This document shows positions 1-64,000 of a stretch of 64,000 bases of DNA, piece by piece. The first letter of the stretch is position 1, and each line of letters starts with the position of its first letter. The notes under the pieces are model-generated. The model was not told the DNA's origin, did no database searches, and was given only the letters and a program-made list of their open reading frames with translations. Origin of the DNA: an uncultured Prevotellaceae bacterium (lineage in GTDB: Bacteria > Bacteroidota > Bacteroidia > Bacteroidales > Muribaculaceae). The stretch lies in contig CAMHNO010000002.1 of NCBI GenBank assembly GCA_946186575.1, forward strand, positions 1-64,000, read 5' to 3'. The translations under genes and the position numbers were made by a program.

Positions 1-1982
1 AGAGTAGTGAAGAATACGCTCTCGGTCCACTCGGTAGTGCCTCTATCCTCGTAGTTGCCCTGTACCTGAACCTCATACTCTGTGTTAGGAGTGAGGCCCT
101 CAAGGGCGTAAGGATTGGTAACGCCCTCGGCAACAATCCACTCGCCTGGCTCAACAACTGCTGCTGGGTCTTGGATCAAGACGTTGTCGAGGTTGAGGCG
201 GAACTGGTCGGTGCAGTTGAAGTGACGGATGGCGATGTAACCCATCTGTCCCTCAAATGCGCTCAGGTCGGCAGTGTACTCTACATAATGACCTTCGGCC
301 ACTGTCTCGCCAATGAGCTCGGTGGTGAAGTCGGCAACATCGGTGTTGCCAGCAGTAGAAACATAAACTGCGAAGTGCTCGGCGGCATAGCCAGGATCCT
401 GGCCGCGCAGCCACATCCTGAGGGTGCCATTGAGTTCAACCTGTGGCGAAATCAACCAGTCGTCGGGAGTGAGAGCATTCTGCATGTAGCTTGCCGAAGT
501 CATGCATGCACCGTCAAACACGGTGGGATTGCCGTTGCCATCAATAGCATCGCTTGGGGCAAAGATGTACCAAGCGTAACCGTCGCCATCAGCATCGATG
601 GTGGTCCAGCCACTTTCGGTGGGGAACTCGCCGCTTGCGAGACCATACTCAAAGCCCTCAATCTCACCGCCAGGATAGCCGACAGTGCGGTAGCGCACGT
701 TGTAAGTCTCTTGCTCGCCTTCCCAATTAACGTTGGCAGTGGTGGCAGTAATGTCAGTAACCTCTACGTTCTTAACCATGCCCTGTCCGGGAGCAGGAAG
801 CATGTAGGTGGTAAGAGTGGTATTGGAGGTAGCACCTGTACCCTTAACAATCTCGGCACCATCGGGGCCAGTGAGAGTGTAGGAGCACTCGCCAGGATAG
901 CTGCCAACCTTCCAGCGGATGGTGTATTCTATGCCGTGGCACAAAGCTACAGTTCCTGAAGCCGTGCTGCCCGATGTGATGGTGAGGCTTGCAACCACAA
1001 GGCCGTTTGGTGCCACAATCTCGATGGCGTTGCCACTCCATCCGTCGCCGTAGGAATCTTTGAGATCATAGGTGATTTCGCCCATGTCTTCAGGGTCGCA
1101 CAGCAGTGTTGTGAAGGTGGTGTTAACCCAGCCACTAACGTTGCCGTCGCCCATGTTGGCACGCACGCGCACTTGATATTCAGTGCCGTTCTCCAGAGCA
1201 TCGAGGTCAAGAGTGGTAGTGGTAACAGCCTCTTGAGTCCACTCCTCGTCGGCAGCCTTCTTGTACTCAACGTCCCAAGCGGTTTCCTCGCCACCGGCTG
1301 TCCAGCTCAAGGTAGCGCTGTTGGGGCCGATGTTGCTCACTTGCAGGTTGGTGGGCTTGGCAACAATCACGCCACCAGCGGGAGTGTAGCTAAATGTGGT
1401 CTTGGGGATGAAGTTGCGCTGGGTTGGAGTAACATTATCCAGGCTTGTGCCGTTGTAACCTGAAACCGAAGCGCCCTCTACGGTCTGTCCATAGAAATAC
1501 ATGAACTTGTAGCCTGAATCAGTAGTGTTCTCGATGCCAATGAGCAGGTTGCCGCCATCGTAGATGTAAGGAGTGGTAAACTCAATGGTCCACTCTCCAC
1601 CATTGCCAGCTTCGTTAAGCACAAACGATGCTGTGCCCTGGTAAACCATGGTAGCACTTGCTTTTGGCTCAAAGGCGCTGATTGCGGTGTAATCTACCTC
1701 CATCAAGTAAACATCGGCAGTAGAAACCGAAGTGTAAGGGATGTTGTTATTACTGATGTTGGTGTAGAACTTAATGGCAGTGATTGTGCCACCAGTCATG
1801 TCGGCCAAATCAGTTGCAGGAATCACAACCTGACTTCTTGTGAAGTCGTCCCAATAGCCTACGTTGGTGGGAACAGAATTGTTGGTGACTGTTCCGTCAT
1901 AGACAGTCAACGTCTCCTGTGCTGTGGCGGTTGTGAAGGCCGCTACCACAAGGAGCAAAAGAGATAATAGTTTTTTGTTCAT
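1..1982 (-). CDS. Secreted modular surface protein (FN3, choice-of-anchor J), 3' part outside window
   Basis: Open from the ATG at 1982 to the window edge (660 complete codons, no stop), so the C-terminus is missing. Residues 1-22 are a signal peptide (MNKKLLSLLLL...ATAQ). A homologous N-terminal domain follows to about 200, then FN3-like 208-293, a Gly/Asp-rich domain with SYGDGWSG at 310-317, a second FN3-like stretch around 403-435, a choice-of-anchor J domain about 440-605 (motif GYIAIRHFNC), and another FN3. It is a shorter-spaced paralog of the gene just upstream (2249-5773); the block FEYGLASGEFPTESGW is shared exactly. Own promoter at 2055-2085. Likely cell-surface or secreted; ligand and function unknown. 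Confidence 0.85.
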   Translation of the reverse strand, partial: MNKKLLSLLLLVVAAFTTATAQETLTVYDGTVTNNSVPTNVGYWDDFTRSQVVIPATDLADMTGGTITAIKFYTNISNNNIPYTSVSTADVYLMEVDYTAISAFEPKASATMVYQGTASFVLNEAGNGGEWTIEFTTPYIYDGGNLLIGIENTTDSGYKFMYFYGQTVEGASVSGYNGTSLDNVTPTQRNFIPKTTFSYTPAGGVIVAKPTNLQVSNIGPNSATLSWTAGGEETAWDVEYKKAADEEWTQEAVTTTTLDLDALENGTEYQVRVRANMGDGNVSGWVNTTFTTLLCDPEDMGEITYDLKDSYGDGWSGNAIEIVAPNGLVVASLTITSGSTASGTVALCHGIEYTIRWKVGSYPGECSYTLTGPDGAEIVKGTGATSNTTLTTYMLPAPGQGMVKNVEVTDITATTANVNWEGEQETYNVRYRTVGYPGGEIEGFEYGLASGEFPTESGWTTIDADGDGYAWYIFAPSDAIDGNGNPTVFDGACMTSASYMQNALTPDDWLISPQVELNGTLRMWLRGQDPGYAAEHFAVYVSTAGNTDVADFTTELIGETVAEGHYVEYTADLSAFEGQMGYIAIRHFNCTDQFRLNLDNVLIQDPAAVVEPGEWIVAEGVTNPYALEGLTPNTEYEVQVQGNYEDRGTTEWTESVFFTT

Positions 1983-2054
1983 AACAAAATGGTTTTAGTT
2001 AATAATTATGGTTGATTAAAACACTAAAGTCTTAATTGGCAATAGAAAACACTG

Positions 2055-2085
2055 CAAATTTAACGATTTATCGCCAAAGTGCAAA
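2055..2085 (-). promoter_or_regulatory. Bacteroides-type promoter of the gene starting at 1982
   Basis: On the minus strand, -7 box TAAATTTG (2055-2062) and -33 box TTTG (2082-2085) are 19 bp apart. This matches the Bacteroidota sigma consensus TTTG-N19-21-TAnnTTTG. It leaves a leader of about 65-70 nt, closely similar to the leader of the upstream paralog. Confidence 0.7.
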
Positions 2086-2157
2086 ATTATATAACAAAAA
2101 AACACGGACGGGGAGCAAAAAAAGGAAAAACAGAAGTGCCTAAGTGCTCTTAGTTCA

Positions 2158-2195
2158 AAAAAAATGCACCCGCCGTACTTGCGGGTGCATTTTTT
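2158..2195 (-). terminator. Rho-independent terminator of the 2249-5773 gene
   Basis: Perfect 13-bp arms (2161-2173 and 2181-2193, core ATGCACCCGC) around a 7-nt loop, flanked by A and T runs, so it can work in both directions. Nearly the same hairpin follows the gene ending at 26080. Confidence 0.85.
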
Positions 2196-2248
2196 AAAAT
2201 GGTGAAAGTGTGTTTCGAAGTGACTTAACACTTAAAACTTAACACTTA

Positions 2249-5200
2249 TCACTTAACAATGACCTTCTTGCCACCATTGATGTAGATGCCAGGAGTAGCG
2301 GGCTTGCCATTGAGCTTCTGACCATTGAGGTTGTACCACTCGTTGCTCTTAGCGTCAACTCCCACGGTGCTAATGCCGGTAAGATCCTTGCTAATCACGA
2401 TAGTGAGAGGAGCGTAGATGCCGCGTCCAGGATTCTCCATCACAGTGATGTTGTAAGTGCCTTCCTCGGTGATGCGGAAGTTAGAACCATCAATGAGGTC
2501 GATGTTCTGGTCGAGCAACTCGTTAGTTACCAAGAAGTAGCCAACTTGGTTCTCATCAAGACCACCGAACCACTGCCATCCATCCTCGATAGGAGTGATA
2601 ACCTTGAACTCGTCGTTAGCCTCGAGAGTTACTTGACCGGTGAATACGCCGTCCTCGTTCTCAACGAGCTCGATGCGGCCACCCTCTTCGTCGGTTAACC
2701 AGTCGTTGAATGTACCAACCAGGTAGAACTCGTTCATGCCAGGATCACCATCAAGAGTGGTGAAGAAGGTAGAAGCGGTCCACTCGGTAGTGTTCAGCTC
2801 GTCAACGATGCCCTGTACCTGAACCTCATACCTTGTGTTAGGAGTGAGACCCTCGATGGTGTAAGGACTGGTCACGTTCTCAACAACCTGCCACTCGCCT
2901 GGCTCAATGCTCTCGCCATCGTTGATGATGCGGAAGTTGTCGATGTTCAGGCGGAACTCGTCGGTGCAGTTGAAGTGACGGATTGCGATGTAACCCGTTT
3001 GGCCCTCGTAGGCGCTCAGGTCGGCAGTGATCTCCTCGTAAGCAATACCCGAAACAGCCTCAGGAATGAGCTCAACGTAAGAGCTGAGGTCGGTGCGGTC
3101 GCCAACCGATACATATACTGCATAGTGCTCGGCAGCATAGCTTGGATCCTGGCCACGAACCATGAACGACAGAGTGCCGTCGAGAGCAACCTCAGGACTG
3201 ATCAACCAGTCGTCGGGAGTGAGAGCAGAGCTCATGTAGCTTGCCGAAGTCATGCAAGAAGCATCGAGAACGGTAGCATTACCATTGTTGTCGGTAGTTT
3301 GGTCGGGAGTGAAGGTGTACCAAGCGTAACCGTCGCCATCGGCATCGATGGTGATCCAGCCGCTCTCGGTTGGGAACTCGCCGCTGGCGAGACCATACTC
3401 GAAGCCCTCCTCATAGCCGGCGGTGAAGCCAGCGGTGCGGTAGCGCAGGTTGTAAGCATCCTGGCTGCCCTCCCAAGAAGCCTCGGCAGTGGTAGCAGTG
3501 ATGTTGTCAACTGTGAGGTTGATGGGCAGTGCGTCGGCACCCAGAGTAGTGAAGTTCACGCTCTCGGTCCAGCCGCTGATGCCATCAGGATAAACGCTCT
3601 GTACCTGTACCTCATAGGTAGTGTTAGGCTGCAGTGGCTGCATGGTAGTAGGAGCGGTAACGCCTTCCATTACTACCCAGTCGCTCTCAGGAATCTCCTC
3701 GCCATTGAGTGCGATTGCGTCAACGAAGAGGTAGTCCTGATCGGTAGTGCCGTGGTGACGGATGGCGATGTAGCCTTGCTGTCCCTCGTAAGCACTCAGG
3801 TCATAGCTGTGCTCAGTCCAAACGTTAACTGCACCAGGAGCTGGAGTAGCAATGTTCTCCTCGAGAGCTACGAAGTCGGTAGTAGCAGTGCCAGTAGTAG
3901 AGATGTAAACGCTGAAGTTCTCGGGATAAGTGCCGTCGTCGCTGGTGAAGAACTGGAGAGTGCCTTGCAGGTTAACCTGTGGCGAGATCAGCCAGTTGTC
4001 GGGAGTGAGAGGAGCAGTGCTCGAGTAGCTCGACGACATGAGAACATACTCACCATCCTTAGCCTCCAGTTGAGTGCCTTGGATTGCATACTCAACAGCG
4101 TGGAGCAAGTTCCAGTTGTTGCCGTCGCCATCGGCGTCGAGAATTGAAAATTCGATGTTGTCGTTCTCGAAGCTTTCGAAGAAGAACTTCTGAACGCCAG
4201 CGGGGATGCGGTAGCGCAGGTTATAGGTCTGGGTAGTTCCGTTCCAAGCAGCAACAGCACTCTTAGCGGTGATGTCGCTAACAACAAGGTTGGTAGGCAA
4301 TGGGAACTGCAATGGAGTGGTGAAGGTAGCCACCTTGCTCCAAGCGCTAACGTCGCCCTCGCCGCAGTTGCCGCGCACGTAAGCGTCGTAAGCAGTGTTC
4401 TCGGCCAAGCCCTCAACAACGGTGTTGGGCTCGCCATTTACGTCGATGTAAACGTAGTTCTCGGTGTCGGGGTTGAAGCCCTTTGTGCCAACGGCTACTT
4501 GCCATGCATCCTGATCCTCACTGCCTGGAGTCCAGCTCAGAGCTGCGGTGTTGTAAGTAACCTCGCCCACGGTGAGATTCTTAGGAGTGAAGCAAGTAGG
4601 CATTTCCATCAAGAACTCAGCCAGGGTCTCGCCTGCGGTAGGAGCAGTGCCTTGTGCGTGGTTAACGAGCTCATCGCCACCAGGGCCATAAACTACGAAG
4701 CCACACTCGCTGCCATAGCTACCAGCTTTCCACTTAATAGTGTAGGTCTCGCCGTAGCACAGAGCTACAGTGCCCTGGGCGCTGGCACCACTTCCGAGAG
4801 TAACGGTTGCCTCAAGCACGCCATTGCTGTTGTAGAACTCAAGAGCGTTGCCGTTCCAGCCGTCGCCGTAAGAGTCGGTGAGCTCATAGCTAATCTCGCC
4901 CTTGTCGGCATCCTCGCAAGTAGGAGTTTGGAACTGAGTGCTTACCCAAACGCTGGCGTTCTCACCGTCGAGAGCGCGAACGCGAACCATGTAAATTTGG
5001 CCATTCTGCAGAGCGTCGAAGTTGTAGATCGACTCAGTTACAGTGCCTACAGCGGTCCACTCCTCGGCAGCCTTAGTCTTGTACTCAAGCTCCCATGAAG
5101 TCTCCTCAGCACCTGGAGTCCAAGCAACAACTGCAGTGTTGGTGGTAATGTCGCTAACGGTGAGGTTAGTGGGTTTAGGAACAATCACGCCGCCACCAGG

Positions 5201-5773
5201 AGTATAGGTGAAGGTGGTCTGTGGGATGAAGTCGCGAACGGAACCAACTACAGCATCGGTGCTGCCGCTGTTGTAACCAGCAAACGAAGCACCGGCATTG
5301 CCAGTCTGGCCATAGAACTTAACGTTCTTGTAACCAGCGTCGGTAGTGTTCTCAATACCAAGGAGCAGGTTGCCACCACCATACTGGTAAGGAGTAGCCA
5401 ACTCAAGGGTGATAGTACCATCGGCATTTACGGTGAATGTGCCACTGTAGAGAACTTCGCCCTTGGGCTCAAAGGCCGACATTGTGGTGTAGTCAACCTC
5501 CATCAGATAAACATCGGCAGTAGATGCCGACACATACTCAGCAGTCTGGTCGGTGTAGAATGTGAGAGCTGTGATTTGACCGCCATTCATGGCATCCAAT
5601 TGCTCAGCGGGGAACACTACTTGACTTCTGGTGAAGTCGTCCCAATAGAACATGTAAGCGGGAACAACGTTGCTCTGACCTTGTCCCTCATACACTGTCA
5701 ATGTCTCCTGTGCTGTGGCAGTTGTGAATGCAGCTACCACAAGGAGCAACAGAGATAATAGTTTTTTGTTCAT
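2249..5773 (-). CDS. Secreted modular surface protein with FN3, two choice-of-anchor J domains and C-terminal sorting tail
   Basis: 1174 residues. I start at ATG 5773; a TTG two codons earlier is less likely because the paralog also begins MNKKLL. Rough layout: signal peptide 1-22; N-terminal domain 25-195; FN3 200-285; SYGDGWNG domain 295-385; FN3 395-488; FN3 plus choice-of-anchor J 495-695; FN3 plus choice-of-anchor J 750-950 (GYIAIRH in both); FN3 to about 1008; a SusE/F-like carbohydrate-binding-type segment starting FYLVGTFNDW near 1016; and a C-terminal tail WYNLNGQKL...PGIYINGGKKVIVK resembling a type IX secretion signal. Probably displayed at the surface or released. Tandem paralog of the gene starting at 1982. 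Ligand unknown. Confidence 0.9.
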   Translation of the reverse strand: MNKKLLSLLLLVVAAFTTATAQETLTVYEGQGQSNVVPAYMFYWDDFTRSQVVFPAEQLDAMNGGQITALTFYTDQTAEYVSASTADVYLMEVDYTTMSAFEPKGEVLYSGTFTVNADGTITLELATPYQYGGGNLLLGIENTTDAGYKNVKFYGQTGNAGASFAGYNSGSTDAVVGSVRDFIPQTTFTYTPGGGVIVPKPTNLTVSDITTNTAVVAWTPGAEETSWELEYKTKAAEEWTAVGTVTESIYNFDALQNGQIYMVRVRALDGENASVWVSTQFQTPTCEDADKGEISYELTDSYGDGWNGNALEFYNSNGVLEATVTLGSGASAQGTVALCYGETYTIKWKAGSYGSECGFVVYGPGGDELVNHAQGTAPTAGETLAEFLMEMPTCFTPKNLTVGEVTYNTAALSWTPGSEDQDAWQVAVGTKGFNPDTENYVYIDVNGEPNTVVEGLAENTAYDAYVRGNCGEGDVSAWSKVATFTTPLQFPLPTNLVVSDITAKSAVAAWNGTTQTYNLRYRIPAGVQKFFFESFENDNIEFSILDADGDGNNWNLLHAVEYAIQGTQLEAKDGEYVLMSSSYSSTAPLTPDNWLISPQVNLQGTLQFFTSDDGTYPENFSVYISTTGTATTDFVALEENIATPAPGAVNVWTEHSYDLSAYEGQQGYIAIRHHGTTDQDYLFVDAIALNGEEIPESDWVVMEGVTAPTTMQPLQPNTTYEVQVQSVYPDGISGWTESVNFTTLGADALPINLTVDNITATTAEASWEGSQDAYNLRYRTAGFTAGYEEGFEYGLASGEFPTESGWITIDADGDGYAWYTFTPDQTTDNNGNATVLDASCMTSASYMSSALTPDDWLISPEVALDGTLSFMVRGQDPSYAAEHYAVYVSVGDRTDLSSYVELIPEAVSGIAYEEITADLSAYEGQTGYIAIRHFNCTDEFRLNIDNFRIINDGESIEPGEWQVVENVTSPYTIEGLTPNTRYEVQVQGIVDELNTTEWTASTFFTTLDGDPGMNEFYLVGTFNDWLTDEEGGRIELVENEDGVFTGQVTLEANDEFKVITPIEDGWQWFGGLDENQVGYFLVTNELLDQNIDLIDGSNFRITEEGTYNITVMENPGRGIYAPLTIVISKDLTGISTVGVDAKSNEWYNLNGQKLNGKPATPGIYINGGKKVIVK

Positions 5774-5845
5774 AAACAAAATGGTTTTAGTTAATAATTA
5801 TGGTTGATTAAACACTGAAAGCTCTGATAGTAATAGAAGACACCG

Positions 5846-5877
5846 CAAATTTAATGATTTGTTGCTAAACTTCCAAA
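5846..5877 (-). promoter_or_regulatory. Bacteroides-type promoter of the gene starting at 5773
   Basis: Minus strand: -7 TAAATTTG (5846-5853), -33 TTTG (5874-5877), spacing 20 bp. The -33 side overlaps the truncated end of the third paralog's remnant. Confidence 0.7.
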
Positions 5878-5899
5878 TTTTATAACAAAAAATATAAGA

Positions 5900-5996
5900 T
5901 ATCCGTCACACACCGTCAATGTCTCTTGTGCCGCAGCAGGCACGAATGATGCCATGAGCAACAGGACTGATGAGTAGAAAAAAATATCTTATTCAT
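5900..5996 (-). pseudogene. Decayed signal-peptide stub of a third paralog
   Basis: ATG at 5996 opens MNKIFF, then the frame is wrong; restoring one base in the 7-A run (5978-5984 on the plus strand) gives a clean secretion signal ending AAAQETLTVCDG, matching ATAQETLTVYDG of the two intact neighbours. Homology stops there and the sequence passes into the promoter region of the 5773 gene. The leader before the ATG also resembles the leaders of the intact copies. This is the leftover 5' end of a deleted or recombined copy. Confidence 0.75.
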
Positions 5997-6087
5997 AAAA
6001 ATGCGGTTTTGATTAATAAATATAGTAAATTAACACTAAATATTCAAATCTGATGGATACAGTAATATTGGGTTATTTGCCATGCCA

Positions 6088-6118
6088 CAAAGATAATAAA
6101 CTTCAACCAAAAACCAAA
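6088..6118 (-). promoter_or_regulatory. Bacteroides-type promoter upstream of the stub
   Basis: Minus strand -7 TATCTTTG (6088-6095), -33 TTTG (6115-6118), spacing 19 bp. It appears intact although it now drives only the stub; readthrough into the 5773 gene is possible. The rest of 5997-6254 is AT-rich with no gene seen. Confidence 0.6.
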
Positions 6119-6254
6119 AAAATATCACAAAATATTTTTTAAAATAAATCGAGACATGTTTTGAAACATGTTTTCAACATTCCAATTATATAGAAAATTT
6201 ATGAAGCAAGAGATTTGCGCATTGAATATATATGCAATATGCAATTTTTGAGCG

Positions 6255-6665
6255 TTATTTTGTGTTGTAGAGCGAGATTAGCTCCTGTTTTATCACTTCG
6301 GGCATGGCTATACCTCGCTTCTTGACCGAGCGTTCCCAGGCAAGTAGCTCGTCGTGCTTGAGGGTGTAGAGCACATCACGCCACTGCTCGAGCTCATCGT
6401 CGCTATAGTTTGTGGCATCTCTGCCCCTGAATGTGTCGAGTTCCTCGTCCTCATAATAGGCCACAGGGTCGTCGATGTGCTTGAGCATCATCTCGCTGGG
6501 GCACACCTCATTGATGCCGCAGCACTCGTCGTTGCAGTCATCGTGCGATGCTTCCTGCTGAGGCTCCTGCGGCGCATCGTCGGGCTTGTTTGTGATGCGA
6601 TCATGAATGTAGAGGATGAGGCCTATCACGACCATTGCTATAAAGATATAAAGGGCTGGAATCAT
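6255..6665 (-). CDS. Small Cys-rich membrane-anchored protein, function unknown
   Basis: 136 residues from ATG 6665; earlier in-frame starts would lie inside aroA. One N-terminal membrane helix (about 3-20, IPALYIFIAMVVIGLILYI) is followed by an acidic stretch, a Cys cluster CNDECCGINEVC (about 44-55) that could bind a metal or Fe-S centre, and a helical C-terminal part (DDELEQWRDVLYTLKHDEL). It starts 33 bp after the aroA stop, so it is probably co-transcribed. I recognise no functional family with certainty. Confidence 0.75.
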   Translation of the reverse strand: MIPALYIFIAMVVIGLILYIHDRITNKPDDAPQEPQQEASHDDCNDECCGINEVCPSEMMLKHIDDPVAYYEDEELDTFRGRDATNYSDDELEQWRDVLYTLKHDELLAWERSVKKRGIAMPEVIKQELISLYNTK

Positions 6666-6697
6666 TGTCAGTAGTGATTTTTTAGGGTTTGAGTTTC

Positions 6698-7927
6698 TTA
6701 GGGTTCGGTCTTCTCGATTTTGAAGCCAGCGGCGGTGAGATGGGTCCACCACTGGGGGTAGGACTTCGCCACCACCTGGGGGGCTTTTATTGTTATGGTT
6801 CCGTGGCGTGTGGCGGCAAGCGAGAGTGCCATTGCCATGCGATGGTCGGCATGAGAATCGAGAGCCACAAGCTGTGTGGTCTCAACATAGCTGGCAGCGT
6901 AGCTCAAGCTGCTGCCCTCGGCCTCGGTTGAATAACCCAGTTTGGCAAGCTCTTGCCTCAGTGCCTCGATGCGGTCGCTCTCCTTGACGCGCAGCGACTG
7001 CAGCCCAGTGAGCGTGAATGGCACTCGAAGCAAACATAGTGTCACTGCCAGTGCGGGCACAAGGTCGGGGGTCGCGCTCATGTCGCACTCATAACGCGCC
7101 GGCAGCGGCAAGCCGTTGTGACTCAGGCTCACCATGTCATTGCCAAAGCAAGTTTCCACTCCCAGTGGCTTCATTAGCTCGACAATCGCGCTATCGCCCT
7201 GCAGACTAATGCGCTCAAGCCCCAACAGCTTGATGGCCGACTGCGGCAGCAGTGCCTGCATTGAGAACCAGAACGCAGCAGCACTCCAGTCACCCTCAAT
7301 GCTGAGCTGCGCAGGGTTGTAGCTCCTGGTCGGCACCACTATGGTAGTGCCATGCCACCTTGCATCGACCCCACACCTGGCCATGAGCTGCAGGGTCATG
7401 TCGATGTAGGGCCTCGAAACCGCGCCTCCCTCCACTTTTAGGGTTAGGCCGCCACACACTGGGGCTATCATCAGCAAAGCCGAGACAAACTGGCTGCTAA
7501 CCGAGCCGTCGATGCTCTGGATGCCGCCACTGAGCTTGCGACCGGCGATGCGCAGCGGCGGGAAACCCGGGGTGCCCGCATAGTCGATGCTCGCCCCCAT
7601 GTTGTGCAACACGTCCACCAGTGGCGCTATGGGTCGCTGCCGCATGCGCTCGTCGCCATCGAGCACCACCTCACGGCCTGGCAGCGCAGCAAAGTAAGCC
7701 GTGAGAAACCGCATCGCTGTGCCTGCACCGCCCACGTTTATATAGGTGCTGTCGCAGCCGAGTGCCGCTATCATAGCGCTGGTGTCGTCGCACTGGCCCA
7801 TGCCTTGTGGCATGGTGGTGCAGCCAGCTATTGCTCTAATCATGAGCAAGCGGTTGCTCAGGCTCTTTGAGGCTGGCAGTTGCACATGGCAGCGAGCCAT
7901 TGCAGGCGATGTTACTTGGTAGTTCAT
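6698..7927 (-). CDS. aroA: 3-phosphoshikimate 1-carboxyvinyltransferase (EPSP synthase)
   Basis: 409 residues. Cytoplasmic enzyme of the shikimate pathway joining phosphoenolpyruvate to shikimate-3-phosphate. Family motifs seen: LPASKSLSNR near the N-terminus (phosphate contact), GGAGTAMRF, DGDERMRQRP, SSQFVSALL, EGDWSAAAFW, LRVKESDRI and DHRMAMALS near the C-terminus. Slightly shorter than the E. coli enzyme, as is usual in Bacteroidota. It follows the CotH-like gene by 30 bp on the same strand. Confidence 0.95.
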   Translation of the reverse strand: MNYQVTSPAMARCHVQLPASKSLSNRLLMIRAIAGCTTMPQGMGQCDDTSAMIAALGCDSTYINVGGAGTAMRFLTAYFAALPGREVVLDGDERMRQRPIAPLVDVLHNMGASIDYAGTPGFPPLRIAGRKLSGGIQSIDGSVSSQFVSALLMIAPVCGGLTLKVEGGAVSRPYIDMTLQLMARCGVDARWHGTTIVVPTRSYNPAQLSIEGDWSAAAFWFSMQALLPQSAIKLLGLERISLQGDSAIVELMKPLGVETCFGNDMVSLSHNGLPLPARYECDMSATPDLVPALAVTLCLLRVPFTLTGLQSLRVKESDRIEALRQELAKLGYSTEAEGSSLSYAASYVETTQLVALDSHADHRMAMALSLAATRHGTITIKAPQVVAKSYPQWWTHLTAAGFKIEKTEP

Positions 7928-7957
7928 AGCGGGGTCTTAATTCATTACTGACGAGCT

Positions 7958-9688
7958 TCAATCGCCCAGGATTTCGTTATAGATGCAGGTGATGTCGGTG
8001 GCAGTGATCGATCCGTTGAAGTCGGTGTCAACGTCATCGATATCGATGTCGACCTCGGTGTCGCTCAAAATGCAATTGTAAACAACGGTGACGTCGGTCG
8101 AGGTGACGTGGCCGTCGTGGTTAACGTCGCACAAGTGATGGTGAATCCACACGTCGAGCAGCGGCAGCCGCTGTGTGAGCCACTGAGCGATGTAATGCTT
8201 CTCTTCATCAAAGTCAAGTGGATGCCCATAGAGGTCGCTATCGCCGTTCCAACGATTCTGCTCGCGCAGGGCAGCGCCACAGCCCATTATGCGGTCGATG
8301 GCGGCAGTGTAGCGCTGCACCAAGCTGGCCTCACTTAGCCATGTGGCACGCAGCTGGTCGTAGCGGGCCAGGAACTGCTGGCGATACTTGCAGCGATTGT
8401 GGAAAAACATCTTGAAAAGCCAGTTGAAGGGCAGCTTAAAGTAGTCATGCTGCGACAATGGAGGCCGCCACAACGATGGCGACCACGACCCGCCCACCGA
8501 TGTGTCCAAATCCCACACCGCAATGCTGAGCCTGGGGTCCACAGCACGGTCGTAGCACAACCAGTAGATGTTCTTGGCCGAGTTGTCGGTGGCATTGAGC
8601 GTTAGATAAAATATTGCGTAGTCGATAGCTACTGGCACGTCGAAGTAGCCGTCTACCACATCGTTAAACGACTCGACCGATTCGGCCCAGGCCATGCCGT
8701 TGATGGCATCATAGAGCACCTGGTAGCTTGTGGGGAACACCTCGTCGAGCTCGGGATATTTTGTCTCAAAGTCGCAATAGGTGGGAAGCGAGTCGTTAAA
8801 CTCCTCGGCCCATCGAAATCCTGAGGCATCGTTAAATCTATTGGTCTTCCATAGCCCGCCGTGAAACACATTATTAATAGTGTCGTGCTTCACGAGCTGA
8901 AGCTGCTTGCGGTCCATGGCCTCGGTCAGGGCATAGATGCCACGGTAGTCGGCGCCCAGAAACACCTCAACCATCTCGCCTCGCACTCCAGTGAGGGCGT
9001 CGGGCGCCTGGTCGATGTAGTGTGGCGCACGGGCCATATCGAGCCACAGCTCGGTGGCTACGCGGTTGCGCACTCGCGACATGTCGGCCTGGCCGGCATC
9101 CAATATCCAGTGGTTGTCGCGACGCATGCCCAACAGCTTGCGGTTTTGCTTCTCGCCATTTTGGTCAACGAACTTGATGCTGTAGTTGCGCTTGTGCTTA
9201 TCGGGGGTGTTGGTGCTGCCGCCTCGCCACCTGATGCGCGATGTCATTGCCTCGCTCTGTGGTTTGCCAGGCTCAGCAATGGTCATGGTGCCGGCGGCAT
9301 AGTCGTAGCCAAAATCGCCCTGCAAGTGCACGATAGGCAGATAGGTGAACTGGAGGCTAAAGGTGCGAGTCGCTCCACCAACCGAGCATTCCACCTGCCA
9401 GCTCTTGCCAGCAGTGATGTCCTCAAAGGCGAAAGTTCGGTCGGCAGGAAGTGGTGTGCCGCCGATGCTCAGCACCTGAGCGTCTGAGTCATCGATGGTC
9501 GCTGCCACGGTGGTTCCAAACCATTGCTGTGGAACCGACACAAGCAGCATGTTCCGGGCCGAGTCGGCAAATGCCGGGCACTGGTTCACTCTGAACAATG
9601 TTGACCCACTGGCCATGACACTCATCAGCATGATTAGTATAAGGGTCGTGGCGCATCGCAGCGATGCTATCTTGCTTTCTTTATTCAT
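7958..9688 (-). CDS. CotH-like secreted protein with C-terminal dockerin repeats
   Basis: 576 residues from ATG 9688, with a hydrophobic export signal around 10-28. The central part matches the CotH family (atypical kinases related to spore-coat CotH): KHKRNYSIKF, KLLGMRRDNHW, RVRNRVATELW, and AVWDLDTSVGG at about 390-400, whose Asp pair corresponds to the metal-binding site of the family. The last 60 residues form two dockerin type I-like repeats (DVNHDGHVTSTDV...DTDFNGSITATDI). Tandem paralog of the gene just upstream, 8 bp away. Extracytoplasmic substrate unknown; kinase activity is inferred from the family. Confidence 0.85.
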   Translation of the reverse strand: MNKESKIASLRCATTLILIMLMSVMASGSTLFRVNQCPAFADSARNMLLVSVPQQWFGTTVAATIDDSDAQVLSIGGTPLPADRTFAFEDITAGKSWQVECSVGGATRTFSLQFTYLPIVHLQGDFGYDYAAGTMTIAEPGKPQSEAMTSRIRWRGGSTNTPDKHKRNYSIKFVDQNGEKQNRKLLGMRRDNHWILDAGQADMSRVRNRVATELWLDMARAPHYIDQAPDALTGVRGEMVEVFLGADYRGIYALTEAMDRKQLQLVKHDTINNVFHGGLWKTNRFNDASGFRWAEEFNDSLPTYCDFETKYPELDEVFPTSYQVLYDAINGMAWAESVESFNDVVDGYFDVPVAIDYAIFYLTLNATDNSAKNIYWLCYDRAVDPRLSIAVWDLDTSVGGSWSPSLWRPPLSQHDYFKLPFNWLFKMFFHNRCKYRQQFLARYDQLRATWLSEASLVQRYTAAIDRIMGCGAALREQNRWNGDSDLYGHPLDFDEEKHYIAQWLTQRLPLLDVWIHHHLCDVNHDGHVTSTDVTVVYNCILSDTEVDIDIDDVDTDFNGSITATDITCIYNEILGD

Positions 9689-9696
9689 AGTTGCAA

Positions 9697-11427
9697 TCAG
9701 TTTAATCCTAATATTATAGAATAGGCGATGTTAAGATCGTTGATAGTGATGTGACCGTCGCCGTCAACGTCGAGCTGTGCATCGTAGCTGCTCGACTTGT
9801 CGAGCAGATGGGTGACGATGGTTGTCACATCGGCAACAGTGATGCCGCCATCGCCGTTCACGTCGCACACTTGGCGCATGAGAGTGCGGTCCAGGAATGA
9901 CAGGCGCTCACCTATCCAGTCAATTATGTAGTCTTTCTCGGCCACAATGTCGAGCGGCAAACCGTTGATGTCGCTGTCGCCACTCCAGCGAGCTTGCTCG
10001 CGAAGCACTGCTCCGCTGGCAACCAAGGGCTCAACGGCATTGTTCACGCGGCTTGCAAGGCTCTCAAGGCTAAGCCATGTGTGCCGCAATTGCCAGTAGC
10101 GCAGCACCATTGGCTTGTGATAGATGCAACGGGGGTCCTGCAGCATGTTGAGCACGCGGCTCGAGAACTCGAAATCGTAGGTGGGCATAGCACGCTCGCC
10201 CCTGAAGGTGGGCGAGTTGCGGTCGGTGCCCAGCGACCAATCCAGGTCCCACACGGCGATGGTCAGCTTCCTGTCCTGAAGGCGGTCATAGATCACCCAA
10301 TAGATGTTGTTAACCTCATTGTCTATCGACGTGAGCAACTGGTTGAGGATGGCATAATCAATGACAACGGGCATGTCAAAATAGGTGTGAGCGCGGCTGT
10401 TGAACCCGGCCACACTGCTATTGGCCATAAAGAAAACCGCATTGTACATGTGCTCGTGATGAGTGGGATGCACATCATCAAAGTCGGGATATTCAACAAC
10501 GAAGTTGTCGTAGGCATTGCTGTTGTTATTGTAGTACGGCGACCGCTTGAATGCCGTCACATCGCTCCAGCGCGTGGTGTTCCACATCATGCCATAAGTT
10601 TGCTCGGTGTCCTCGTCCCACTTCCTCACCTGCACCTGCTTGCGGTCGATGCACTCAAGCAGGTGATAGATGCCCATGTAGGCTCCTGAGGCAAACACCT
10701 CAACGGGTTTGCCACGAGCTCCCATGAGCGCATCGGGAGCCTGGTCTATGTAGTATGGCTCAGTGGCCATGTCAAGCCACAAATCGGTGGCTACGCGGTT
10801 GCGCACACGCGAGCGGTCGACCTGCGCAGCATCGAGCTTCCAGTGGTTGTCACGACGCATGCCCAGCAGCTTGTGGTTCTGCTTCTCGCCATTTTCGTCA
10901 ACGAACTTTATGCTATAGTTGCGCTTGTGGCGGCCTGCGCCGTTGGTGTATCCTCCACGCCACTTCACCAGGGCACCCATGTCCTGGCTGCTCTGGGCTC
11001 CAGGCTCAAGCAGTGTGACGGTGGCCGCACTGTAGTCGTTGCCAAAGTCGCCTTGCAGGTTCATGATGGGCAGGAAGGTGAATTGAAGCCGAAAAACGGC
11101 AGGCCTGTGAGCGACAATGGCTCTCACAAGATAGGACTTGCCAGCCTCCACATCGCCAAACGTGATGGGATTGCTGCTGAGCGACTGCCCATTAACGCTG
11201 ATGTTGCTCCACTGGCTCGTGGTGTCGACCTGAACAATGGCCGTGAAATCATGGCCAAAGCATTCCCGAGGGATGGTGTAAAGCAAAATATTAGACTGGG
11301 TGTCGGCCATCGCCTGACGGCCATCAATGTAGAGCTGCCCCAGCCCCTGCAACGAGCACAACAGCAACATTGCCAGTGCCATGCACTGGCTCAGCATTCT
11401 CACGTGCCATGTTGCTATTGTCTTCAT
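9697..11427 (-). CDS. CotH-like secreted protein with C-terminal dockerin repeats (paralog)
   Basis: 576 residues from ATG 11427 (a GTG lies one codon earlier). Signal peptide about 1-30 (MKTIATWHVRM...LQGLGQ). Same architecture as the neighbour: KHKRNYSIKFVDENGEK, KLLGMRRDNHWKLDA, RVRNRVATDLW, then AVWDLDWSLG near residue 400 and two Ca-binding dockerin-type loops at the end (DVNGDGGITVADV and DVDGDGHITINDL). First gene of a run with the second CotH, aroA and the small membrane protein. I see no clear TAnnTTTG promoter directly upstream. Confidence 0.85.
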   Translation of the reverse strand: MKTIATWHVRMLSQCMALAMLLLCSLQGLGQLYIDGRQAMADTQSNILLYTIPRECFGHDFTAIVQVDTTSQWSNISVNGQSLSSNPITFGDVEAGKSYLVRAIVAHRPAVFRLQFTFLPIMNLQGDFGNDYSAATVTLLEPGAQSSQDMGALVKWRGGYTNGAGRHKRNYSIKFVDENGEKQNHKLLGMRRDNHWKLDAAQVDRSRVRNRVATDLWLDMATEPYYIDQAPDALMGARGKPVEVFASGAYMGIYHLLECIDRKQVQVRKWDEDTEQTYGMMWNTTRWSDVTAFKRSPYYNNNSNAYDNFVVEYPDFDDVHPTHHEHMYNAVFFMANSSVAGFNSRAHTYFDMPVVIDYAILNQLLTSIDNEVNNIYWVIYDRLQDRKLTIAVWDLDWSLGTDRNSPTFRGERAMPTYDFEFSSRVLNMLQDPRCIYHKPMVLRYWQLRHTWLSLESLASRVNNAVEPLVASGAVLREQARWSGDSDINGLPLDIVAEKDYIIDWIGERLSFLDRTLMRQVCDVNGDGGITVADVTTIVTHLLDKSSSYDAQLDVDGDGHITINDLNIAYSIILGLN

Positions 11428-11531
11428 CACTTGCGATTAGGGTATAGTTATCCTAACTTATAAAACGATTAAATTATCACATCTATTGCATCAAGCAAGG
11501 GTTATTTTGCTAATAAAGCCACCCAACATTT

Positions 11532-11564
11532 AAGCCCCTGAAGCAAAACAAACTTCAGGGGCTT
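11532..11564 (-). terminator. Terminator hairpin after the capsid-like gene
   Basis: Perfect 12-bp arms (11532-11543 and 11553-11564, core AGCCCCTGAAG) with a 9-nt loop, just beyond the stop of the capsid-like gene. The T-run on the minus strand is poor, so efficiency is uncertain. Confidence 0.65.
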
Positions 11565-11571
11565 GTATATT

Positions 11572-12984
11572 TCAGACCTTAATGATGCGCATGTGAGCTT
11601 TGGGGTAACGAAGCACCAGGCATGAGGTCTCGGTCAAGACCATCGCATCCACATTCCTCACGCCGCTGGCCTTGAGGTTGAGGGTCTCGGCGCTGAAGGG
11701 CTGGTGGGTGTACTTCTGCAAATACTCGGGGTCGATAATCATGCCGGCATCGGCCATGCCACACTCGTCAAACACCTCGCTGAGCAGCACATAGAGGGTG
11801 CCAAACTTCGACCTCAGCTCGGTGAAATCGATGCCCCATTTGGTAACGGTGTCGGTTGCGGTAATCACGCGCTGATAGTCGAGCTTGTTGAGCATGCCTA
11901 TGAGTTCCGAACCGCCAATCAGTATCTTGCGTTTGCTGCCGGCGTTGCCGGTGAAAGCCTCACGCATCATGTCAATAATCGAGTCTTGTGTAAAGCCGCC
12001 ATCTTCGTAGACAAACTCCTTGCCTGCCTGCTGCCAGATGCCGCCAGTGAGCATCACGTTCTCCTTTTTGACACTGTCCCATATCTTGGACTTTACACCG
12101 AAGAGGAAACTCTTTTCCATGCCCAAGCGCATATCGTAAATTGCTGCCTCTTCTTGGTCGTTCATCGTCCACCCCACTTCCTTGTTGGCAAGCTTTTGAA
12201 GCGTGCTCTGCTCCACCTGCATCTTGAAAATCTGGCAGTACTGCTGAGCCTTGCGCGGCATTGCCTCAAACTGTGGCGACATCACATCGAGCTCGGTGGC
12301 GGCACGACCCATTCGCACCAGATTGGTGCCGGCAGCAATGCTTGGAACGCAACCCTCCACTCGGCCTATCTTTTTGCCATTGGCGGCCAGCACTTTGAGA
12401 TTATTGTCCTCGTCGCGGCCTATCACATAGAGCACAAGTTCCTGGCCCGACATTGTGGTGCCATCGGGCTCATAGCCAAACACCCCTTGCACCAGAATCG
12501 TGTCCGACACATCAAACATCTCATTCTTGGCCGTGACGATTGTTGCCTTCACGCTATCGTCGGTGACAGTAGCGGTCGTGGGCTCGTCATAGCCCTCAAT
12601 CACTCGAGTTTTTGTCGGCTTTGTGTCAACGTTGTAATAATCTATCACCATGCTACCCGAGTGCTTCGAGCCGGCACACCGCGAGAGCTGGTCGATGGGA
12701 GTGGCCATGGGGCGCACTTTCACCACCTGCTGGTCTATCTCGTTGAGCAATAGCTCGGGCGACGTCTCGCGCGAGAGGTCGGTAGTCAGTGGCTCGTCCA
12801 CCACATGCTTGCCTCCATCCACGCCTGCTATCACCACGGCGAGCATGGCGCCGGCACCGTCCATGTAGCATCCACCCAGGATGAGCATTGTCACTATTGC
12901 CAGCAGTAGCATCAGCAGCTGGCGATGGGTCTTGACCCAGTTGCGCGCATTAATCGCGCGACGAATAATGTTCTTGAAAATCAT
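11572..12984 (-). CDS. SU10/DUF5309-type phage major capsid protein, orphan, with hydrophobic N-terminus
   Basis: 470 residues. From about residue 65 it reads as a phage major capsid protein of the family common in Bacteroidales phages: LTTDLSRETSPELLLNEID, KVRPMATPIDQLSRCAGS, VIDYYNVDTKPTKT, then RMGRAATELDVMSPQ, GWTMNDQEEAAIYDMRLG (about 271-288), FGTLYVLLSEVFDECGM and VDAMVLTETSCLVLRYP at the end. Unusually, it begins with a basic amphipathic stretch and two hydrophobic segments (about 23-38 and 43-55) with a possible lipobox at Cys39 (LILGGC). The scaffold-like gene precedes it by 40 bp; no terminase, portal, tail or integrase gene is nearby. Either a phage remnant or a domesticated shell protein. 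Confidence 0.75.
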   Translation of the reverse strand: MIFKNIIRRAINARNWVKTHRQLLMLLLAIVTMLILGGCYMDGAGAMLAVVIAGVDGGKHVVDEPLTTDLSRETSPELLLNEIDQQVVKVRPMATPIDQLSRCAGSKHSGSMVIDYYNVDTKPTKTRVIEGYDEPTTATVTDDSVKATIVTAKNEMFDVSDTILVQGVFGYEPDGTTMSGQELVLYVIGRDEDNNLKVLAANGKKIGRVEGCVPSIAAGTNLVRMGRAATELDVMSPQFEAMPRKAQQYCQIFKMQVEQSTLQKLANKEVGWTMNDQEEAAIYDMRLGMEKSFLFGVKSKIWDSVKKENVMLTGGIWQQAGKEFVYEDGGFTQDSIIDMMREAFTGNAGSKRKILIGGSELIGMLNKLDYQRVITATDTVTKWGIDFTELRSKFGTLYVLLSEVFDECGMADAGMIIDPEYLQKYTHQPFSAETLNLKASGVRNVDAMVLTETSCLVLRYPKAHMRIIKV

Positions 12985-12986
12985 TG

Positions 12987-13014
12987 TGTTGTGAGTTTTG
13001 TGTTGTGAGTTTTG
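12987..13014. repeat. Perfect 14-bp tandem repeat between scaffold-like and capsid genes
   Basis: TGTTGTGAGTTTTG occurs twice in direct succession (12987-13000, 13001-13014), directly upstream of the capsid ATG. On the coding strand it is an A/C-rich leader, resembling the ACAACTCACAA-rich leader before the 29883 gene. Confidence 0.8.
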
Positions 13015-13024
13015 AAATTTGATT

Positions 13025-13462
13025 TTAGTCCCAAAAACTGCGCTTGCGGTAGATGGGGAAATTCACTGGCTGGGGCTCCTGGGGGTCGTCGAGCTTGCTC
13101 GATGCCTCAATCACCTCGTTGCGGCCTCGCAGGTAGCCCTGCGCCTCGGCATTTTTCACATCTTCGTCGTGGCTCAGAGCAGCGACTATGAGCTTTACCA
13201 CATCCTCGCCAGGTGGGGTCCCTGACTTGAGTGAGCCAATTATTGCCCTTGCACTGGTGGCAATGCTCGGGCTCACTCCGAGCCTCTCAAGCACCGTGTC
13301 GACCTCCCTGCCCTGCTCCTCTTGCTCTGGGGGCTCTTGGCCGAGGGGCTTGGTGCTCGATTGCTCACTGCGCTGGTAGCCATCTCCGGTGGGCATTGCT
13401 GCCTCGGTTGCCTCGTGGCTGGTCTCGTCGCATGGCGTTGAATGATTGTTGTCTTGTTTCAT
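13025..13462 (-). CDS. Small acidic scaffold-like protein
   Basis: 145 residues from ATG 13462, chosen because it lies about 60 nt below a good promoter. No signal peptide. It has a polar, Glu/Gln-rich N-terminal half (PTGDGYQRSEQSS, QEPPEQEEQGREVD), a helical middle (VLERLGVSPSIATSARAIIG), and a charged C-terminus ending KRSFWD. Size, acidity and position immediately before a major capsid gene fit a phage scaffolding protein, but no diagnostic motif is present. An alternative is a cargo or accessory protein of a capsid-like shell. Confidence 0.55.
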   Translation of the reverse strand: MKQDNNHSTPCDETSHEATEAAMPTGDGYQRSEQSSTKPLGQEPPEQEEQGREVDTVLERLGVSPSIATSARAIIGSLKSGTPPGEDVVKLIVAALSHDEDVKNAEAQGYLRGRNEVIEASSKLDDPQEPQPVNFPIYRKRSFWD

Positions 13463-13522
13463 GCTGTAATTAGATTTAATAGCGTTAATTAAAAAAAACT
13501 GGTGTTGTCGTGATTCACATTG

Positions 13523-13530
13523 CAAAGGTA
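13523..13530 (-). promoter_or_regulatory. -7 promoter box for the scaffold/capsid pair
   Basis: TACCTTTG on the minus strand, matching TAnnTTTG, with a TTGT about 20 bp upstream as a weak -33. It lies about 60 nt before ATG 13462, so the pair has its own Bacteroidota-type promoter. Confidence 0.55.
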
Positions 13531-13885
13531 GAACGCCATGGCTCGCTAAAACAACATCATTAGCACACTCCTCGCAACCCACAAGCCTCACAACACTATG
13601 CTCTGCAACTCAATGTCTTTGCAACACTCATGCCTCAAAGCATCAACTTTAAACCCTCATTGCATGCTTGAGTCAAACTAACTCAGAAGCATGCCGCCTG
13701 CAACCTGTTTTACCCTTCCATGTTTTTAATGGGATTAAATCGTCGCGACAAGCTCCCGAGCTATCGGCTGCCAGCAACATTTTTTAGTAGATTAATATTC
13801 GTTATTCTTCGATGTGAAAGGTCGCTTTGGTCTATCGTTTTTTAAAAAATGACACAAATTATACTATTTTTGTGAAAATATTTGC

Positions 13886-13893
13886 TAACTTTG
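13886..13893 (+). promoter_or_regulatory. -7 promoter box abutting the kinase start
   Basis: TAACTTTG ends only 4 nt before the kinase ATG at 13898. If this is the real -7 element, the transcript would begin at or very near the start codon (leaderless). No good -33 box is seen at 19-21 bp, so this may be chance. Confidence 0.4.
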
Positions 13894-13897
13894 CACT

Positions 13898-14974
13898 ATG
13901 GCTAACAAACTCACATTCAACCGCAACACCCTCATCCACCTGCTGTGCTGGGGACTGTTGTTGGCGTTCCCAATCTTCCTCTATCGCCAGGGCGACACCA
14001 TGACCGACGTCATGCGACACTACTTGCGTTCGCTCGGAGGCACACTGGGATGGATGATTATCTTCTACCTGAATTATTTATACCTAACACCCAAGTTTCT
14101 CTTTGAGAACAAGCCCAAGCGATTCATCATCTACAACGCCGTGGCTATTTTCTTCATCGTCGCTACCATGACGTGGTGGTGGCACCTGATGGGGAATTTA
14201 TTACCCATATCGGCGCCAAAACCCATTGCGTTTAACGCACCGCCCAAGTGGGCTCGCTTTGTGCAAATCGCTTTCATGCTAATACTGGTGGTGGGACTGA
14301 GCGTGGCAATACGCATGAGCCAGCGATGGCAAAAACTGCAAGAAGCAAAGAAAGAAGCCGAAAGATCACGAACCGATGCCGAGCTCAAGAACCTGCGCAA
14401 CCAGCTCAACCCACACTTCCTCCTGAACACGCTCAACAACATCTACGCTCTCATCGCCTTCGACCCCGACAAGGCGCAGATGGCCGTGGGTGAGCTCAGC
14501 AAGCTCCTCAGGCATGCGCTATACGACAATCAAAAGCAGTTTGTGCCCCTATACAAGGAAGTCGAGTTTATAAAAAATTACATCGAGCTAATGAAAATCA
14601 GGGTCACTAACAACGTGAAGATTGTCACCAACATCAACATCGACAACGACGACTCCACACCCATTGCACCGCTCATATTCATATCGCTCATCGAAAACGC
14701 CTTCAAGCATGGTGTTTCGCAGGCTGGTGAGGGAGAAATAGGCATTGCCATGAGCAACGAGCACGACATGATCACATGCGAGATTGTAAACACCAATTTT
14801 CCCAAGCGCGACAACGACAAGAGCGGCTCTGGCATAGGACTGGAACAGGTGGCTAAGCGATTGGAACTCATGTACCCAGGACGATATTCATGGAACAAGG
14901 GCATTGACCCCGAATCTAAAAAATATTTCTCTAAAATAATTCTATACAATGATAATAAAGTGCGCAATAATTGA
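13898..14974 (+). CDS. LytS/YehU-type sensor histidine kinase
   Basis: 358 residues. Four membrane helices in the first 140 residues (about 11-30, 48-65, 77-95, 118-138) with no sizeable periplasmic sensor, a short coiled linker, then the His_kinase domain: phospho-acceptor His173 in LNPHFLLNTLNNIYAL, N-box FISLIENAFKHG (Asn267), and glycine loop GSGIGLEQVAKRL from about 310. The last 26 bp overlap the LytTR regulator, so the two are translationally coupled and form a two-component pair. The signal sensed is unknown; the two repeat proteins downstream are candidate targets or partners. Confidence 0.92.
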   Translation: MANKLTFNRNTLIHLLCWGLLLAFPIFLYRQGDTMTDVMRHYLRSLGGTLGWMIIFYLNYLYLTPKFLFENKPKRFIIYNAVAIFFIVATMTWWWHLMGNLLPISAPKPIAFNAPPKWARFVQIAFMLILVVGLSVAIRMSQRWQKLQEAKKEAERSRTDAELKNLRNQLNPHFLLNTLNNIYALIAFDPDKAQMAVGELSKLLRHALYDNQKQFVPLYKEVEFIKNYIELMKIRVTNNVKIVTNINIDNDDSTPIAPLIFISLIENAFKHGVSQAGEGEIGIAMSNEHDMITCEIVNTNFPKRDNDKSGSGIGLEQVAKRLELMYPGRYSWNKGIDPESKKYFSKIILYNDNKVRNN

Positions 14975-15659
14975 CGACGAGCCTCTGGCAGTGGAACTGC
15001 TGGTGAGCTATGTAAAGAAAATACCGTTCATGGAACTTTGTGGCAAGTACTCTAATGCCGTCGACGCAATGAAAGGTATGGCCGACAAGCCCGTGGAGCT
15101 CGTCTTTCTCGACATTCAAATGCCTGAGCTCAACGGACTCGAACTATCGAGAATGCTGCCCGAGACAACAAGGGTGGTCTTCACCACAGCTTTTGAGCAA
15201 TATGCCATCGACAGCTACCGCATCAACGCACTCGACTATCTGCTCAAGCCCATCTCCTACCCCGAGTTTCTCGAAGCTTGCAACAAGGCTCTGCAGTGGT
15301 TCATGATGACAAAGCAAGCCGAGGAGCCAAAAGCTGCCGAGGCCACCAGCATCTTTGTCAAGAGTGAGTACAAACTGCTGCAAATCGAACTCGACGACAT
15401 TCGCTACATCGAGGGGCTCAAGGACTATGTGAAAATCTACACCGAGCAGTCGCCTCACCCCATCCTCTCGCTCATGAACATGAAAGCCATCGAGCAGATG
15501 CTGCCATCGTCAAGGTTCATCAGGGTGCACCGCTCTTTCATCGTGCAAAAAAGCAAGATTCGGGAAATTGACCGCAACCGCATCGTCTACGACAACGACC
15601 TCTACATCCCCATTGGCGACAGCTACAAGCAAGCCTTTCTCGACTTCTTAGGACAATAA
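14949..15659 (+). CDS. LytTR-family response regulator
   Basis: 236 residues. Receiver domain 1-120: acidic pair DD9-10, phospho-acceptor Asp55 in LVFLDIQMPELNG, Thr80 and Lys100. LytTR DNA-binding domain about 137-233 (FVKSEYKLLQIELDDIRYIEG, FIRVHRSFIV). Overlaps the kinase gene by 26 bp. The first repeat-protein gene begins 36 bp after its stop without an obvious new promoter, suggesting co-transcription. Confidence 0.93.
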   Translation: MIIKCAIIDDEPLAVELLVSYVKKIPFMELCGKYSNAVDAMKGMADKPVELVFLDIQMPELNGLELSRMLPETTRVVFTTAFEQYAIDSYRINALDYLLKPISYPEFLEACNKALQWFMMTKQAEEPKAAEATSIFVKSEYKLLQIELDDIRYIEGLKDYVKIYTEQSPHPILSLMNMKAIEQMLPSSRFIRVHRSFIVQKSKIREIDRNRIVYDNDLYIPIGDSYKQAFLDFLGQ

Positions 15660-15695
15660 ACACATTCGCAATTCTAACACTCTCTATTTCTTACG

Positions 15696-16058
15696 ATGAA
15701 AAAACTCCTTCTTTTCTCCATCATGGCAATTATGGCCGCAGCCAATCTTGCTGCGCAGCACCACGTGTGTAAAGGCACATCCACCAGCTACATCGACATC
15801 GTCTACACTATCGAAGGCAACCACATCTACAGCGGCACATCAACAAGCTACACCAGCATTGTCTACACCTTCGACGAACACCACATCTACCGTGGCACAT
15901 CAACAAGCTACACCGACATCGTCTATACCTACGATGACCGACACATCTATCGTGGCACATCAACAAGCTACACCGACATCGTCTATACCTACGATGACCG
16001 ACACATCTACAGCGGCACATCAACCAACTACACCAGCATTGTCTACACCTTTAAATAA
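15696..16058 (+). CDS. Secreted protein of five 20-residue repeats (paralog 1)
   Basis: 120 residues: signal peptide about 1-21 (MKKLLLFSIMAIMAAANLAA), then only repeats. Five units of 20 residues (23-42, 43-62, 63-82, 83-102, 103-120) follow the pattern HIYxGTSTSYTxIVYTxDxx. Units 3 and 4 are the same at 59 of 60 bases, so copy number changed recently. Alternating aromatic, beta-branched and Gly/Ser positions predict short beta-hairpins, possibly a closed beta-flower or solenoid (inference). No catalytic residues seen. Follows the LytTR regulator; a paralog with the same number of units follows 18 bp later. Confidence 0.85.
   Translation: MKKLLLFSIMAIMAAANLAAQHHVCKGTSTSYIDIVYTIEGNHIYSGTSTSYTSIVYTFDEHHIYRGTSTSYTDIVYTYDDRHIYRGTSTSYTDIVYTYDDRHIYSGTSTNYTSIVYTFK
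15762..16055 (+). repeat. 60-bp in-frame tandem repeat, five units
   Basis: Units start at 15762, 15822, 15882, 15942 and 16002. They encode the 20-residue repeats; 15882-15941 and 15942-16001 differ at one base. Confidence 0.95.
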
Positions 16059-16076
16059 ACAACCTCTCACACAACT

Positions 16077-16448
16077 ATGAAAAGATTAATCATCACGGCA
16101 CTAATCCTGATTGTTTCGCTACCGCTCATCGCCGAGCGGCACATCTTCGAAGGCAAGTCCACCAAGTACTGGGACATCGTCTACACTTTCGACGAACACC
16201 ACATCTACAAGGGAAAATCCACCAAGCACTGGGACATCGTCTACACCTACGACGAACACCACATCTACCGCGGAAACTCCACCAAGCATTGGGACATCGT
16301 CTACACCTACGACGAACAGTACATCTACAAGGGCAACTCCACTAAGCACTGGGACATCGTCTACACCTACGACAAGGAGCACATCTACCGCGGCAAGTCC
16401 ACCAAGCACTGGGACATCGTCTACACCATCGAGCGCGAAGAGCATTGA
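16077..16448 (+). CDS. Secreted protein of five 20-residue repeats (paralog 2)
   Basis: 123 residues: signal peptide about 1-19 (MKRLIITALILIVSLPLIA), then five exact 20-residue units from residue 22 to 121 with the pattern HIYxGxSTKHWDIVYTYDEx and a two-residue tail. It shares the frame HIYxGxST...DIVYTxD with the neighbour but has Lys-His-Trp where paralog 1 has Ser-Tyr-Thr, giving a basic/aromatic face. Same unit number in both paralogs suggests a fixed five-fold structure or a pair that interacts. Followed by a strong terminator, closing the unit that starts with the kinase gene. Confidence 0.85.
   Translation: MKRLIITALILIVSLPLIAERHIFEGKSTKYWDIVYTFDEHHIYKGKSTKHWDIVYTYDEHHIYRGNSTKHWDIVYTYDEQYIYKGNSTKHWDIVYTYDKEHIYRGKSTKHWDIVYTIEREEH
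16140..16439 (+). repeat. 60-bp in-frame tandem repeat, five units
   Basis: Five 60-bp units beginning at 16140, 16200, 16260, 16320 and 16380, coding the 20-residue repeats of paralog 2. Codons are similar but not identical between units. Confidence 0.95.
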
Positions 16449-16499
16449 GGAGCGGTAGCAATGCCGCGCGAGAAGTGGAAAATAATATGAGACGACACA

Positions 16500-16533
16500 C
16501 AATCACCCCGAGGCTTATGCCCCGGGGTGATTG
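16500..16533. terminator. Bidirectional terminator between convergent genes
   Basis: 11-bp arms (16500-16510 and 16523-16533, core AATCACCCCG) with a Gly-codon-like loop. It lies between the repeat-protein gene and the convergent lipoprotein gene. A related hairpin (AATCACCCTG) is at 18993-19030. Confidence 0.8.
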
Positions 16534-16592
16534 TTCAATCTAATTCGGTTATTAGCATTTGCGATAAAACGCAAGACGCAAAACTCAGTGCA

Positions 16593-17003
16593 CTACTTCT
16601 TTGCCTTGGCATCATCATTAGCCTTGGGGGCTTCTTTGACTTGGGGAGCCTCTTCCTTGATGCTCTTGGCCTTCTCGTCGAGTGCTTTATTAATCTTTTC
16701 GCGATAGGACTTATCAAAATAGGCCCTTACCGACTTCACCGTTGAGTCTCTCAAACCGTTGGTTGTGTCGGCCTTCAGCTTATATTTGTAAGACTCATAA
16801 AAAACTGTTTCCATCGAGTCGAGGCGCATCTTGAGTGCGTCATAGTCCTCACGAGTGGTGACCTTAGCTTTGTCGATGGTCTCCACCAGAGATTTATTAA
16901 GCTGTGTAGCATCTTTTTTCACATCAACTTTGCTGCCGCTACCCGAGCACGACGAAGCAATCAGTGCCATCGCCGTAAGTGATAAGAACAAAAATTTCTT
17001 CAT
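16593..17003 (-). CDS. Small lipoprotein, function unknown
   Basis: 136 residues. Type II signal with lipobox IASSC (Cys19), then a mostly helical, Lys/Glu-rich body (KKDATQLNKSLVETIDKAK, YDALKMRLDSMETVFYESYKYKL) and a low-complexity Ala/Lys/Glu tail (APQVKEAPKANDDAKAKK). Expected in the periplasmic face of a membrane. No known domain recognised. Single gene between terminators. Confidence 0.85.
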   Translation of the reverse strand: MKKFLFLSLTAMALIASSCSGSGSKVDVKKDATQLNKSLVETIDKAKVTTREDYDALKMRLDSMETVFYESYKYKLKADTTNGLRDSTVKSVRAYFDKSYREKINKALDEKAKSIKEEAPQVKEAPKANDDAKAKK

Positions 17004-17117
17004 GATTGTCTATTGTGTTTAATTGTGATTATTCTTTGTGCAAAGGTAACAAAAAATACCATAAATCACCTAATTCCTTTCCAAAAATCAAGGTCTCGGC
17101 CTCAAGCAGCAGCTGTG

Positions 17118-17165
17118 TTAACCTGAGTACAACAAATTTCTTCCCTGAAAAATGCGATTTAGCGA
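17118..17165. repeat. Dispersed intergenic repeat, copy 1
   Basis: Begins TTAACCTGAGT and ends AAAATGCGATTTAGCGA; the copy at 36219-36266 has the same ends at the same 28-bp spacing, while the middle differs. Confidence 0.7.
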
Positions 17166-17247
17166 GACAAAGTTTTAGCTCGCTAAAAAACCTTGCGAGC
17201 GTGAGCATTTTATCTAAAGCCACTGTGTTAGCTGCTCCCCTTATAAC

Positions 17248-17283
17248 AAAGAGACTCGAGGTCGTCTCTACCCGAGTCTCTTT
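17248..17283 (-). terminator. Terminator of the POT transporter gene
   Basis: 11-bp arms AAAGAGACTCG (17248-17258) and CGAGTCTCTTT (17273-17283), 37 bp beyond the stop of the 17321-18850 gene. Confidence 0.8.
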
Positions 17284-17320
17284 TAATTAATATCAAAGCA
17301 ATCTTTTTACTTTAAGGCGA

Positions 17321-18850
17321 TTACTTGGCCACCTTTTCCAAGCGCTTCATCATGATGAACATGAACAGGGCCGAAACCACGCACACGCCAATGAACACAC
17401 TCCACACTACCCACAGTGGAAGGTCGCCCCACAGGTAACCACCCACGCTCACGAGGAAGTTGCCAAGCGCTGTGCTGGCAAACCAGCCGCCCATCATCAA
17501 GCCCTTGAGCTTGGGAGGTGCAACCTTGGTCACAAACGAGATGCCCATGGGCGAGAGCAGCAGCTCACCAAAGGTGAGCACCAAATAGGTCGAGATGAGC
17601 CAGTTGGGCGATACCAGGGTCGCTGCCTCGCCCAGAGCCTTTTGCTCATCGGGAGTGGGCAGGCCCATCGAGCCCACAATCATGATCAAGAACGCCGATG
17701 CAGCTACAAGCATACCCAGCGCAATCTTGCGTGGAGCACTTGGCTCCTTGCCTTTCTTGGCAAGCCACCCAAAGATGGCGAGCGACACTGGGGTCAGAGC
17801 CACCACATAGCACGGATTAAACTGCTGGAAGATGGGAGCAGCAATGTCGATGGGGCCATCAAGATTGAAATAGCGGTAAATCAGCACTCCCAAGCATGCT
17901 GCTATCACACCACCGGCAATGCCGCGGGAGCGATTGCTGTTAGATGAATCGAAGATGGCAAAGAGCGCATACACGATAAAGATGCACAGCACCAGGTTCC
18001 ACACGTCGAATGCCATGCTCTGCAAGCCGCTCGAGGTCTTAGCTGTGAACTCGTTGGCAAAGAAGGTGAGGGTCAAACCATTCTGGTGGAACGCCATCCA
18101 GAAGAAGATAACCACAATAAACACCAGTATCAGGGCCACCACACGCTTCGAGGTCTCACCAGGTGCCAGCTCGGATGCTGCTGCAGCATCCTTGTTGTCC
18201 TTCTTGCTCGAAATGGCGCTCTTCTCCACATGGCGGAAGGTGCCACGGAAGGCATAGTAGATAATAATTGAGACTATGAGCGAAACGCATGCCACGCCAA
18301 AGGCAAAGTGATAACTGTCGGCTACGCTAACGCCAAGATTAGTCTGTGCATACTCCATAATCTTCACCGCTGCCGTTGGCGCAAACATGGCGCCAATGTT
18401 GATTGCCATGTAGAAGATGCTGAAGGCAGCGTCGCGCCGGTCACTGTACTGCGGGTCGTCATAGAGGTTGCCCACCATCACCTGGAGATTACCCTTGAAA
18501 AGGCCTGTTCCCAAGCTCACAAGGAGCAGGGCTCCCATCATTGCAACAAGTGCTACAGTGTCGCCACCCAGAGGCACCGAGAGCGCCACGTAGCCAAAGA
18601 ACATGATAAGGATGCCACTGGTCACCATCTTGCCATAACCGAAGATATCGGCAAGAATACCTCCTATCACTGGCAAGAAGTAGACCAGCATCAGGAAGCT
18701 GCTGTAGATGAGGCCTGCAGTGCCTGGCTCCAAGCCGAAGTTCTCACGCAGAAAGAGCGCGAAAACCGCAATCATCGTGTAGTAGCCAAAGCGCTCACCA
18801 GTGTTGGCCAGCGCAAGGGCATACAAGCCTTTAGGTTGATTTTTGAACAT
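17321..18850 (-). CDS. POT/PTR2-family proton-dependent peptide transporter
   Basis: 509 residues, about 12-14 membrane helices. N-terminal family signature GERFGYYTM (about 18-26); the usual ExxER proton motif reads NTGER here, so its first Glu is missing. Conserved GTGLFKGNLQVMVGNLY and FFWMAFHQNGLTLTFF (helix 7 region) support a peptide symporter importing di- and tripeptides across the inner membrane. Probably downstream partner of the paralog at 19067-20731, but a hairpin at 18993-19030 separates them. Confidence 0.9.
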   Translation of the reverse strand: MFKNQPKGLYALALANTGERFGYYTMIAVFALFLRENFGLEPGTAGLIYSSFLMLVYFLPVIGGILADIFGYGKMVTSGILIMFFGYVALSVPLGGDTVALVAMMGALLLVSLGTGLFKGNLQVMVGNLYDDPQYSDRRDAAFSIFYMAINIGAMFAPTAAVKIMEYAQTNLGVSVADSYHFAFGVACVSLIVSIIIYYAFRGTFRHVEKSAISSKKDNKDAAAASELAPGETSKRVVALILVFIVVIFFWMAFHQNGLTLTFFANEFTAKTSSGLQSMAFDVWNLVLCIFIVYALFAIFDSSNSNRSRGIAGGVIAACLGVLIYRYFNLDGPIDIAAPIFQQFNPCYVVALTPVSLAIFGWLAKKGKEPSAPRKIALGMLVAASAFLIMIVGSMGLPTPDEQKALGEAATLVSPNWLISTYLVLTFGELLLSPMGISFVTKVAPPKLKGLMMGGWFASTALGNFLVSVGGYLWGDLPLWVVWSVFIGVCVVSALFMFIMMKRLEKVAK

Positions 18851-18992
18851 AACTCGATTGTTTTTTATTTGTTATTACTTAAATGTTTTGATTCTCTCGA
18901 TTATATACCGTGAACTGTCTAAATCTATCAAAAAAAACGAGATTTAGACGGTTTGGGCACATTTCTGTACCATTTTGGGAGGAAATCAAACA

Positions 18993-19030
18993 AATCACCC
19001 TGCGGCCAAGGCATAGGCCCCAGGGTGATT
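18993..19030 (-). terminator. Hairpin between the two peptide transporter genes
   Basis: Arms AATCACCCTG (18993-19002) and CAGGGTGATT (19021-19030) with an inner GGCC pair. Located 37 bp after the stop of the 19067-20731 gene. Confidence 0.7.
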
Positions 19031-19066
19031 GTTAAGCTATATTATCGGTCGCGTGCGACGAGTATG

Positions 19067-20731
19067 TTACTTAGTAACGCGCTCGAGCCACTTCACCATA
19101 CCCAGCATCACACCCATTGAGATGAGGCAGAAAGCGGCAAACACTGCCCAGCACTGCCACTGATATGGGAAGTTATTAAGCATTGTCACACCAAGAGCGA
19201 TGAACAAGTTACCTACTGCTGTAGCAGTCAGCCACCAACCCTGGCACACGCCTTGCAGGTGAGCGGGGGCCACCTTAGAAACAAACGACAGTCCAAGTGG
19301 TGAAATGAACAACTCCGAAACGGTAAGGAAGAAATAGGTAACAATCAGAACCCAGGGGCCAGCCTTCATCGACTCCTTCATGGCTTCGGGCAGACTCTTG
19401 AATTCGGTACCAGAGGGATAACCATTTTGGGCCGCGATAACGATGAGGAAGATGTAGGCACTGGCGGCCAAGAACATACCAAACGCAATCTTGCGTGGAG
19501 TAGAGATTTCTTTGCCTTTACGTGCCAGCGTAGCAAATATCATCATAATGATTGGAGTGAGCACAATCACAAAGAATGGATTAATGCATTGCCAAATCTC
19601 TGGAGCAATCGAGCTGGTGTTACAGAAGTCACGGGCAAACACCGACAGCGACTGACCATTCTGGTGGAATGAGAACCAGAAGAACACTGCCACGCCAAGC
19701 ACTGCAAACAGGGCATACATGCGCTGCTTTATCTCCTTAGCATCGGCTGTAACTTGCTCTTGGTTAACTTCGACTGCTTCTTTTATTTTCTTAACAGGGT
19801 TTGGCAACGATTTGCGAGTGGCCACAAAGATCACCAATGATATTATCATAGCCAAAGCTGATGCTATAAACGAATAGTGCACACCAGTGTTGAAGCTTTC
19901 AAGATAGTTGGCGCAGAATGTTGCCATGTCACCCACCTGACCACCTTCTAAAACTGAATTCTGAGCAAGAGTAGTGAGGTTCTGCATGTCATCGCCTTTG
20001 AGGGTTCCCTCTAAGAAACCGTGGCACAGGCGAGGCAGGTCGGCATTATAGATGAACCCCTCCATCTTGAGCAGTGCGCTGCGCAGCAATGGAGCAACGA
20101 AAGGCGCAATCACACCACCAATGTTGATGAACACATAGAAAATTTGGAAACCACTGTCACGACGCGACTTGGCGATTGCAAGCTCTTCGGCTCCTTTCTT
20201 GGCTGCTTCGGCTTCATAGTTGTCATAGAGTTGACCCACGATAGCCTGAAGGTTGCCCTTGAACAAACCGTTACCCGAGGCAATGAGCAGGAGTGCAAAG
20301 CAAGTCAGCACAAGTATCCAAGTGGGTACTGAGCCGGGATTGCCACCAAACACGGGCACCGACAAAATAATGTAGCCAGTGGCCATGACAATGAGGCCTA
20401 ACATGATTATGCCTTTGTAGTTCTGCAATCTGTCGGCAAGTATTCCGCCAGGAAGACTAAGCACGTAGATGAGGAAATAGAACACGGCATAAATCCAACC
20501 AGCAGCATCATCGCTGATGCCGAACTTTGAACACAAGAATAGCAGCAGCACTGCATTCATGATGTAGTAGCCAAATCGCTCGCCCATGTTTGACAGAGCG
20601 GCCGAGATAAGGCCCTTGGGGTGCTTCTTCTTAGCCTCGATAATATAATAAACGAGGAAAGGTAAAACCACAACTAAAATCGCAAGTAACATAAACACCA
20701 TGCGATTGTTGTTCCATAGTTCTAATAACAT
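19067..20731 (-). CDS. POT/PTR2-family peptide transporter (paralog)
   Basis: 554 residues. An extra N-terminal helix (about 10-32) precedes the family signature NMGERFGYYIM; GNGLFKGNLQAIVGQLYDN and FFWFSFHQNGQSLSVFA are conserved. A soluble insertion at about 215-275 (NADLPRLCHGFLEG...FCANYLESF) lengthens it relative to the neighbour. As in the neighbour, the first Glu of ExxER is replaced (here Asn). Likely inner-membrane proton/peptide symporter; substrate preference cannot be read from sequence. Confidence 0.88.
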   Translation of the reverse strand: MLLELWNNNRMVFMLLAILVVVLPFLVYYIIEAKKKHPKGLISAALSNMGERFGYYIMNAVLLLFLCSKFGISDDAAGWIYAVFYFLIYVLSLPGGILADRLQNYKGIIMLGLIVMATGYIILSVPVFGGNPGSVPTWILVLTCFALLLIASGNGLFKGNLQAIVGQLYDNYEAEAAKKGAEELAIAKSRRDSGFQIFYVFINIGGVIAPFVAPLLRSALLKMEGFIYNADLPRLCHGFLEGTLKGDDMQNLTTLAQNSVLEGGQVGDMATFCANYLESFNTGVHYSFIASALAMIISLVIFVATRKSLPNPVKKIKEAVEVNQEQVTADAKEIKQRMYALFAVLGVAVFFWFSFHQNGQSLSVFARDFCNTSSIAPEIWQCINPFFVIVLTPIIMMIFATLARKGKEISTPRKIAFGMFLAASAYIFLIVIAAQNGYPSGTEFKSLPEAMKESMKAGPWVLIVTYFFLTVSELFISPLGLSFVSKVAPAHLQGVCQGWWLTATAVGNLFIALGVTMLNNFPYQWQCWAVFAAFCLISMGVMLGMVKWLERVTK

Positions 20732-20787
20732 AGTCAGTTTATTTATTAATGGTTAAAATTTTATTTGTCTTCATTGTGCTTTATGCA

Positions 20788-21213
20788 TTATGAATTATGC
20801 ATTGTAAAAGCCATGGCATAGGCTTTCATGTTCTTGAGCATCGAGAGCAGGCCATTGCTGCGGGTGGGCGACAGGTGGTCGCGCAACCCTATGCGGTCAA
20901 TGAAGTAGAGGTCGGCATCAACGATGTCCTGTGGTTTCTGGCCCGAGAGCACTCTGATGAGCAGTGCCACAATGCCCTTTACTATGATGGCGTCGCTGTC
21001 GGCTCGGTAGGTCACCACGCCGTCGTGGTACTGTGCGTCGAGCCACAGGCGGCTCTGGCAGCCGTCTATCAGGTTGTCGGGCGTCTTCTGGCTCTCGTCG
21101 AGCGTGTCGAGGCCATTGCCTAATTCAATAATGTAGGCATAGCGGTCCATCCAGTCGTCCATGCCGCCGAACTCGTCGATTATCTCGTCTTGAATCTGGT
21201 TTATCTGTGCCAT
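20788..21213 (-). CDS. sufE: SufE-family sulfur-acceptor protein
   Basis: 141 residues from ATG 21213; the longer TTG start at 21246 lies inside the promoter -7 box, so I reject it. Cysteine Cys52 in LIDGCQSRLW is the sulfur-accepting residue of the family; downstream LLSMLKNMKAYA and DADLYFIDRIGLRDHLSPTRSNGL are conserved. It would take persulfide from the SufS desulfurase for Fe-S cluster assembly in the cytoplasm. No suf genes are next to it; it has its own promoter. Confidence 0.92.
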   Translation of the reverse strand: MAQINQIQDEIIDEFGGMDDWMDRYAYIIELGNGLDTLDESQKTPDNLIDGCQSRLWLDAQYHDGVVTYRADSDAIIVKGIVALLIRVLSGQKPQDIVDADLYFIDRIGLRDHLSPTRSNGLLSMLKNMKAYAMAFTMHNS

Positions 21214-21243
21214 CTTATTATGAAATAATGTATATAAATCGGT

Positions 21244-21274
21244 CAAAGTTACTCATATTTTTCATTTCTCACAA
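21244..21274 (-). promoter_or_regulatory. Promoter of the sufE gene
   Basis: Minus strand -7 TAACTTTG (21244-21251), -33 TTGT (21271-21274), spacing 19 bp; it decides the start codon at 21213. Confidence 0.65.
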
Positions 21275-21288
21275 CTTTTAATCAAAAA

Positions 21289-21324
21289 AAATAGTGCTGA
21301 GACATCACATGCTCGGCACTATTT
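21289..21324 (-). terminator. Terminator of the PpiD-like gene
   Basis: 13-bp arms (21289-21301 and 21312-21324, AAATAGTGCTGAG/CTCGGCACTATTT with one G-T pair), followed on the minus strand by a T-run. Just past the stop at 21352. Confidence 0.85.
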
Positions 21325-21351
21325 TTAATATAGTTGGAATCTGATATTCTA

Positions 21352-23454
21352 TCAGCTGAACTTGATCAAGTTGTTCTTAACCTTGCGGCTACCTTGCAAG
21401 ATGCGACCAAGGCGCTGCTGCATACCCAAGTTCTGGCGACGATATTGCTCGGCCACCTGCTTGTCGGAGAGGTTGCGGGCAGCAGTGATGTTATTCACTT
21501 GAACCACATAGAATGCTCGAGTGCCAGCCACTGCCTTAATCTGACCCTTTGCCTTTGCACCAAGGCCTGCCAGAGTGCCGGCAACACGGCCATCAAGCAT
21601 CTGCTGAGGCGATGCCATTACCACCTGAGCGCTGTCGACCTTCACATTCTTAAACTGGGCATAGCTGTCGAGTGAGGTCACCTTCTTGCTGTTATACTCC
21701 TTCATCAGCATCTGAGCCTTCTTCTCGTTCTTTACTATCTCGGTCAGTTGCTCCTTAACCTGGGGGCAATCAAGGGGAAGATAGTCTTTGTACACAGCAT
21801 CAACTGCCACTGCTATCATCTCGGTATCGCTGGTGAAAATCTGAGAAATCGAACCTGGTTTGCTATCGAAAGCCCATTTCACAGCCTTGCGGGTGTCTCT
21901 GAGGCCACCGCCGCCCATCATCATCATCATCTGGTTCATGCCCAGCTGGCTGGTCGACGGGGAGATCATCTCTTCCTGAATGTCAAAGCCGGCTTTCTTG
22001 GCATTCTTCACAAATGCCGACACGCTCTTGTTCTTGTTCAGGTAACCCTGCAACTTGTCCTGCAGACCACTCACTGTGGCATCGCTGGGATAGTCGGTAT
22101 ACTTGGCGCGAGCAATCTTGTAGAAGGTCACACCAGCTTTTTTGTTTGCAACACGGGCAAACACTGCACCTTCCTTGCCAGAATTCACCTCAAAGTACTT
22201 GTCGCCAGCGGCAAACTCGTTGACCTTGCTGCGAATCGAGTCGGGCAGCATGAAGGGGCGCATGAGCTGCTGTGGGTTGCTCTTCTGCACATTCACGCCT
22301 TCTATTTTTGCCAATGCCTCAATCGAGTCACCCTTTGCAAGACAAGCCATGATTGAGTCTTGACGTTTTTTGTCGCCAGCAACCTGAACCAGGTCGAGGC
22401 CTATCGAGTCGATGCTCTCATAGGTGTCGGTCACCATATATATATAGGTGTCGCGGTCGCGGCCAGCAGCGTCTTTCTTCTCGCAAGTGCCCTTGCCACC
22501 CTCAAGCAGGCGGGTGAACAGGTCGTCCTTGCTCACGGTCTTGCCGTCGCTGGCAAATGCCACCTTGTCGGCCACTGTGGTGGTCAGTGAGTCGAGCACG
22601 ATGTCGTTATTTGAGCGAACACCAGCCACGCCCTGACTTTGAAGCGTAGCGAGAATGTTGTTGACCTTAGCGGCGGCTTTAGTGCGGTCGGCACTCGAGG
22701 GGTCTACATCCACCTTGATGTAGTGGATAAGACGCATCTCATCGTCAATCCTGAAGGTCTCTTTATACTTGTCGTAAGCGGCACGCAAGTCCTGGTCGGT
22801 AACCTTAATCGACTTGTCGTCGATTGTCGAGTAGTCAACCTTGGCATAGGTCACGTCGTAGAGGTCACCTTCCTGCTTGGCAAGTGCAATGTCGACATTG
22901 CTGGCCTGCATGCAGCCGTCCACAACCAGAGCCATCTTCTGAGCCTTGAGTTGGAGCTGCATGTTCTGAGCCTCTTCCTCATACATTGCCCTAGCTTGAG
23001 CCAAACCAGGATCGTTAGGATCAATCTTGCCAGGGTTCTTCAGCAGCTGAAGCAGGGACTGTGGGTCCATACCATTCTGCTGGCAGAACTGCTGGATCGA
23101 TTGAGGGGGATTGCTAACCATCATGTCGGCAACTTCACTGCCGGTGGCAACGATGTTGGCTTCCTCACACTCCTGCGAGATAAGCGATTCCTGAATCATG
23201 CTCTGAATCACCTGCTGTTGCAACTGGGCGGGGTCCTGCTTGTTCTCTGGATCCTGCTTGCTCTGCATCAGCTGTGATTTCGCTTGAAACTCGTTAAATT
23301 CAATTTTCTCATCTCCCACCTTGGCGGCAAGTGTGTTGGTCGTGAATGCACCCGATGCACGCACTGCCTCCTCGAGGATAAATGCAAGAAGGCCAAGTCC
23401 TATCACCAGCGTGAGGACTCCAGCCCTTGATCTGATTTTTTCTAATACTGCCAT
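21352..23454 (-). CDS. PpiD/SurA-type membrane-anchored foldase
   Basis: 700 residues. N-terminal anchor helix about 13-33 (LTLVIGLGLLAFILEEAV), then a SurA-type N-terminal chaperone domain (VGDEKIEFNEFQAKSQLMQ...QSMIQESLISQECEEANIV) and a long periplasmic part. This is the layout of Bacteroidota peptidylprolyl isomerases of the PpiD type, which help newly exported outer-membrane and periplasmic proteins fold. A standard parvulin core is not obvious by eye. Met-rich run near 520 (NQMMMMMGGGG). Single gene with a terminator. Confidence 0.85.
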   Translation of the reverse strand: MAVLEKIRSRAGVLTLVIGLGLLAFILEEAVRASGAFTTNTLAAKVGDEKIEFNEFQAKSQLMQSKQDPENKQDPAQLQQQVIQSMIQESLISQECEEANIVATGSEVADMMVSNPPQSIQQFCQQNGMDPQSLLQLLKNPGKIDPNDPGLAQARAMYEEEAQNMQLQLKAQKMALVVDGCMQASNVDIALAKQEGDLYDVTYAKVDYSTIDDKSIKVTDQDLRAAYDKYKETFRIDDEMRLIHYIKVDVDPSSADRTKAAAKVNNILATLQSQGVAGVRSNNDIVLDSLTTTVADKVAFASDGKTVSKDDLFTRLLEGGKGTCEKKDAAGRDRDTYIYMVTDTYESIDSIGLDLVQVAGDKKRQDSIMACLAKGDSIEALAKIEGVNVQKSNPQQLMRPFMLPDSIRSKVNEFAAGDKYFEVNSGKEGAVFARVANKKAGVTFYKIARAKYTDYPSDATVSGLQDKLQGYLNKNKSVSAFVKNAKKAGFDIQEEMISPSTSQLGMNQMMMMMGGGGLRDTRKAVKWAFDSKPGSISQIFTSDTEMIAVAVDAVYKDYLPLDCPQVKEQLTEIVKNEKKAQMLMKEYNSKKVTSLDSYAQFKNVKVDSAQVVMASPQQMLDGRVAGTLAGLGAKAKGQIKAVAGTRAFYVVQVNNITAARNLSDKQVAEQYRRQNLGMQQRLGRILQGSRKVKNNLIKFS

Positions 23455-23737
23455 TATACTAATATTTTATGTTTTTTATTTGCCAAAACCTATGGTTCAC
23501 AAAAATAGCACGCAAAGGTATACATTTTTTATTTAATGGCAAAAATGTTGAGCATTTTTGTGACGTTTTTATGCAAAAACCTCAAATTTGCATTAAGCAT
23601 GAATACAATTATTGATAGTTTTTGATTAGGTTTCATGGCGACCGTGAGCGTTTTATCTAAAAAATTCCTATGTGCCACAGGCATGTTAATATATGCTAAA
23701 AACTTACGGGTTTGTGTAATATTTGAACAAATTGTTG

Positions 23738-23745
23738 TAAATTTG
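23738..23745 (+). promoter_or_regulatory. -7 promoter box of the 23846 gene
   Basis: TAAATTTG matches TAnnTTTG; a TTTG lies 23 bp upstream (23711-23714), slightly too far. Predicts a leader of about 90 nt. Confidence 0.45.
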
Positions 23746-23768
23746 TCAAATTACGATTTGCCATATTA

Positions 23769-23822
23769 CAGGGATTAATGGGTTCTATCCCTGAATGCGG
23801 CCATGAAAAAACGTTAGAACCC
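23769..23822 (+). promoter_or_regulatory. Two mutually exclusive hairpins in an mRNA leader
   Basis: Hairpin A: CAGGGAT (23769-23775) with ATCCCTG (23787-23793). Hairpin B: GGGTTCTA (23780-23787) with TAGAACCC (23815-23822). B's left arm lies in A's loop and they share base 23787, so only one can form at a time. Position just before the start suggests a regulatory leader (inference). Confidence 0.5.
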
Positions 23823-23845
23823 AATAAAACTTAAAAAATGTGATT

Positions 23846-26080
23846 ATGAAGAAATTTTTATTCATTTCATTGGGGCTCGTGCTAGCAGCAACTGGAGCAT
23901 GGGCTATCAAGGCCAACACCACGACGAAGGCCAAGAAGCAACAAGTAGAAGCTGTTGACAAAGCTTCGGACACCTCTACCCCCACCATGGCGTTTCGTGC
24001 CATGGGTGCAAAGGATGCACCTGAAGGCGCAGTCACCGTTCCTTATTACAACACATTCGAAACCGACGCTGAAATTGCTCAATTGTCACTCTTAGACAAC
24101 AACCAGGATGGATCGACTTGGGGAGTTTACACAGTAAGTAATAATAATGTAGCAGGTTACCAGTACAATAGCACCAATGCTGCCGACGACTACCTCTTCC
24201 TGCCTCCCATGCAGCTCGATGCTAGCTTAAGCTACAAGTTTGCCCTTGACGCATGGGCTCGCTCTACATCCTACCCCGAGCGCTTCGAGGTGCTGCTGCT
24301 CGATGAGGCAAGCACAGTTGTGCAGACTGTGATTGCTTCCACCGATGTGACAGTGGCAACCCCCACAAACTACTCTAACGACAATGTCACCGTTGAGGAG
24401 ACTGGCTACTACACATTTGCCATTCACGCTATCTCGGATGCCGACCAGTTCTATCTCTATGTAGACAACGTGGCTGTTACTGCTAACATCGACAACGACC
24501 TGGCCATCACACTCAGCGCTCCAGCAACAGTTAAGGCTGGACAAACTGTAACCGCCACCGCCACCGTTACCAACGTTGGTGGCACTGCCGCACAGAACTA
24601 CATGGTGTCGGTTTACAATGGTGAGGAGACTCTGCTCAACCAAATTGTTGATGAGGAATTGGCAGTAGGTGCTTCTAAGACCTTCGAAGTAGAAGTTCCC
24701 ACCACAGTCTTTGAGGCCGAGAAGGTTATCAACCTTACTGCTCAAGTGACCTATGAGGCCGATGAGAACGAAGGCAACAACAGCGCCGAGGCCACCACAA
24801 CCGTTGAGGCCAGCAGTGTGAATGCTCCCGAGACCCTCACTGCCGAGGGTGCCGAGGGCGGAACAATTGAGCTCAACTGGACTATGCCCGAAGTTCCCGA
24901 GGTTTATACCGAGGACTTTGAGAACACCGACATCTTCCCCGAGTTCAGTCTTGGTGGCATCACAGCCGAGGTGCACAATGGCGCAATAGGCGACTGGACA
25001 CTCTACGATGCTAATGGAACTGAAACCTACGGTTACGACGGCGTGACAATGCCCAATGCTTATCAACCCATGGCATGGCTGGTATTCGCACCCAGTTCAC
25101 CAAATCTTAGCCAAAGCCTAATGGAAACTCAGGCTCCACACAGTGGTGTTCAGGCTCTGGCATCGTTCTGTATAGTTCCACCTGAGACAGGGGGTACTAC
25201 CGACCACTGGCTGATTTCGCCCGAGCTCACTGGCGAGGCACAGACCATCAGCTTCTACGCTCGCGAGCTCACCGACCAGTACGGAGCTGAGACCTTCGAG
25301 GTGCTGGCTTCTTCGACCGACAACGCTTCGACCAGCTTCACTCAAGTAGCATCACTGTCGAGCACCACCACCGACTGGGCCGAGTACACCGCCGACCTCC
25401 CCGAGGGCACTAAGTACTTCGCTATCCGTCACACTTCGGACGACATCTTTGCGCTGTTCATCGACGACATCACCTACAATCCCGCAGAACCTCCTGCAGG
25501 CACAGTGCCCGATGCATTCAACATCTACCTTGACGGTGAGTTTGTAGCCACTGTAGAGGGCGATGTTAACACCTACACTATCGAGGGTGTTGAGCCAGGC
25601 GACTATGTATGCTCAGTAACCGCAGTTTATGGTGAGACCGAGTCGGCTCCCGTTTCGGCCAACGCCACTGTTCCCGAGGTTGTTGTTCCCGACCCAGTGA
25701 TCACTATCACTCCCGAGTTTGGCACTTACACCGAAGCTCAGACTGTTCACGTAACTGTAGAGAACATGCCTGAGGATGCTACTATCGTTTATCAATTAGT
25801 TCCCTCTACCGCTAAAGAGGAGTGGAGCAACTATGACGACGCAACTGGTATCGTTGTTGACCAGTCGGCAGCTCTCACCGTAGCAGTATTAGACGCTAAC
25901 GGCGAGGAGCTCGCAAGACTTGAAGGCGAGTACACTATTACTCCTTCTACCGCCATCAGCACCATTAGCGTTGACGGCCAGAGCAACGTGTGGTACAACC
26001 TCAACGGCCAGAAGCTCAATGGCAAGCCCTCAGCTCCCGGCATCTACATCAACGGCGGCAAGAAGGTCATTGTTAAGTGA
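23846..26080 (+). CDS. Secreted surface protein with choice-of-anchor J and CARDB-like domains and sorting tail
   Basis: 744 residues from ATG 23846 (a GTG two codons earlier is unlikely). Signal peptide about 1-20; choice-of-anchor J-like domain about 65-210; CARDB-like domain about 213-330 (DLAITLSAPATVKAGQTVTA); FN3-like start at 332 (APETLTAEGAEGGTIELNW); second choice-of-anchor J domain about 352-550 (EDFENTDIFPEFS, KYFAIRHTSDD); FN3-like segments; and C-terminal tail WYNLNGQKL...PGIYINGGKKVIVK, a type IX-like sorting signal. The last 40 residues and the 3' untranslated region closely match the 2249-5773 gene. Function unknown; expected at the cell surface. Confidence 0.88.
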   Translation: MKKFLFISLGLVLAATGAWAIKANTTTKAKKQQVEAVDKASDTSTPTMAFRAMGAKDAPEGAVTVPYYNTFETDAEIAQLSLLDNNQDGSTWGVYTVSNNNVAGYQYNSTNAADDYLFLPPMQLDASLSYKFALDAWARSTSYPERFEVLLLDEASTVVQTVIASTDVTVATPTNYSNDNVTVEETGYYTFAIHAISDADQFYLYVDNVAVTANIDNDLAITLSAPATVKAGQTVTATATVTNVGGTAAQNYMVSVYNGEETLLNQIVDEELAVGASKTFEVEVPTTVFEAEKVINLTAQVTYEADENEGNNSAEATTTVEASSVNAPETLTAEGAEGGTIELNWTMPEVPEVYTEDFENTDIFPEFSLGGITAEVHNGAIGDWTLYDANGTETYGYDGVTMPNAYQPMAWLVFAPSSPNLSQSLMETQAPHSGVQALASFCIVPPETGGTTDHWLISPELTGEAQTISFYARELTDQYGAETFEVLASSTDNASTSFTQVASLSSTTTDWAEYTADLPEGTKYFAIRHTSDDIFALFIDDITYNPAEPPAGTVPDAFNIYLDGEFVATVEGDVNTYTIEGVEPGDYVCSVTAVYGETESAPVSANATVPEVVVPDPVITITPEFGTYTEAQTVHVTVENMPEDATIVYQLVPSTAKEEWSNYDDATGIVVDQSAALTVAVLDANGEELARLEGEYTITPSTAISTISVDGQSNVWYNLNGQKLNGKPSAPGIYINGGKKVIVK

Positions 26081-26136
26081 TAAGTGTTAAGTTTTAAGTG
26101 TTAAGGCACTTCGAAACACACTTTCATCGTTTTAAA

Positions 26137-26175
26137 AAAATGCACCCGCGCAAGTTCGGCGGGTGCATTTTTTTT
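26137..26175 (+). terminator. Terminator of the 23846 gene
   Basis: 13-bp arms AAAATGCACCCGC (26137-26149) and its complement (26159-26171), then a T-run to 26175. Near-identical to the terminator at 2158-2195. Confidence 0.9.
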
Positions 26176-26239
26176 GCACAAAATCACAAAAAACTTTCTT
26201 AATTCTTGTTTAAATAATGTGTAAATAAAGATTTTTTTG

Positions 26240-26247
26240 TAGTTTTG
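26240..26247 (+). promoter_or_regulatory. -7 promoter box of the vWA/tubulin/actin-like operon
   Basis: TAGTTTTG matches TAnnTTTG, about 80 nt before ATG 26329; only a weak -33 (TGTG, 18 bp away). No other promoter-like element is obvious until after 33380, in line with one transcript. Confidence 0.5.
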
Positions 26248-26328
26248 CAAGTTATAAGGTGAAGTAGACATCACACTTTATAATAGCGCTTATTAAAAAC
26301 TTTGTTTTTAAACACATTGAGAACAAAT

Positions 26329-27789
26329 ATGATAAAACGAGTGTATCACTTGCTGAGCATGGCCATAGCGATGCTGGCAATCGCTCTCACCGCAGCCAGC
26401 TGCGGCGGAGGGGCTCTGGAAAAAAACATTAAACTGGCATTTATCGACGCCGACACCACACAGGCGCGATTCGACTCGATTTGCGCCATCATCAAGGACA
26501 ACCCCAAGAAGTATTCACAATTCATCAAGGGCGACAAAGGCGAAATCAACATCGACGCACTCGCGCAGTACATCAACGAGGTGGGAAGCAAGCTCAGACC
26601 ACCCATGTCGTGGAATGTCAAAGCCTACGGGCTGAAGGAACTCACGCTCACCGTCTACTTTGAGCGAAGCGGCTCGATGATTCCCTACGACACACCAGGC
26701 GGAGGAGGGCAGCTAAAGAAGGCCGTGAACGACCTCATCAACTTCTTCCCAGCCAAAGAGGGTACTAAAATCAACATCGTCAACGACAACATCTACCCCT
26801 ACAGCGGCACCGTCGACTCCTTCCTCCAAGACCGCAACATCTACAGCAGCACAAGCGGCACCGGCGACGCAAGCTACACCGACTTTAAGCTCATCTTCGA
26901 GAAAATCATCCAGGCACAGAAGCCAGGCAACGTGAGTGTGCTTGTCACCGACCTCATCTACTCGCCAAAGAACACTGCCGACGTGAGTGTAGAGAAAATA
27001 CTCAACGAGGAGAACAGTGTGGCAACATCCATCTTCAAAACCTACAAGGGCAAGTCTATCATCGTCAACCAGCTCATGGGCGACTACAATGGTCAGTACT
27101 ACCCCTACAACGGCACTCCATTTGCCTACAACGGCAAGCGACCTTTCTACGTCATCATCGTGGCCGACGCAGCAACCATCGACCGCATGGGGGCCGACGA
27201 CAAGTATGCCAAGTTCCTGCGACCAAGCGGCACCACTGGCAGCTACCGCTTCAACCAGGCACAGAGCGACATCAATTTCAAGCTCGTACCCGACTGGAAG
27301 GACAACGTGGGCAAGTTCCGCCCATCACGAAGCGAGAACAATGTGCTCACCAACTGCGAGGGCGACCGCGAAACGGCAATCATGTGCTTCACTATTGCCG
27401 CCAACCTCAAACCATTAGGCAAGGACGACGCTTTCTTGAGCAATGCCGCAAACTACAACGTGCAGTCACAGAGCGGATTTGAAATCGCGGTGCGTGCCAT
27501 CAAGCCCAGCGACATCACCAACAACAACCGCTCCTACCTCGACGGCATGACTCACCTCATCACAGCCAAGGGCAAGTTCAAGACATCGCGCGACGAGCTC
27601 ACCATCAGCCTGCCCAACCAGTTCCCGCAGTGGATCAAGGACTCGTCGTCGACGAGCGACACCGACCCGGCAGCCGCAGGCTTTGCCAGCACCACATTCG
27701 GCCTGGAACAATTCTTGCAGGGCATCTACGATGCCTTCTCGGCAGGAAACGATAACTATGGTAAAATCGTCATCAAACTCGACAATTAA
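26329..27789 (+). CDS. Lipoprotein with degenerate von Willebrand A-like domain
   Basis: 486 residues from ATG 26329 (an upstream TTG is less likely). Lipoprotein signal with Cys25 in TAASC. At about 105-120 the segment LTVYFERSGSMIPYD resembles a vWA first strand with the MIDAS motif DxSGS, but the Asp is Glu; a later strand VSVLVTDLIYS carries the conserved Asp208. The C-terminal third (IAVRAIKPSDI...SLPNQFPQWI) is not recognised. Probably exposed outside the inner membrane, so a periplasmic or surface adhesion/adaptor module. First gene of the set with the tubulin-like and actin/Hsp70-like genes; 17 bp from the next. Confidence 0.75.
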   Translation: MIKRVYHLLSMAIAMLAIALTAASCGGGALEKNIKLAFIDADTTQARFDSICAIIKDNPKKYSQFIKGDKGEINIDALAQYINEVGSKLRPPMSWNVKAYGLKELTLTVYFERSGSMIPYDTPGGGGQLKKAVNDLINFFPAKEGTKINIVNDNIYPYSGTVDSFLQDRNIYSSTSGTGDASYTDFKLIFEKIIQAQKPGNVSVLVTDLIYSPKNTADVSVEKILNEENSVATSIFKTYKGKSIIVNQLMGDYNGQYYPYNGTPFAYNGKRPFYVIIVADAATIDRMGADDKYAKFLRPSGTTGSYRFNQAQSDINFKLVPDWKDNVGKFRPSRSENNVLTNCEGDRETAIMCFTIAANLKPLGKDDAFLSNAANYNVQSQSGFEIAVRAIKPSDITNNNRSYLDGMTHLITAKGKFKTSRDELTISLPNQFPQWIKDSSSTSDTDPAAAGFASTTFGLEQFLQGIYDAFSAGNDNYGKIVIKLDN

Positions 27790-27806
27790 AACTTAATATA
27801 TCAAAC

Positions 27807-28247
27807 ATGAGAGACAAGGTAATATTCTTAGTAATTGGCATCATCATCACTGTGCTATTCTTCATCTTCAAGGTAACACTTTACGATGCTCTGTACTACT
27901 CCAACGGGTTCAGCAACGACCTGGGTAATCTCGACGAATACACTTCGGTAGCAGCTATCACCATTGCAGTGGCTTGGGGAGGAGCAGCCATCTATTACTA
28001 TGCAATCAACTCGGTGAAGTTCGACCGCTGGTACCACTGGCTCGCCACACTCGCGGTGGTGGCGGTGCTCACACCGTTTATCGACTACTTCGTCACAAGC
28101 TCCATCCTCGACGGCAAGGACTATGGCAGCTCTATCGTCGCGTTCGAGATGCACAACATAGTCTTTGCGGCACTGCTATTTGTCATCGCTTCGTTCTCAA
28201 TGCGCTGGTGGAGCAGCAACTGCCGTCACACCCCCTTCCCGCAATAA
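27807..28247 (+). CDS. Four-helix inner-membrane protein, unknown function
   Basis: 146 residues, four hydrophobic segments (about 5-25, 47-67, 77-97, 115-137: VIFLVIGIIITVLFFIF, AAITIAVAWGGAAIYYYAI, WLATLAVVAVLTPFIDYF, MHNIVFAALLFVIASFSM). Short loops, no enzyme motif. Lies between the vWA-like lipoprotein and the tubulin-like gene with close spacing, so it may be the membrane part linking outside and inside components (inference). Confidence 0.8.
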   Translation: MRDKVIFLVIGIIITVLFFIFKVTLYDALYYSNGFSNDLGNLDEYTSVAAITIAVAWGGAAIYYYAINSVKFDRWYHWLATLAVVAVLTPFIDYFVTSSILDGKDYGSSIVAFEMHNIVFAALLFVIASFSMRWWSSNCRHTPFPQ

Positions 28248-28318
28248 AGAACACTGGTGGACGAATGAGAACATAAACAGCAACTAACCACAACAACAAA
28301 ACGATATATCAGAAACAA

Positions 28319-29848
28319 ATGAAACTATTTGTATTCGCAATAGGCGGCACTGGCTCACGCGTGCTCAAGTCGATGATCATGCTGTGCGCTGCGGGAGTGA
28401 GACCCGTTGATGCCAACGGGCAGCCCCTGCGTGATGTGGAGATTGTGCCCATCATCATCGACCCGCACAAGTCCAACGCCGACCTCAAGCGCACCGAGCG
28501 ACTGCTCAGCGCCTACGGCACCATCCGCGACAAGCTCTACGGCAAGAATGCTAACGCCAATGGCTTCTTCGCCACTAAAATATCGAGCCTCAAGGAGGTG
28601 GTGTCGAGCAGCCAGGTGCCGCTCGACGACTCGTTCATCTTCAACCTGGCGGCGGTCGAGAACTACAAGTTCCGCGACTTCATCAGCTACAACACCATGA
28701 ACGAGCCCAACCAGGCCCTCACCTCGCTGCTCTTTGCCGACTATCAGCTCGAGAACAAAATGAGCATTGGCTTTGTGGGCTCGCCCAACATTGGCAGCGT
28801 GGCGCTCAACGGCATCAAGGACAGCAACGAGTTCAAGGCGTTTGCCAACGTCTTTGCCGACGGCGACCGCATCTTCTTCATAAGCAGCATCTTCGGCGGA
28901 ACTGGAGCCGCCGGCTTCCCCATTATAGTCAAAAACATCAGGCAAGCTAAGAACATCGATGCCAAGAACAAGGCATTCCTGCAGCGAGCACCCATCGGCG
29001 GGCTCACAGTGCTACCCTATTTCTCGCTCATGGAGAGCGACGACAAGCAGGACAAGCGCATCGACAATGCCGACTTCATTGTCAAGACGCAAAGCGCACT
29101 GGAATACTACAACAACACCCTAACCGGCAGTGGACGCAACGCCGTGAACGCCATCTTCTACCTGGGCGACCACGGCCACAACGCACCCTATGCCTACGAC
29201 CCGGGCGACAAGCGCGACCAGCACGACCCCGCCCACCTCATCGAGATGATTGGAGCGCTGGCACCATTCAAGTTCCTGAGCCTGAGCGACAGCGACCTCA
29301 CCGACCTTGCCACAGGAGAGCCATTGCCAACCAAGGCATTTGAGTATGGTTTGGAACGTGACACCGATTTTGTCGATTTCTCGTGCTTCGGACAAGAAAC
29401 TCGCTCGCTCGTCTATCGCCCTATGGTGAAACTGCACCTGCTCTACATCTTCCTGCGCACAGGTCTCGACGGAATGATTGGGCAGGGATTCACCGAAGAT
29501 GCGCCCAAAATCACACGCGAGTTCACTGGCACTCAGTTCTACCGCGTGCTCACACAGCAGTTCTTTGACGGATACATCGAGTGGCTCACAGAGCTGCTGC
29601 ACAACCGCCGCCACGTCACACTCTTCAACGAGGGAGAGATGGACATGAACAAGGCCATTCACAAGGTGCTGACCAAGAAAGGTTTCTTCGGCAGCAAGAA
29701 GGTGGACAACGACGTGTTCAAGGCCGAGATGAACCGCATCAGCCGCGACAGCAACCGCTATGGCTCAAACGCCGAGCTCAAGCTCATGGACCTCTTCTAC
29801 AACGCCGCCGGCAAAATCATCACCGACCGCTACGATAACATCAACTGA
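28319..29848 (+). CDS. Tubulin/FtsZ-like GTPase-type protein
   Basis: 509 residues, cytoplasmic. Opens with FAIGGTGSRVLKSMI (GGTG at 9-12), as in tubulin/FtsZ nucleotide folds, and has a second glycine loop FFISSIFGGTGAAGFPIIV at 187-205 where tubulins carry the signature GGGTG(S/T)G. The first G is replaced (FGGTGAAG), which differs from true FtsZ. The C-terminal half (about 360-500) is not recognised. It resembles the Pfam tubulin-like family rather than the division protein FtsZ, which normally sits in the dcw cluster. Whether it binds GTP or polymerises is unknown. Precedes the actin/Hsp70-like gene by 34 bp. Confidence 0.75.
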   Translation: MKLFVFAIGGTGSRVLKSMIMLCAAGVRPVDANGQPLRDVEIVPIIIDPHKSNADLKRTERLLSAYGTIRDKLYGKNANANGFFATKISSLKEVVSSSQVPLDDSFIFNLAAVENYKFRDFISYNTMNEPNQALTSLLFADYQLENKMSIGFVGSPNIGSVALNGIKDSNEFKAFANVFADGDRIFFISSIFGGTGAAGFPIIVKNIRQAKNIDAKNKAFLQRAPIGGLTVLPYFSLMESDDKQDKRIDNADFIVKTQSALEYYNNTLTGSGRNAVNAIFYLGDHGHNAPYAYDPGDKRDQHDPAHLIEMIGALAPFKFLSLSDSDLTDLATGEPLPTKAFEYGLERDTDFVDFSCFGQETRSLVYRPMVKLHLLYIFLRTGLDGMIGQGFTEDAPKITREFTGTQFYRVLTQQFFDGYIEWLTELLHNRRHVTLFNEGEMDMNKAIHKVLTKKGFFGSKKVDNDVFKAEMNRISRDSNRYGSNAELKLMDLFYNAAGKIITDRYDNIN

Positions 29849-29882
29849 CAACTCACAACTCATAAACTCACACAACTCAACT

Positions 29883-32800
29883 ATGAGTCAAGTACTATCA
29901 TATAACAACAAGACCACCAAGACAAGCGCGCAGGACTGGATTCCGGTAACGCCCTACGTGGACGACGACATCAAGCAAATCAAGGATCCCAACGGAGGGC
30001 TGAGCGAGAACCCGCGCACAGCCATCCCAAGCCCGTTTGCGCAACTCGACCTGGTCAAGAACGCCTTTGAGCATCTGGCAAGCAACGCAAGGCTTGCCGG
30101 CTCGATGATGGACAAGCGACTTGTGTCGAATGCACTCGACGTGGCACAGCTTTTCTTCGACTACGAGAACCACAAGGACTATCTGCACATCGTCAGGTGG
30201 AACCGCGACGAGCAACTCGAGAGGCTCAAGAGCGAACCAGAGCACCGCCTCTATGGCGAGACTCTCGAACTCTTCCTCGCAAGCGACACCAAGTACAACT
30301 TCAACATGCTCACCGACTGGTACATCCTGCTATGGAACAGCCAGGTGATTGGAGCTACCTCGCCGGCATCGATGACCATTGCGGTGCCACGCGAGAGCGA
30401 GCGACCCATCACAGGCATTAAGGTGGAGCAAGGCATCTCGCTCTTCGACAGCGACACGCGCGACCTGTGGCAGCGCGACGAGGACTTCGTCTACTACATG
30501 TTCATGCTCTTCAACGCTTTCCCCACGCTGCGCACCGCTGTCAAGGGGGTCTACGACTACATGCTCAAAAACAAGGACATCATCATGCAGGAGAAGCCGA
30601 CGCTCTACTCTCGTCTGACCCAGGTGATCCCCAACCTCGAGGCACTAAGCTATGAGCTCGCGCCACGACTGGTGGAGAGACTCGACCTGGAGTTCGACCC
30701 ATTTGTGGGCGACGACGAGGTCACGGTGCTCGGAGCAAGACTCTACCACAAGCGCTCGCGCGACATCATGACGGCTGCCGCCACAAGCGACTTTGTAATC
30801 GCTCCCACTCGCCACATCGACGGCAAGCTGCCTCTGGTGCTGCGCAACAACTTCAACGGCAGTGTCGACCACTACATCTACATCGACAAGGAATGGGACA
30901 GCTCCACACAGGTCTTTGCTGCTGGCATTCCCATCGACAAGCGCAAGCTCCCCGACACGAGCATCATCTACCCCTTCATCACCACTGGCGACTTCCTGCA
31001 AGACACGCTGGTGAGGCTGAGTGGGCCCATCGATGAGCACCACTACTTCAACGGCAACGTCACTAACAAGATATCAATGCAGTGCAACGGCTACTTGCTG
31101 CCGCTCACGCCAGAGTTCTTCAAGTACTTCAATGCAAGCGACGTCACTAAGCAAGTGAACGGGCGCAACATGCTCGAGATGGAAGAACTAAACGACGGCT
31201 CGGTCAACGTCACGCTGCGAGTGCCACTCAAGAAGCGACACATCGAGCTCACGCGCAACTACTACCCCATCGACGACCCATCGTGGCACTTCGACGAGAA
31301 GCGAGGCACTGGACGCATCATCACTAATGTGATAATGTCGGCTGCAATCTTCCCCTTTGTGCGCACCAACTATAAGGACGACTACACCGTGCAGCTGTTC
31401 TCTATGATTGATGGTGGCAACGTGAAGCTCAATTTCTTCAACGATGGCATGACCACTGGCGACATCAAGTGCAGCGGCAAACTGCGCACACAAGGCTCCT
31501 ACTCTACCACCTACTACGACATAGAGGGAGCCTTCGACATGATGCAGGCCGTTATCAACACTCCTGCCGGTGAGTTCACCGGCTACATCGTGCCCATGTG
31601 GAAGCCCTACGTCGCAAGCAGCAAGGAACTGATTTTTGCTGTCGACTTTGGAACTACCAACAGCCACGTCGAGTGGTCCGAGCGAGGACACGACGCGCAA
31701 GACCTGGAGTTCAAGCATGGCGACAGGCAAGTGCTCATCGCTTCGCTGCTCAAGCGAGGCACTCTCCTCTTTGCCGACCAGCTACAGCGTGTGGAATTCC
31801 TGCCAAGCGACATCGACAATGTGTACGGATTCCCGCTGCGCAGCGCTCTGGCACGCAATGCCATCAGCACTGGTGGCCACAAGCTCTTTGGCGATATCAA
31901 CATACCATTCCTTTATGAGCGACAATACTTTGATGGCTACGACATCACCACCAATCTCAAGTGGATGGGCGACATCACTCTCTCGCGGGAATTCCTGCGC
32001 GAACTGGTGTTGCTCATCAAGGCCAAGGTGCTGCTCGAGAATGGTGACCTCAACCGAACCAGCATCGTCTACTTCTTCCCAGTGAGCATGGGAGGTAGCG
32101 ACCGACGCAAGCTCGACGACACGTGGAATGAGCTATATCACACCTACTTTGGCGACGACACCAGCCACCTCCACGCCTATCCCGAGAGCATTGCACCGGC
32201 CTATTTCTACCGTGGCGACGACGTGAGCGGAGGCAGCTTTGTCTCTATCGACATTGGAGGTGGCACCACCGACACCGTCATCTATCAGCCCACCGCCAAC
32301 CGCCTCGACACCGAGCCAGTGGCCATATCTTCGTTCCGATTTGCTGGTGACGCCATCTTTGGCGACGCTTTCACCGAGCGTGATGCCGACAACAACCCGC
32401 TCATACGCCACTATGGCGAGTACTTTAAACGACTTATCTCAAAAAACAGCGACATAGGCTACCTCAACAGCATCCTTCAAGACGTGCTCAAACGCAAGCG
32501 ATCGCAAGACGTGAACGCCTTCCTCTTCTCAATCGAGAACGTGGAGCAACTGCGCGAGCTGCGCGAGGTGGACCGCAACATCTACAGCTACAACACCTTG
32601 CTGCGCAACGACTCGCAGCGCAAGCTCATCTTCATGTATTTCTATGCCGCCATCATCTACTACATCGCACAATCGATGAAGGCGCGCAACTACGAGATGC
32701 CCAAGCAAATCTACTTCAGCGGCACAGGCTCCAAAATTCTGAACATACTGGGCAGCAAAGACCAGATAATTGAGTTCACACAACTAATTCTTGAGAGGGT

Positions 32801-33314
32801 CTTCGACAAAAAATACACCGAGCGATTCTCTATCAAGATTGAGCAAAAGAGCCCTAAGCAAATCACATGCCGCGGAGGCATCAACCTCGAAAGCCTGCGC
32901 ATGGACGGCAACGTCGACGTGCAACGGCTCACACCACGCAATGTCAACGCCATGAAGTACTGCTACTCCATGATCGACGACAAGCCGCTGACCATCAGAT
33001 CGGTCTATGAAATTGAAACCCGCGACCACCTCATCGAGCAGGTGAAGCGATTCAACGACTTCTTTGTGGCGCTGTGCGACAATGTTACCAAAGACGAGTT
33101 TGGCATCGACAACAAGGTGTTCAAGATTTTCACCAGTGTGCTGGGCGACGACATTGGCAACTACCTCACTGCAGGCATTGGAAACTACCTCAAGGGACGA
33201 TATGAGGGCGACGAGGCCATCGAGGACGTGCCGTTCTTCTACCCCATCATCGGCATCATCCGCCACAACCTGCTCAAGAACTTGTGCAACGAGGTAATTT
33301 CACGCACGGTTTAG
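29883..33314 (+). CDS. Large protein with actin/Hsp70-type ATPase core
   Basis: 1143 residues from ATG 29883; a longer reading frame starting inside the previous gene is rejected. Residues 1-575 are unrecognised. The C-terminal half carries the three actin-fold motifs in order: phosphate-1 FAVDFGTTNSHVEW (585-598), phosphate-2 SIDIGGGTTDTVIY (788-801) and adenosine loop IYFSGTGSKILNIL (943-956). This is an ASKHA ATPase related to Hsp70/MreB, far longer than DnaK and lacking a recognisable DnaK substrate-binding domain. General similarity to SrfB-type large Hsp70-like proteins is possible. Cytoplasmic; partner of the tubulin-like protein by context. Confidence 0.82.
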   Translation: MSQVLSYNNKTTKTSAQDWIPVTPYVDDDIKQIKDPNGGLSENPRTAIPSPFAQLDLVKNAFEHLASNARLAGSMMDKRLVSNALDVAQLFFDYENHKDYLHIVRWNRDEQLERLKSEPEHRLYGETLELFLASDTKYNFNMLTDWYILLWNSQVIGATSPASMTIAVPRESERPITGIKVEQGISLFDSDTRDLWQRDEDFVYYMFMLFNAFPTLRTAVKGVYDYMLKNKDIIMQEKPTLYSRLTQVIPNLEALSYELAPRLVERLDLEFDPFVGDDEVTVLGARLYHKRSRDIMTAAATSDFVIAPTRHIDGKLPLVLRNNFNGSVDHYIYIDKEWDSSTQVFAAGIPIDKRKLPDTSIIYPFITTGDFLQDTLVRLSGPIDEHHYFNGNVTNKISMQCNGYLLPLTPEFFKYFNASDVTKQVNGRNMLEMEELNDGSVNVTLRVPLKKRHIELTRNYYPIDDPSWHFDEKRGTGRIITNVIMSAAIFPFVRTNYKDDYTVQLFSMIDGGNVKLNFFNDGMTTGDIKCSGKLRTQGSYSTTYYDIEGAFDMMQAVINTPAGEFTGYIVPMWKPYVASSKELIFAVDFGTTNSHVEWSERGHDAQDLEFKHGDRQVLIASLLKRGTLLFADQLQRVEFLPSDIDNVYGFPLRSALARNAISTGGHKLFGDINIPFLYERQYFDGYDITTNLKWMGDITLSREFLRELVLLIKAKVLLENGDLNRTSIVYFFPVSMGGSDRRKLDDTWNELYHTYFGDDTSHLHAYPESIAPAYFYRGDDVSGGSFVSIDIGGGTTDTVIYQPTANRLDTEPVAISSFRFAGDAIFGDAFTERDADNNPLIRHYGEYFKRLISKNSDIGYLNSILQDVLKRKRSQDVNAFLFSIENVEQLRELREVDRNIYSYNTLLRNDSQRKLIFMYFYAAIIYYIAQSMKARNYEMPKQIYFSGTGSKILNILGSKDQIIEFTQLILERVFDKKYTERFSIKIEQKSPKQITCRGGINLESLRMDGNVDVQRLTPRNVNAMKYCYSMIDDKPLTIRSVYEIETRDHLIEQVKRFNDFFVALCDNVTKDEFGIDNKVFKIFTSVLGDDIGNYLTAGIGNYLKGRYEGDEAIEDVPFFYPIIGIIRHNLLKNLCNEVISRTV

Positions 33315-33379
33315 ACAACTTTTTTCAGACAATAAACAAAACAAACTAATAACACACATCAAAAATCAATCGTATCGAA

Positions 33380-34672
33380 ATGAAAAAAATTCTATTCACA
33401 CTCTTGTGCATCATGGCCACCATGAGCACTATGGGACTAAGCGCCCAGGACAACGCTAAGAACCTCAATCCAGGTCAGTGGAAACATGGACTCGCCATCG
33501 GAGCTCAGTGGATTGCACGCGACATGGGGTTCGCACAAGCCGAAGAACAAGTGATCTCGCGCACCAACGAGAACTACACTCTCGACGACCTAAAAAACAT
33601 GTATGGCAGCCGCGACAAGTGGATGACAGTCTACAACAAACTCAAGGCTCACGAGAATGAGAGTGGCGACATCGACAAGCTCGTCACTACAGTTGCTGCC
33701 GAGTATGAAAAAGGTGCTGTTATCAAGAACGGCATGAAAAAAGATGTTGAGAAATACAACGCAAGCCACGATGGTAACGAGGTGGGCGCTACCACAGCAC
33801 CCGACCCTGCCGCCAGCAACAACGCCGACGCAGCAAGCACCACCATCACTACAACCAACGACTCAACTGCGGCTCAAGACAAAAACGCAAGCGACGACAA
33901 GAAAGACGATGGCTCGCACTCGGGTGGACACGGATTTCTCTACCTGCTCTCTATTTTGGGACTCGCACTGGGAGCTATTGGCACTTTCCTCGCACTGCAA
34001 GCACGCAAGGAGAACCAGGCCATCATGAGCGACATCAACGGCGACATCAACAACATGCAGAAGCAGCTCGACAAGATGCGCTCTTCACTCAAGAACGACC
34101 ATCCCGTGACACTGGGAAAAGCTGCTAAGCGCGACACTAAGCTCAACGAGACCGAGGCTCTGGCTCAAACCAAGAAGATAGACTTTGGTGCAAAGCCTGC
34201 TCAAAAACAAGAACCCAAGAAAGAGGCAAAGAAAGAAGAACCCAAGAATGAGGTGAAGAAGGAAGAGAAGAAAGACGAAAAGAAGGACGAAAAGAAAGAA
34301 ATAAAGAAAGAAGAGCCCAAGCAGGAAGAGAAGAAAGCTACCATACTGGGTGAGCCACGCATCCTCTTCATGGCCAAGCCCGACGAGGACGACAACTTCT
34401 CGCGCTCATCTTCTCAATATGAGCCTGGAAACTCTATCTTTGAGCTCACTACTATGGACGGTAAGAGCGGTTCGTTCACCGTTATCAACAAAGCCGACGC
34501 CCACAAGCTGGCCCTGCTCATGCCAGGCGACACTCTCACTCGCGCCTGCTCTGGCAACAACATCCAGTCTACTGCCGGCAAGTCGCGCATCATCACCGAC
34601 CGTGCCGGACGCGCACAGCTCGAGAACGGCAAGTGGCACATCGTGGTCAAAGCTATCGTTCACTACGACTAA
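33380..34672 (+). CDS. Membrane protein with signal peptide, coiled coil and Lys/Glu-rich linker
   Basis: 430 residues. Signal peptide about 1-22 (ending LSAQ); extracytoplasmic part to about 185 with a Ser/Thr/Asp-rich spacer; one membrane helix about 190-210 (FLYLLSILGLALGAIGTFLAL); coiled coil about 212-245 (INGDINNMQKQLDKMRSSL); a highly charged KEEPK-type linker about 275-325; and a compact C-terminal domain (ILFMAKPDEDDNF...AQLENGKWHIVVKAIVHYD). Topology predicts the coiled coil and C-terminal domain in the cytoplasm, where they could tether the tubulin- or actin-like proteins (inference). No known family recognised. Confidence 0.8.
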   Translation: MKKILFTLLCIMATMSTMGLSAQDNAKNLNPGQWKHGLAIGAQWIARDMGFAQAEEQVISRTNENYTLDDLKNMYGSRDKWMTVYNKLKAHENESGDIDKLVTTVAAEYEKGAVIKNGMKKDVEKYNASHDGNEVGATTAPDPAASNNADAASTTITTTNDSTAAQDKNASDDKKDDGSHSGGHGFLYLLSILGLALGAIGTFLALQARKENQAIMSDINGDINNMQKQLDKMRSSLKNDHPVTLGKAAKRDTKLNETEALAQTKKIDFGAKPAQKQEPKKEAKKEEPKNEVKKEEKKDEKKDEKKEIKKEEPKQEEKKATILGEPRILFMAKPDEDDNFSRSSSQYEPGNSIFELTTMDGKSGSFTVINKADAHKLALLMPGDTLTRACSGNNIQSTAGKSRIITDRAGRAQLENGKWHIVVKAIVHYD

Positions 34673-34682
34673 TGCTCACACC

Positions 34683-34746
34683 TGAAAACCATAATGGGGG
34701 ATGCGTCAAGAGATATGCATCTTTAGCGCAATCCCCCATTTTCAGT
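34683..34746 (+). terminator. Terminator-like hairpin after the 33380 gene
   Basis: Arms AATGGGGGAT (34693-34702) and ATCCCCCATT (34731-34740) extended by TGAAAA/TTTTCA with a small bulge. It separates the first five genes of the set from the two zinc-ribbon genes. Confidence 0.65.
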
Positions 34747-34776
34747 TTATTACTTAACATTTAACACTTAACCATA

Positions 34777-35457
34777 GTGCACATTTTCTGCCCCGAATGT
34801 GGGAAACATATCGACGTGTCGATTCAAGAAATCGAGAGGCTCGAAGGACACTACGTGTGCCCTCAGTGCCTCACCGAGATTAATCTTGACATCGACACCG
34901 GCAAGAAAAACACAACCATCGAGCCACAGGCACCAGCCCACAGCCACAGCGGTAGCCAAGATAAAGAAATCAACGAATCGCAGGCTCAGCACCACACCAT
35001 CACTGCCAGCGACAATGCCTCAGACCACAGCAGTAGCAGCACGCCACCGGCTCAACCCGAGCACGCCAATGCCCACGACAACGCCGCAACGCTGCAGCAA
35101 GAGCCCGAGCAAGTCGACGCCGTGATCAGATACTGCAAAAACTGCGGCGCGTTTATCAAGGAAGGCGCCAACTTCTGCCCTAAATGCGGCAAGTTTGTGA
35201 GAGTGAAACCACCCAAATATCAGTCTCAACAGTCAAAGAAGTCGTCATCGCCACCACCCTACAAGAAATCAGTAACACAAGACCACAGTCAACGATTATC
35301 AACTCCCACCACTCCCATGGCCAACAATAAACGAAAATCTGCAAGCGCAAAAAAAGAAAAATCACAGTTCAGCATCCTGAGCATTGGCGGATGCCTGGCT
35401 CTGACGGTAATTGTGGTTGCGCTGTTCTTCATTGTCTACATTTTCATTGGAGAGTAA
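34777..35457 (+). CDS. Double zinc-ribbon protein with C-terminal membrane anchor
   Basis: 226 residues starting at GTG 34777; no in-frame ATG precedes the first zinc ribbon. N-terminal ribbon CPECGKHIDV...CPQC (residues 4-32), a polar His/Gln/Ser-rich linker, a second ribbon CKNCGAFIKEGANFCPKCGKF (about 119-139), a basic Ser/Pro/Lys stretch, and a single C-terminal helix (about 200-223, ALTVIVVALFFIVYIFIG). Tail-anchored with both ribbons in the cytoplasm. The 35552 gene has the same general plan, so the two look like a functional pair attached to the upstream set. Confidence 0.75.
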   Translation: MHIFCPECGKHIDVSIQEIERLEGHYVCPQCLTEINLDIDTGKKNTTIEPQAPAHSHSGSQDKEINESQAQHHTITASDNASDHSSSSTPPAQPEHANAHDNAATLQQEPEQVDAVIRYCKNCGAFIKEGANFCPKCGKFVRVKPPKYQSQQSKKSSSPPPYKKSVTQDHSQRLSTPTTPMANNKRKSASAKKEKSQFSILSIGGCLALTVIVVALFFIVYIFIGE

Positions 35458-35551
35458 CAGTAATCTTGTTTTACACATTATTATATATATTCACGCTCAC
35501 TCATCTTGCCTGAGCAACCCTCAATGGCAATTAACAACATAAGCTCTATTC

Positions 35552-36193
35552 ATGAAGATTGAATGTCCAAAGTGCGGATTCGCAACACAGCAATCACAAG
35601 AAGAACTCAGCAAGCTCAACAACACCATCACTTGCCCCAAGTGCATGTCGCAACTCAAAATTGTGAATGGTGTTGCCTACATACCCACAACCAACACTCC
35701 ACTCGAGGAGCTGAAACCGCACGAAGAGCAACCACCACAGTTCAAGGGAGAGGAATACTACAACACTCACATCACTCACGGCAATCTCGACCCGCTCTAC
35801 GATGACGCCATCAGCTATATCAAGACCTGCAATGTCATCACTCTGCCAATGCTGCAACGCTACTTCGACATCACACCTGAGAGGGCCGAAACGCTCATGC
35901 AGCAGCTCGAGGACAACAAGATTGTGGCACCCTACGACGGCAAAGGACCGCGCAAGATTCTCATCGAACACAACACTAATCTCTCGTGGAACACCTCTCA
36001 CATCAGAAACTTCGAGAAAGACAAGCAAAACGCGCAGATGATGCAAGAGATGATGCGCAGCAAAATCGAAGATGACAAAAACAATCCCGACAAGCGCATC
36101 AAGAGCTGCTCATGCGCTCTGCCAAGCCTGGGAATAATCCTCATGGCGCTAATCGCAATCTACTTCCTTATCAGACTAATAACCAACCAATAG
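35552..36193 (+). CDS. Zinc-ribbon protein with FtsK-gamma-like winged helix and membrane tail
   Basis: 213 residues. N-terminal zinc ribbon CPKCGFATQQ...CPKC (5-32); linker; winged-helix segment about 80-138 (DPLYDDAISYIKTCNVITLPMLQRYFDI..AETLMQQLEDNKIVAPYDGKGPRKIL) that closely follows the gamma domain of the FtsK translocase, the part that binds KOPS DNA; a helical charged stretch; and a C-terminal membrane helix (about 187-208). There is no FtsK motor. It suggests membrane-tethered DNA contact, or reuse of the fold for protein binding. Last gene of the block. Confidence 0.8.
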   Translation: MKIECPKCGFATQQSQEELSKLNNTITCPKCMSQLKIVNGVAYIPTTNTPLEELKPHEEQPPQFKGEEYYNTHITHGNLDPLYDDAISYIKTCNVITLPMLQRYFDITPERAETLMQQLEDNKIVAPYDGKGPRKILIEHNTNLSWNTSHIRNFEKDKQNAQMMQEMMRSKIEDDKNNPDKRIKSCSCALPSLGIILMALIAIYFLIRLITNQ

Positions 36194-36218
36194 CAAACCG
36201 TTGCTCTCTAATTCTATT

Positions 36219-36266
36219 TTAACCTGAGTTAGACGAATTCGTCGTTTGAAAAATGCGATTTAGCGA
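36219..36266. repeat. Dispersed intergenic repeat, copy 2
   Basis: Same ends and spacing as 17118-17165 (TTAACCTGAGT ... AAAATGCGATTTAGCGA); here the centre is the palindrome GACGAATTCGTC. Confidence 0.7.
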
Positions 36267-36347
36267 AAATTTGTTGTAGGGTCAGAGCATGCTCTGTCCA
36301 CTTCCTGTTTTCGTCAATAGGACACCCTAAATAATTAGGGGTATAAA

Positions 36348-36641
36348 AGCATCGAAGATGCTATGGCGGGTCGAAGACCCCGACTTCATTAGTATAACCA
36401 TGCAAGACCATCGAAGATGGTCGCAGCTTGGTTCCTGTGTATCAATCGTCTGTGGGTGCATCGAAGATGAACTTCGGCTGAACACCGACTCAATAAATGA
36501 CTAAACAGTACCAGTGATGAAGTTCGCCTTCGGCGCACCTTTCTTTAGACTCGAATAGGACCAAGCTGCGAGGGTCTTCGACCCTCTTACATGGTCTTAG
36601 CGACAAAAAGCTTCTTCGAAGCATTTCAGTGTCTTCGACAC
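36348..36641. repeat. Array of mini-hairpins with invariant C-GAA-G loop, itself inverted
   Basis: Left half, loop GAA on the plus strand: stems at 36348-36362 (AGCATC), 36368-36380 (GGGTC), 36406-36422 (GACCATC), 36459-36469 (CATC). Right half, loop TTC (GAA on the minus strand): 36525-36535 (CGCC), 36570-36586 (GAGGGTC), 36610-36622 (GCTTC), 36629-36641 (GTGTC). All eight close C-GAA-G. Longer inverted arms join the halves: 36422-36436 with 36557-36570, and 36404-36411 with 36591-36598. Confidence 0.85.
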
Positions 36642-36823
36642 AATCTGCATAACTCGCTTATTATCACTCGTTTCAGACACGAAATCAAATACAAAGATAT
36701 AATAATCTCAATTGTATTCTCCTTTTAAAAAAGACACAAACAACTGTGTGGGACACCCGATAATGCAGAATATTGTTTTGTAAATACTTGTAGTTGAGAG
36801 TGTTGTGAATCACAAAAAAAAGA

Positions 36824-36858
36824 AAGAGCGAATAGTGCCGAAGCACATCTTCGCTCTT
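36824..36858 (-). terminator. Terminator of tRNA-Asp
   Basis: 9-bp arms AAGAGCGAA (36824-36832) and TTCGCTCTT (36850-36858); on the minus strand followed by a run of eight T. Lies 17 bp after the tRNA. Confidence 0.85.
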
Positions 36859-36874
36859 CTCCTCTCTCCACTTG

Positions 36875-36948
36875 CGGTGCGTACAGGACTCGAACCAGCG
36901 ACCTCCTGCGTGACAGGCAGGCATTCTAACCAACTGAACTAACGCACC
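36875..36948 (-). tRNA. tRNA-Asp (anticodon GTC)
   Basis: 74 nt. Acceptor arms GGTGCGT and ACGCACC pair fully, discriminator G, anticodon stem CCTGC/GCAGG around loop CTGTCAC (anticodon GTC), T-loop GGTTCGAGTCC. The CCA end is not encoded. Confidence 0.97.
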
Positions 36949-37250
36949 AAGTTGAAATTGCGGTGCAAAGTTACACACATTTTTTGAACTGGCAAAATTT
37001 TTCGCACATTTTTTTGATTTTTTCTTGATTTTAGGCCATAAATAGCCTTACTATTACAAAATATAGGCATTTTTTAGTAGTGCAAAACAATTGTCATACA
37101 TATTTATTCAAAAAACTATCATTATTTTGCTACTAAAAGGGGTAGTTTTAGCTTTTTTGGTTCAAAAAACATTCTAATTATTTGGAAATTACATCTTTAT
37201 GTTTTTATTTTGCGTTTGCTTAATAGAAATTTTTAACTTACTACAATTAT
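36949..37250. other. 302-bp AT-rich region between tRNA-Asp and the HTH gene
   Basis: Carries the tRNA promoter at its left end. The remainder is strongly AT-rich with no gene and no clear TAnnTTTG box before 37251. Confidence 0.6.
36966..36996 (-). promoter_or_regulatory. Promoter of tRNA-Asp
   Basis: Minus strand -7 TAACTTTG (36966-36973), -33 TTTG (36993-36996), spacing exactly 19 bp; 17 bp before the mature tRNA end. Confidence 0.8.
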
Positions 37251-37466
37251 ATGACAAACACCACTAAAGATTTGACGGTGCGAGAACGTGAAGTTCTAAG
37301 GTTTCTTGTTGAGGGTATGAGCAGCCGTGAAATTGCCGAGAAGCTATATATCTCGATCAACACGGTTCAATATCACCGCAAGCAATTGTTGCACAAGACT
37401 GACTCGCGCAACGTTGCCGAACTGATAGGCAAGGCCTATAAGTTAAGATTGATTGAATTTGATTGA
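37251..37466 (+). CDS. Stand-alone LuxR/GerE-type HTH protein
   Basis: 71 residues that are almost only a GerE helix-turn-helix: LTVREREVLRFLVEGMSSREIAEKL...SINTVQYHRKQLL. No receiver, PAS or ligand domain is attached, and the gene is not next to a kinase. It could be a small DNA-binding regulator acting by itself or with a partner encoded elsewhere. The start is the first ATG after an AT-rich leader. Confidence 0.85.
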   Translation: MTNTTKDLTVREREVLRFLVEGMSSREIAEKLYISINTVQYHRKQLLHKTDSRNVAELIGKAYKLRLIEFD

Positions 37467-37792
37467 TGACAAGAAGTGCTCATCAAGGTATAAATCCTAT
37501 TACCATTCCTGGTCGCTAATATGTGTCAGGAATGTTTTTTATGCCCGAATTCCTAAAGTGCCACAAAAAAACTATGCGAGAGCGATTTTTCACAAAGTCG
37601 CTCCCGCAGGATTTTAGAGTATGAGAAAATTTACTTTTGTGTTTTTTATTTATTTGATATTAAATCAAGAATTTCATTATTTACGTTTTATCGATTGCAA
37701 ATATATATGATTTGTTTTTAAAATGCAAGAAAAAGTGACATTTTTTTGAAAAAATATCACTTTTTCTCATTTTACGACATTGATAATGTCCG
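37467..37792. other. 326-bp convergent intergenic region
   Basis: Contains a terminator hairpin (37576-37607) and otherwise AT-rich sequence; no gene seen. Confidence 0.6.
37576..37607. terminator. Terminator hairpin between convergent genes
   Basis: Arms GCGAGAGCGA (37576-37585) and TCGCTCCCGC (37598-37607), one mismatch. On the minus strand it is followed by a run of T, so it may end the AGCS transcript; it could also serve the HTH gene. Confidence 0.6.
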
Positions 37793-39175
37793 CTAATGCT
37801 TCTTTTGGGCAAAGTATCGCCGTGCCTCATGCTTAACGCGCGACGAGAGCAGCAGCAGCGCAGTCATCGTGCAGCAAGCCATCAGGAAGAAAGCAATGTC
37901 CATGAAGCCCACCACCACCTTCAGCGGAACCACTGCAGCAACAACTATCATTGCCAGATAGTAGTAGTTATAATACTTGGCATTGTGCGCACCGAAGAGG
38001 AAACCGGTGCACTTGAGGCCATAGTAGCTATAGGTGAACATGGTTGAGAAAGCAAAGAAGAACACAATAATCATGAGCAGATAGTGCCCAATGTTGGGAA
38101 TGAGTTGCTGCCATGCACCCAAGGCTATGGCCAGACCCTTGGGGTCGTTGCCCACACCCACATAGTTACCAGCTATGATAATGGGAATGGCTGTGAGGGT
38201 GCACACCAGGCCCGAGTCGATGGCGGGACCCAGCATAGCAATCAGGCCCTCACGCACTGGCTCGGTGTTCTTGCTCGCACCATGCATCATCGAGGCGGTG
38301 CCTATGCCGGCCTCGTTCACGTAGGCTGCGCGCCGGGCGCCAATAAGCGCCACATAGGCAAAACCACCCAAGCCCGCCTCAAACGAGAATGCCCCTTCAA
38401 ATATCGAGGCAAAAACGCCAGGCACCTTGTCGTAGTTCAGTGCCATGATAACCAGCACCATAATCAGGTAGAGGGTGACCATTAGTGGTACCATCTTCGA
38501 TGCGATAGCGGCAATACTCTTGATGCCACGCAGGATCACTGCGGCCACGATGCCCACCATCACAAGACCCATGATGAGTCTCAGCCACGGAGTGTTTTCA
38601 ATGCCCATGGGAGTGGTGAACACGGTCGTAACGCTCTCCACGAGCTGATTGGCCTGCCACACACAGAGTGTGCCCACAAGACCAAAAATGGCAAATGCCA
38701 CTGCCATTGGCCTCCACTTCTGGCCAAGCCCTTTGGTGATGATATACATGGGGCCGCCCTGCACCTCGCCAGCACTGTCCTTGCCCTTGTACATGATAGC
38801 CAGTGTTCCCTCAAAGAACTTGGTGCACATTCCCACCAGTGCGCTCACCCACATCCAGAAAATAACGCCCGGGTTGCCGTTACCCACTGTCAGCGCCACT
38901 GCCACACCAGCAATGTTGCCCATGCCCACGGTGGCTGCTATGGCACTCATCAGAGCCTGAAAAGAGCTAATCTGCCCTGTTGCCTTGCCACTGTTCTTGG
39001 CCTGCTTCTCGCGCAGCACTGCTATGGCCTGCGGCAGCCGCCTTATCGACACCGCCCCCGAATAGAAAAACAAAAACAGTCCGCCACCAATCAGCAGCAA
39101 GAACTCGGGATATTCGCACAGGGCATCGGCCACTGCTATAATGCCGTCTCCTATTTTAGTTAAGAAGTCACTCAT
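37793..39175 (-). CDS. AGCS-family sodium:alanine/glycine symporter
   Basis: 460 residues, about 10-11 membrane helices. Family signatures: GAVSIRRLPQA near 40, ISSFQALMSAIAATVGMGNIAGVAVAL (segments about 67-95), GGPMYIITKGLG about 142-153, and ARRAAYVNEAGIGTASMMHG about 280-299. Imports alanine or glycine with Na+ across the inner membrane. It begins 40 bp after the last TPM gene, so it may be the end of the LemA/TPM transcript. Confidence 0.93.
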   Translation of the reverse strand: MSDFLTKIGDGIIAVADALCEYPEFLLLIGGGLFLFFYSGAVSIRRLPQAIAVLREKQAKNSGKATGQISSFQALMSAIAATVGMGNIAGVAVALTVGNGNPGVIFWMWVSALVGMCTKFFEGTLAIMYKGKDSAGEVQGGPMYIITKGLGQKWRPMAVAFAIFGLVGTLCVWQANQLVESVTTVFTTPMGIENTPWLRLIMGLVMVGIVAAVILRGIKSIAAIASKMVPLMVTLYLIMVLVIMALNYDKVPGVFASIFEGAFSFEAGLGGFAYVALIGARRAAYVNEAGIGTASMMHGASKNTEPVREGLIAMLGPAIDSGLVCTLTAIPIIIAGNYVGVGNDPKGLAIALGAWQQLIPNIGHYLLMIIVFFFAFSTMFTYSYYGLKCTGFLFGAHNAKYYNYYYLAMIVVAAVVPLKVVVGFMDIAFFLMACCTMTALLLLSSRVKHEARRYFAQKKH

Positions 39176-39215
39176 AAGATTACTTAAGTATTTAAAATTA
39201 TTTCTTTGTCAGCTC

Positions 39216-40109
39216 TCAAAACTTAGTGCTGGCACCACCACCGCCAAAGTCGCCTCCGCCGTAACCATACTTGTAGGGTTCAGGCTCCTGGGGCTTGTCT
39301 GGTTCATCGTCCTCCGAGTCGTCTTCCGAATCGTCGTCCGAATTATCCTCGGTTTCGGTGTCATTGTCACTGTCGGTTGTTTCTTTTTCTATATTCTCAT
39401 CGTTAGGCTTGCTGGCTTGAGGTACATGGCTTGCCACATTGCTTGCGGCAGCCATGCCAGCAGCCATGCTCTTGCGACGGCGACGCCACAGTGCCACAAG
39501 CGCTATCACCAGCACCACAAGTGCCAGCGTAAACCAGCCATTGCCGCCACCGCTCTTCTTGGCAGGCTTGGTGTCGGCAGCAGCAGCCAGAGCCTGTTTT
39601 TCGTTGTAATCGTTGAGCACAACAGGCACTATCTCCTTGACGGCAGCTTCTATGCCGCCGGCATAGTCGCCATCCTTGAAGTGAGGCACCATGTAGTCGC
39701 TCTGAAGGCGCTTGCAAAACACGTCGGGGAAAATTCCCTCCAGCCCATAGCCTGTAGCAAACCCCACCTCGCCGGCGCCATTGTCGGTTCGGGGCTTTAC
39801 CACTATCACCAGTCCGTTGTTCTTCTTTTTGCCGCCCACTCCCCACTCGCGCCCGAGCTCGGTGGCAAACTCATTGGCATCTTTACCTGCCAGGTCGCCT
39901 ACGGTGACTATAACAATCTGAGTGCCGGTGCGCTTCGACAGGCTATCGAGCTCGGCATTGAGAGCACTCACCAGCGAGTCATTTTTTATAATACCTGCCA
40001 GGTCAACAACTGGCGATGCCTGTGCGGGCTTAGCAGGAACTTGAGCAAGACCCAAACCCCACACCACAGCTACAAGAGCAAAAACTATAGTTCTATATAA
40101 TACCTTCAT
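39216..40109 (-). CDS. TPM-domain membrane protein with acidic tail
   Basis: 297 residues. Signal peptide about 1-22; TPM domain about 33-165 (VVDLAGIIKNDSL, TGTQIVIVTVGDLAGKDANEFATELGREWGVGGKKKNNGLVIVV, GYGLEGIFPDVFC, KDGDYAGGIEAAV); membrane helix about 190-208 (WFTLALVVLVIALVALW) followed by an Arg/Lys stop sequence; then a very acidic Asp/Glu/Ser tail and a Gly-rich end. TPM domains face the periplasm. Their role is unclear: phosphatase activity in some plants, and a link to photosystem repair and membrane stress. Confidence 0.85.
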   Translation of the reverse strand: MKVLYRTIVFALVAVVWGLGLAQVPAKPAQASPVVDLAGIIKNDSLVSALNAELDSLSKRTGTQIVIVTVGDLAGKDANEFATELGREWGVGGKKKNNGLVIVVKPRTDNGAGEVGFATGYGLEGIFPDVFCKRLQSDYMVPHFKDGDYAGGIEAAVKEIVPVVLNDYNEKQALAAAADTKPAKKSGGGNGWFTLALVVLVIALVALWRRRRKSMAAGMAAASNVASHVPQASKPNDENIEKETTDSDNDTETEDNSDDDSEDDSEDDEPDKPQEPEPYKYGYGGGDFGGGGASTKF

Positions 40110-40167
40110 TTTCTCAACCGTTTCAACACTTTAACAACTTGTCATTTATAACTTACCACTCAAGAAA

Positions 40168-40974
40168 CTACCAGCTGCCGCCACCACCGCCGCCGCCAAA
40201 CGAGCCGCCGCCGAAGCCGCCCCAGCCACCGCCGCCAAACGAGCCACCGCCACCCCAGCTGCTGCCAGAGCTGCGACCGCTGCCGAAGGAGCCTGGGAAG
40301 ATGATGGGCCCGCCGGTGTAGGTGCGGGTGTTATTGCCATTGCCGTTGTTGCCGTTACTGCTCATCACAACAAAGATGAAGCAAATTATCAGCAACAGCA
40401 CAATAATGGCAAGCACTGGGTCGCCATCGTCATTCATGAGAGACTCGGCCTCGTCAAAGTCGCCCTTCAGCGCAGGCTTTATCACCTCTAAGGCCGCAAG
40501 CACACCGCCGGCATAATCATTATCCTTGAAGTAAGGTATCATCACCTCGTCCACGATGTTGTGGCACAACAGGTCGGGCAGCGGACCCTCGGCACCATAG
40601 CCGGTGCTGATGAACGCGCGGCCGCGGCCAGCAGCATCATCGCCGGTCTTGGGCTTGATAATGACCACCACGCCATTGTCTTTTCCCTTGTAGCCCACGC
40701 CCCACTTCTGACCCACTTGCTGGCCAAACTCGGCTGGCTCCATGCCGTCGAGCATCTTGCTGGTGACGGTCATCACCACCACCTGGTTGCTGGTAGTGCG
40801 CGAGAAGGTCTCGAGCGAGTCTTCGATCTCGGCTTTCTCGCTTGAGCTAAACACTCCTGCATAGTCCCACACGAGCAGTTTCTCGGCAGGCTTATCGGGC
40901 ACCTGAGCATTCAAGTTCAAGGCGATGCCCAGCATAGTGAGTATATAAAGTGTAAAATATAAGCGTCGTGTCAT
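40168..40974 (-). CDS. TPM-domain membrane protein with Gly/Ser/Trp-rich tail
   Basis: 268 residues from ATG 40974 (a TTG two codons earlier is less likely). Signal peptide about 1-23 (ending LNLNAQ); TPM domain about 31-170 (VWDYAGVFSSSEKAEIEDSL, QVVVMTVTSKMLDGMEPAEFGQQVGQKWGVG, GYGAEGPLPDLLC, KDNDYAGGVLAAL); helix about 187-205 (VLAIIVLLLIICFIFVVM); and a low-complexity tail GSSWGGGGSFGGGGWGG of the kind typical for YgcG-type TPM proteins. Confidence 0.88.
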   Translation of the reverse strand: MTRRLYFTLYILTMLGIALNLNAQVPDKPAEKLLVWDYAGVFSSSEKAEIEDSLETFSRTTSNQVVVMTVTSKMLDGMEPAEFGQQVGQKWGVGYKGKDNGVVVIIKPKTGDDAAGRGRAFISTGYGAEGPLPDLLCHNIVDEVMIPYFKDNDYAGGVLAALEVIKPALKGDFDEAESLMNDDGDPVLAIIVLLLIICFIFVVMSSNGNNGNGNNTRTYTGGPIIFPGSFGSGRSSGSSWGGGGSFGGGGWGGFGGGSFGGGGGGGSW

Positions 40975-41030
40975 TATCAAAAAAGTGCTAAAATAATAAA
41001 TCCATCAAGACATCTCGAACTTTAACAGCA

Positions 41031-41615
41031 TTAATGTTTCTTTGTCAAGATAGTCTTTATCTCATCGAGGGCAGCATTGATGCCGCCAGCATAGTCATTG
41101 TCCTTGAATTGCGGAACCATCTTCTCGTTGGCGATGATAGTACACATCTCATCGGTGATAATCTTCTCCATTCCTGTGCCTGTGGCAATAGCCACTTGGC
41201 CTTTCTGGTCGTGAACATCTCCACCCTTGGGCTTGATGACGATGGTAATGCCATCATTGGTCTCCTTGCGGCCTACGCCCCATTTATTACCCAGTGCCAC
41301 AGCATAGTCATGGATATCCATTCCTGCAAGGTCGTCGACGATGACCACTGCCACTTGCGCCAGCTTTAGGCTATCGAGCTCTGCAGCTTTTTTGTTGATT
41401 GTGTCAACCTCACTCGCTTTCAGAATGGAGGCTTGGTCAAGGACAAAGGAATTGAGTGGTTCGGGCAATGCGTTATTGATGTCGGCTTTATTCTTCACCG
41501 TCGAGCTCGTTTGCGAACTATTGCCTGCCTGCCCCGAGTCGCTGGAATTCCTGCATGCCGGCAATGCCACAAGTAGCACTGCCATAGCCAGAAATATTAT
41601 AACTTTATTCTTCAT
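41031..41615 (-). CDS. TPM-domain lipoprotein
   Basis: 194 residues from ATG 41615 (upstream TTG rejected). Lipobox LPAC with Cys20, Ser/Asn-rich spacer, then TPM domain about 45-190: NSFVLDQASILKASEVDTI, QVAVVIVDDLAGMDIHDYAVALGNKWGVG, KDNDYAGGINAALDEI. No membrane helix after the domain, so this member is held only by lipid. Third TPM protein of the cluster. Confidence 0.87.
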   Translation of the reverse strand: MKNKVIIFLAMAVLLVALPACRNSSDSGQAGNSSQTSSTVKNKADINNALPEPLNSFVLDQASILKASEVDTINKKAAELDSLKLAQVAVVIVDDLAGMDIHDYAVALGNKWGVGRKETNDGITIVIKPKGGDVHDQKGQVAIATGTGMEKIITDEMCTIIANEKMVPQFKDNDYAGGINAALDEIKTILTKKH

Positions 41616-41695
41616 AATAGAAACCTTATTGCTCAATCGTTAAGCATCACCTGCGCTGCTATGTGTGTGTGGCGCAATGCTAATGTTGCTAATTT

Positions 41696-42004
41696 CTAAT
41701 TCTTTTGCTGCTGAGCTTCGGCCTTGGTGTTGGGCAATTCCTTTGCTTCCACCTTCTTGTCCTTGATGGGCTTGCAGTCCTTAGATGCTGGCAATGTCTT
41801 TATTGCGGCTTTGCTTGTGTCGATGCGCTGAACCATCTTCCGGGTCTTGGTGAGGTCGGCTTTCTCGGCCTTGTTTAGCGGTACGGGCTTGATCTGAGAG
41901 CCCGATGCCGACACACTCGATTTTGAATCCTTGCTGCCGCATGAACTCACTGCCATTGTGGCCACCATAGCCACAACCAGCAGTTTTAACATTCTATTCT
42001 TCAT
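41696..42004 (-). CDS. Small lipoprotein in the LemA/TPM cluster
   Basis: 102 residues from ATG 42004; another ATG at 42016 is possible. Lipobox VSSC (Cys22), then a short basic, Lys-rich polypeptide (PLNKAEKADLTKTRKMVQRI, KPIKDKKVEAKELP) without a known domain. It overlaps the end of the 41994 TPM gene by 11 bp, so they are translationally coupled. Probably an accessory of the TPM proteins. Confidence 0.75.
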   Translation of the reverse strand: MKNRMLKLLVVAMVATMAVSSCGSKDSKSSVSASGSQIKPVPLNKAEKADLTKTRKMVQRIDTSKAAIKTLPASKDCKPIKDKKVEAKELPNTKAEAQQQKN

Positions 42005-42431
42005 AAGAAATCTCATTGCTTAATTCGTTCTCATCATCTTCCTCAATGGGGAAGAATGTTTTCAACTTCTCACCCACGCTGGCAATCACCTTGCACAACC
42101 CCGTGGCAGGGTCACCAGCCTTGAGCTGTTCGAGCAGCACGTCCTTCTCGGTCTCCCAGTAATTCTCGGGCACCACTGCATTGATGCCGGCATCGCCCAG
42201 AATGGCAAACTTGCGACTCTCAAATGCCACATAGATGAGCACGCCGTTGCGGTGGCGAGTCTTGTACATCTTCAGGCGGTTAAAGGTCTTGATGGCCTCG
42301 CGCATCACGTCTTTGCCACACTTGGGGGTGAGGTGCACGCGAATCTCACCCGAGGTCATCTCCTCGGCCTGACCAATGGCATCGACCACGCGGCGCTGGT
42401 CGGTAATGCTCATGAAATCATCCAGTTTCAT
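41994..42431 (-). CDS. TPM-domain protein without export signal
   Basis: 145 residues from ATG 42431; a longer frame from 42515 has no supporting start context. It begins directly with the domain (MSITDQRRVVDAIGQAEEMTSGEIRVHL, LKMYKTRHRNGVLIYVAFESRKFAILGDAGI) and has an acidic C-terminus (PIEEDDENELSNEISYEE). No signal peptide or helix is visible, so this paralog is predicted cytoplasmic, unlike the other three. It sits between lemA and the small lipoprotein gene. Confidence 0.85.
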   Translation of the reverse strand: MKLDDFMSITDQRRVVDAIGQAEEMTSGEIRVHLTPKCGKDVMREAIKTFNRLKMYKTRHRNGVLIYVAFESRKFAILGDAGINAVVPENYWETEKDVLLEQLKAGDPATGLCKVIASVGEKLKTFFPIEEDDENELSNEISYEE

Positions 42432-42529
42432 TGCTTTTTGAGTAGTGAAATAGTAGAGTAGTGGAATAGCGGAGCATGCCATTTCATAGCAACTTGGCCA
42501 AACCCGATATTCCACTACAGTGCCTGAAA

Positions 42530-43261
42530 TTAATCGTTAAACATCTGCTCCAGATCGGGAGCCTTGTCGGCACCCTCTTGCGCAGCAAAGTAAGGTCTCT
42601 CTTTGAAGCCGAAGATGCCAGCAAATATGTTAGTGGGGAAGTGACGAATGTCGGTGTTATACACCTTGGCAATATCGTTAAATTTCTTGCGCTCGGTCGA
42701 GATTCGGTTCTCGGTGCCTTCGAGCTGAACCTGCAGGTTCTCGAAGAGCTTGTCGGCCTTGAGCTCGGGATATGCCTCATGAACCACATTGATGGCCAGA
42801 CGAGCCTGCTCAAGTATCCTGTTTTGAGCGGCCTCATACTGCTTGATGCTGTTGGCATCGTTAGGATCCATCTTCACGCGGCCCAGCGAGTCGGCCGATG
42901 CTGCCACGGCGTTCATCTGCTGGTCGGCCTGCTCGCCCACGTTGTTGTGAGCACGTGCATTGGTCACTCCTTGCTGAGTGCTCTGCTCGTGCTTGGCATA
43001 TTTGTTGGCTGTGGCCGCCACGTTTTTAATAAGGTCGATGCGGCGCTGATACTGGTTCTCAACCTGCGACCATGCATTCTTAACGTCTTCTTCCTCGTTC
43101 ACGAGTCGGTTGTAGGAAGAGCAGCCGCCAATGCACAGCAGGGCCAGAACTGCAATGATAATGCCACCAATGCCTAATCCTCCCAAGCAGCCTTTCTTAG
43201 CACCTTGTGCGGCATTGTTGCCAATGGCGGGATTAGGATTTACTGTTGTGTTTTCATTCAT
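42530..43261 (-). CDS. lemA: LemA-family membrane protein
   Basis: 243 residues from ATG 43261; the longer frame to 43378 has no support. Hydrophilic N-terminus, Gly-rich membrane segment about 34-52 (LGGLGIGGIIIAVLALLCIGG), then the LemA helical domain: VKNAWSQVENQYQRRIDLIKNVAATANKYA, ARLAINVVHEAYPELKA, NRISTERKKFNDIAKVYN, FGFKERPYFAA. LemA and TPM genes are neighbours in many bacteria. First gene of the probable lemA-TPM-lipoprotein-TPM-TPM-TPM transcript. Confidence 0.92.
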   Translation of the reverse strand: MNENTTVNPNPAIGNNAAQGAKKGCLGGLGIGGIIIAVLALLCIGGCSSYNRLVNEEEDVKNAWSQVENQYQRRIDLIKNVAATANKYAKHEQSTQQGVTNARAHNNVGEQADQQMNAVAASADSLGRVKMDPNDANSIKQYEAAQNRILEQARLAINVVHEAYPELKADKLFENLQVQLEGTENRISTERKKFNDIAKVYNTDIRHFPTNIFAGIFGFKERPYFAAQEGADKAPDLEQMFND

Positions 43262-43601
43262 AATTTTTAATGTATTAAAGAGTGAGTAATATATTTTTTT
43301 GTAAAAGTAATGCTTTTTATTTAAATAGACACAATTTTTGTGCCAAAAAAACACATCTCGCAGAAAAACCGCACGCACATGGTGCTGAGCACATCTGTGG
43401 TGCTGGTGTTGGGCGAGCTTTCGGCAAGTTAATCATCAAGGGGGGGCAATGGACGTTTGTTAAAATTGGTAATATAGTTGCACTGTGGGTTAAAATTGCC
43501 ACTTTTTTAGGAATATTGAATACTGTCGCCACAATTTTTAGTTACTTTTGCATAGTTTTTGAAAAAATTACATTATCACAAATATGCAAAAAGAGAGTAG
43601 T
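43262..43601. other. 340-bp divergent intergenic region
   Basis: AT-rich promoter flanks with a GC-richer centre (about 43370-43455) of unknown nature. A -7 box for the FadL-like gene is at 43543-43550; the lemA side shows only an imperfect TACTTTTA. No gene seen. Confidence 0.5.
43543..43550 (+). promoter_or_regulatory. -7 promoter box of the FadL-like gene
   Basis: TACTTTTG matches TAnnTTTG, about 50 nt before ATG 43602; no strong -33 box. Confidence 0.45.
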
Positions 43602-45041
43602 ATGAAGAAAATCAGTTTCTTGGCAGCAGCTCTTATTGTTGCCATTAGTGCCCAGGCTGGCGGCCTGCTGCACAACACCAATCAGCACATTGCTTTTCAG
43701 CGCATGATGGCGCGTGGTGCCAGCCACGAGATTGACGCTGTATACACTAACCCTGCCGGACTTGCTTTTATGGACCACGATGGATGGACCCTCTCGCTCA
43801 ACATACAGAGCGCTTATCAAACGCGCAACGTGGATGCCACAGTGCTCACTCCCGCAGGCTTGGGGCTCTTTGAGAACGACACTTTTCACAAGAAATATAA
43901 AGGCAACGCCGTGGCGCCGGTTCTGCCATCGCTTTATGCCGCCTACAAGACTCCCAAGTGGGTCATCTCGGGATTCTTCGGAGTGACAGGCGGTGGTGGC
44001 AAGTGCACCTTCGACGACGGACTGCCCCTCTTCGATGCCGCAGTGATGGCAGGCACCTACATGGGATCGGCATCGCTGGCTCCCTACTTAGGCGGCCCCA
44101 TAACTCCCAACCAGTACAGCATCGATGGCTACATGCGCGGCCGTCAGTACATCTTTGGTGGTCAATTAGGCTTCACCTACAAGTTTCATGAGCTCTTCTC
44201 GGGATATGCCGGATTTCGTGCAAACTACTTCAGCGGCAACTACAAGGGCTATGTCAGAGCCACAGCCCATCAAGAGTTGGCAGGCAAACTGCAAGCCATA
44301 GGCATGGCCACCGGCAATCAAAGCCTGATTGACATGGCTGGCGAGAATGGAATAGCACACATTTCGCTCAACAGCGACCAAACTGGGTGGGGCATCACAC
44401 CAATCCTGGGAGTGAACTTCACTTGGCGTGGCCTGACCTTAGCCGCCAAATATGAGTTTAAAACCAATCTGAACATCGAGAACGACGCTAAAGAAGAGCC
44501 CATAGCACGCCCCGAGGCCTATCAGAGCGCCATCGAGCCCTATAAGCACGGCGTGAACACTCCAAGCGACATTCCCAGCGTGCTCTATGTGGCGGCCGGC
44601 TATGAGTTCATCCCCAAGAAGCTGCGCGCCACCGTTGAGTATCACTACTACGACGACCGTCATGCCGACATGGCTGGCGAGAAGAACAAGCAGCTGAAGC
44701 ATGGCACACACGAGCTGCTCGCTGGAGTGGAGTGGGACATCAACAAGACTTTCACCGTTAGCGCCGGAGCACAGCGCACCGACTACGGCCTGAGCGACAA
44801 GTACCAGAGCAACACCTCGTTTGCTTGCGACAGCTACTCGATTGGACTGGGTGGTGCCGTGAACTTGAGCCCGAAGGTGAAGCTCAATGTGGGCTACTTC
44901 TGGACTACCTACAGCGACTACAAGAAACAGATGAAAGCCGAGGACGGTGGCTACAACGGCATCTCGCCTGCCATCACTGGCACCGACGTCTACAGCCGCA
45001 CCAACAAGGTCTTTGGCGTGGGCATCGACTACAAGTTCTAA
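43602..45041 (+). CDS. Outer membrane transport protein, OMPP1/FadL/TodX family
   Basis: 479 residues from ATG 43602, where the signal peptide starts (MKKISFLAAALIVAISAQA); an ATG at 43584 would add MQKESS. The N-terminal part has the FadL hatch-type motif AVYTNPAGLAFMD (about 46-58), then long alternating beta strands ending VFGVGIDYKF with a terminal Phe, as in beta-barrel proteins assembled by BamA. The family carries hydrophobic substrates such as fatty acids across the outer membrane; the substrate here is unknown. Single gene with its own promoter and terminator. Confidence 0.88.
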   Translation: MKKISFLAAALIVAISAQAGGLLHNTNQHIAFQRMMARGASHEIDAVYTNPAGLAFMDHDGWTLSLNIQSAYQTRNVDATVLTPAGLGLFENDTFHKKYKGNAVAPVLPSLYAAYKTPKWVISGFFGVTGGGGKCTFDDGLPLFDAAVMAGTYMGSASLAPYLGGPITPNQYSIDGYMRGRQYIFGGQLGFTYKFHELFSGYAGFRANYFSGNYKGYVRATAHQELAGKLQAIGMATGNQSLIDMAGENGIAHISLNSDQTGWGITPILGVNFTWRGLTLAAKYEFKTNLNIENDAKEEPIARPEAYQSAIEPYKHGVNTPSDIPSVLYVAAGYEFIPKKLRATVEYHYYDDRHADMAGEKNKQLKHGTHELLAGVEWDINKTFTVSAGAQRTDYGLSDKYQSNTSFACDSYSIGLGGAVNLSPKVKLNVGYFWTTYSDYKKQMKAEDGGYNGISPAITGTDVYSRTNKVFGVGIDYKF

Positions 45042-45079
45042 CTGCCCATGCAGCCACATCGCTGCTAAATTTGAAAAAT

Positions 45080-45119
45080 CACAGGTGAGACACCAGTTGC
45101 AGTGTCTCACCTGTGTTTT
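45080..45119 (+). terminator. Terminator of the FadL-like gene
   Basis: Perfect 14-bp arms CACAGGTGAGACAC (45080-45093) and its complement (45102-45115), then TTTT; 39 bp after the stop. Confidence 0.9.
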
Positions 45120-45184
45120 AGTTAAATAATCTGATTTTCAACACCATTTGCCGTGCCATTTTTTTTATATTTCACAAATTGTTG

Positions 45185-45192
45185 TATATTTG
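45185..45192 (+). promoter_or_regulatory. -7 promoter box of the C10 protease gene
   Basis: TATATTTG matches TAnnTTTG; only a T-run stands in the -33 position. Predicts a leader of about 80 nt that contains a 21-codon reading frame. Confidence 0.5.
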
Positions 45193-45202
45193 CCTGCTTT
45201 TT

Positions 45203-45268
45203 ATGGCAAAAACAAAAAACTTAATAGTACCAAACTTATCAATAAACAACTATTTTCAAACCTTTTAA
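45203..45268 (+). CDS. Possible 21-residue leader peptide before the C10 protease
   Basis: ATG 45203 to TAA 45266-45268, starting ATGGCAAAAACAAAAAAC, very like the true protease start ATGGCAAAAAACCG 14 bp after the stop. The ATG is about 10 nt below the -7 box. Peptide MAKTKNLIVPNLSINNYFQT followed by F has no recognisable function. It may be a translated upstream frame or only a duplicated start region. Confidence 0.25.
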   Translation: MAKTKNLIVPNLSINNYFQTF

Positions 45269-45282
45269 CCCAACATTAATTT

Positions 45283-48200
45283 ATGGCAAAAAACCGAATT
45301 TTAAGCCTGCTCATCATTTTCTTGGGCATGGGATTGCTTGCGCAAGCTGCTCCCATCACCCAGCAGCAGGCTCAGCAAGAAGCCACCAACTTCTTGATCA
45401 AGAAGTCGTTTGCTAACAAAAACGTAACGCCAGCCAAGTTGAGCAACAAGATGATCAAGGCTGGCGCGCAAGCCCCATTCTACGTGTTTAACGTGGGCAA
45501 CAACCAGGGCTTCGTTATCGTTGCCGGCGACGACCGCATCAACCCAATCCTGGGCTATAGCGACCAGGGCTACTTCGACGAGGCTAAGGCTCCCATCAAC
45601 ATGAAGAACTGGCTCATCGACTATGCTCAGCAAATTCAGATGCTCGACATGATTCCCGCAGCTAATCTTGCTAAGGCTATCGCTGCACCAAAGGCTGCCA
45701 ACACTGTCGACACTCGCAACTCCATCGCCCCACTGATCACCACCAAGTGGGACCAGGCCACTCCCTACTGGAATGAGTGCCCACAATTCATGAACAGCGA
45801 CAACGAGGAAGACGGCTACGAGCTCGCCTACACCGGCTGTGTGGCAACCTCTATGTCGCAGCTGATGAACTTCTACAAATATCCCGAGCAGACCTCGCAG
45901 GTGATTCCCGCCTATAGCTTCACCTATAGCGATGGCAACTACAACTACTCCACCGTGCAAATGCCCGAGCTGCCCATCACCACATTCGACTGGGCACACA
46001 TGCGCGACACCTACACCGGTGCCGAGGACGAGGTCTACACCAGCGCTGTGGCTCACCTGATGTTCTACGTGGGCTGCGCCCTGAAGTCGCAATATGGCGT
46101 GAGTGCCACCGGTGCCTACACCGACGACATTCCCAAGGCATTTGGCATCTTTGGCTACGGCTCTAAGCTCGCCTATCGCAACGACTACACTCAAGAGGTG
46201 TGGGACAACATGGTGTATCAAGAGCTCGCCGCTGGCCGACCCATGATCTATAACGGCACAGCAGGCAGTGGCGGTGGACATTCGTTCATCTGCGACGGCT
46301 ATGAGTATGGCAACTACTTCCACATCAACTGGGGTTGGGGTGGCATGGGCAATGGCTACTTCCAACTCGCTATCATGAACCCCTATGCCAGCGGCATTGG
46401 CGGCTCGTCGAGCGCCGAGGGCTACAACATGAAGCAAAACATCGTCTACAACATCATCCCTGGCGGCACTCCCCCTCACGAGGACGAGGAGGAACCTGCA
46501 CTCACCGCCACTGGCACAAGCGGCCCCAGCGGTTGGGATCGCGACTCGCAGTCACAACCTTTCAAAATCTACAAGTCGAAGATTGTGAAGGTGAGCTACA
46601 GCGACCACTCGGGCTCGGGCAAAAAGTTCAAGACTGCCCTCGCCCTCCAGAATCCTGCCGACGGCACCTTCACCGTGCTGCCAAACTCAGAGGACAACAT
46701 CTACATGCAAGTCACTACATCGGCTCTGGGACAGACCCACAGCTTTGGTAGCGGCGTGGCTTCTAACTCTAACCTGGTAATACCCTTTGGCGCTGGACTC
46801 ACTGGCACTTATCACCTGATTGGTGTTTACCAAGTGGAAGGCACTACCGAGTGGAAGGCCATGAAAGAAACCGACCGCTACTACATCGAGGTGAGCATGA
46901 GCGGCACCTATTGCCAGGCAAGTGCACACCCCACCATCAACCTCCAGGCCACCAACTGGGAGTTCACAGGCGGTGAGCGCGTAGGTTTGAAGGAGCAAGT
47001 GAACGTGACTGTTAAGAACAACAGCGTCGACCGCTTCTTTGGCGACCTTTATCTCGACTTTGGCGGACAGCAAATCGACGAGTACTCGCAGTACACCACC
47101 GTTGTGCAAGCCGAGATTCTGCCAGGTCAGGAGTCGGTTGTTACCTTCAACGTCACTCCCGCTTCGGCAGGTAACAAGAGCGTAAGGCTCATGCGCATCG
47201 ACCAGTATGGCGACTACATCACAATTGGCACTGGCTCGGTAACCATCGCTCAGAGCGAGGAAGCCGAGGAAATCGACCTCTCGGTAGTGATCAAGGCCGA
47301 GAACTCGGTTCCTGCCGACGACCCCAACAGCAACGACGTGATCTACGACAGCCACGCCCTCTTCAGCGCCACTATCACCAACCACAGCAACGGCACCTAC
47401 AGCAAATATGTGCTCGCTCCGCTGTTCATCGTTGAGAATGGCAAGGGCTCGATGGTAACCTACAAGCAGAGCCAAATATCGCTCGCCGCTGGCGAGTCGA
47501 AGACTCTCTATTTCGACTTCGACAACCTGGCCTATGGCTCGACCTACGCCATGAACATCTATGCCCGCAACAATGTGCCCGACAGCGAGGACGCTTCGCA
47601 CGTCGACAACATCGTGAAGCCGGGCGAGTCGGTCTACTACGACATCATGCCTGGCATCATCACCTGGAACGATAGAGGCGAGCGCAATGGCTACAAACCC
47701 GTCGAGAACTTCCAGATTGCAGCCGACGTGGCCGCAGTGAGCCTCGAGGGGCTCACACTGACCAACATCGTGCCTAACAGCAACCCCAACACCATCTACC
47801 TGCTCGATGAGAACCAGACAGCACCTGCTGCCCTGAGCGGCAAGAACCTGGTTATGGGCAACGTGGCTCCAAGCATCGCTCTCAAGGACGGATTCCCCTA
47901 CTTCACTCCACAGAGCTTCACCGCTCAAGCCATTAGCTACGAGCGCACATTCACAAAGGCTCGCCAGGACGGTGTGGCCGAGAACTGGAGCACCATCGTG
48001 CTGCCTTTCACTCCAGCCACCTGCTCAGCAAGCAGTAGCGACATGTGGATTGAGCGCTTTGCTCAAGAGGCCGATGGCGAGGCTACCTTCGCCCAGGTCG
48101 AGAACATCGAGGCCAACGTGCCTTACATTATTGCCATCAACAAGGCAGCCAATCTCACTGGCACTCCCATCACATGGGCTGCCACCGACGTGCTGCTCAA

Positions 48201-48603
48201 GGCCGAGCCCATCGCCAACACCAGCGGCGAGAAATACTTGATGGCTGGCTCGTTCAGCAACGAGATGTTTGAACAAGTATATGCCGTGGATGCTGCTGGC
48301 GCTGTGGCCAAGTGGCAAAACAATCCACAGGCAGTGGCACCATTCCGTGCCTACTTCAAGGAGCTCATGACCCTCGACAACCATGCAAACATCCTGCTCC
48401 CCGGCGTGGCAGGTCAGAGCGCTGTAGCTGGCGACGTTAACGGCGATGGCGATGTTAACTCGACCGACGTTACCGCACTCTACAGCTTCTTGCTCAGTGG
48501 CGACATGAGCAGCATCGTCAACGGTGACCAGAACGATGATGGCGAAATCAACTCAAGCGACGTGACTGCCGTCTACAACATTCTCCTGGGCATCAGCAAG
48601 TAA
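45283..48603 (+). CDS. Secreted C10-family (streptopain-like) cysteine protease with dockerin tail
   Basis: 1106 residues. Signal peptide about 1-22; a Spi-type inhibitory propeptide (about 25-145, FYVFNVGNNQGFVIVAGDDRINPILGYSD); peptidase domain with catalytic Cys186 in YTGCVATSMSQLM and His333 in GGGHSFICDGY, followed by FHINWGWGG. Residues about 400-1040 are beta-rich accessory domains of unknown binding role. The end (about 1045-1106) is two dockerin type I loops, DVNGDGDVNSTDV and DQNDDGEINSSDV. Members of the family, such as SpeB and interpain, degrade host proteins after self-processing. Secreted; target unknown. Confidence 0.93.
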   Translation: MAKNRILSLLIIFLGMGLLAQAAPITQQQAQQEATNFLIKKSFANKNVTPAKLSNKMIKAGAQAPFYVFNVGNNQGFVIVAGDDRINPILGYSDQGYFDEAKAPINMKNWLIDYAQQIQMLDMIPAANLAKAIAAPKAANTVDTRNSIAPLITTKWDQATPYWNECPQFMNSDNEEDGYELAYTGCVATSMSQLMNFYKYPEQTSQVIPAYSFTYSDGNYNYSTVQMPELPITTFDWAHMRDTYTGAEDEVYTSAVAHLMFYVGCALKSQYGVSATGAYTDDIPKAFGIFGYGSKLAYRNDYTQEVWDNMVYQELAAGRPMIYNGTAGSGGGHSFICDGYEYGNYFHINWGWGGMGNGYFQLAIMNPYASGIGGSSSAEGYNMKQNIVYNIIPGGTPPHEDEEEPALTATGTSGPSGWDRDSQSQPFKIYKSKIVKVSYSDHSGSGKKFKTALALQNPADGTFTVLPNSEDNIYMQVTTSALGQTHSFGSGVASNSNLVIPFGAGLTGTYHLIGVYQVEGTTEWKAMKETDRYYIEVSMSGTYCQASAHPTINLQATNWEFTGGERVGLKEQVNVTVKNNSVDRFFGDLYLDFGGQQIDEYSQYTTVVQAEILPGQESVVTFNVTPASAGNKSVRLMRIDQYGDYITIGTGSVTIAQSEEAEEIDLSVVIKAENSVPADDPNSNDVIYDSHALFSATITNHSNGTYSKYVLAPLFIVENGKGSMVTYKQSQISLAAGESKTLYFDFDNLAYGSTYAMNIYARNNVPDSEDASHVDNIVKPGESVYYDIMPGIITWNDRGERNGYKPVENFQIAADVAAVSLEGLTLTNIVPNSNPNTIYLLDENQTAPAALSGKNLVMGNVAPSIALKDGFPYFTPQSFTAQAISYERTFTKARQDGVAENWSTIVLPFTPATCSASSSDMWIERFAQEADGEATFAQVENIEANVPYIIAINKAANLTGTPITWAATDVLLKAEPIANTSGEKYLMAGSFSNEMFEQVYAVDAAGAVAKWQNNPQAVAPFRAYFKELMTLDNHANILLPGVAGQSAVAGDVNGDGDVNSTDVTALYSFLLSGDMSSIVNGDQNDDGEINSSDVTAVYNILLGISK

Positions 48604-48635
48604 TCTACAACAAATAGATAATCGCATTTTTAGAG

Positions 48636-48671
48636 AAAAGGTGCTTTGCAGCAATTGCAAAACACCTTTTT
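48636..48671. terminator. Terminator between convergent protease and CapA-like genes
   Basis: Arms AAAAGGTGCTTTGC and GCAAAACACCTTTTT (one bulge), 48636-48671, with A and T runs on both sides. Confidence 0.8.
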
Positions 48672-48699
48672 CCATTTTATATCTCCCGCGACCACAGTA

Positions 48700-49641
48700 C
48701 TACTGGTCAACCACGTGTGGCACGCAGCCTTTGATTTCTATGGGTATGGTGGTAGCGGTGAGTGTGGTGGCAGTGATTGACAACTGCACCATGCACGCGC
48801 GGGTGTTGATGGCGCGCGTCTGATCAAAGATAAAGTTGCCAATGCTGTAGTAGATGGGCTTGCCAGCGTAGTGCTCCACCGTCTGAAGGGTGTGGGTGTG
48901 ATGGCAAATAAGGCAGTCGGCACCGGCATCTATCAGGCGGTGGGCCTGGCTAAGCTGCTGCACAGCGGGTTTGAGCATGTGCTCTGCTCCCCAGTGCAGA
49001 CTCACAACGATGCAGCAGCCGGGGTCTTGAGCCCTGAGCCTCGCCACCCTTGCCACAAGAGCGTCAAAACTCTCCTGGCTCACGCAGGGCTTCGATGGCA
49101 GGTAGGCCATGTTCTCGAGAGTCATTCTGAGCGAAGCCAGCAAGTAGACGTTGCGAGGCTGCGACGCCAGCAGCACTGGCTGCACCGCCTCCTGCATGTT
49201 CTGGCCGGCTCCCACAGGAGTCATTCCCGCCTTCACAATGTTGTCGCGAGTGTCAATCAGCCCTGCCCTGCCCTGGTCTATGCTGTGATTGTTGGCAAGG
49301 TTCAGGTGAGTGATGCCATGTCGTGCCAGCGGTTCAAGCCACTCGGGTTCGCCGCGGAAGATGAATTTCTTGAACACCGGCATCTCGATTTTTGTTGCCG
49401 GACATTCCAGATTGGCAACAATCAGCTGCGAGAGGGCGAACACCGAGTCTACCGACCGCGAGAACAAGCAGTCGGCATCGCCGTTGTTGCTCTCGATGTA
49501 TCGCCTCACACCGCGGTCGAGCAACACGTCGCCTGCAAAAGTGACGGTGAGCGTGTCGCTCGCACGCAGTGTTGTCGCGGTGAGTGCCATCACCGCGACA
49601 ACAATCAGTTTAGCAGCCAGTGCTGTAGAAGTAGTGCTCAT
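48700..49641 (-). CDS. CapA-family metallophosphatase-like protein
   Basis: 313 residues from ATG 49641 (TTG two codons earlier rejected). Signal peptide about 1-28. PGA_cap/CapA signatures: TVTFAGDVLLDRGV, VANLECP, HLNLANNHSIDQGRAGL, VVSLHWGAEH, and ICHHTHTLQTVEHYAGKPIYYSIGNFIFD. Named after the poly-gamma-glutamate capsule protein, but many members act on other substrates. It overlaps the DUF3160 gene by 32 bp, so the two are coupled. Confidence 0.9.
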   Translation of the reverse strand: MSTTSTALAAKLIVVAVMALTATTLRASDTLTVTFAGDVLLDRGVRRYIESNNGDADCLFSRSVDSVFALSQLIVANLECPATKIEMPVFKKFIFRGEPEWLEPLARHGITHLNLANNHSIDQGRAGLIDTRDNIVKAGMTPVGAGQNMQEAVQPVLLASQPRNVYLLASLRMTLENMAYLPSKPCVSQESFDALVARVARLRAQDPGCCIVVSLHWGAEHMLKPAVQQLSQAHRLIDAGADCLICHHTHTLQTVEHYAGKPIYYSIGNFIFDQTRAINTRACMVQLSITATTLTATTIPIEIKGCVPHVVDQ

Positions 49642-52042
49642 TGTCAATGGGTTTGCCGCTCAATGGCACGAGCAGCTCTTTCATCCACGATGGTATGCCC
49701 TTGTTGGGCGACGACTTCAAATCTTGCTGCCATTCCTCATCGGTGATGCGGGGAGCAGCAATGTCCTCTTGAAATTCTCTATAGGAGAACACGGCGCCTC
49801 GGGTGAGGTAAAGATAACCCTCTATTTCTACTACCACATAGATTTCTTGAACTGGCCCCACAGCTTCATAGAGCACACTCTTGTTGGAATTGTTGTCGGC
49901 ATTGGCGGTATAGACGTCGGCAATGAGTGCCACATTCTTGTCGGCACCACTCACAGTGGCATCCCAACCAGCTGAAGGATCTTCGGTTCCCACTATTTGC
50001 AGAGTGAGGTACTCAAATGTTGAACCAATCACCTTGATGTGTTCATACTCCTCAATTTCAATTTGCTCACCGTTGAGCTCCTTTTTGCTCATATCAAGCA
50101 AGAACTCGGCTTCCTCTCTCAACTCGGTGGTGAGCGATGCCATCTCGCTGGTGAGCATGTTGTTATCTTTGAGCACAGAGGATGTGGCATCGAGCAGCGC
50201 AATAGCCTTGGTCCAGTAAGCGACATTAGGCTCTACATAGCCCGACACATAGGGCTTGGGGAGCTCGCCGCCACCACACTCGGCACCCATGGGCTGCTTT
50301 GCATAGAGTATGGCATCATGCTTGAGCTCGGTCCACGACGCCAAAGCAGTGTTCAGATTCTTCTTGTCCCACTGGTGGGTGTTCATGAAATAGGGCAGTT
50401 CGGTGCCGGTGGGCCTGGTGCTGAGTGCCTGCAACGATTCAATCCACATGCAAGCGATGCTCGACGTCCAGTCCACACCGCCCATGAGCTGCTGCATGCG
50501 CTTCATGTTTTCCATGTACTTGTCCCATCGCTGCTGCTCCTTGAGCTCGTCCACGAGAACCTTGAGTGCACTCTCCACTCCCATGGCGGCAAGCACGTCA
50601 AGCCCCTTGGGCACATCGCGCTTGGTCACCCTACTGTCATAGTCAACCATCTCTTGCAGCACCTCAGCATCGGGCATGTAGCGCTGTGGCATGAAATTGA
50701 TGCGGCAATGACTCTCGCGCTCAAACTTGGGCCTGATGCGCGTCTGCTCATCGTCTTTTTTCTCGATGGCCGCTCTGATGCGATTAAAGTCATCATCATT
50801 GTCCATGTAGTCTTCTATCTCGTCGCCGTCGTCGCACATGATGTCATAAATCTGCAGCAGGCTCAGGTTGTCGGGGTTGCCCATCAGGAATGCGATGGGC
50901 TCATCAATGTTTTTATAAGTCTGCTTGTAACTGCTGTTGCCACCCACCTCGTTGGCAATGAGCAGCGCCGCCTTGAGCTGGCCAGGTTTGTTGCTGGCAA
51001 AGGGGGCATTCTGCATCCACATCATGCCCATGAAGTAGCGCTTCAGAGCCTCGTTGCGGGTGTAGTGTCCGCGTGGGCGATAGATGTCATACATGAAAGG
51101 GGTGATCGTGTAATCGAAGTATTGTGAGAACTCATTCTGAGCTTTCTTCACATTGTCCACCTCATCTTGAGCCATGCCCTTGTAAGCCTCGGGCAGTGGT
51201 GCCAGCTGCTCTCCGGTGAAAAGCGAGTGTGCGATGGCAAAGAATGCAGCATTGCGCATTGCAGCTTCTTTCATCTCTCCACTCGAGGCGGCGGCTTTCT
51301 TGGTCATCGTGTCATAAAGTTGCTGGGTGAACGACGACATCAGTGGCAGCATTCTCTCTTCCTCCATGGTGCGAAGCATGTAGTCAAAGTACATGTGGAA
51401 GGTGTGAAGGTAGAGATCGGTGGTCACGAAGCTCGGAAACTCATGATAGTCGTTGTTCTCATACACCTGAAAGAGCTGATCCACATTGCCTGGCACGATG
51501 CCAAAGCCATTAGTGCTGAGGGCATTCTTCAACTCGGCAGTCATGCTCTCTATTTGCATTGGGTTGGCAAGGTTGGCAAGGTTGGGGCAGCGACGCGGGT
51601 TGCTGCGTGTTCCGCCAAGCACAATGTTGTTGGCAAGCAGCCGCTCTTCGGCCTCATCAAGCTTCTTGAGGAAGGCCTTTTCCTGGCTGGTGTAGGTGAT
51701 GGGTGGTATTTTGTCGATATCCACATCCATAAAGCTAAACACATCTTTCACTCCAGCCCTTTTCAGCACCGCCTTTTCATACCACGTGGTGGCATCAAAA
51801 AGCCTTCTGATTTCCGACTCCATGATGATCTCGCCTTTTCTTGCCTCCACGGCAGCCCTTAGCACCCTTATTTCGTAGAGGCTTAGGTTATTGACGTTCA
51901 TCTTGAAGTCGATGCGACGATTGAGTTTCTCAACATCGATGTGAGCCTTGCCAGGGATGATGATGGATGGAGTTCCCTGGCGTGCGATTGCCTGGCACAT
52001 CACAAGCATTGAAATCGCAACTAACAGTACATAACGTTTCAT
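49610..52042 (-). CDS. DUF3160 secreted protein
   Basis: 810 residues with a signal peptide (about 1-20, MKRYVLLVAISMLVMCQAIA). The body matches the DUF3160 family by eye: GFGIVPGNVDQLFQVYENNDYHEFPSFVTTDLYLHTFHMYFD, PRGHYTRNEALKRYFMGMMWMQ and the late segment GYVEPNVAYWTKAIALLD. Mostly helical; function unknown. Flanked by an FG-GAP-like gene (9 bp upstream) and an overlapping capA-like gene; the three probably work together outside the cytoplasm. Confidence 0.85.
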   Translation of the reverse strand: MKRYVLLVAISMLVMCQAIARQGTPSIIIPGKAHIDVEKLNRRIDFKMNVNNLSLYEIRVLRAAVEARKGEIIMESEIRRLFDATTWYEKAVLKRAGVKDVFSFMDVDIDKIPPITYTSQEKAFLKKLDEAEERLLANNIVLGGTRSNPRRCPNLANLANPMQIESMTAELKNALSTNGFGIVPGNVDQLFQVYENNDYHEFPSFVTTDLYLHTFHMYFDYMLRTMEEERMLPLMSSFTQQLYDTMTKKAAASSGEMKEAAMRNAAFFAIAHSLFTGEQLAPLPEAYKGMAQDEVDNVKKAQNEFSQYFDYTITPFMYDIYRPRGHYTRNEALKRYFMGMMWMQNAPFASNKPGQLKAALLIANEVGGNSSYKQTYKNIDEPIAFLMGNPDNLSLLQIYDIMCDDGDEIEDYMDNDDDFNRIRAAIEKKDDEQTRIRPKFERESHCRINFMPQRYMPDAEVLQEMVDYDSRVTKRDVPKGLDVLAAMGVESALKVLVDELKEQQRWDKYMENMKRMQQLMGGVDWTSSIACMWIESLQALSTRPTGTELPYFMNTHQWDKKNLNTALASWTELKHDAILYAKQPMGAECGGGELPKPYVSGYVEPNVAYWTKAIALLDATSSVLKDNNMLTSEMASLTTELREEAEFLLDMSKKELNGEQIEIEEYEHIKVIGSTFEYLTLQIVGTEDPSAGWDATVSGADKNVALIADVYTANADNNSNKSVLYEAVGPVQEIYVVVEIEGYLYLTRGAVFSYREFQEDIAAPRITDEEWQQDLKSSPNKGIPSWMKELLVPLSGKPIDNEHYFYSTGC

Positions 52043-52051
52043 GATTCTTTT

Positions 52052-52615
52052 TTATTGGTTTTTGATATTTAGGAATTGATAACACTCTTCGAGAGTAGTA
52101 AAAACAGCCACACACCGGGTCCATCCCATCCCAAAGCCACGCCAGGCATAGTCGTTGATGTGATACTGGGCGGCGCTTGACTCATCGCTGGGAGTCATCA
52201 CTTCGATGGCTCTGATGCTGCTGCCTTCGATTGTGAAGTCAACAAGGTCGCCCCCCAGCCTGCTCGAGAGCCACAATGGCCTGATGAGCCCGTGATAGTT
52301 CTTAAAAATGAATACCCTGCGGCTGGGCTGGGTGAAGTATCGCGACGTCTTGTAGACTCCCACCAGTGCCTCGTCAAGGCCGTCGCCATTAACGTCGGCT
52401 GTGGCAAACCGATACACCTGATAAGGCAGCTGCCACGTGTCGTGGTCATCGCCCGTCTTGAGCGATAGCACCCATAGTGCGTCGGCTTGCTTCTCAATAC
52501 TAAATTGCTGAGCAGCAGCCATCAATGGCATCAAAAAGAAGGCAATCGCCACAAGAGTGCCAGTTATAAAGACACTACTTGACGATTGCCTCAATATTTT
52601 ACAGGCCCTTACCAT
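52052..52615 (-). CDS. Exported protein with FG-GAP/VCBS-like motif
   Basis: 187 residues. Long N-terminal region with a signal or anchor helix about 16-36 (VFITGTLVAIAFFLMPLMAAAQ), followed by a beta-rich domain with one Ca-binding type motif ATADVNGDGLDEALVGVYK (about 71-89). Cys-containing C-terminus. Placed between queA and the DUF3160 gene, 9 bp before the latter. Confidence 0.75.
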   Translation of the reverse strand: MVRACKILRQSSSSVFITGTLVAIAFFLMPLMAAAQQFSIEKQADALWVLSLKTGDDHDTWQLPYQVYRFATADVNGDGLDEALVGVYKTSRYFTQPSRRVFIFKNYHGLIRPLWLSSRLGGDLVDFTIEGSSIRAIEVMTPSDESSAAQYHINDYAWRGFGMGWTRCVAVFTTLEECYQFLNIKNQ

Positions 52616-52674
52616 GGTGGAGAGAAGAATGAAAAGAATAAGAAAGCCTAAAAAAACTGATATTCAAGCCTTGA

Positions 52675-53727
52675 TTAATCAATGATGAGCATGGCGTCGC
52701 CGTAGGCACCAAACTGATATTTCTCGTTGATTGCCACCTTATAGGCTTCCATGACCTTCTCATAACCGCCAAAGGCGCATGCCAGCATGAGCATCACCGA
52801 GTAAGGCATGTGAAAGTTTGTCACCAGCGCGTCGGCAGTGGTGAAGTCGTGGGGAGGGAAGATGAACTTGTTGGTCCATCCGTCAAAGGGCTTGATGTGG
52901 CCGTTCATGCTCACCGAGCTCTCCATGGCCCTGAGAGTTGAAACCCCTATGGCACACACTTTGTGGCCCTGCTCGCGCCGTGCATTAACTCGCTCGGCCA
53001 CTGCGTCGGGGATAATCATCTGCTCGCTGTCCATGCGGTGCTTTGTGAGGTCTTCCACGTCGATGCTGCGAAAACTGCCCAATCCCAGATGCACAGTAAT
53101 ATACTCATCGCAAATTCCCTTAATCTCCATGCGCTTGAGCAGCTCGCGGCTGAAGTGCATGCTTGCCGCAGGAGCTACCACGGCTCCCTCGTTGCGCGCA
53201 AAGATAGTCTGATATCGCTCCTCGTCCTCGGGTTCCACTTCACGGTTGATGTAATAAGGCAGTGGAGTGTAGCCCAGTGCATAGAGGTTGCGCTTGAACT
53301 CGTCGTGATCGCCATCGTAGAGGAAGCGCAGCGTGCGGCCGCGCGAGGTGGTGTTGTCGATCACCTCGGCCACCATGCCCTCGTCGAGTCCAAAATAAAG
53401 CTTGTTGCCAATGCGAATCTTGCGCGCTGGCTCCACAAGCACATCCCACAGCTTGTGCTCCTCGTTGAGCTCACGCAGCAGGAACACTTCAATCTTGGCA
53501 CCAGTCTTTTCCTTGTTGCCGTTTAGCTTGGCGGGAAACACCTTAGTGTCGTTAAAGATAAAAGTGTCGTCGTTGTCGAAATAATGGATAATGTCCTTGA
53601 AGATGCGATGTTCTATCTCACCTGTAGTGCGATGCAGCACCATCATTCGAGCTTCGTCTCGATTTTGTGAAGGATGCAACGCGATGAGTTCGCTGGGCAT
53701 ACCATTGTCAAATTCCGATAGTTTCAT
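52675..53727 (-). CDS. queA: S-adenosylmethionine:tRNA ribosyltransferase-isomerase
   Basis: 350 residues. Penultimate steps of queuosine synthesis: transfers the ribosyl part of SAM to the modified base at tRNA position 34, giving epoxyqueuosine. Recognised by the N-terminus (FDNGMPSELIALHPSQNRDEARMMVLHR), FIFNDTKVFPAKL, YALGYTPLPYYI, VVAPAASMHFSRELL, VHLGLGSFRSI and FHMPYSVMLMLACAFGG. Usual length. It follows truB by 116 bp; the two are neighbours in many Bacteroidota. Confidence 0.95.
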   Translation of the reverse strand: MKLSEFDNGMPSELIALHPSQNRDEARMMVLHRTTGEIEHRIFKDIIHYFDNDDTFIFNDTKVFPAKLNGNKEKTGAKIEVFLLRELNEEHKLWDVLVEPARKIRIGNKLYFGLDEGMVAEVIDNTTSRGRTLRFLYDGDHDEFKRNLYALGYTPLPYYINREVEPEDEERYQTIFARNEGAVVAPAASMHFSRELLKRMEIKGICDEYITVHLGLGSFRSIDVEDLTKHRMDSEQMIIPDAVAERVNARREQGHKVCAIGVSTLRAMESSVSMNGHIKPFDGWTNKFIFPPHDFTTADALVTNFHMPYSVMLMLACAFGGYEKVMEAYKVAINEKYQFGAYGDAMLIID

Positions 53728-53843
53728 GTTGTAAATTCCTATAAGTGATTATTAGACTTATCTAAAGCCGAAAAGTTACACATTAAAAAATATTTTTTTC
53801 CAATAACATCGGGCCGACTGCATGTGAGTGCCAATGCCGAGGC

Positions 53844-54677
53844 CTACAGTTGCGACTGGCGAGGCTTGCAAGCTCGCTTGCGAGCCGCCTGTTCGGCCTT
53901 GCGGGCACGGGCCATGGCGCGATTTTTCTCGCGCTCGCGCTCAAGGCGCTTCTGCTCGGCACGGTCGGGAGAGACCATGTCCTCGCTCTCAAGCCTTGCG
54001 AGCAACCCCTCAATGGTTTCGCAATTATCGACTGTGATGTCGCCCACTCGCGTGCGACGCAGTGCCGTCAGGTGAGCGCCACTGCCCAGAGCCTCCCCTA
54101 TGTCGCGTGCCAGAGCTCGAATGTAGGTGCCCTTGCTGCACACCACCCTGATTGCCATGGTGGGCTCTTGCGGCAGGCCGCACTCCAGCAGCTCAATCTC
54201 GTCGATAACGAGAGTCTTGGCACGGATTTCCACATCACGTCCCTTGCGTGCGAGCTTGTAGGCAGGTTTGCCATCAATCTTGCAAGCCGAGAAAGCTGGT
54301 GGCACCTGCTCAATGGTGCCAGTGAACTGCTCGGCGAGCACCTTCACTATCATGTCGGTAGTGATGTGCTGCCAGGGGAAGGTGGCATCGACTTGGGTTT
54401 CAAGGTCAAACGAGGGCGTTGTCTGCCCAAGCCTCAGGTGAGCAACATATTCCTTCACACTTGCTTGCAGCTCCTCGATGCGCTTGGTGGCACGGCCTGT
54501 GCACACGGTGAGCACCCCGGTGGCAAGAGGGTCGAGAGTGCCTGCATGCCCCACTCTCAAACTCTTGATGTCAAGACGCTTGCGCAGCCTGGCACGCACT
54601 TTCTTCACCACCTCAAATGATGTCCACCTGAGCGGCTTGTCGATGTAGAATATTTCGCCTTCTATGGGATTAAGCAC
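53844..54677 (-). CDS. truB: tRNA pseudouridine-55 synthase
   Basis: 277 residues starting at GTG 54677; an in-frame stop lies seven codons upstream and no ATG is available. Catalytic Asp49 in RVGHAGTLDPLATGVL, plus YIDKPLRWTSFEVV, QVPPAFSACKIDGKPAYKLAR and CSKGTYIRALARDIG. It modifies U55 of tRNAs. Odd: after the core it ends in a strongly basic, Ala/Arg/Lys-rich tail of about 38 residues (KRLEREREKNRAMARARKAE...) not typical of the family; probably RNA-binding. Confidence 0.95.
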   Translation of the reverse strand: MLNPIEGEIFYIDKPLRWTSFEVVKKVRARLRKRLDIKSLRVGHAGTLDPLATGVLTVCTGRATKRIEELQASVKEYVAHLRLGQTTPSFDLETQVDATFPWQHITTDMIVKVLAEQFTGTIEQVPPAFSACKIDGKPAYKLARKGRDVEIRAKTLVIDEIELLECGLPQEPTMAIRVVCSKGTYIRALARDIGEALGSGAHLTALRRTRVGDITVDNCETIEGLLARLESEDMVSPDRAEQKRLEREREKNRAMARARKAEQAARKRACKPRQSQL

Positions 54678-54757
54678 AAATCTATGTAAGTGTTAAGTTA
54701 TAAGTGTTAAGTTAAGCAGCTTGAAGCGGCTTTTTTATTCGCAAGAGACGGCTGTTT

Positions 54758-55615
54758 TTAATCGACCATTTGGAGTGAATGGCCTGATAATAGCAGAGCA
54801 AGGATAATTCCTCCCACTATGATGCGATACCATCCAAATGCCTTGAATCCGTACTTTGACAGGAATGCCACAAACCACTTCATGGCGAGCAATGCCACTA
54901 CAAATGCCACCACACAGCCCAGAATGAGCATGGTGATATTGTGCGATGTCGCCCATGATGCATCTTCCTTGAGCAAGTCAAGGAGGTCGAGCAGTGTTGC
55001 TCCTGCCATTGTGGGCACTGCAAGGAAAAACGAAAACTCGGCTGCTCGCTTACGAGTGAGCCCCTGCGTCATACCTCCTACGATGGTCGCCATTGAACGC
55101 GACACACCGGGTATGACCGAGATACACTGATAGAGACCTATGCTGAATGCACGTTTCTCGTTAACCTTGTTAGCTTCGCTTCCCTTGTTGAAGAGACGGT
55201 CGCAGAAGAGCATGAACACACCTCCCACCACAAGCATTATAGCTACGACAAGCACACTGTCGAGCAACCAGTCGAGCAGTCCCGACTTCTTCGCCAGGAG
55301 CCCAATTACCACTGCCGGGACAACCCCCACAATCAAGAGCCAGTAGAAATTGTATTTATGCTTGAGTCGCTGCCACATGGAACTACCCTGTGGGGCTGGT
55401 GACTTGTCAAGAATAAAGAACTTTTTCCAGTAGAGGCACACCACCGAGAGTATGGCGCCAAACTGTATGATAAAGGTGAAAGCATGAACAAAGGCATCCC
55501 CTTGAGGAACGCCCAGCAGATTTTGGGTGATTATCATGTGACCAGTTGAAGAAACAGGCAGAAACTCCGTTAGTCCCTCAACAATGGCAATGATGATGGT
55601 CTGAATCCAATCCAT
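54758..55615 (-). CDS. uppP: Undecaprenyl-diphosphatase
   Basis: 285 residues, about 8 membrane helices. Active-site motifs EGLTEFLPVSSTGHM (about 14-28) and PGVSRSMATIVGGMTQGL (about 170-187). Recycles the undecaprenyl lipid carrier for peptidoglycan and other surface polymers. Located between the DUF3098 gene and truB, the usual Bacteroidota order. A run of TAAGTGTTAAGT repeats lies between it and truB (about 54686-54714). Confidence 0.95.
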   Translation of the reverse strand: MDWIQTIIIAIVEGLTEFLPVSSTGHMIITQNLLGVPQGDAFVHAFTFIIQFGAILSVVCLYWKKFFILDKSPAPQGSSMWQRLKHKYNFYWLLIVGVVPAVVIGLLAKKSGLLDWLLDSVLVVAIMLVVGGVFMLFCDRLFNKGSEANKVNEKRAFSIGLYQCISVIPGVSRSMATIVGGMTQGLTRKRAAEFSFFLAVPTMAGATLLDLLDLLKEDASWATSHNITMLILGCVVAFVVALLAMKWFVAFLSKYGFKAFGWYRIIVGGIILALLLSGHSLQMVD

Positions 55616-55743
55616 TTAATCAATGCATAATGCACACAATGCATAACGAAAATTTCCTAGTAATTCATAGAAACACATAGCCATTCCTAACAATTCCTAG
55701 TAATTCATAATGCACAATGCACTCTTAATCTTAATAATTGTTA

Positions 55744-56139
55744 TTAATCAACCTCTTTTTTGTTTTTGACGCGCCACAAAATAGATGGCACCATGAGAAT
55801 GAAGCCCACAAAGGTGATAAACGGAGCCACAACAATGCGAGTTGAGCTAAACACGTCGCTGTTGAAGGTGGAACCCTCGTTGCTGCTGCCTCCCATCAAG
55901 AAGAATCCCACAGCAATGAGCAGCAGGCACACTCCCATCATCATGTAATTAACCTTTGTCAGTGGCATCACTTCCTCAATCGACCCACCTGTGGGCTGAG
56001 ATTGGGTGCGCTTCAGCTCAGCCTGCCTTGCTGCCGCCGAGGGTAAGTTTGGCATCTTCTTGGGAGCTGCCTTGGGGGCCATTACTTGAGGCTTGGCAGG
56101 AGTTTTGGGAACTACTGGTGCTTGATTTTTTTTCTTCAT
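55744..56139 (-). CDS. DUF3098 membrane protein
   Basis: 131 residues. Pro/Ala/Lys-rich cytoplasmic N-terminus (PVVPKTPAKPQVMAPKAAPKK), then two membrane helices (about 67-85 VNYMMMGVCLLLIAVGFFLMGG, and 103-121 IVVAPFITFVGFILMVPSILW), the DUF3098 layout. In Bacteroidota this gene normally lies between ftsX and uppP; here uppP follows but no ftsX is upstream. Confidence 0.88.
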   Translation of the reverse strand: MKKKNQAPVVPKTPAKPQVMAPKAAPKKMPNLPSAAARQAELKRTQSQPTGGSIEEVMPLTKVNYMMMGVCLLLIAVGFFLMGGSSNEGSTFNSDVFSSTRIVVAPFITFVGFILMVPSILWRVKNKKEVD

Positions 56140-56536
56140 TTCGTTTTATTCTGATTTTATTACAGGCGCTAATAGCCTAATTTTACTGCAAAAATACAAT
56201 ATCAAAAAGCGTTTGTCAATACTTTTTCCTTTTTTTTAATATTAAATGCCATTTTTTTCCAATTCCACCTCCTTCACGCCACGGGTTTTGCAGATTTTAT
56301 GTTAATCTTTGCCATGCACAGATGATTATAGGCCCGCTTTTTTACTTTTTCTTTATTAACACCCCCACCGCATCCTTAAGCCCTGAGCAATTTGGATAAC
56401 ATTAATGAAATAAATATATAAAATGCCTGTTCTCATGTCCGATTTTTGATTTTTGATTTCTGATTTCTGATTACTTTTACACTTCAAAGTTGATTTAGAA
56501 TAAAAAGCATTATTAACCACTCAATCTTCAACGACT
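56140..56536. other. 397-bp divergent intergenic region
   Basis: AT-rich, with short tandem TGATTTY repeats at about 56444-56471. No gene, RNA or convincing TAnnTTTG promoter recognised. Confidence 0.5.
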
Positions 56537-56920
56537 ATGATACCAATCATTATTTTAATTCTCGCGGTATTAACTATCATCATCACTTTTGGATATCAAT
56601 TAATACATGTGCGGAAAGTTCTCGTTATCAACGAAGACGGCACACTGCCCACAAGCGACTTCGTCAGCACCAACGGTTGCGGAAGAATGGTTTTAGGAGG
56701 CTATGAAATAGAAAACCTGCCTTTTAAAATTTATTACGTGACATTCACTCTGTTCTACATTCCCATCATTCCATTAAAGTGCATTGTGGCAATCGACAAT
56801 GGCGGTTACCAGATTTACCACTTGGCACGAATGTCATTCACAGAGATTCTCGCTTGCTTCTTCAACCGCTATGCCTGGATATCAATAGTTGGTGTAATCA
56901 TCTATTATTTATCAACTTAG
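56537..56920 (+). CDS. Small membrane protein of unknown function
   Basis: 127 residues with three hydrophobic segments (about 2-20, 62-82, 107-124: IPIIILILAVLTIIITFGY, KIYYVTFTLFYIPIIPLKCI, RYAWISIVGVIIYYL). A short soluble loop VLVINEDGTLPTSDFVSTNGCG lies between the first two. No family recognised. Codon use is more AT-rich than in neighbouring genes, and it is an isolated plus-strand gene, so possibly acquired. Confidence 0.75.
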   Translation: MIPIIILILAVLTIIITFGYQLIHVRKVLVINEDGTLPTSDFVSTNGCGRMVLGGYEIENLPFKIYYVTFTLFYIPIIPLKCIVAIDNGGYQIYHLARMSFTEILACFFNRYAWISIVGVIIYYLST

Positions 56921-56978
56921 GAAATTTTGAATAAAGGCGTTCATGGTAAGGTTCTCAAGTTACTTATCTGAGCATATT

Positions 56979-57010
56979 GTGCCGTTCACGGCTGCAACCG
57001 TGGGCGGCAC
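56979..57010. terminator. Hairpin between convergent genes
   Basis: GTGCCG-TT-CACGG (56979-56991) pairs with CCGTG-GG-CGGCAC (56998-57010) around loop CTGCAA. Lacks a T-run, so termination is likely but not certain. Confidence 0.55.
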
Positions 57011-57035
57011 TGGGTGGTTGCCCCTTCACTAATGC

Positions 57036-58283
57036 CTAAAAGCGGCACCCAATGGTGATGTTAAGGTCCTCGAGCGAGTTCACAAAATTATGGTTCTTGC
57101 TGTGATAGAAGTGGGCGTCGACGAGCAGCTGCACACCGTAGAAGAAGTGCTTGTTGTTGCGCACGAGTCCCACCCTGCCACGCAAGTCAAAAGCCAGCAT
57201 GTCGCGCTTGCCGTCGACCGAGTCTGAAAACGAGTGGTTCCAGCCAATGGAAGGCGCCATGGTGATGTTAAAGAGCCACTTGGGCCGGAACACCCAGTTA
57301 TAGGCATATCCGGCGAGGAAGCTGTAGGATCGGTAATGATATTTATAGACTTGCGGGCCATCGGGCAGGTATTGCCGCATCTCGTCGGGAAGTGTTCTGA
57401 AATCAATCGACACATTTTGTGTTGCCACAAGAAAACCAGCGATGAAGCTGCCGGCACTGCGCTTCTGAATCTTGCTGTAGCTGTAGGCTGCCGCCTGAGA
57501 ATACTTGCGGTGATTGAAAAAATAGTAAATGTCAAAGCCCGACGAGATGCGCGAGAGACGATTAAACTTGACATTAGCAGGACGCTTGTTGTTGTAGTCG
57601 CCAAAGCGGCCTATGGTGACCTCGCCCTCGTTGCGAGAGTGGTAGGCCTCAAACGAGAAGCGCGAGGTGGCAAACGTCAGATCCCACTTGGAGTGCCTGG
57701 TGGGATCACCGCCAAACACGTTGTCCAGGTCAAACATGTAGGTGTAGCCAATGCCCAGATACGACACGTGAAAGCCCACACTGGAGTAGACATTGGAGTG
57801 CATAAACACCTTCATGTCGTTGTCGGCAATAATGCCGCCATAGGTGTCGATCCACTCATTGTTCTTGAGCATGATTTTCCAGGGTGGCTTGATGCCCACC
57901 ACATAGGCGGTGTCGTAGTTGTTGAATGCCTTGGTGTAGAACTGATAGACCTTTGAGGCAAAGTTGAGCAGGCCAGGCTTATGGGCAGTGGGGTCGGTGA
58001 AGAAGCTCCAACGCCCGTTCACAATGCATCGCCGCCAGTAGTCATCGTCGCGGGTGGTATCGAAGGGGATGGCATCGATGCTGTCGCGCACGTGCTTGAG
58101 AAATGCACGCCGCTGGTCAATGTCGCCACCAGGATAGACGCCGCTGCCATAGTCCACTCTGGGCGACGACGCTTGAGCCGCTACTGTGTCGGCAAGAGAC
58201 AGGGCAGCAACATCTCTCCCTGCTCCCCATGCAACATGAGCAGCAATGCACCACATTAATATTATTAAGCCTATGTTTTTCAA
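57036..58283 (-). CDS. DUF4421 predicted outer membrane protein
   Basis: 415 residues from TTG 58283. The ATG at 58256 would cut the signal peptide (KNIGLIILMWCIAAHVAWG) in half and no ATG is in frame upstream, so a TTG start is chosen. Matches DUF4421: VYQFYTKAFNNYDTAYVVG, NVYSSVGFHVSYLGIGYTYMFDLD, RHSKWDLTFATSRFSFEAY, GWNHSFSDSVDGKRDMLAF, ending NITIGCRF with terminal Phe, as for beta-barrels. Function unknown. It begins 35 bp after tamB. Confidence 0.85.
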   Translation of the reverse strand: MKNIGLIILMWCIAAHVAWGAGRDVAALSLADTVAAQASSPRVDYGSGVYPGGDIDQRRAFLKHVRDSIDAIPFDTTRDDDYWRRCIVNGRWSFFTDPTAHKPGLLNFASKVYQFYTKAFNNYDTAYVVGIKPPWKIMLKNNEWIDTYGGIIADNDMKVFMHSNVYSSVGFHVSYLGIGYTYMFDLDNVFGGDPTRHSKWDLTFATSRFSFEAYHSRNEGEVTIGRFGDYNNKRPANVKFNRLSRISSGFDIYYFFNHRKYSQAAAYSYSKIQKRSAGSFIAGFLVATQNVSIDFRTLPDEMRQYLPDGPQVYKYHYRSYSFLAGYAYNWVFRPKWLFNITMAPSIGWNHSFSDSVDGKRDMLAFDLRGRVGLVRNNKHFFYGVQLLVDAHFYHSKNHNFVNSLEDLNITIGCRF

Positions 58284-58318
58284 AATATCGTCGAGTAAAG
58301 TAATAAATTATGATAACC

Positions 58319-61300
58319 TTATTTCTTCTGACTTCCAAACTTGAGCAATGTGTCGCCCGGGATATAGAACTTTATTGTTGAGGTGTCGATGGTCCCAGGT
58401 GTGTTTTTCTTGAACAGATGGTCAAAGTCGTGCTTGAACACCACGCCCACGCCCTGAGTGGTCATCGCGTTGCGCACATAGTAGTTCTGATCGTTAAAGT
58501 GGTTATATGCTTTGAGCCTGATAGTTCCCCTGCGGTTTAGCAAGTATTCCAGATCAAAGTCGCCTATGAAATTAGAATTGCGGGGGTTGAATGTGTTGTC
58601 GCGGTAGCCAAAGTTGCCATTGAAAATGAGACGGTTGTTCAACAGCTGGCTCGATAGCGCCAAGTCCACCTCCACGTCACTGAAGTCGCCCTTGTTCGAC
58701 CGGAACTTGGGCGATATTTGCCAGTTGTCGCTAATCTGCCCCAGAATACTGGTGAGCTGCGACGAGATGGTCGACGACGCCATCGAGGTGAATTCATTGT
58801 TGTTTGTGTTAGACTTCATGTAGTCGGGGGTGTAGAAGCGGTTCAGGGCAAGCAGGTAGATAATTTGGCGGTTCATCATCTCGTCGGTGCTAATCACGCT
58901 CCTGACCTTGCGATAAGCATCGCTTGTGAGCGTTGGGAACTCAAGGTCGAACGTGAGTTCGGGCTGACTGATGCCGCCCTTGACCATAAGCAGGGCATTG
59001 ACGGGAACGTTGGTGCGGTTCAGGTCGCGATCGGTCGAGAACGAGTCGTCCAGGTCGGTGAGGTTGGCATTGAGCGAATACACCGCCCTGATGTCGAGGA
59101 TGGCATTATAGGGGTCACCATCAAAACTGATGGTGCTGCCGTCGCGAATGGTGAAGTCCTTGATGATGATGTCTTGCAGGGTGAAATTATATGAACCCTT
59201 TTCGAGAACATACTTTCCAAACATGTTGAACGCCTCGTCTATGCTGTTATAGTCGATGCGCAGGTTGCCCGTGCCGTAGGCCCTGATGCGGTCGCCACCC
59301 ACAGGGTCCATCACAAGCACTATCTCGGCCTCGGGGGTGATGTCGGCCTGAAGGGCAATGCTGTATTGGGTGGGAGCCGATTGCTGCTGGGTGCTGGTCT
59401 CAATCTTCTGTGCCAGCTGCCGCACAATCTCGGGCACTGTGTCGGGCTGTGCCGCGAGCGTGTCGGTGCGCTGCTGTGGCGCATCTTTCTTGTCGCGGTC
59501 GCGGAAGGTGATGAAATTATACTCTCCCGCCTCCTGAGTGTCGTTGAGCACAAATGTGAATTTGCTGCCGCTGGCACTCTCCATGTTCACATCGATGCGC
59601 ACCTCGCCTGGCTCGCCGGCAATGATTGCCGAGCCGTTGCCGTAGATGGTGCCATACCAGTCGGGGTTCATGGCCGGTGTGATGTCGTAGCACAGCAGGT
59701 CACGGGCCTCGGTGACGGTGAAGTTGAACTCAGGGTTGTGGAAAGCATCGTGCTTGAGCCACCCGTTGAGCTTGGCAGTGTGCTTGTCGCGGTCGCGAAT
59801 GGTGATGTCGCTGAAGCGTATCATTCCTGGCCTGATGTGCACCGAGTCGGTGCATGAATAGGTGGTGTTGGTATATCCCACCTTGATGCTGAAGTCCTCG
59901 GCATAGACATCGCCCATGAGGTCGATGGTCTTGAAGTTGCCAAAGAGAACCGCGTGGCCCGACACTAAGCCGTGCACCTCGCTGGTGAATGCTTCCATGA
60001 AGGGTTTCATAAACTCGACGTTGGCCTTGTCGGCGTCAAACTCCAGATAGAGCGAGTCGGCAGCGGCAAATATCTCGCCATTGATGTGGGTGTGGCGGCC
60101 ATTCTTCTGAGTCAGGTCGCAGCCCAGCACCACACCCGTGTTTGCACTGTCGAAGTGGCTGCTGATGTCGGCATCGCCCATGAGAGCACCATTATACACG
60201 AGGTTGTCGACATGCAGCGATGGCGACGTGCTGAGCCTGGGCGACTTGGAGAAGAGGTCGGCAAGCTGCAGCTGGCCCGTTGCAACGCCTCCAAATGTCA
60301 CATGATTGATGTTCAGAGTCTCAAAAATATAGTCGAGATGTATGTTTTGCAACGACACGCTGAGGGCATCGTCGGGGTTCTTCGACACTTTGCCGTCAAT
60401 CTTTATGAACTGGTCTTCGCATGAGCCCTCAATGCCGTCAACCTCGACCACTCCAGCCTCATACTTGAGGCGGCCCTGGTTCACATTCCACACAGTGTCA
60501 TTCACCACCACCTGTGTGGGGTTGACATCGACGGTGGTCATGAACTTGCCGTTAGCGTCGCGCCCCAGCAGCGCCGAGAGACTCACCGTGCCGTCGTATC
60601 TGCGCTCACGGTTGAACACCCAGTTCACGCTGGCGTCCACGCCATCGTTCACGGCATTGGCAAGCAAGTTAAGCGCAATGTTGCCTTTTTTGTTGGGGAA
60701 GATGGTGTGTGCGCTCAGCACCACGTTGTCGCTGCTCGAATCCTTGGTCACGTGCAGTTTAGTGCCCTCTATAATCTTGTTGCCTTGTTGCAGATAAGGC
60801 AGGTTCAGGTCCACAGCGAGTTCCTTGTCTTTCTCGTTGAAGAAACCATCTATGGTGGCCTTGTAAATTACCTTAACGGGCAGTTTGACATAGGACGAGA
60901 TGTAAGACTCAAACTCCTCGTTGGGCTCAACCACAATGTTGAAGGTGAAATTGTTGTTGCCGGTGCTGGGTGGTGTGTGGCCATGCATGAAGCCTGGGAA
61001 GCATCTCGAAGCAATGCTCTTGAATGCTGGCACTATGCTCGCAAAGTCGTAGTTTCCCTTGATGTTGCCATGCATGAAATCGGTGTTGAGGTCTATGCTC
61101 TTGTAGCCATCGCCATGCGAAGCGTCCACAGTGAAGTTGTCGATGTGGAATCCCTTGCCTGTGGTGCTGTTGATGAACGACACGTTGTTAATGTTCACCT
61201 TGCCAGTCACATTGTCAAGGCTGTTGCCTGTGAGCGATGCTTGCATATTCAGGTTCAGGTTGTTAGCAGGATACTTGCTTGAGAGATTCAGCTTGGCAAA

Positions 61301-62908
61301 GTTCACGTTTCGGGCATCAACGTCAACGTCGAGGGTGGAATTGGGACCATCGAGCACAGCCTTGCCGTTGAGGTTAACACGGCCATTGGCGTCGTTGATG
61401 GCAAGGGTGCCCTGATAGGTGTTGCCATCGATTGTGACATCGGCATCAATGTTGTGATAGCGGTAACCCTTTAGGTCAACATAGTCTACCTTGCCCACCA
61501 GAGTGCCGCCCACACTGTTATTGTCTGTGAGAGTGGCATCGAGGTTCACATTCATCGCCACCTTGCCCAGCAAGTCTTGCTTGCCCAGCAAGTTGCCTAT
61601 GTTCAAGCCTTGAGTCGACACGGCTGCTGCCATGCGCCGGGTGTCGCCCGAGCTGGCATAATGACCATTCACGGCAAGATCGCCAGCCCCAGTGGTGAGC
61701 TTTATGTCGCCCTTGACGTCGCTTATAGTGCCTTGAGCCGAGCCGGTGAGGTGAATGTCGCCACACTTGTTCACTATTTCCTGGGCTTGAGCACCGAGGT
61801 GGGCATGAGCAGTAGTGAGTCGCGAAAGCTCGCCACCACTTGTGGTAAGGTCGATGCGCCTGACGTCAAAATCCATAGCCGCGGGTGTGCGGTAGTTGTT
61901 GAACTCGCCCACCAAGTCGAGCTTTATGTTGCCGTTCTGGGCATTGGCAAGCAGCTTGCGCACTTCTAACTTGTCGCGGCTCACAGTGGCATCCACCGTG
62001 AAGTGAATGGGCGCCTCATAGCTCGCCAGTGCCGGCACAAAGCTCTTGAGGTCGCTCAAGGTGATGTAATTGTCGGTCATCACCAGGGTGATGGGCTGCA
62101 CCTTTATCTCGCCCACGGCATTTTTGAGCGATGAGTAGTGGAAGGTACTGCTGGCTGGGGTGATATGGGTTCCCGGCAGGTCCACCACAAGGTTCTTGAA
62201 TTTGGCGCGGGTGTCGTCGATGAAGAACTTTCCGGCCAGGTTGCTCAGCACAAAGCCGTTCTTCTCGTTAAATGCAAGACGAGTCACATCAATCACGAAG
62301 TCGTTGTTCTTGATGCGAGGAAACACCAGGTCGGCGGTTAAGTCGCGCAGTTGGCAGTGGTTAGCATCGAACTGACCAGCAGGCTTGCGCGGCTCGTTGA
62401 GCACGTCGTAGGCAAGGTCGGTGTTGCGAATGATAGCGTTGTTGATTCTTATGTCGTAGGGCGTGGGGGGCTTGCCTGGCTTGGGCTTCAGCTTGTCGAT
62501 AATGAACTGAAGATTGGTGGGACTGTCCTTGTCGGGACGGGTAATGGTGCCATGCAGCCCGTCGATCTCGGCGGTGGTGAATATTATCTTCTCCCTCACT
62601 ATCAAGTCGTAGAGGCTCACGCCGGCTCCAAGTTTGTCCACCATAATGAGGTCGCCGCCGGCCTGGTCGGGAATTTTCACGCCAGTGAGCACCACCTGGT
62701 TGAAAGGAGAAATGCTGATGCCGTCGATGGTAACTTTGGTCTCAAGAAACTTGCTCAACTCGCGCTCGCCCACTGCCTTGATCTTGTTCTGGAAGTAAGG
62801 CATGCTCAGTGCCAAGTAGAGTGCTCCATAGGCCACAACGAGCACTGCCACCACCGTCATGATGGTTGCCCGCAGGGTTTTATAGAGCCATCTAAAAGTT
62901 TGATTCAT
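58319..62908 (-). CDS. tamB: TamB-like translocation and assembly module protein
   Basis: 1529 residues. N-terminal membrane anchor about 14-35 (ATIMTVVAVLVVAYGALYLAL), an AsmA-like start (KFLETKVTIDGISISPFNQVVLTGVKIPDQ), a very long beta-strand-rich periplasmic body, and the C-terminal DUF490 domain (LVKGGISQPELTFDLEFP near 1330, RTNVPVNALLMV, FDLEYLLNRRGTIRLKAYN near the end). The family forms a groove that bridges inner and outer membranes for lipid and outer-membrane protein transport. A GC-rich hairpin lies 20 bp before its start (62928-62945). Confidence 0.92.
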   Translation of the reverse strand: MNQTFRWLYKTLRATIMTVVAVLVVAYGALYLALSMPYFQNKIKAVGERELSKFLETKVTIDGISISPFNQVVLTGVKIPDQAGGDLIMVDKLGAGVSLYDLIVREKIIFTTAEIDGLHGTITRPDKDSPTNLQFIIDKLKPKPGKPPTPYDIRINNAIIRNTDLAYDVLNEPRKPAGQFDANHCQLRDLTADLVFPRIKNNDFVIDVTRLAFNEKNGFVLSNLAGKFFIDDTRAKFKNLVVDLPGTHITPASSTFHYSSLKNAVGEIKVQPITLVMTDNYITLSDLKSFVPALASYEAPIHFTVDATVSRDKLEVRKLLANAQNGNIKLDLVGEFNNYRTPAAMDFDVRRIDLTTSGGELSRLTTAHAHLGAQAQEIVNKCGDIHLTGSAQGTISDVKGDIKLTTGAGDLAVNGHYASSGDTRRMAAAVSTQGLNIGNLLGKQDLLGKVAMNVNLDATLTDNNSVGGTLVGKVDYVDLKGYRYHNIDADVTIDGNTYQGTLAINDANGRVNLNGKAVLDGPNSTLDVDVDARNVNFAKLNLSSKYPANNLNLNMQASLTGNSLDNVTGKVNINNVSFINSTTGKGFHIDNFTVDASHGDGYKSIDLNTDFMHGNIKGNYDFASIVPAFKSIASRCFPGFMHGHTPPSTGNNNFTFNIVVEPNEEFESYISSYVKLPVKVIYKATIDGFFNEKDKELAVDLNLPYLQQGNKIIEGTKLHVTKDSSSDNVVLSAHTIFPNKKGNIALNLLANAVNDGVDASVNWVFNRERRYDGTVSLSALLGRDANGKFMTTVDVNPTQVVVNDTVWNVNQGRLKYEAGVVEVDGIEGSCEDQFIKIDGKVSKNPDDALSVSLQNIHLDYIFETLNINHVTFGGVATGQLQLADLFSKSPRLSTSPSLHVDNLVYNGALMGDADISSHFDSANTGVVLGCDLTQKNGRHTHINGEIFAAADSLYLEFDADKANVEFMKPFMEAFTSEVHGLVSGHAVLFGNFKTIDLMGDVYAEDFSIKVGYTNTTYSCTDSVHIRPGMIRFSDITIRDRDKHTAKLNGWLKHDAFHNPEFNFTVTEARDLLCYDITPAMNPDWYGTIYGNGSAIIAGEPGEVRIDVNMESASGSKFTFVLNDTQEAGEYNFITFRDRDKKDAPQQRTDTLAAQPDTVPEIVRQLAQKIETSTQQQSAPTQYSIALQADITPEAEIVLVMDPVGGDRIRAYGTGNLRIDYNSIDEAFNMFGKYVLEKGSYNFTLQDIIIKDFTIRDGSTISFDGDPYNAILDIRAVYSLNANLTDLDDSFSTDRDLNRTNVPVNALLMVKGGISQPELTFDLEFPTLTSDAYRKVRSVISTDEMMNRQIIYLLALNRFYTPDYMKSNTNNNEFTSMASSTISSQLTSILGQISDNWQISPKFRSNKGDFSDVEVDLALSSQLLNNRLIFNGNFGYRDNTFNPRNSNFIGDFDLEYLLNRRGTIRLKAYNHFNDQNYYVRNAMTTQGVGVVFKHDFDHLFKKNTPGTIDTSTIKFYIPGDTLLKFGSQKK

Positions 62909-62927
62909 TACCTTGAGTTCTTGCAGG

Positions 62928-62945
62928 GGCAGAGCGTGCTCTGCC
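62928..62945. repeat. Palindromic hairpin in the tamB leader
   Basis: GGCAGAGC (62928-62935) and GCTCTGCC (62938-62945) with a 2-nt centre. Similar to CAGAGCATGCTCTG at 36283-36296 including the preceding GG; probably a dispersed repeat family. Confidence 0.6.
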
Positions 62946-62986
62946 GGTTCGTGAGTTCTCTGTTTCTTGAAAATGGTTTTAACCTA

Positions 62987-62994
62987 CAAAGTTA
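62987..62994 (-). promoter_or_regulatory. -7 promoter box of tamB
   Basis: TAACTTTG on the minus strand, about 80 nt upstream of ATG 62908; no strong -33 seen. Confidence 0.45.
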
Positions 62995-63089
62995 ATTAGT
63001 TTTTTTTTATTTCATGGATTTTGCCGCAGAAAATGAGAAAAAAACATTTTATACAAATGCCACAGTATTTTTTTCCCAATTATTTTTAG

Positions 63090-63097
63090 TATATTTG
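63090..63097 (+). promoter_or_regulatory. -7 promoter box of the 63152 gene
   Basis: TATATTTG matches TAnnTTTG, about 55 nt before ATG 63152; divergent from the tamB promoter. Confidence 0.5.
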
Positions 63098-63151
63098 CAC
63101 CTGACTTTTGCTTCTAACTAAACTTTTAATAACCAAGTATCTCCTATCAAC

Positions 63152-64000
63152 ATGCTAAAGAAAATAAGAAGAATACTCGCGGCACTCTGCTTTATTGCAG
63201 TGACTCTGCTTTTCCTCGACTTTACCGGCACCCTGCATCACTGGTTAGGATGGACGGCTAAGGTCCAACTGGTTCCTGCCATCCTGGCAATGAACTTTGT
63301 GGTGATAGCGGTCTTGGCTGTCATCACTCTGATATTCGGGCGCATCTACTGCTCGGTGATTTGCCCCTTAGGAGTGATGCAAGACATCATCTCGTGGATC
63401 CACTCAAAGCGCAAGAAGAACCGCTTCACCTACTCGAAGGAGTTGAAATGGCTGCGCTATCCTGTGCTTGTGGTCTTCATTATAGCCATTGTCTTAGGAA
63501 TAGTGGGACTGATGGCGATTCTTGAGCCTTACAGCACATTCGGAATCATCGCCACCAATCTGCTGCAACCTGTCTATCAGTGGGCCAACAATGGCATTGC
63601 CGCTATTGCCGAGCATTTCAATAGCTACAGCGTCTACACCACGGAGGTGTGGATCAAGAGCACGGCTTCGATAGCAACAGCAATCACTCTGTTTGCAGTC
63701 ATAGCCTTCCTTGCTTGGCGAGGAGGCCGCACCTGGTGCAACACCATCTGCCCCGTGGGCACTTTCTTGAGCTTTATAGCAAGGTTCTCTTTACTGAAGG
63801 TGCACATCGACGGCGACAAGTGCATCAAGTGCGGCATGTGCACACGCAACTGCAAGGCTTCGTGCATCAACCATGAGGATGGCACCGTCGACCACAGCCG
63901 CTGCGTAACTTGCGGCAACTGCATCGAAAAGTGCCACAAGGACGCAATCTACTATGGCAGACCACGCAAGAGCTCTCTTGCAACTGCCACAGCCGAGCAA
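63152..64000 (+). CDS. NapH-like 4Fe-4S polyferredoxin membrane protein, 3' end outside window
   Basis: 283 complete codons, open at the right edge. Membrane helices about 11-28, 42-66, 105-128 and 175-195. Two CxxxCP motifs on the membrane edges (GRIYCSVICPLGVMQD and TWCNTICPVGTF), as in NapH/RdxA/CcoG-type proteins, then two ferredoxin clusters CIKCGMCTRNCKASC and CVTCGNCIEKC. It would pass electrons between the quinone pool and a partner reductase. The true partner is not in the window. Confidence 0.9.
   Translation, partial: MLKKIRRILAALCFIAVTLLFLDFTGTLHHWLGWTAKVQLVPAILAMNFVVIAVLAVITLIFGRIYCSVICPLGVMQDIISWIHSKRKKNRFTYSKELKWLRYPVLVVFIIAIVLGIVGLMAILEPYSTFGIIATNLLQPVYQWANNGIAAIAEHFNSYSVYTTEVWIKSTASIATAITLFAVIAFLAWRGGRTWCNTICPVGTFLSFIARFSLLKVHIDGDKCIKCGMCTRNCKASCINHEDGTVDHSRCVTCGNCIEKCHKDAIYYGRPRKSSLATATAEQ

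Follow-up and report, generated by a model that had tools for sequence, protein, structure and literature searches.

A predicted tubulin-fold protein and an actin/Hsp70-fold protein form the paired core of an operon family that in some lineages carries a ZorAB-like motor pair

Here, we analysed an operon of seven genes (A to G) in a 64,000-nucleotide stretch of DNA from an uncultured gut bacterium of the Prevotellaceae, called the window in the following. We found that two of its products, a protein predicted to be of tubulin fold (C) and a large protein with an actin-fold ATPase domain (D), are encoded next to each other almost without exception, in distant loci as well, and that their distances rise and fall together; some of the distant loci additionally encode a motor pair resembling ZorA and ZorB. 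A core that keeps both folds paired across distant bacteria, combined with a trans-envelope apparatus and partly with a motor, would connect the bacterial cytoskeleton with membrane motors and perhaps with immunity. Two questions come within reach of a test: the role of FtsZl1/Tubulin_2 proteins, and whether tails of the ZorA kind act via cytoskeletal proteins instead of nucleases. As a tentative reading, we propose that the operon encodes a nucleotide-driven machine for sensing and assembly that spans the membrane, with a possible role in the response to envelope attack, e.g. phage injection.

Results

The seven co-directional, closely spaced genes described in an earlier note on this DNA are all intact open reading frames, with intergenic gaps of 17, 71, 34, 65, 104 and 94 nt (Table 1). 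The promoter scan gave sigma-70-like matches, but none of them within 26081-26328, and its terminator-like sites lie on the minus strand only. The motif TAnnTTTG, which we take to be the Bacteroidota -7 promoter element, marks a candidate promoter.

Table 1 Features of the operon, in positions of the window
Feature	Position	Strand	Description
Candidate -7 promoter element TAnnTTTG	26240..26247	+	Sole motif match within 26081-26329
A	26329..27789	+	Lipoprotein, vWA-like; E-x-S-G-S-M, lipobox Cys
B	27807..28247	+	Small multi-pass membrane protein, 146 aa
C	28319..29848	+	Predicted tubulin/FtsZ-fold protein, Tubulin_2/FtsZl1-related, 509 aa
D	29883..33314	+	Actin/Hsp70 (ASKHA) protein, 1143 aa; N-terminal ~580 residues outside the ASKHA domain
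E	33380..34672	+	Signal-like segment, one TM, coiled linker, C-terminal beta domain common to one ZorA-like tail
F	34777..35457	+	Zinc-ribbon protein, C-terminal TM, GTG start
G	35552..36193	+	Zinc ribbon, FtsK-gamma winged helix, C-terminal TM

Protein C matched Pfam Tubulin only at E 0.0057 and reached 14.8 bits against Tubulin_2 (PF13809), under the cut-off of 27; the homologous C of locus L107, found by tblastn with the window protein at E 3e-15, scored 40.8 bits and passed it. The structure prediction run on the product of the gene at 28319, which the earlier note had called tubulin-like, gave a model (pLDDT 75, pTM 0.81) with tubulin/FtsZ entries all through the match lists of the structure searches. 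C is hence modelled as having the tubulin GTPase fold with the nucleotide loops T1 (GGTG) and T4 (FGGTGAAG), in which G9, G10 and G12 as well as F192, G193, G194, T195 and G196 are invariant in 16 rows. In FtsZ and tubulin, an acid in the T7 loop is required for polymer-linked GTP hydrolysis. The T7 position of C, placed by sequence only, holds Asp in 9/16 rows, Cys in the window and Ala in its two close rows.

In D, the ASKHA domain comprises residues 580-1020. The nucleotide-site motifs of the actin/Hsp70 fold are complete and conserved in 17 rows, and this 1143-residue protein, in which all three actin-fold motifs had been noticed earlier, has an ATPase domain of the actin fold. Foldseek ranked Hsp70 nucleotide-binding domains first (E 5e-8), a result that does not imply filament formation; the VIA list has FtsA on top, nearly level with other ASKHA proteins. 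The sequence profile of D found no match in the PDB, and Pfam FtsA none over its cut-off. SrfB (PF07520) is likewise a large protein with the ASKHA phosphate-2 motif, but an identity with D was rejected, since the Pfam match is weak (0.16) and the hhalign alignment spans 40 columns around that motif instead of the full length; the genome of the window contains a separate, true SrfB. Searches of 50,697 phage records with C and with one distant D gave no match.

We compared a close set of 43 loci (the window locus and 42 close relatives) with a distant set of 42 loci, in which the weak match L073 is counted as a miss and L086 (genome G563) is left out. C and D are adjacent in 36/36 distant loci having both, and A-B-C-D stand in this order in all 25 of the 25 having all four. 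The C and D distances agree at r 0.951, a value reached in 0/2000 permutations, shared species history being uncorrected. When D was used as a separate query, 16 genomes were positive (own genome included), in 15 of which C adjoins D, and 7/8 newly fetched loci show A-B-C-D-E. The pairing of a tubulin-fold with an actin/Hsp70-fold gene in one operon, noticed earlier in the window, thus recurs past its close relatives, and the synteny revealed by the neighbourhood search reaches far beyond them. The distribution is patchy (13/198, 14/395 and 16/395 genomes, own included each time), and relatives are carried on plasmids, including in cyanobacteria, and in IMG/VR.

Protein A had been described as a vWA-like lipoprotein with Glu in place of the MIDAS Asp. 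Its sequence contains a lipoprotein export signal, and the substitution is real (VYFERSGSM in the window) and lineage-wide: Glu stands in 23/28 rows, Asp in 4 and Gln in 1, three of the 28 rows (L105, L098, L072) having been chosen by gene position instead of profile match. The vWA fold itself is only moderately supported by sequence comparison. The Pfam vWA model matched 0/28 members at E 0.05; hhalign of A against four vWA proteins gave E 8.8e-4 at a probability of only 23%, collinear across the MIDAS motifs, compared with 0-0.4% for three control profiles. The A profile found no meaningful match in the PDB and matches 28/42 distant loci. For B (27/42), a hydropathy threshold gives three hydrophobic segments and not the four helices claimed before.

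Protein E was confirmed as a membrane coiled-coil protein. Its C-terminal domain is also fused to one ZorA-like tail (i-E 1.2e-6); its PADLOC matches (PD-T4-6 at 1.4e-4, oMTase at 1.2e-3) were discounted by eye as reflecting the composition of coiled or acidic stretches. F and G are the expected zinc-ribbon proteins with C-terminal TM segment (F: Pfam DZR, 2.6e-9), and G matches FtsK_gamma at 7.6e-14 (51.6 bits, curated cut-off 30.6). With 213 residues, G has the gamma domain only; the motor domain is absent, ruling out FtsK itself. The profiles of F and G each match 33/43 close and 0/42 distant loci, and on these profile matches both look like lineage-specific add-ons. This confinement to close relatives counts against DNA positioning as core function: of the span from outside over membrane and cytoplasm to DNA proposed earlier, the outside and membrane parts stand, while DNA as a part of the core is not supported. 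Other zinc-ribbon ORFs were seen by eye in loci L062 and L106.

A MotA/MotB pair resembling ZorA/ZorB is found in 15/42 distant loci and in 0/43 loci of the window branch. At one locus (L061), PADLOC reports ZorB at E 1e-16 and ZorA at E 1.7e-11; the ZorB-like protein has weak MotB-plug and OmpA matches. Against the PDB, only rows covering the MotA core were counted (8qyy, E 0.0071; 8vvi, E 4.8e-4) and coiled-coil matches of the ZorA-like profile discounted. A single match of this profile in the genome of the window (E 0.106) was not credited. The reverse search with it returned ten genomes below E 1e-80, nine with A-B-C-D beside the match, a largely circular result, as 8 of these nine had supplied profile rows; of two genomes independent of the profile, G914 has A-B-C-D and G772 has not. 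ZorAB-like pairs of this type also occur alone or with other partners. On the C tree, the motor label requires 7 changes, 4 of them forced by starred branches, which leaves one gain with losses and several gains indistinguishable.

To look for a defence island, flanking genes were scanned in a random draw of 120 out of 213, a set that still holds operon genes missed by the profiles, e.g. E of L059 and the A-position gene of L105. At E 1e-5, 78 PADLOC families matched, a raw count without a control set; among the 25 listed, each occurs in at most 3/120 proteins. Strong single matches were PDC-S01 (two proteins) and MTase_II, MzaA and RTasRmuC (one each). Many Pfam matches are to ordinary genes; L,D-transpeptidase family YkuD accounts for 3/120 and NlpC/P60 for 2/120. 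Some loci have a trypsin-like gene, and an SNase gene lies near some. An SH3-like accessory was seen by eye in L095.

Discussion

What could such an operon do? In the machine that we tentatively propose, A, together with B, would read an outside ligand or damage, and E would relay the signal inward via its C-terminal domain. C and D would respond by GTP/ATP-controlled co-assembly on the membrane, with D acting like FtsA for FtsZ or as a chaperone loading C. The output of the assembly might then come from a module that can be exchanged. In part of the family this would be a ZorAB-like motor, sometimes with an exported protease or nuclease; in the window branch it would be the zinc-ribbon proteins anchored in the membrane, one of which has a DNA-binding domain. 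The likeliest purpose of the machine would be to respond when the envelope is attacked, for instance by phage injection, the weakest step; an anti-phage role is possible. We drew this reading from the folds of C and D, the nucleotide motifs, the C-D adjacency and distance agreement and the A-B-C-D order, and further from the motor pairs, the E-domain fusion to a ZorA-like tail, the trypsin-like, SNase and L,D-transpeptidase genes, the plasmid and IMG/VR carriage and the patchy spread. Counted against it are the missing motor in the window branch, the lack of phage-record matches, the ZorAB-like pairs elsewhere, the circularity of the reverse search, the uncorrected species history in the distance comparison, the uncontrolled PADLOC counts of the flanks and the ordinary flank genes. 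The conflict system that the earlier note had offered as an option becomes more plausible with the ZorAB-like pair and the protease and nuclease genes. We consider it unlikely that the family are outright trans-envelope immune machines, in which lipoprotein and ZorAB-type motor would read phage or damage and trigger a joint GTP/ATP-driven tubulin-like/actin-like assembly in the cytoplasm, with the E domain adapting the motor tail to the cytoskeletal pair and an output module that differs from lineage to lineage by exchange.

A machine for peptidoglycan or envelope maintenance, powered by the ion motor with a Tol-Pal- or GldLM-like logic and without conflict role, appears somewhat unlikely to us. 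The MotB-plug and OmpA matches of the ZorB-like protein, the YkuD and NlpC/P60 flank genes, lipoprotein A, the SH3-like accessory and the ordinary neighbours fit it, but the patchy spread, plasmid carriage in cyanobacteria, the window branch without motor pair and the nuclease and protease genes beside some of the loci do not. Both families of cytomotive proteins, those of tubulin fold and those of actin fold, are represented here, and their close pairing, like the FtsK-gamma domain of G, would suit a cytoskeleton proper with C and D filaments positioning membrane or DNA, the main idea of the earlier note. The restriction of F and G to close loci, the variable T7 acid of C, replaced in the window branch, and the Hsp70 rank of D in Foldseek make this quite improbable. 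That same rank favours a chaperone cascade of the Hsp70 type, with D remodelling both C and the surface protein A and with neither filaments nor sensing involved, and in MoxR-vWA systems the vWA domains are regarded as co-chaperones (PMC7159879); even so, we hold it for very unlikely.

The earlier statement that no described system has this composition was too strong, as operons with vWA and tubulin-like genes were reported in 2010, and predicted conflict systems that contain tubulin or Hsp70 followed in 2020 (PMC2875224, PMC7159879). The FtsZl1/Tubulin_2-vWA operons of Makarova & Koonin 2010 and the GAP1-N2 conflict systems are the closest described. The former place a tubulin-like gene (PF13809) beside a vWA gene, in several genomes also with an OmpA-family gene, and resemble the window family in this pairing, A being vWA-like; however, most FtsZl1 proteins have two further parts, a long coiled coil and a helical domain at the C-terminus, kinases and GTPases are reported for the operons, and the parts of the account consulted name neither an ASKHA partner nor a motor pair (PMC2875224). 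The GTPase-centric GAP1-N2 systems predicted by Kaur et al. 2020 resemble the window family in having tubulin, Hsp70 and vWA or vWA-like components, zinc ribbons, TM segments and wall-binding parts, and in predicted sub-membrane assemblies, but their tubulin (~52%) and HSP70 (~14%) themes are described there as non-overlapping, each with a GTPase, whereas both occur together here (PMC7159879). Like Zorya (PMC11890865), 15/42 distant loci encode a MotB-like protein and a MotA-like one whose cytoplasmic tail is long, yet no ZorC/D/E was noticed beside these pairs, A-B-C-D standing there instead, and the window branch has no pair. As in FtsA-FtsZ, an actin fold is paired with a tubulin fold and FtsA tops the VIA list, but the additional N-terminal part of D is large, and the operons differ in content. 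New are the MotA/MotB pair like ZorA/ZorB at these distant loci and the E domain fused to one ZorA-like tail. As for a P-loop (TRAFAC) GTPase, the seven window proteins contain no Walker A pattern and, among the matches listed, no Pfam match to such a GTPase. In 83 other operons, six of 597 genes have the pattern, none GAP1-N2-GTPase-like by eye; one possible exception, of 571 aa in L064, has a ParA-like start and also NKxD.

Conservation of the operon

The operon occupies positions 26,329-36,193 of the window as seven complete genes with intergenic gaps of 17 to 104 nt, which bears out the co-directional, tightly spaced set described in the earlier note. Further downstream (39216-42515) lie consecutive minus-strand genes, judged TPM-like by eye.

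Genes of the operon, in order, and a nearby tRNA gene
Feature	Position	Strand	Product
A		+	lipoprotein
B		+	small membrane protein
C		+	tubulin-like protein
D		+	ASKHA (actin/Hsp70 fold) protein, 1143 residues
E		+	membrane protein: coiled linker, C-terminal beta domain
F		+	zinc-ribbon tail-anchored protein
G		+	zinc ribbon, FtsK-gamma domain and tail anchor
tRNA-Asp	36,874-36,948	-	

Rumen and omasum MAGs, classed as Muribaculaceae, Prevotellaceae or Bacteroidales, are the nearest named relatives of the window, which presumably comes from a genome like them. A single scan of GTDB contigs yielded 42 close loci, with C 58-96% identical to that of the window; a distant set comprises 42 loci, part of them truncated at contig ends, with 19-46% identity in C and 16-38% in D to the window's proteins where aligned. 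Among the window and its 42 close relatives, both genes were found in 39 loci, in 37 of these within 700 nt. Four ORFs intervene between C and D in L040 (10915-13943), D is broken into two ORFs in L058, and D was not found within the available DNA of L032, L043, L044 and L050. In L050, RHS-repeat-like ORFs (by eye; 10527-18162) follow C and no D was seen; L040 and L050 together make an insertion hot spot in the operon interior possible.

The pairing extends to the distant set, where C and D are both present in 36 of 42 loci, invariably on the same strand and -20 to 186 nt apart. Of the remaining six, L066 runs into a contig end, L069 and L071 yielded no D, L073 gave just a weak D match, L091 has an interrupted C and no D, and L136 contains D and E but no C. 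Profiles of A and B matched in 28 and 27 of the 42 loci, and all 25 loci matched by the A to D profiles show the order A-B-C-D on one strand. Since the loci were gathered via C or D, the sampling behind these counts was not blind. The fairest test of co-occurrence is a search with D alone: C adjoins D in 15 of 16 positive genomes (eight of them either the window's own or found earlier by way of C), and seven of the eight newly fetched loci carry A-B-C-D-E. The suggestion that C and D co-occur beyond close relatives thus stands. Pairwise distances across 30 loci agree between C and D (r 0.951; distant pairs 0.914), A and C (r 0.829) and A and D (r 0.887), each with 0/2000 permutations and with species history not removed.

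Conserved residues

The fold motifs proposed earlier for C and D hold across their alignments. All 16 C rows retain G9, G10 and G12 of the T1 loop and F192-G196 of the T4 loop. At the FtsZ-like T7 position, inferred as residue 356 from its placement in sequence ahead of the next helix, nine of 16 rows have Asp, the window has Cys and its two close rows have Ala. In D, residues D588, G590, T591, E768, S769, A771, D790, G792, G793, D797 and G947 are invariant in 17 rows; we read them as putative phosphate-1, connect-1, phosphate-2 and adenosine motifs, connect-1 presumably being comparable to EPxAA of Hsp70.

The replacement of the first MIDAS Asp by Glu in A was likewise confirmed, with Glu in 23 of 28 rows, Asp in four (the two cyanobacterial plasmid proteins and, in addition, L098 and L072) and Gln in one, rows L098, L072 and L105 being aligned by gene position and not by profile match. 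We assign A only tentatively to the vWA fold, from an hhalign match that runs collinear over the motifs (E 8.8e-4, probability 23%); with three unrelated control profiles the probability was 0-0.4%. Pfam vWA models matched none of the 28 A proteins at E 0.05.

A ZorAB-like motor in distant relatives

In 15 of 42 distant loci (including near-copies L103 and L104, and L134 with a broken c4), the operon continues into genes for two further proteins, c4, of MotA type and with an extended helical tail, and c5, of MotB type. PADLOC identified c5 as ZorB (L061, 1e-16; L059, 2.7e-12) and c4 of L061 as ZorA (1.7e-11); c4 of L059 matched LeoBC at 6e-8 and ZorA at only 0.028. Pfam matches to both proteins stayed below cut-offs. 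In L132, the ZorA-like tail ends in a domain matching the C-terminal domain of E (i-E 1.2e-6); this fusion connects E with the motor tail.

A c4 profile matched 27 of 390 genomes at E 1e-3. Ten scored below 1e-80, nine with A-B-C-D adjoining; since eight of these nine had contributed rows to the profile, only G914, with c4 beside A-B-C-D, and G772, with c4-c5-c5 without A-B-C-D, are independent. A shorter c4 occurs in six genomes (1e-41 to 1e-61), and in five loci from four of them (G894 and G908 left out) c5 is its sole partner.

None of these five short pairs (L150-L154) has A-B-C-D beside it; they sit in ordinary chromosomal contexts of a single family and are perhaps housekeeping motors. 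The G772 locus (L149), which includes an ADP-ribosylglycohydrolase-like gene and has a reverse-transcriptase-like gene nearby (both by eye), is perhaps another motor-based system. In L099, two genes upstream of a distant C-D pair (6704-8812, oriented) look by eye, under profile detection, like MotB/OmpA and like lipoprotein A.

Proposed function and relation to described systems

As reported for Zorya (PMC11890865), ZorB binds peptidoglycan, ion flow drives ZorA, and the ZorA tail recruits nucleases upon phage attack. By analogy, the C-D pair of motor-bearing relatives would be the cytoplasmic partner of the ZorAB-like motor, with E as adapter between them; the window locus lacks this motor, and there A, B and E may remain for sensing, with F and G as membrane-anchored outputs. 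That C and D cooperate at the membrane is probable, while the sensing-assembly machine as a whole is a tentative model, somewhat more doubtful than not, and an immune role is unlikely. Counted against the model are the many ordinary neighbours in a flank scan for defence-island context and the fact that ZorC, ZorD or ZorE was not noticed in the family's loci.

Related systems have been published. Makarova & Koonin 2010 (PMC2875224) reported FtsZl1 together with vWA and OmpA-family proteins as well as GTPases and kinases, Kaur et al. 2020 (PMC7159879) list tubulin (about 52%) and HSP70 (about 14%) as non-overlapping themes of GAP1-N2 GTPase systems, and a 2023 phylogeny left out Tubulin_2 proteins as divergent. 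Beyond these three, literature searches among open-access papers turned up no title or abstract naming the composition; given the FtsZl1-vWA operons and GAP1-N2 systems, the earlier statement that no such system is described goes too far. GAP1-N2 systems are GTPase-centric, whereas the Walker A pattern is absent from all seven window proteins; it occurs in six of 597 genes of 83 other operons, none a GAP1-type GTPase by eye and one (L064) ambiguous.

Distribution and neighbouring genes

Counting the window's own genome, 13 of 198 genomes searched in the order and 14 of 395 in the phylum contain C, and a close-family profile of D, used alone, picked up 16 of 395 in the class. C also matched five cyanobacterial plasmids; of the two examined, A, C and D are co-directional in L108, A lies on the opposite strand in L107, and both have a small ORF at the B position without a B profile match. 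Prevotella oral taxon 299 carries A-B-C-D-E on a 1.77 Mb replicon, an entry of a plasmid collection. Four IMG/VR contigs matched, three with A-B-C-D (L102, L103, L104), whereas in L105 profiles hit just C and D. The surroundings of L105 (ParB/methyltransferase, amidoligase and invertase-type genes) and of L102 (a phage tail-type gene) make these two look mobile, IMG/VR membership being by itself no proof of a virus. One genome, G193, holds two operon copies (L060, L062) with different downstream genes.

Among 120 flank genes scanned, we found SNase (two), TerD (three) and YkuD (three) matches. A trypsin-like gene accompanies L059, and an aspartyl-protease-like lipoprotein, named from its DTG motif, occurs in 7/42 distant and 1/43 close loci. 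Three TerD-domain genes, with further genes seen by eye, lie downstream of the distant C-D pair in L098 (16839-18730, oriented), a possible bridge to Ter systems. The window's genome also encodes a bona fide SrfB (L101, G000:C21:322-3357; PF07520, E 2.7e-177) separate from D, which gives this genome two large ASKHA proteins.
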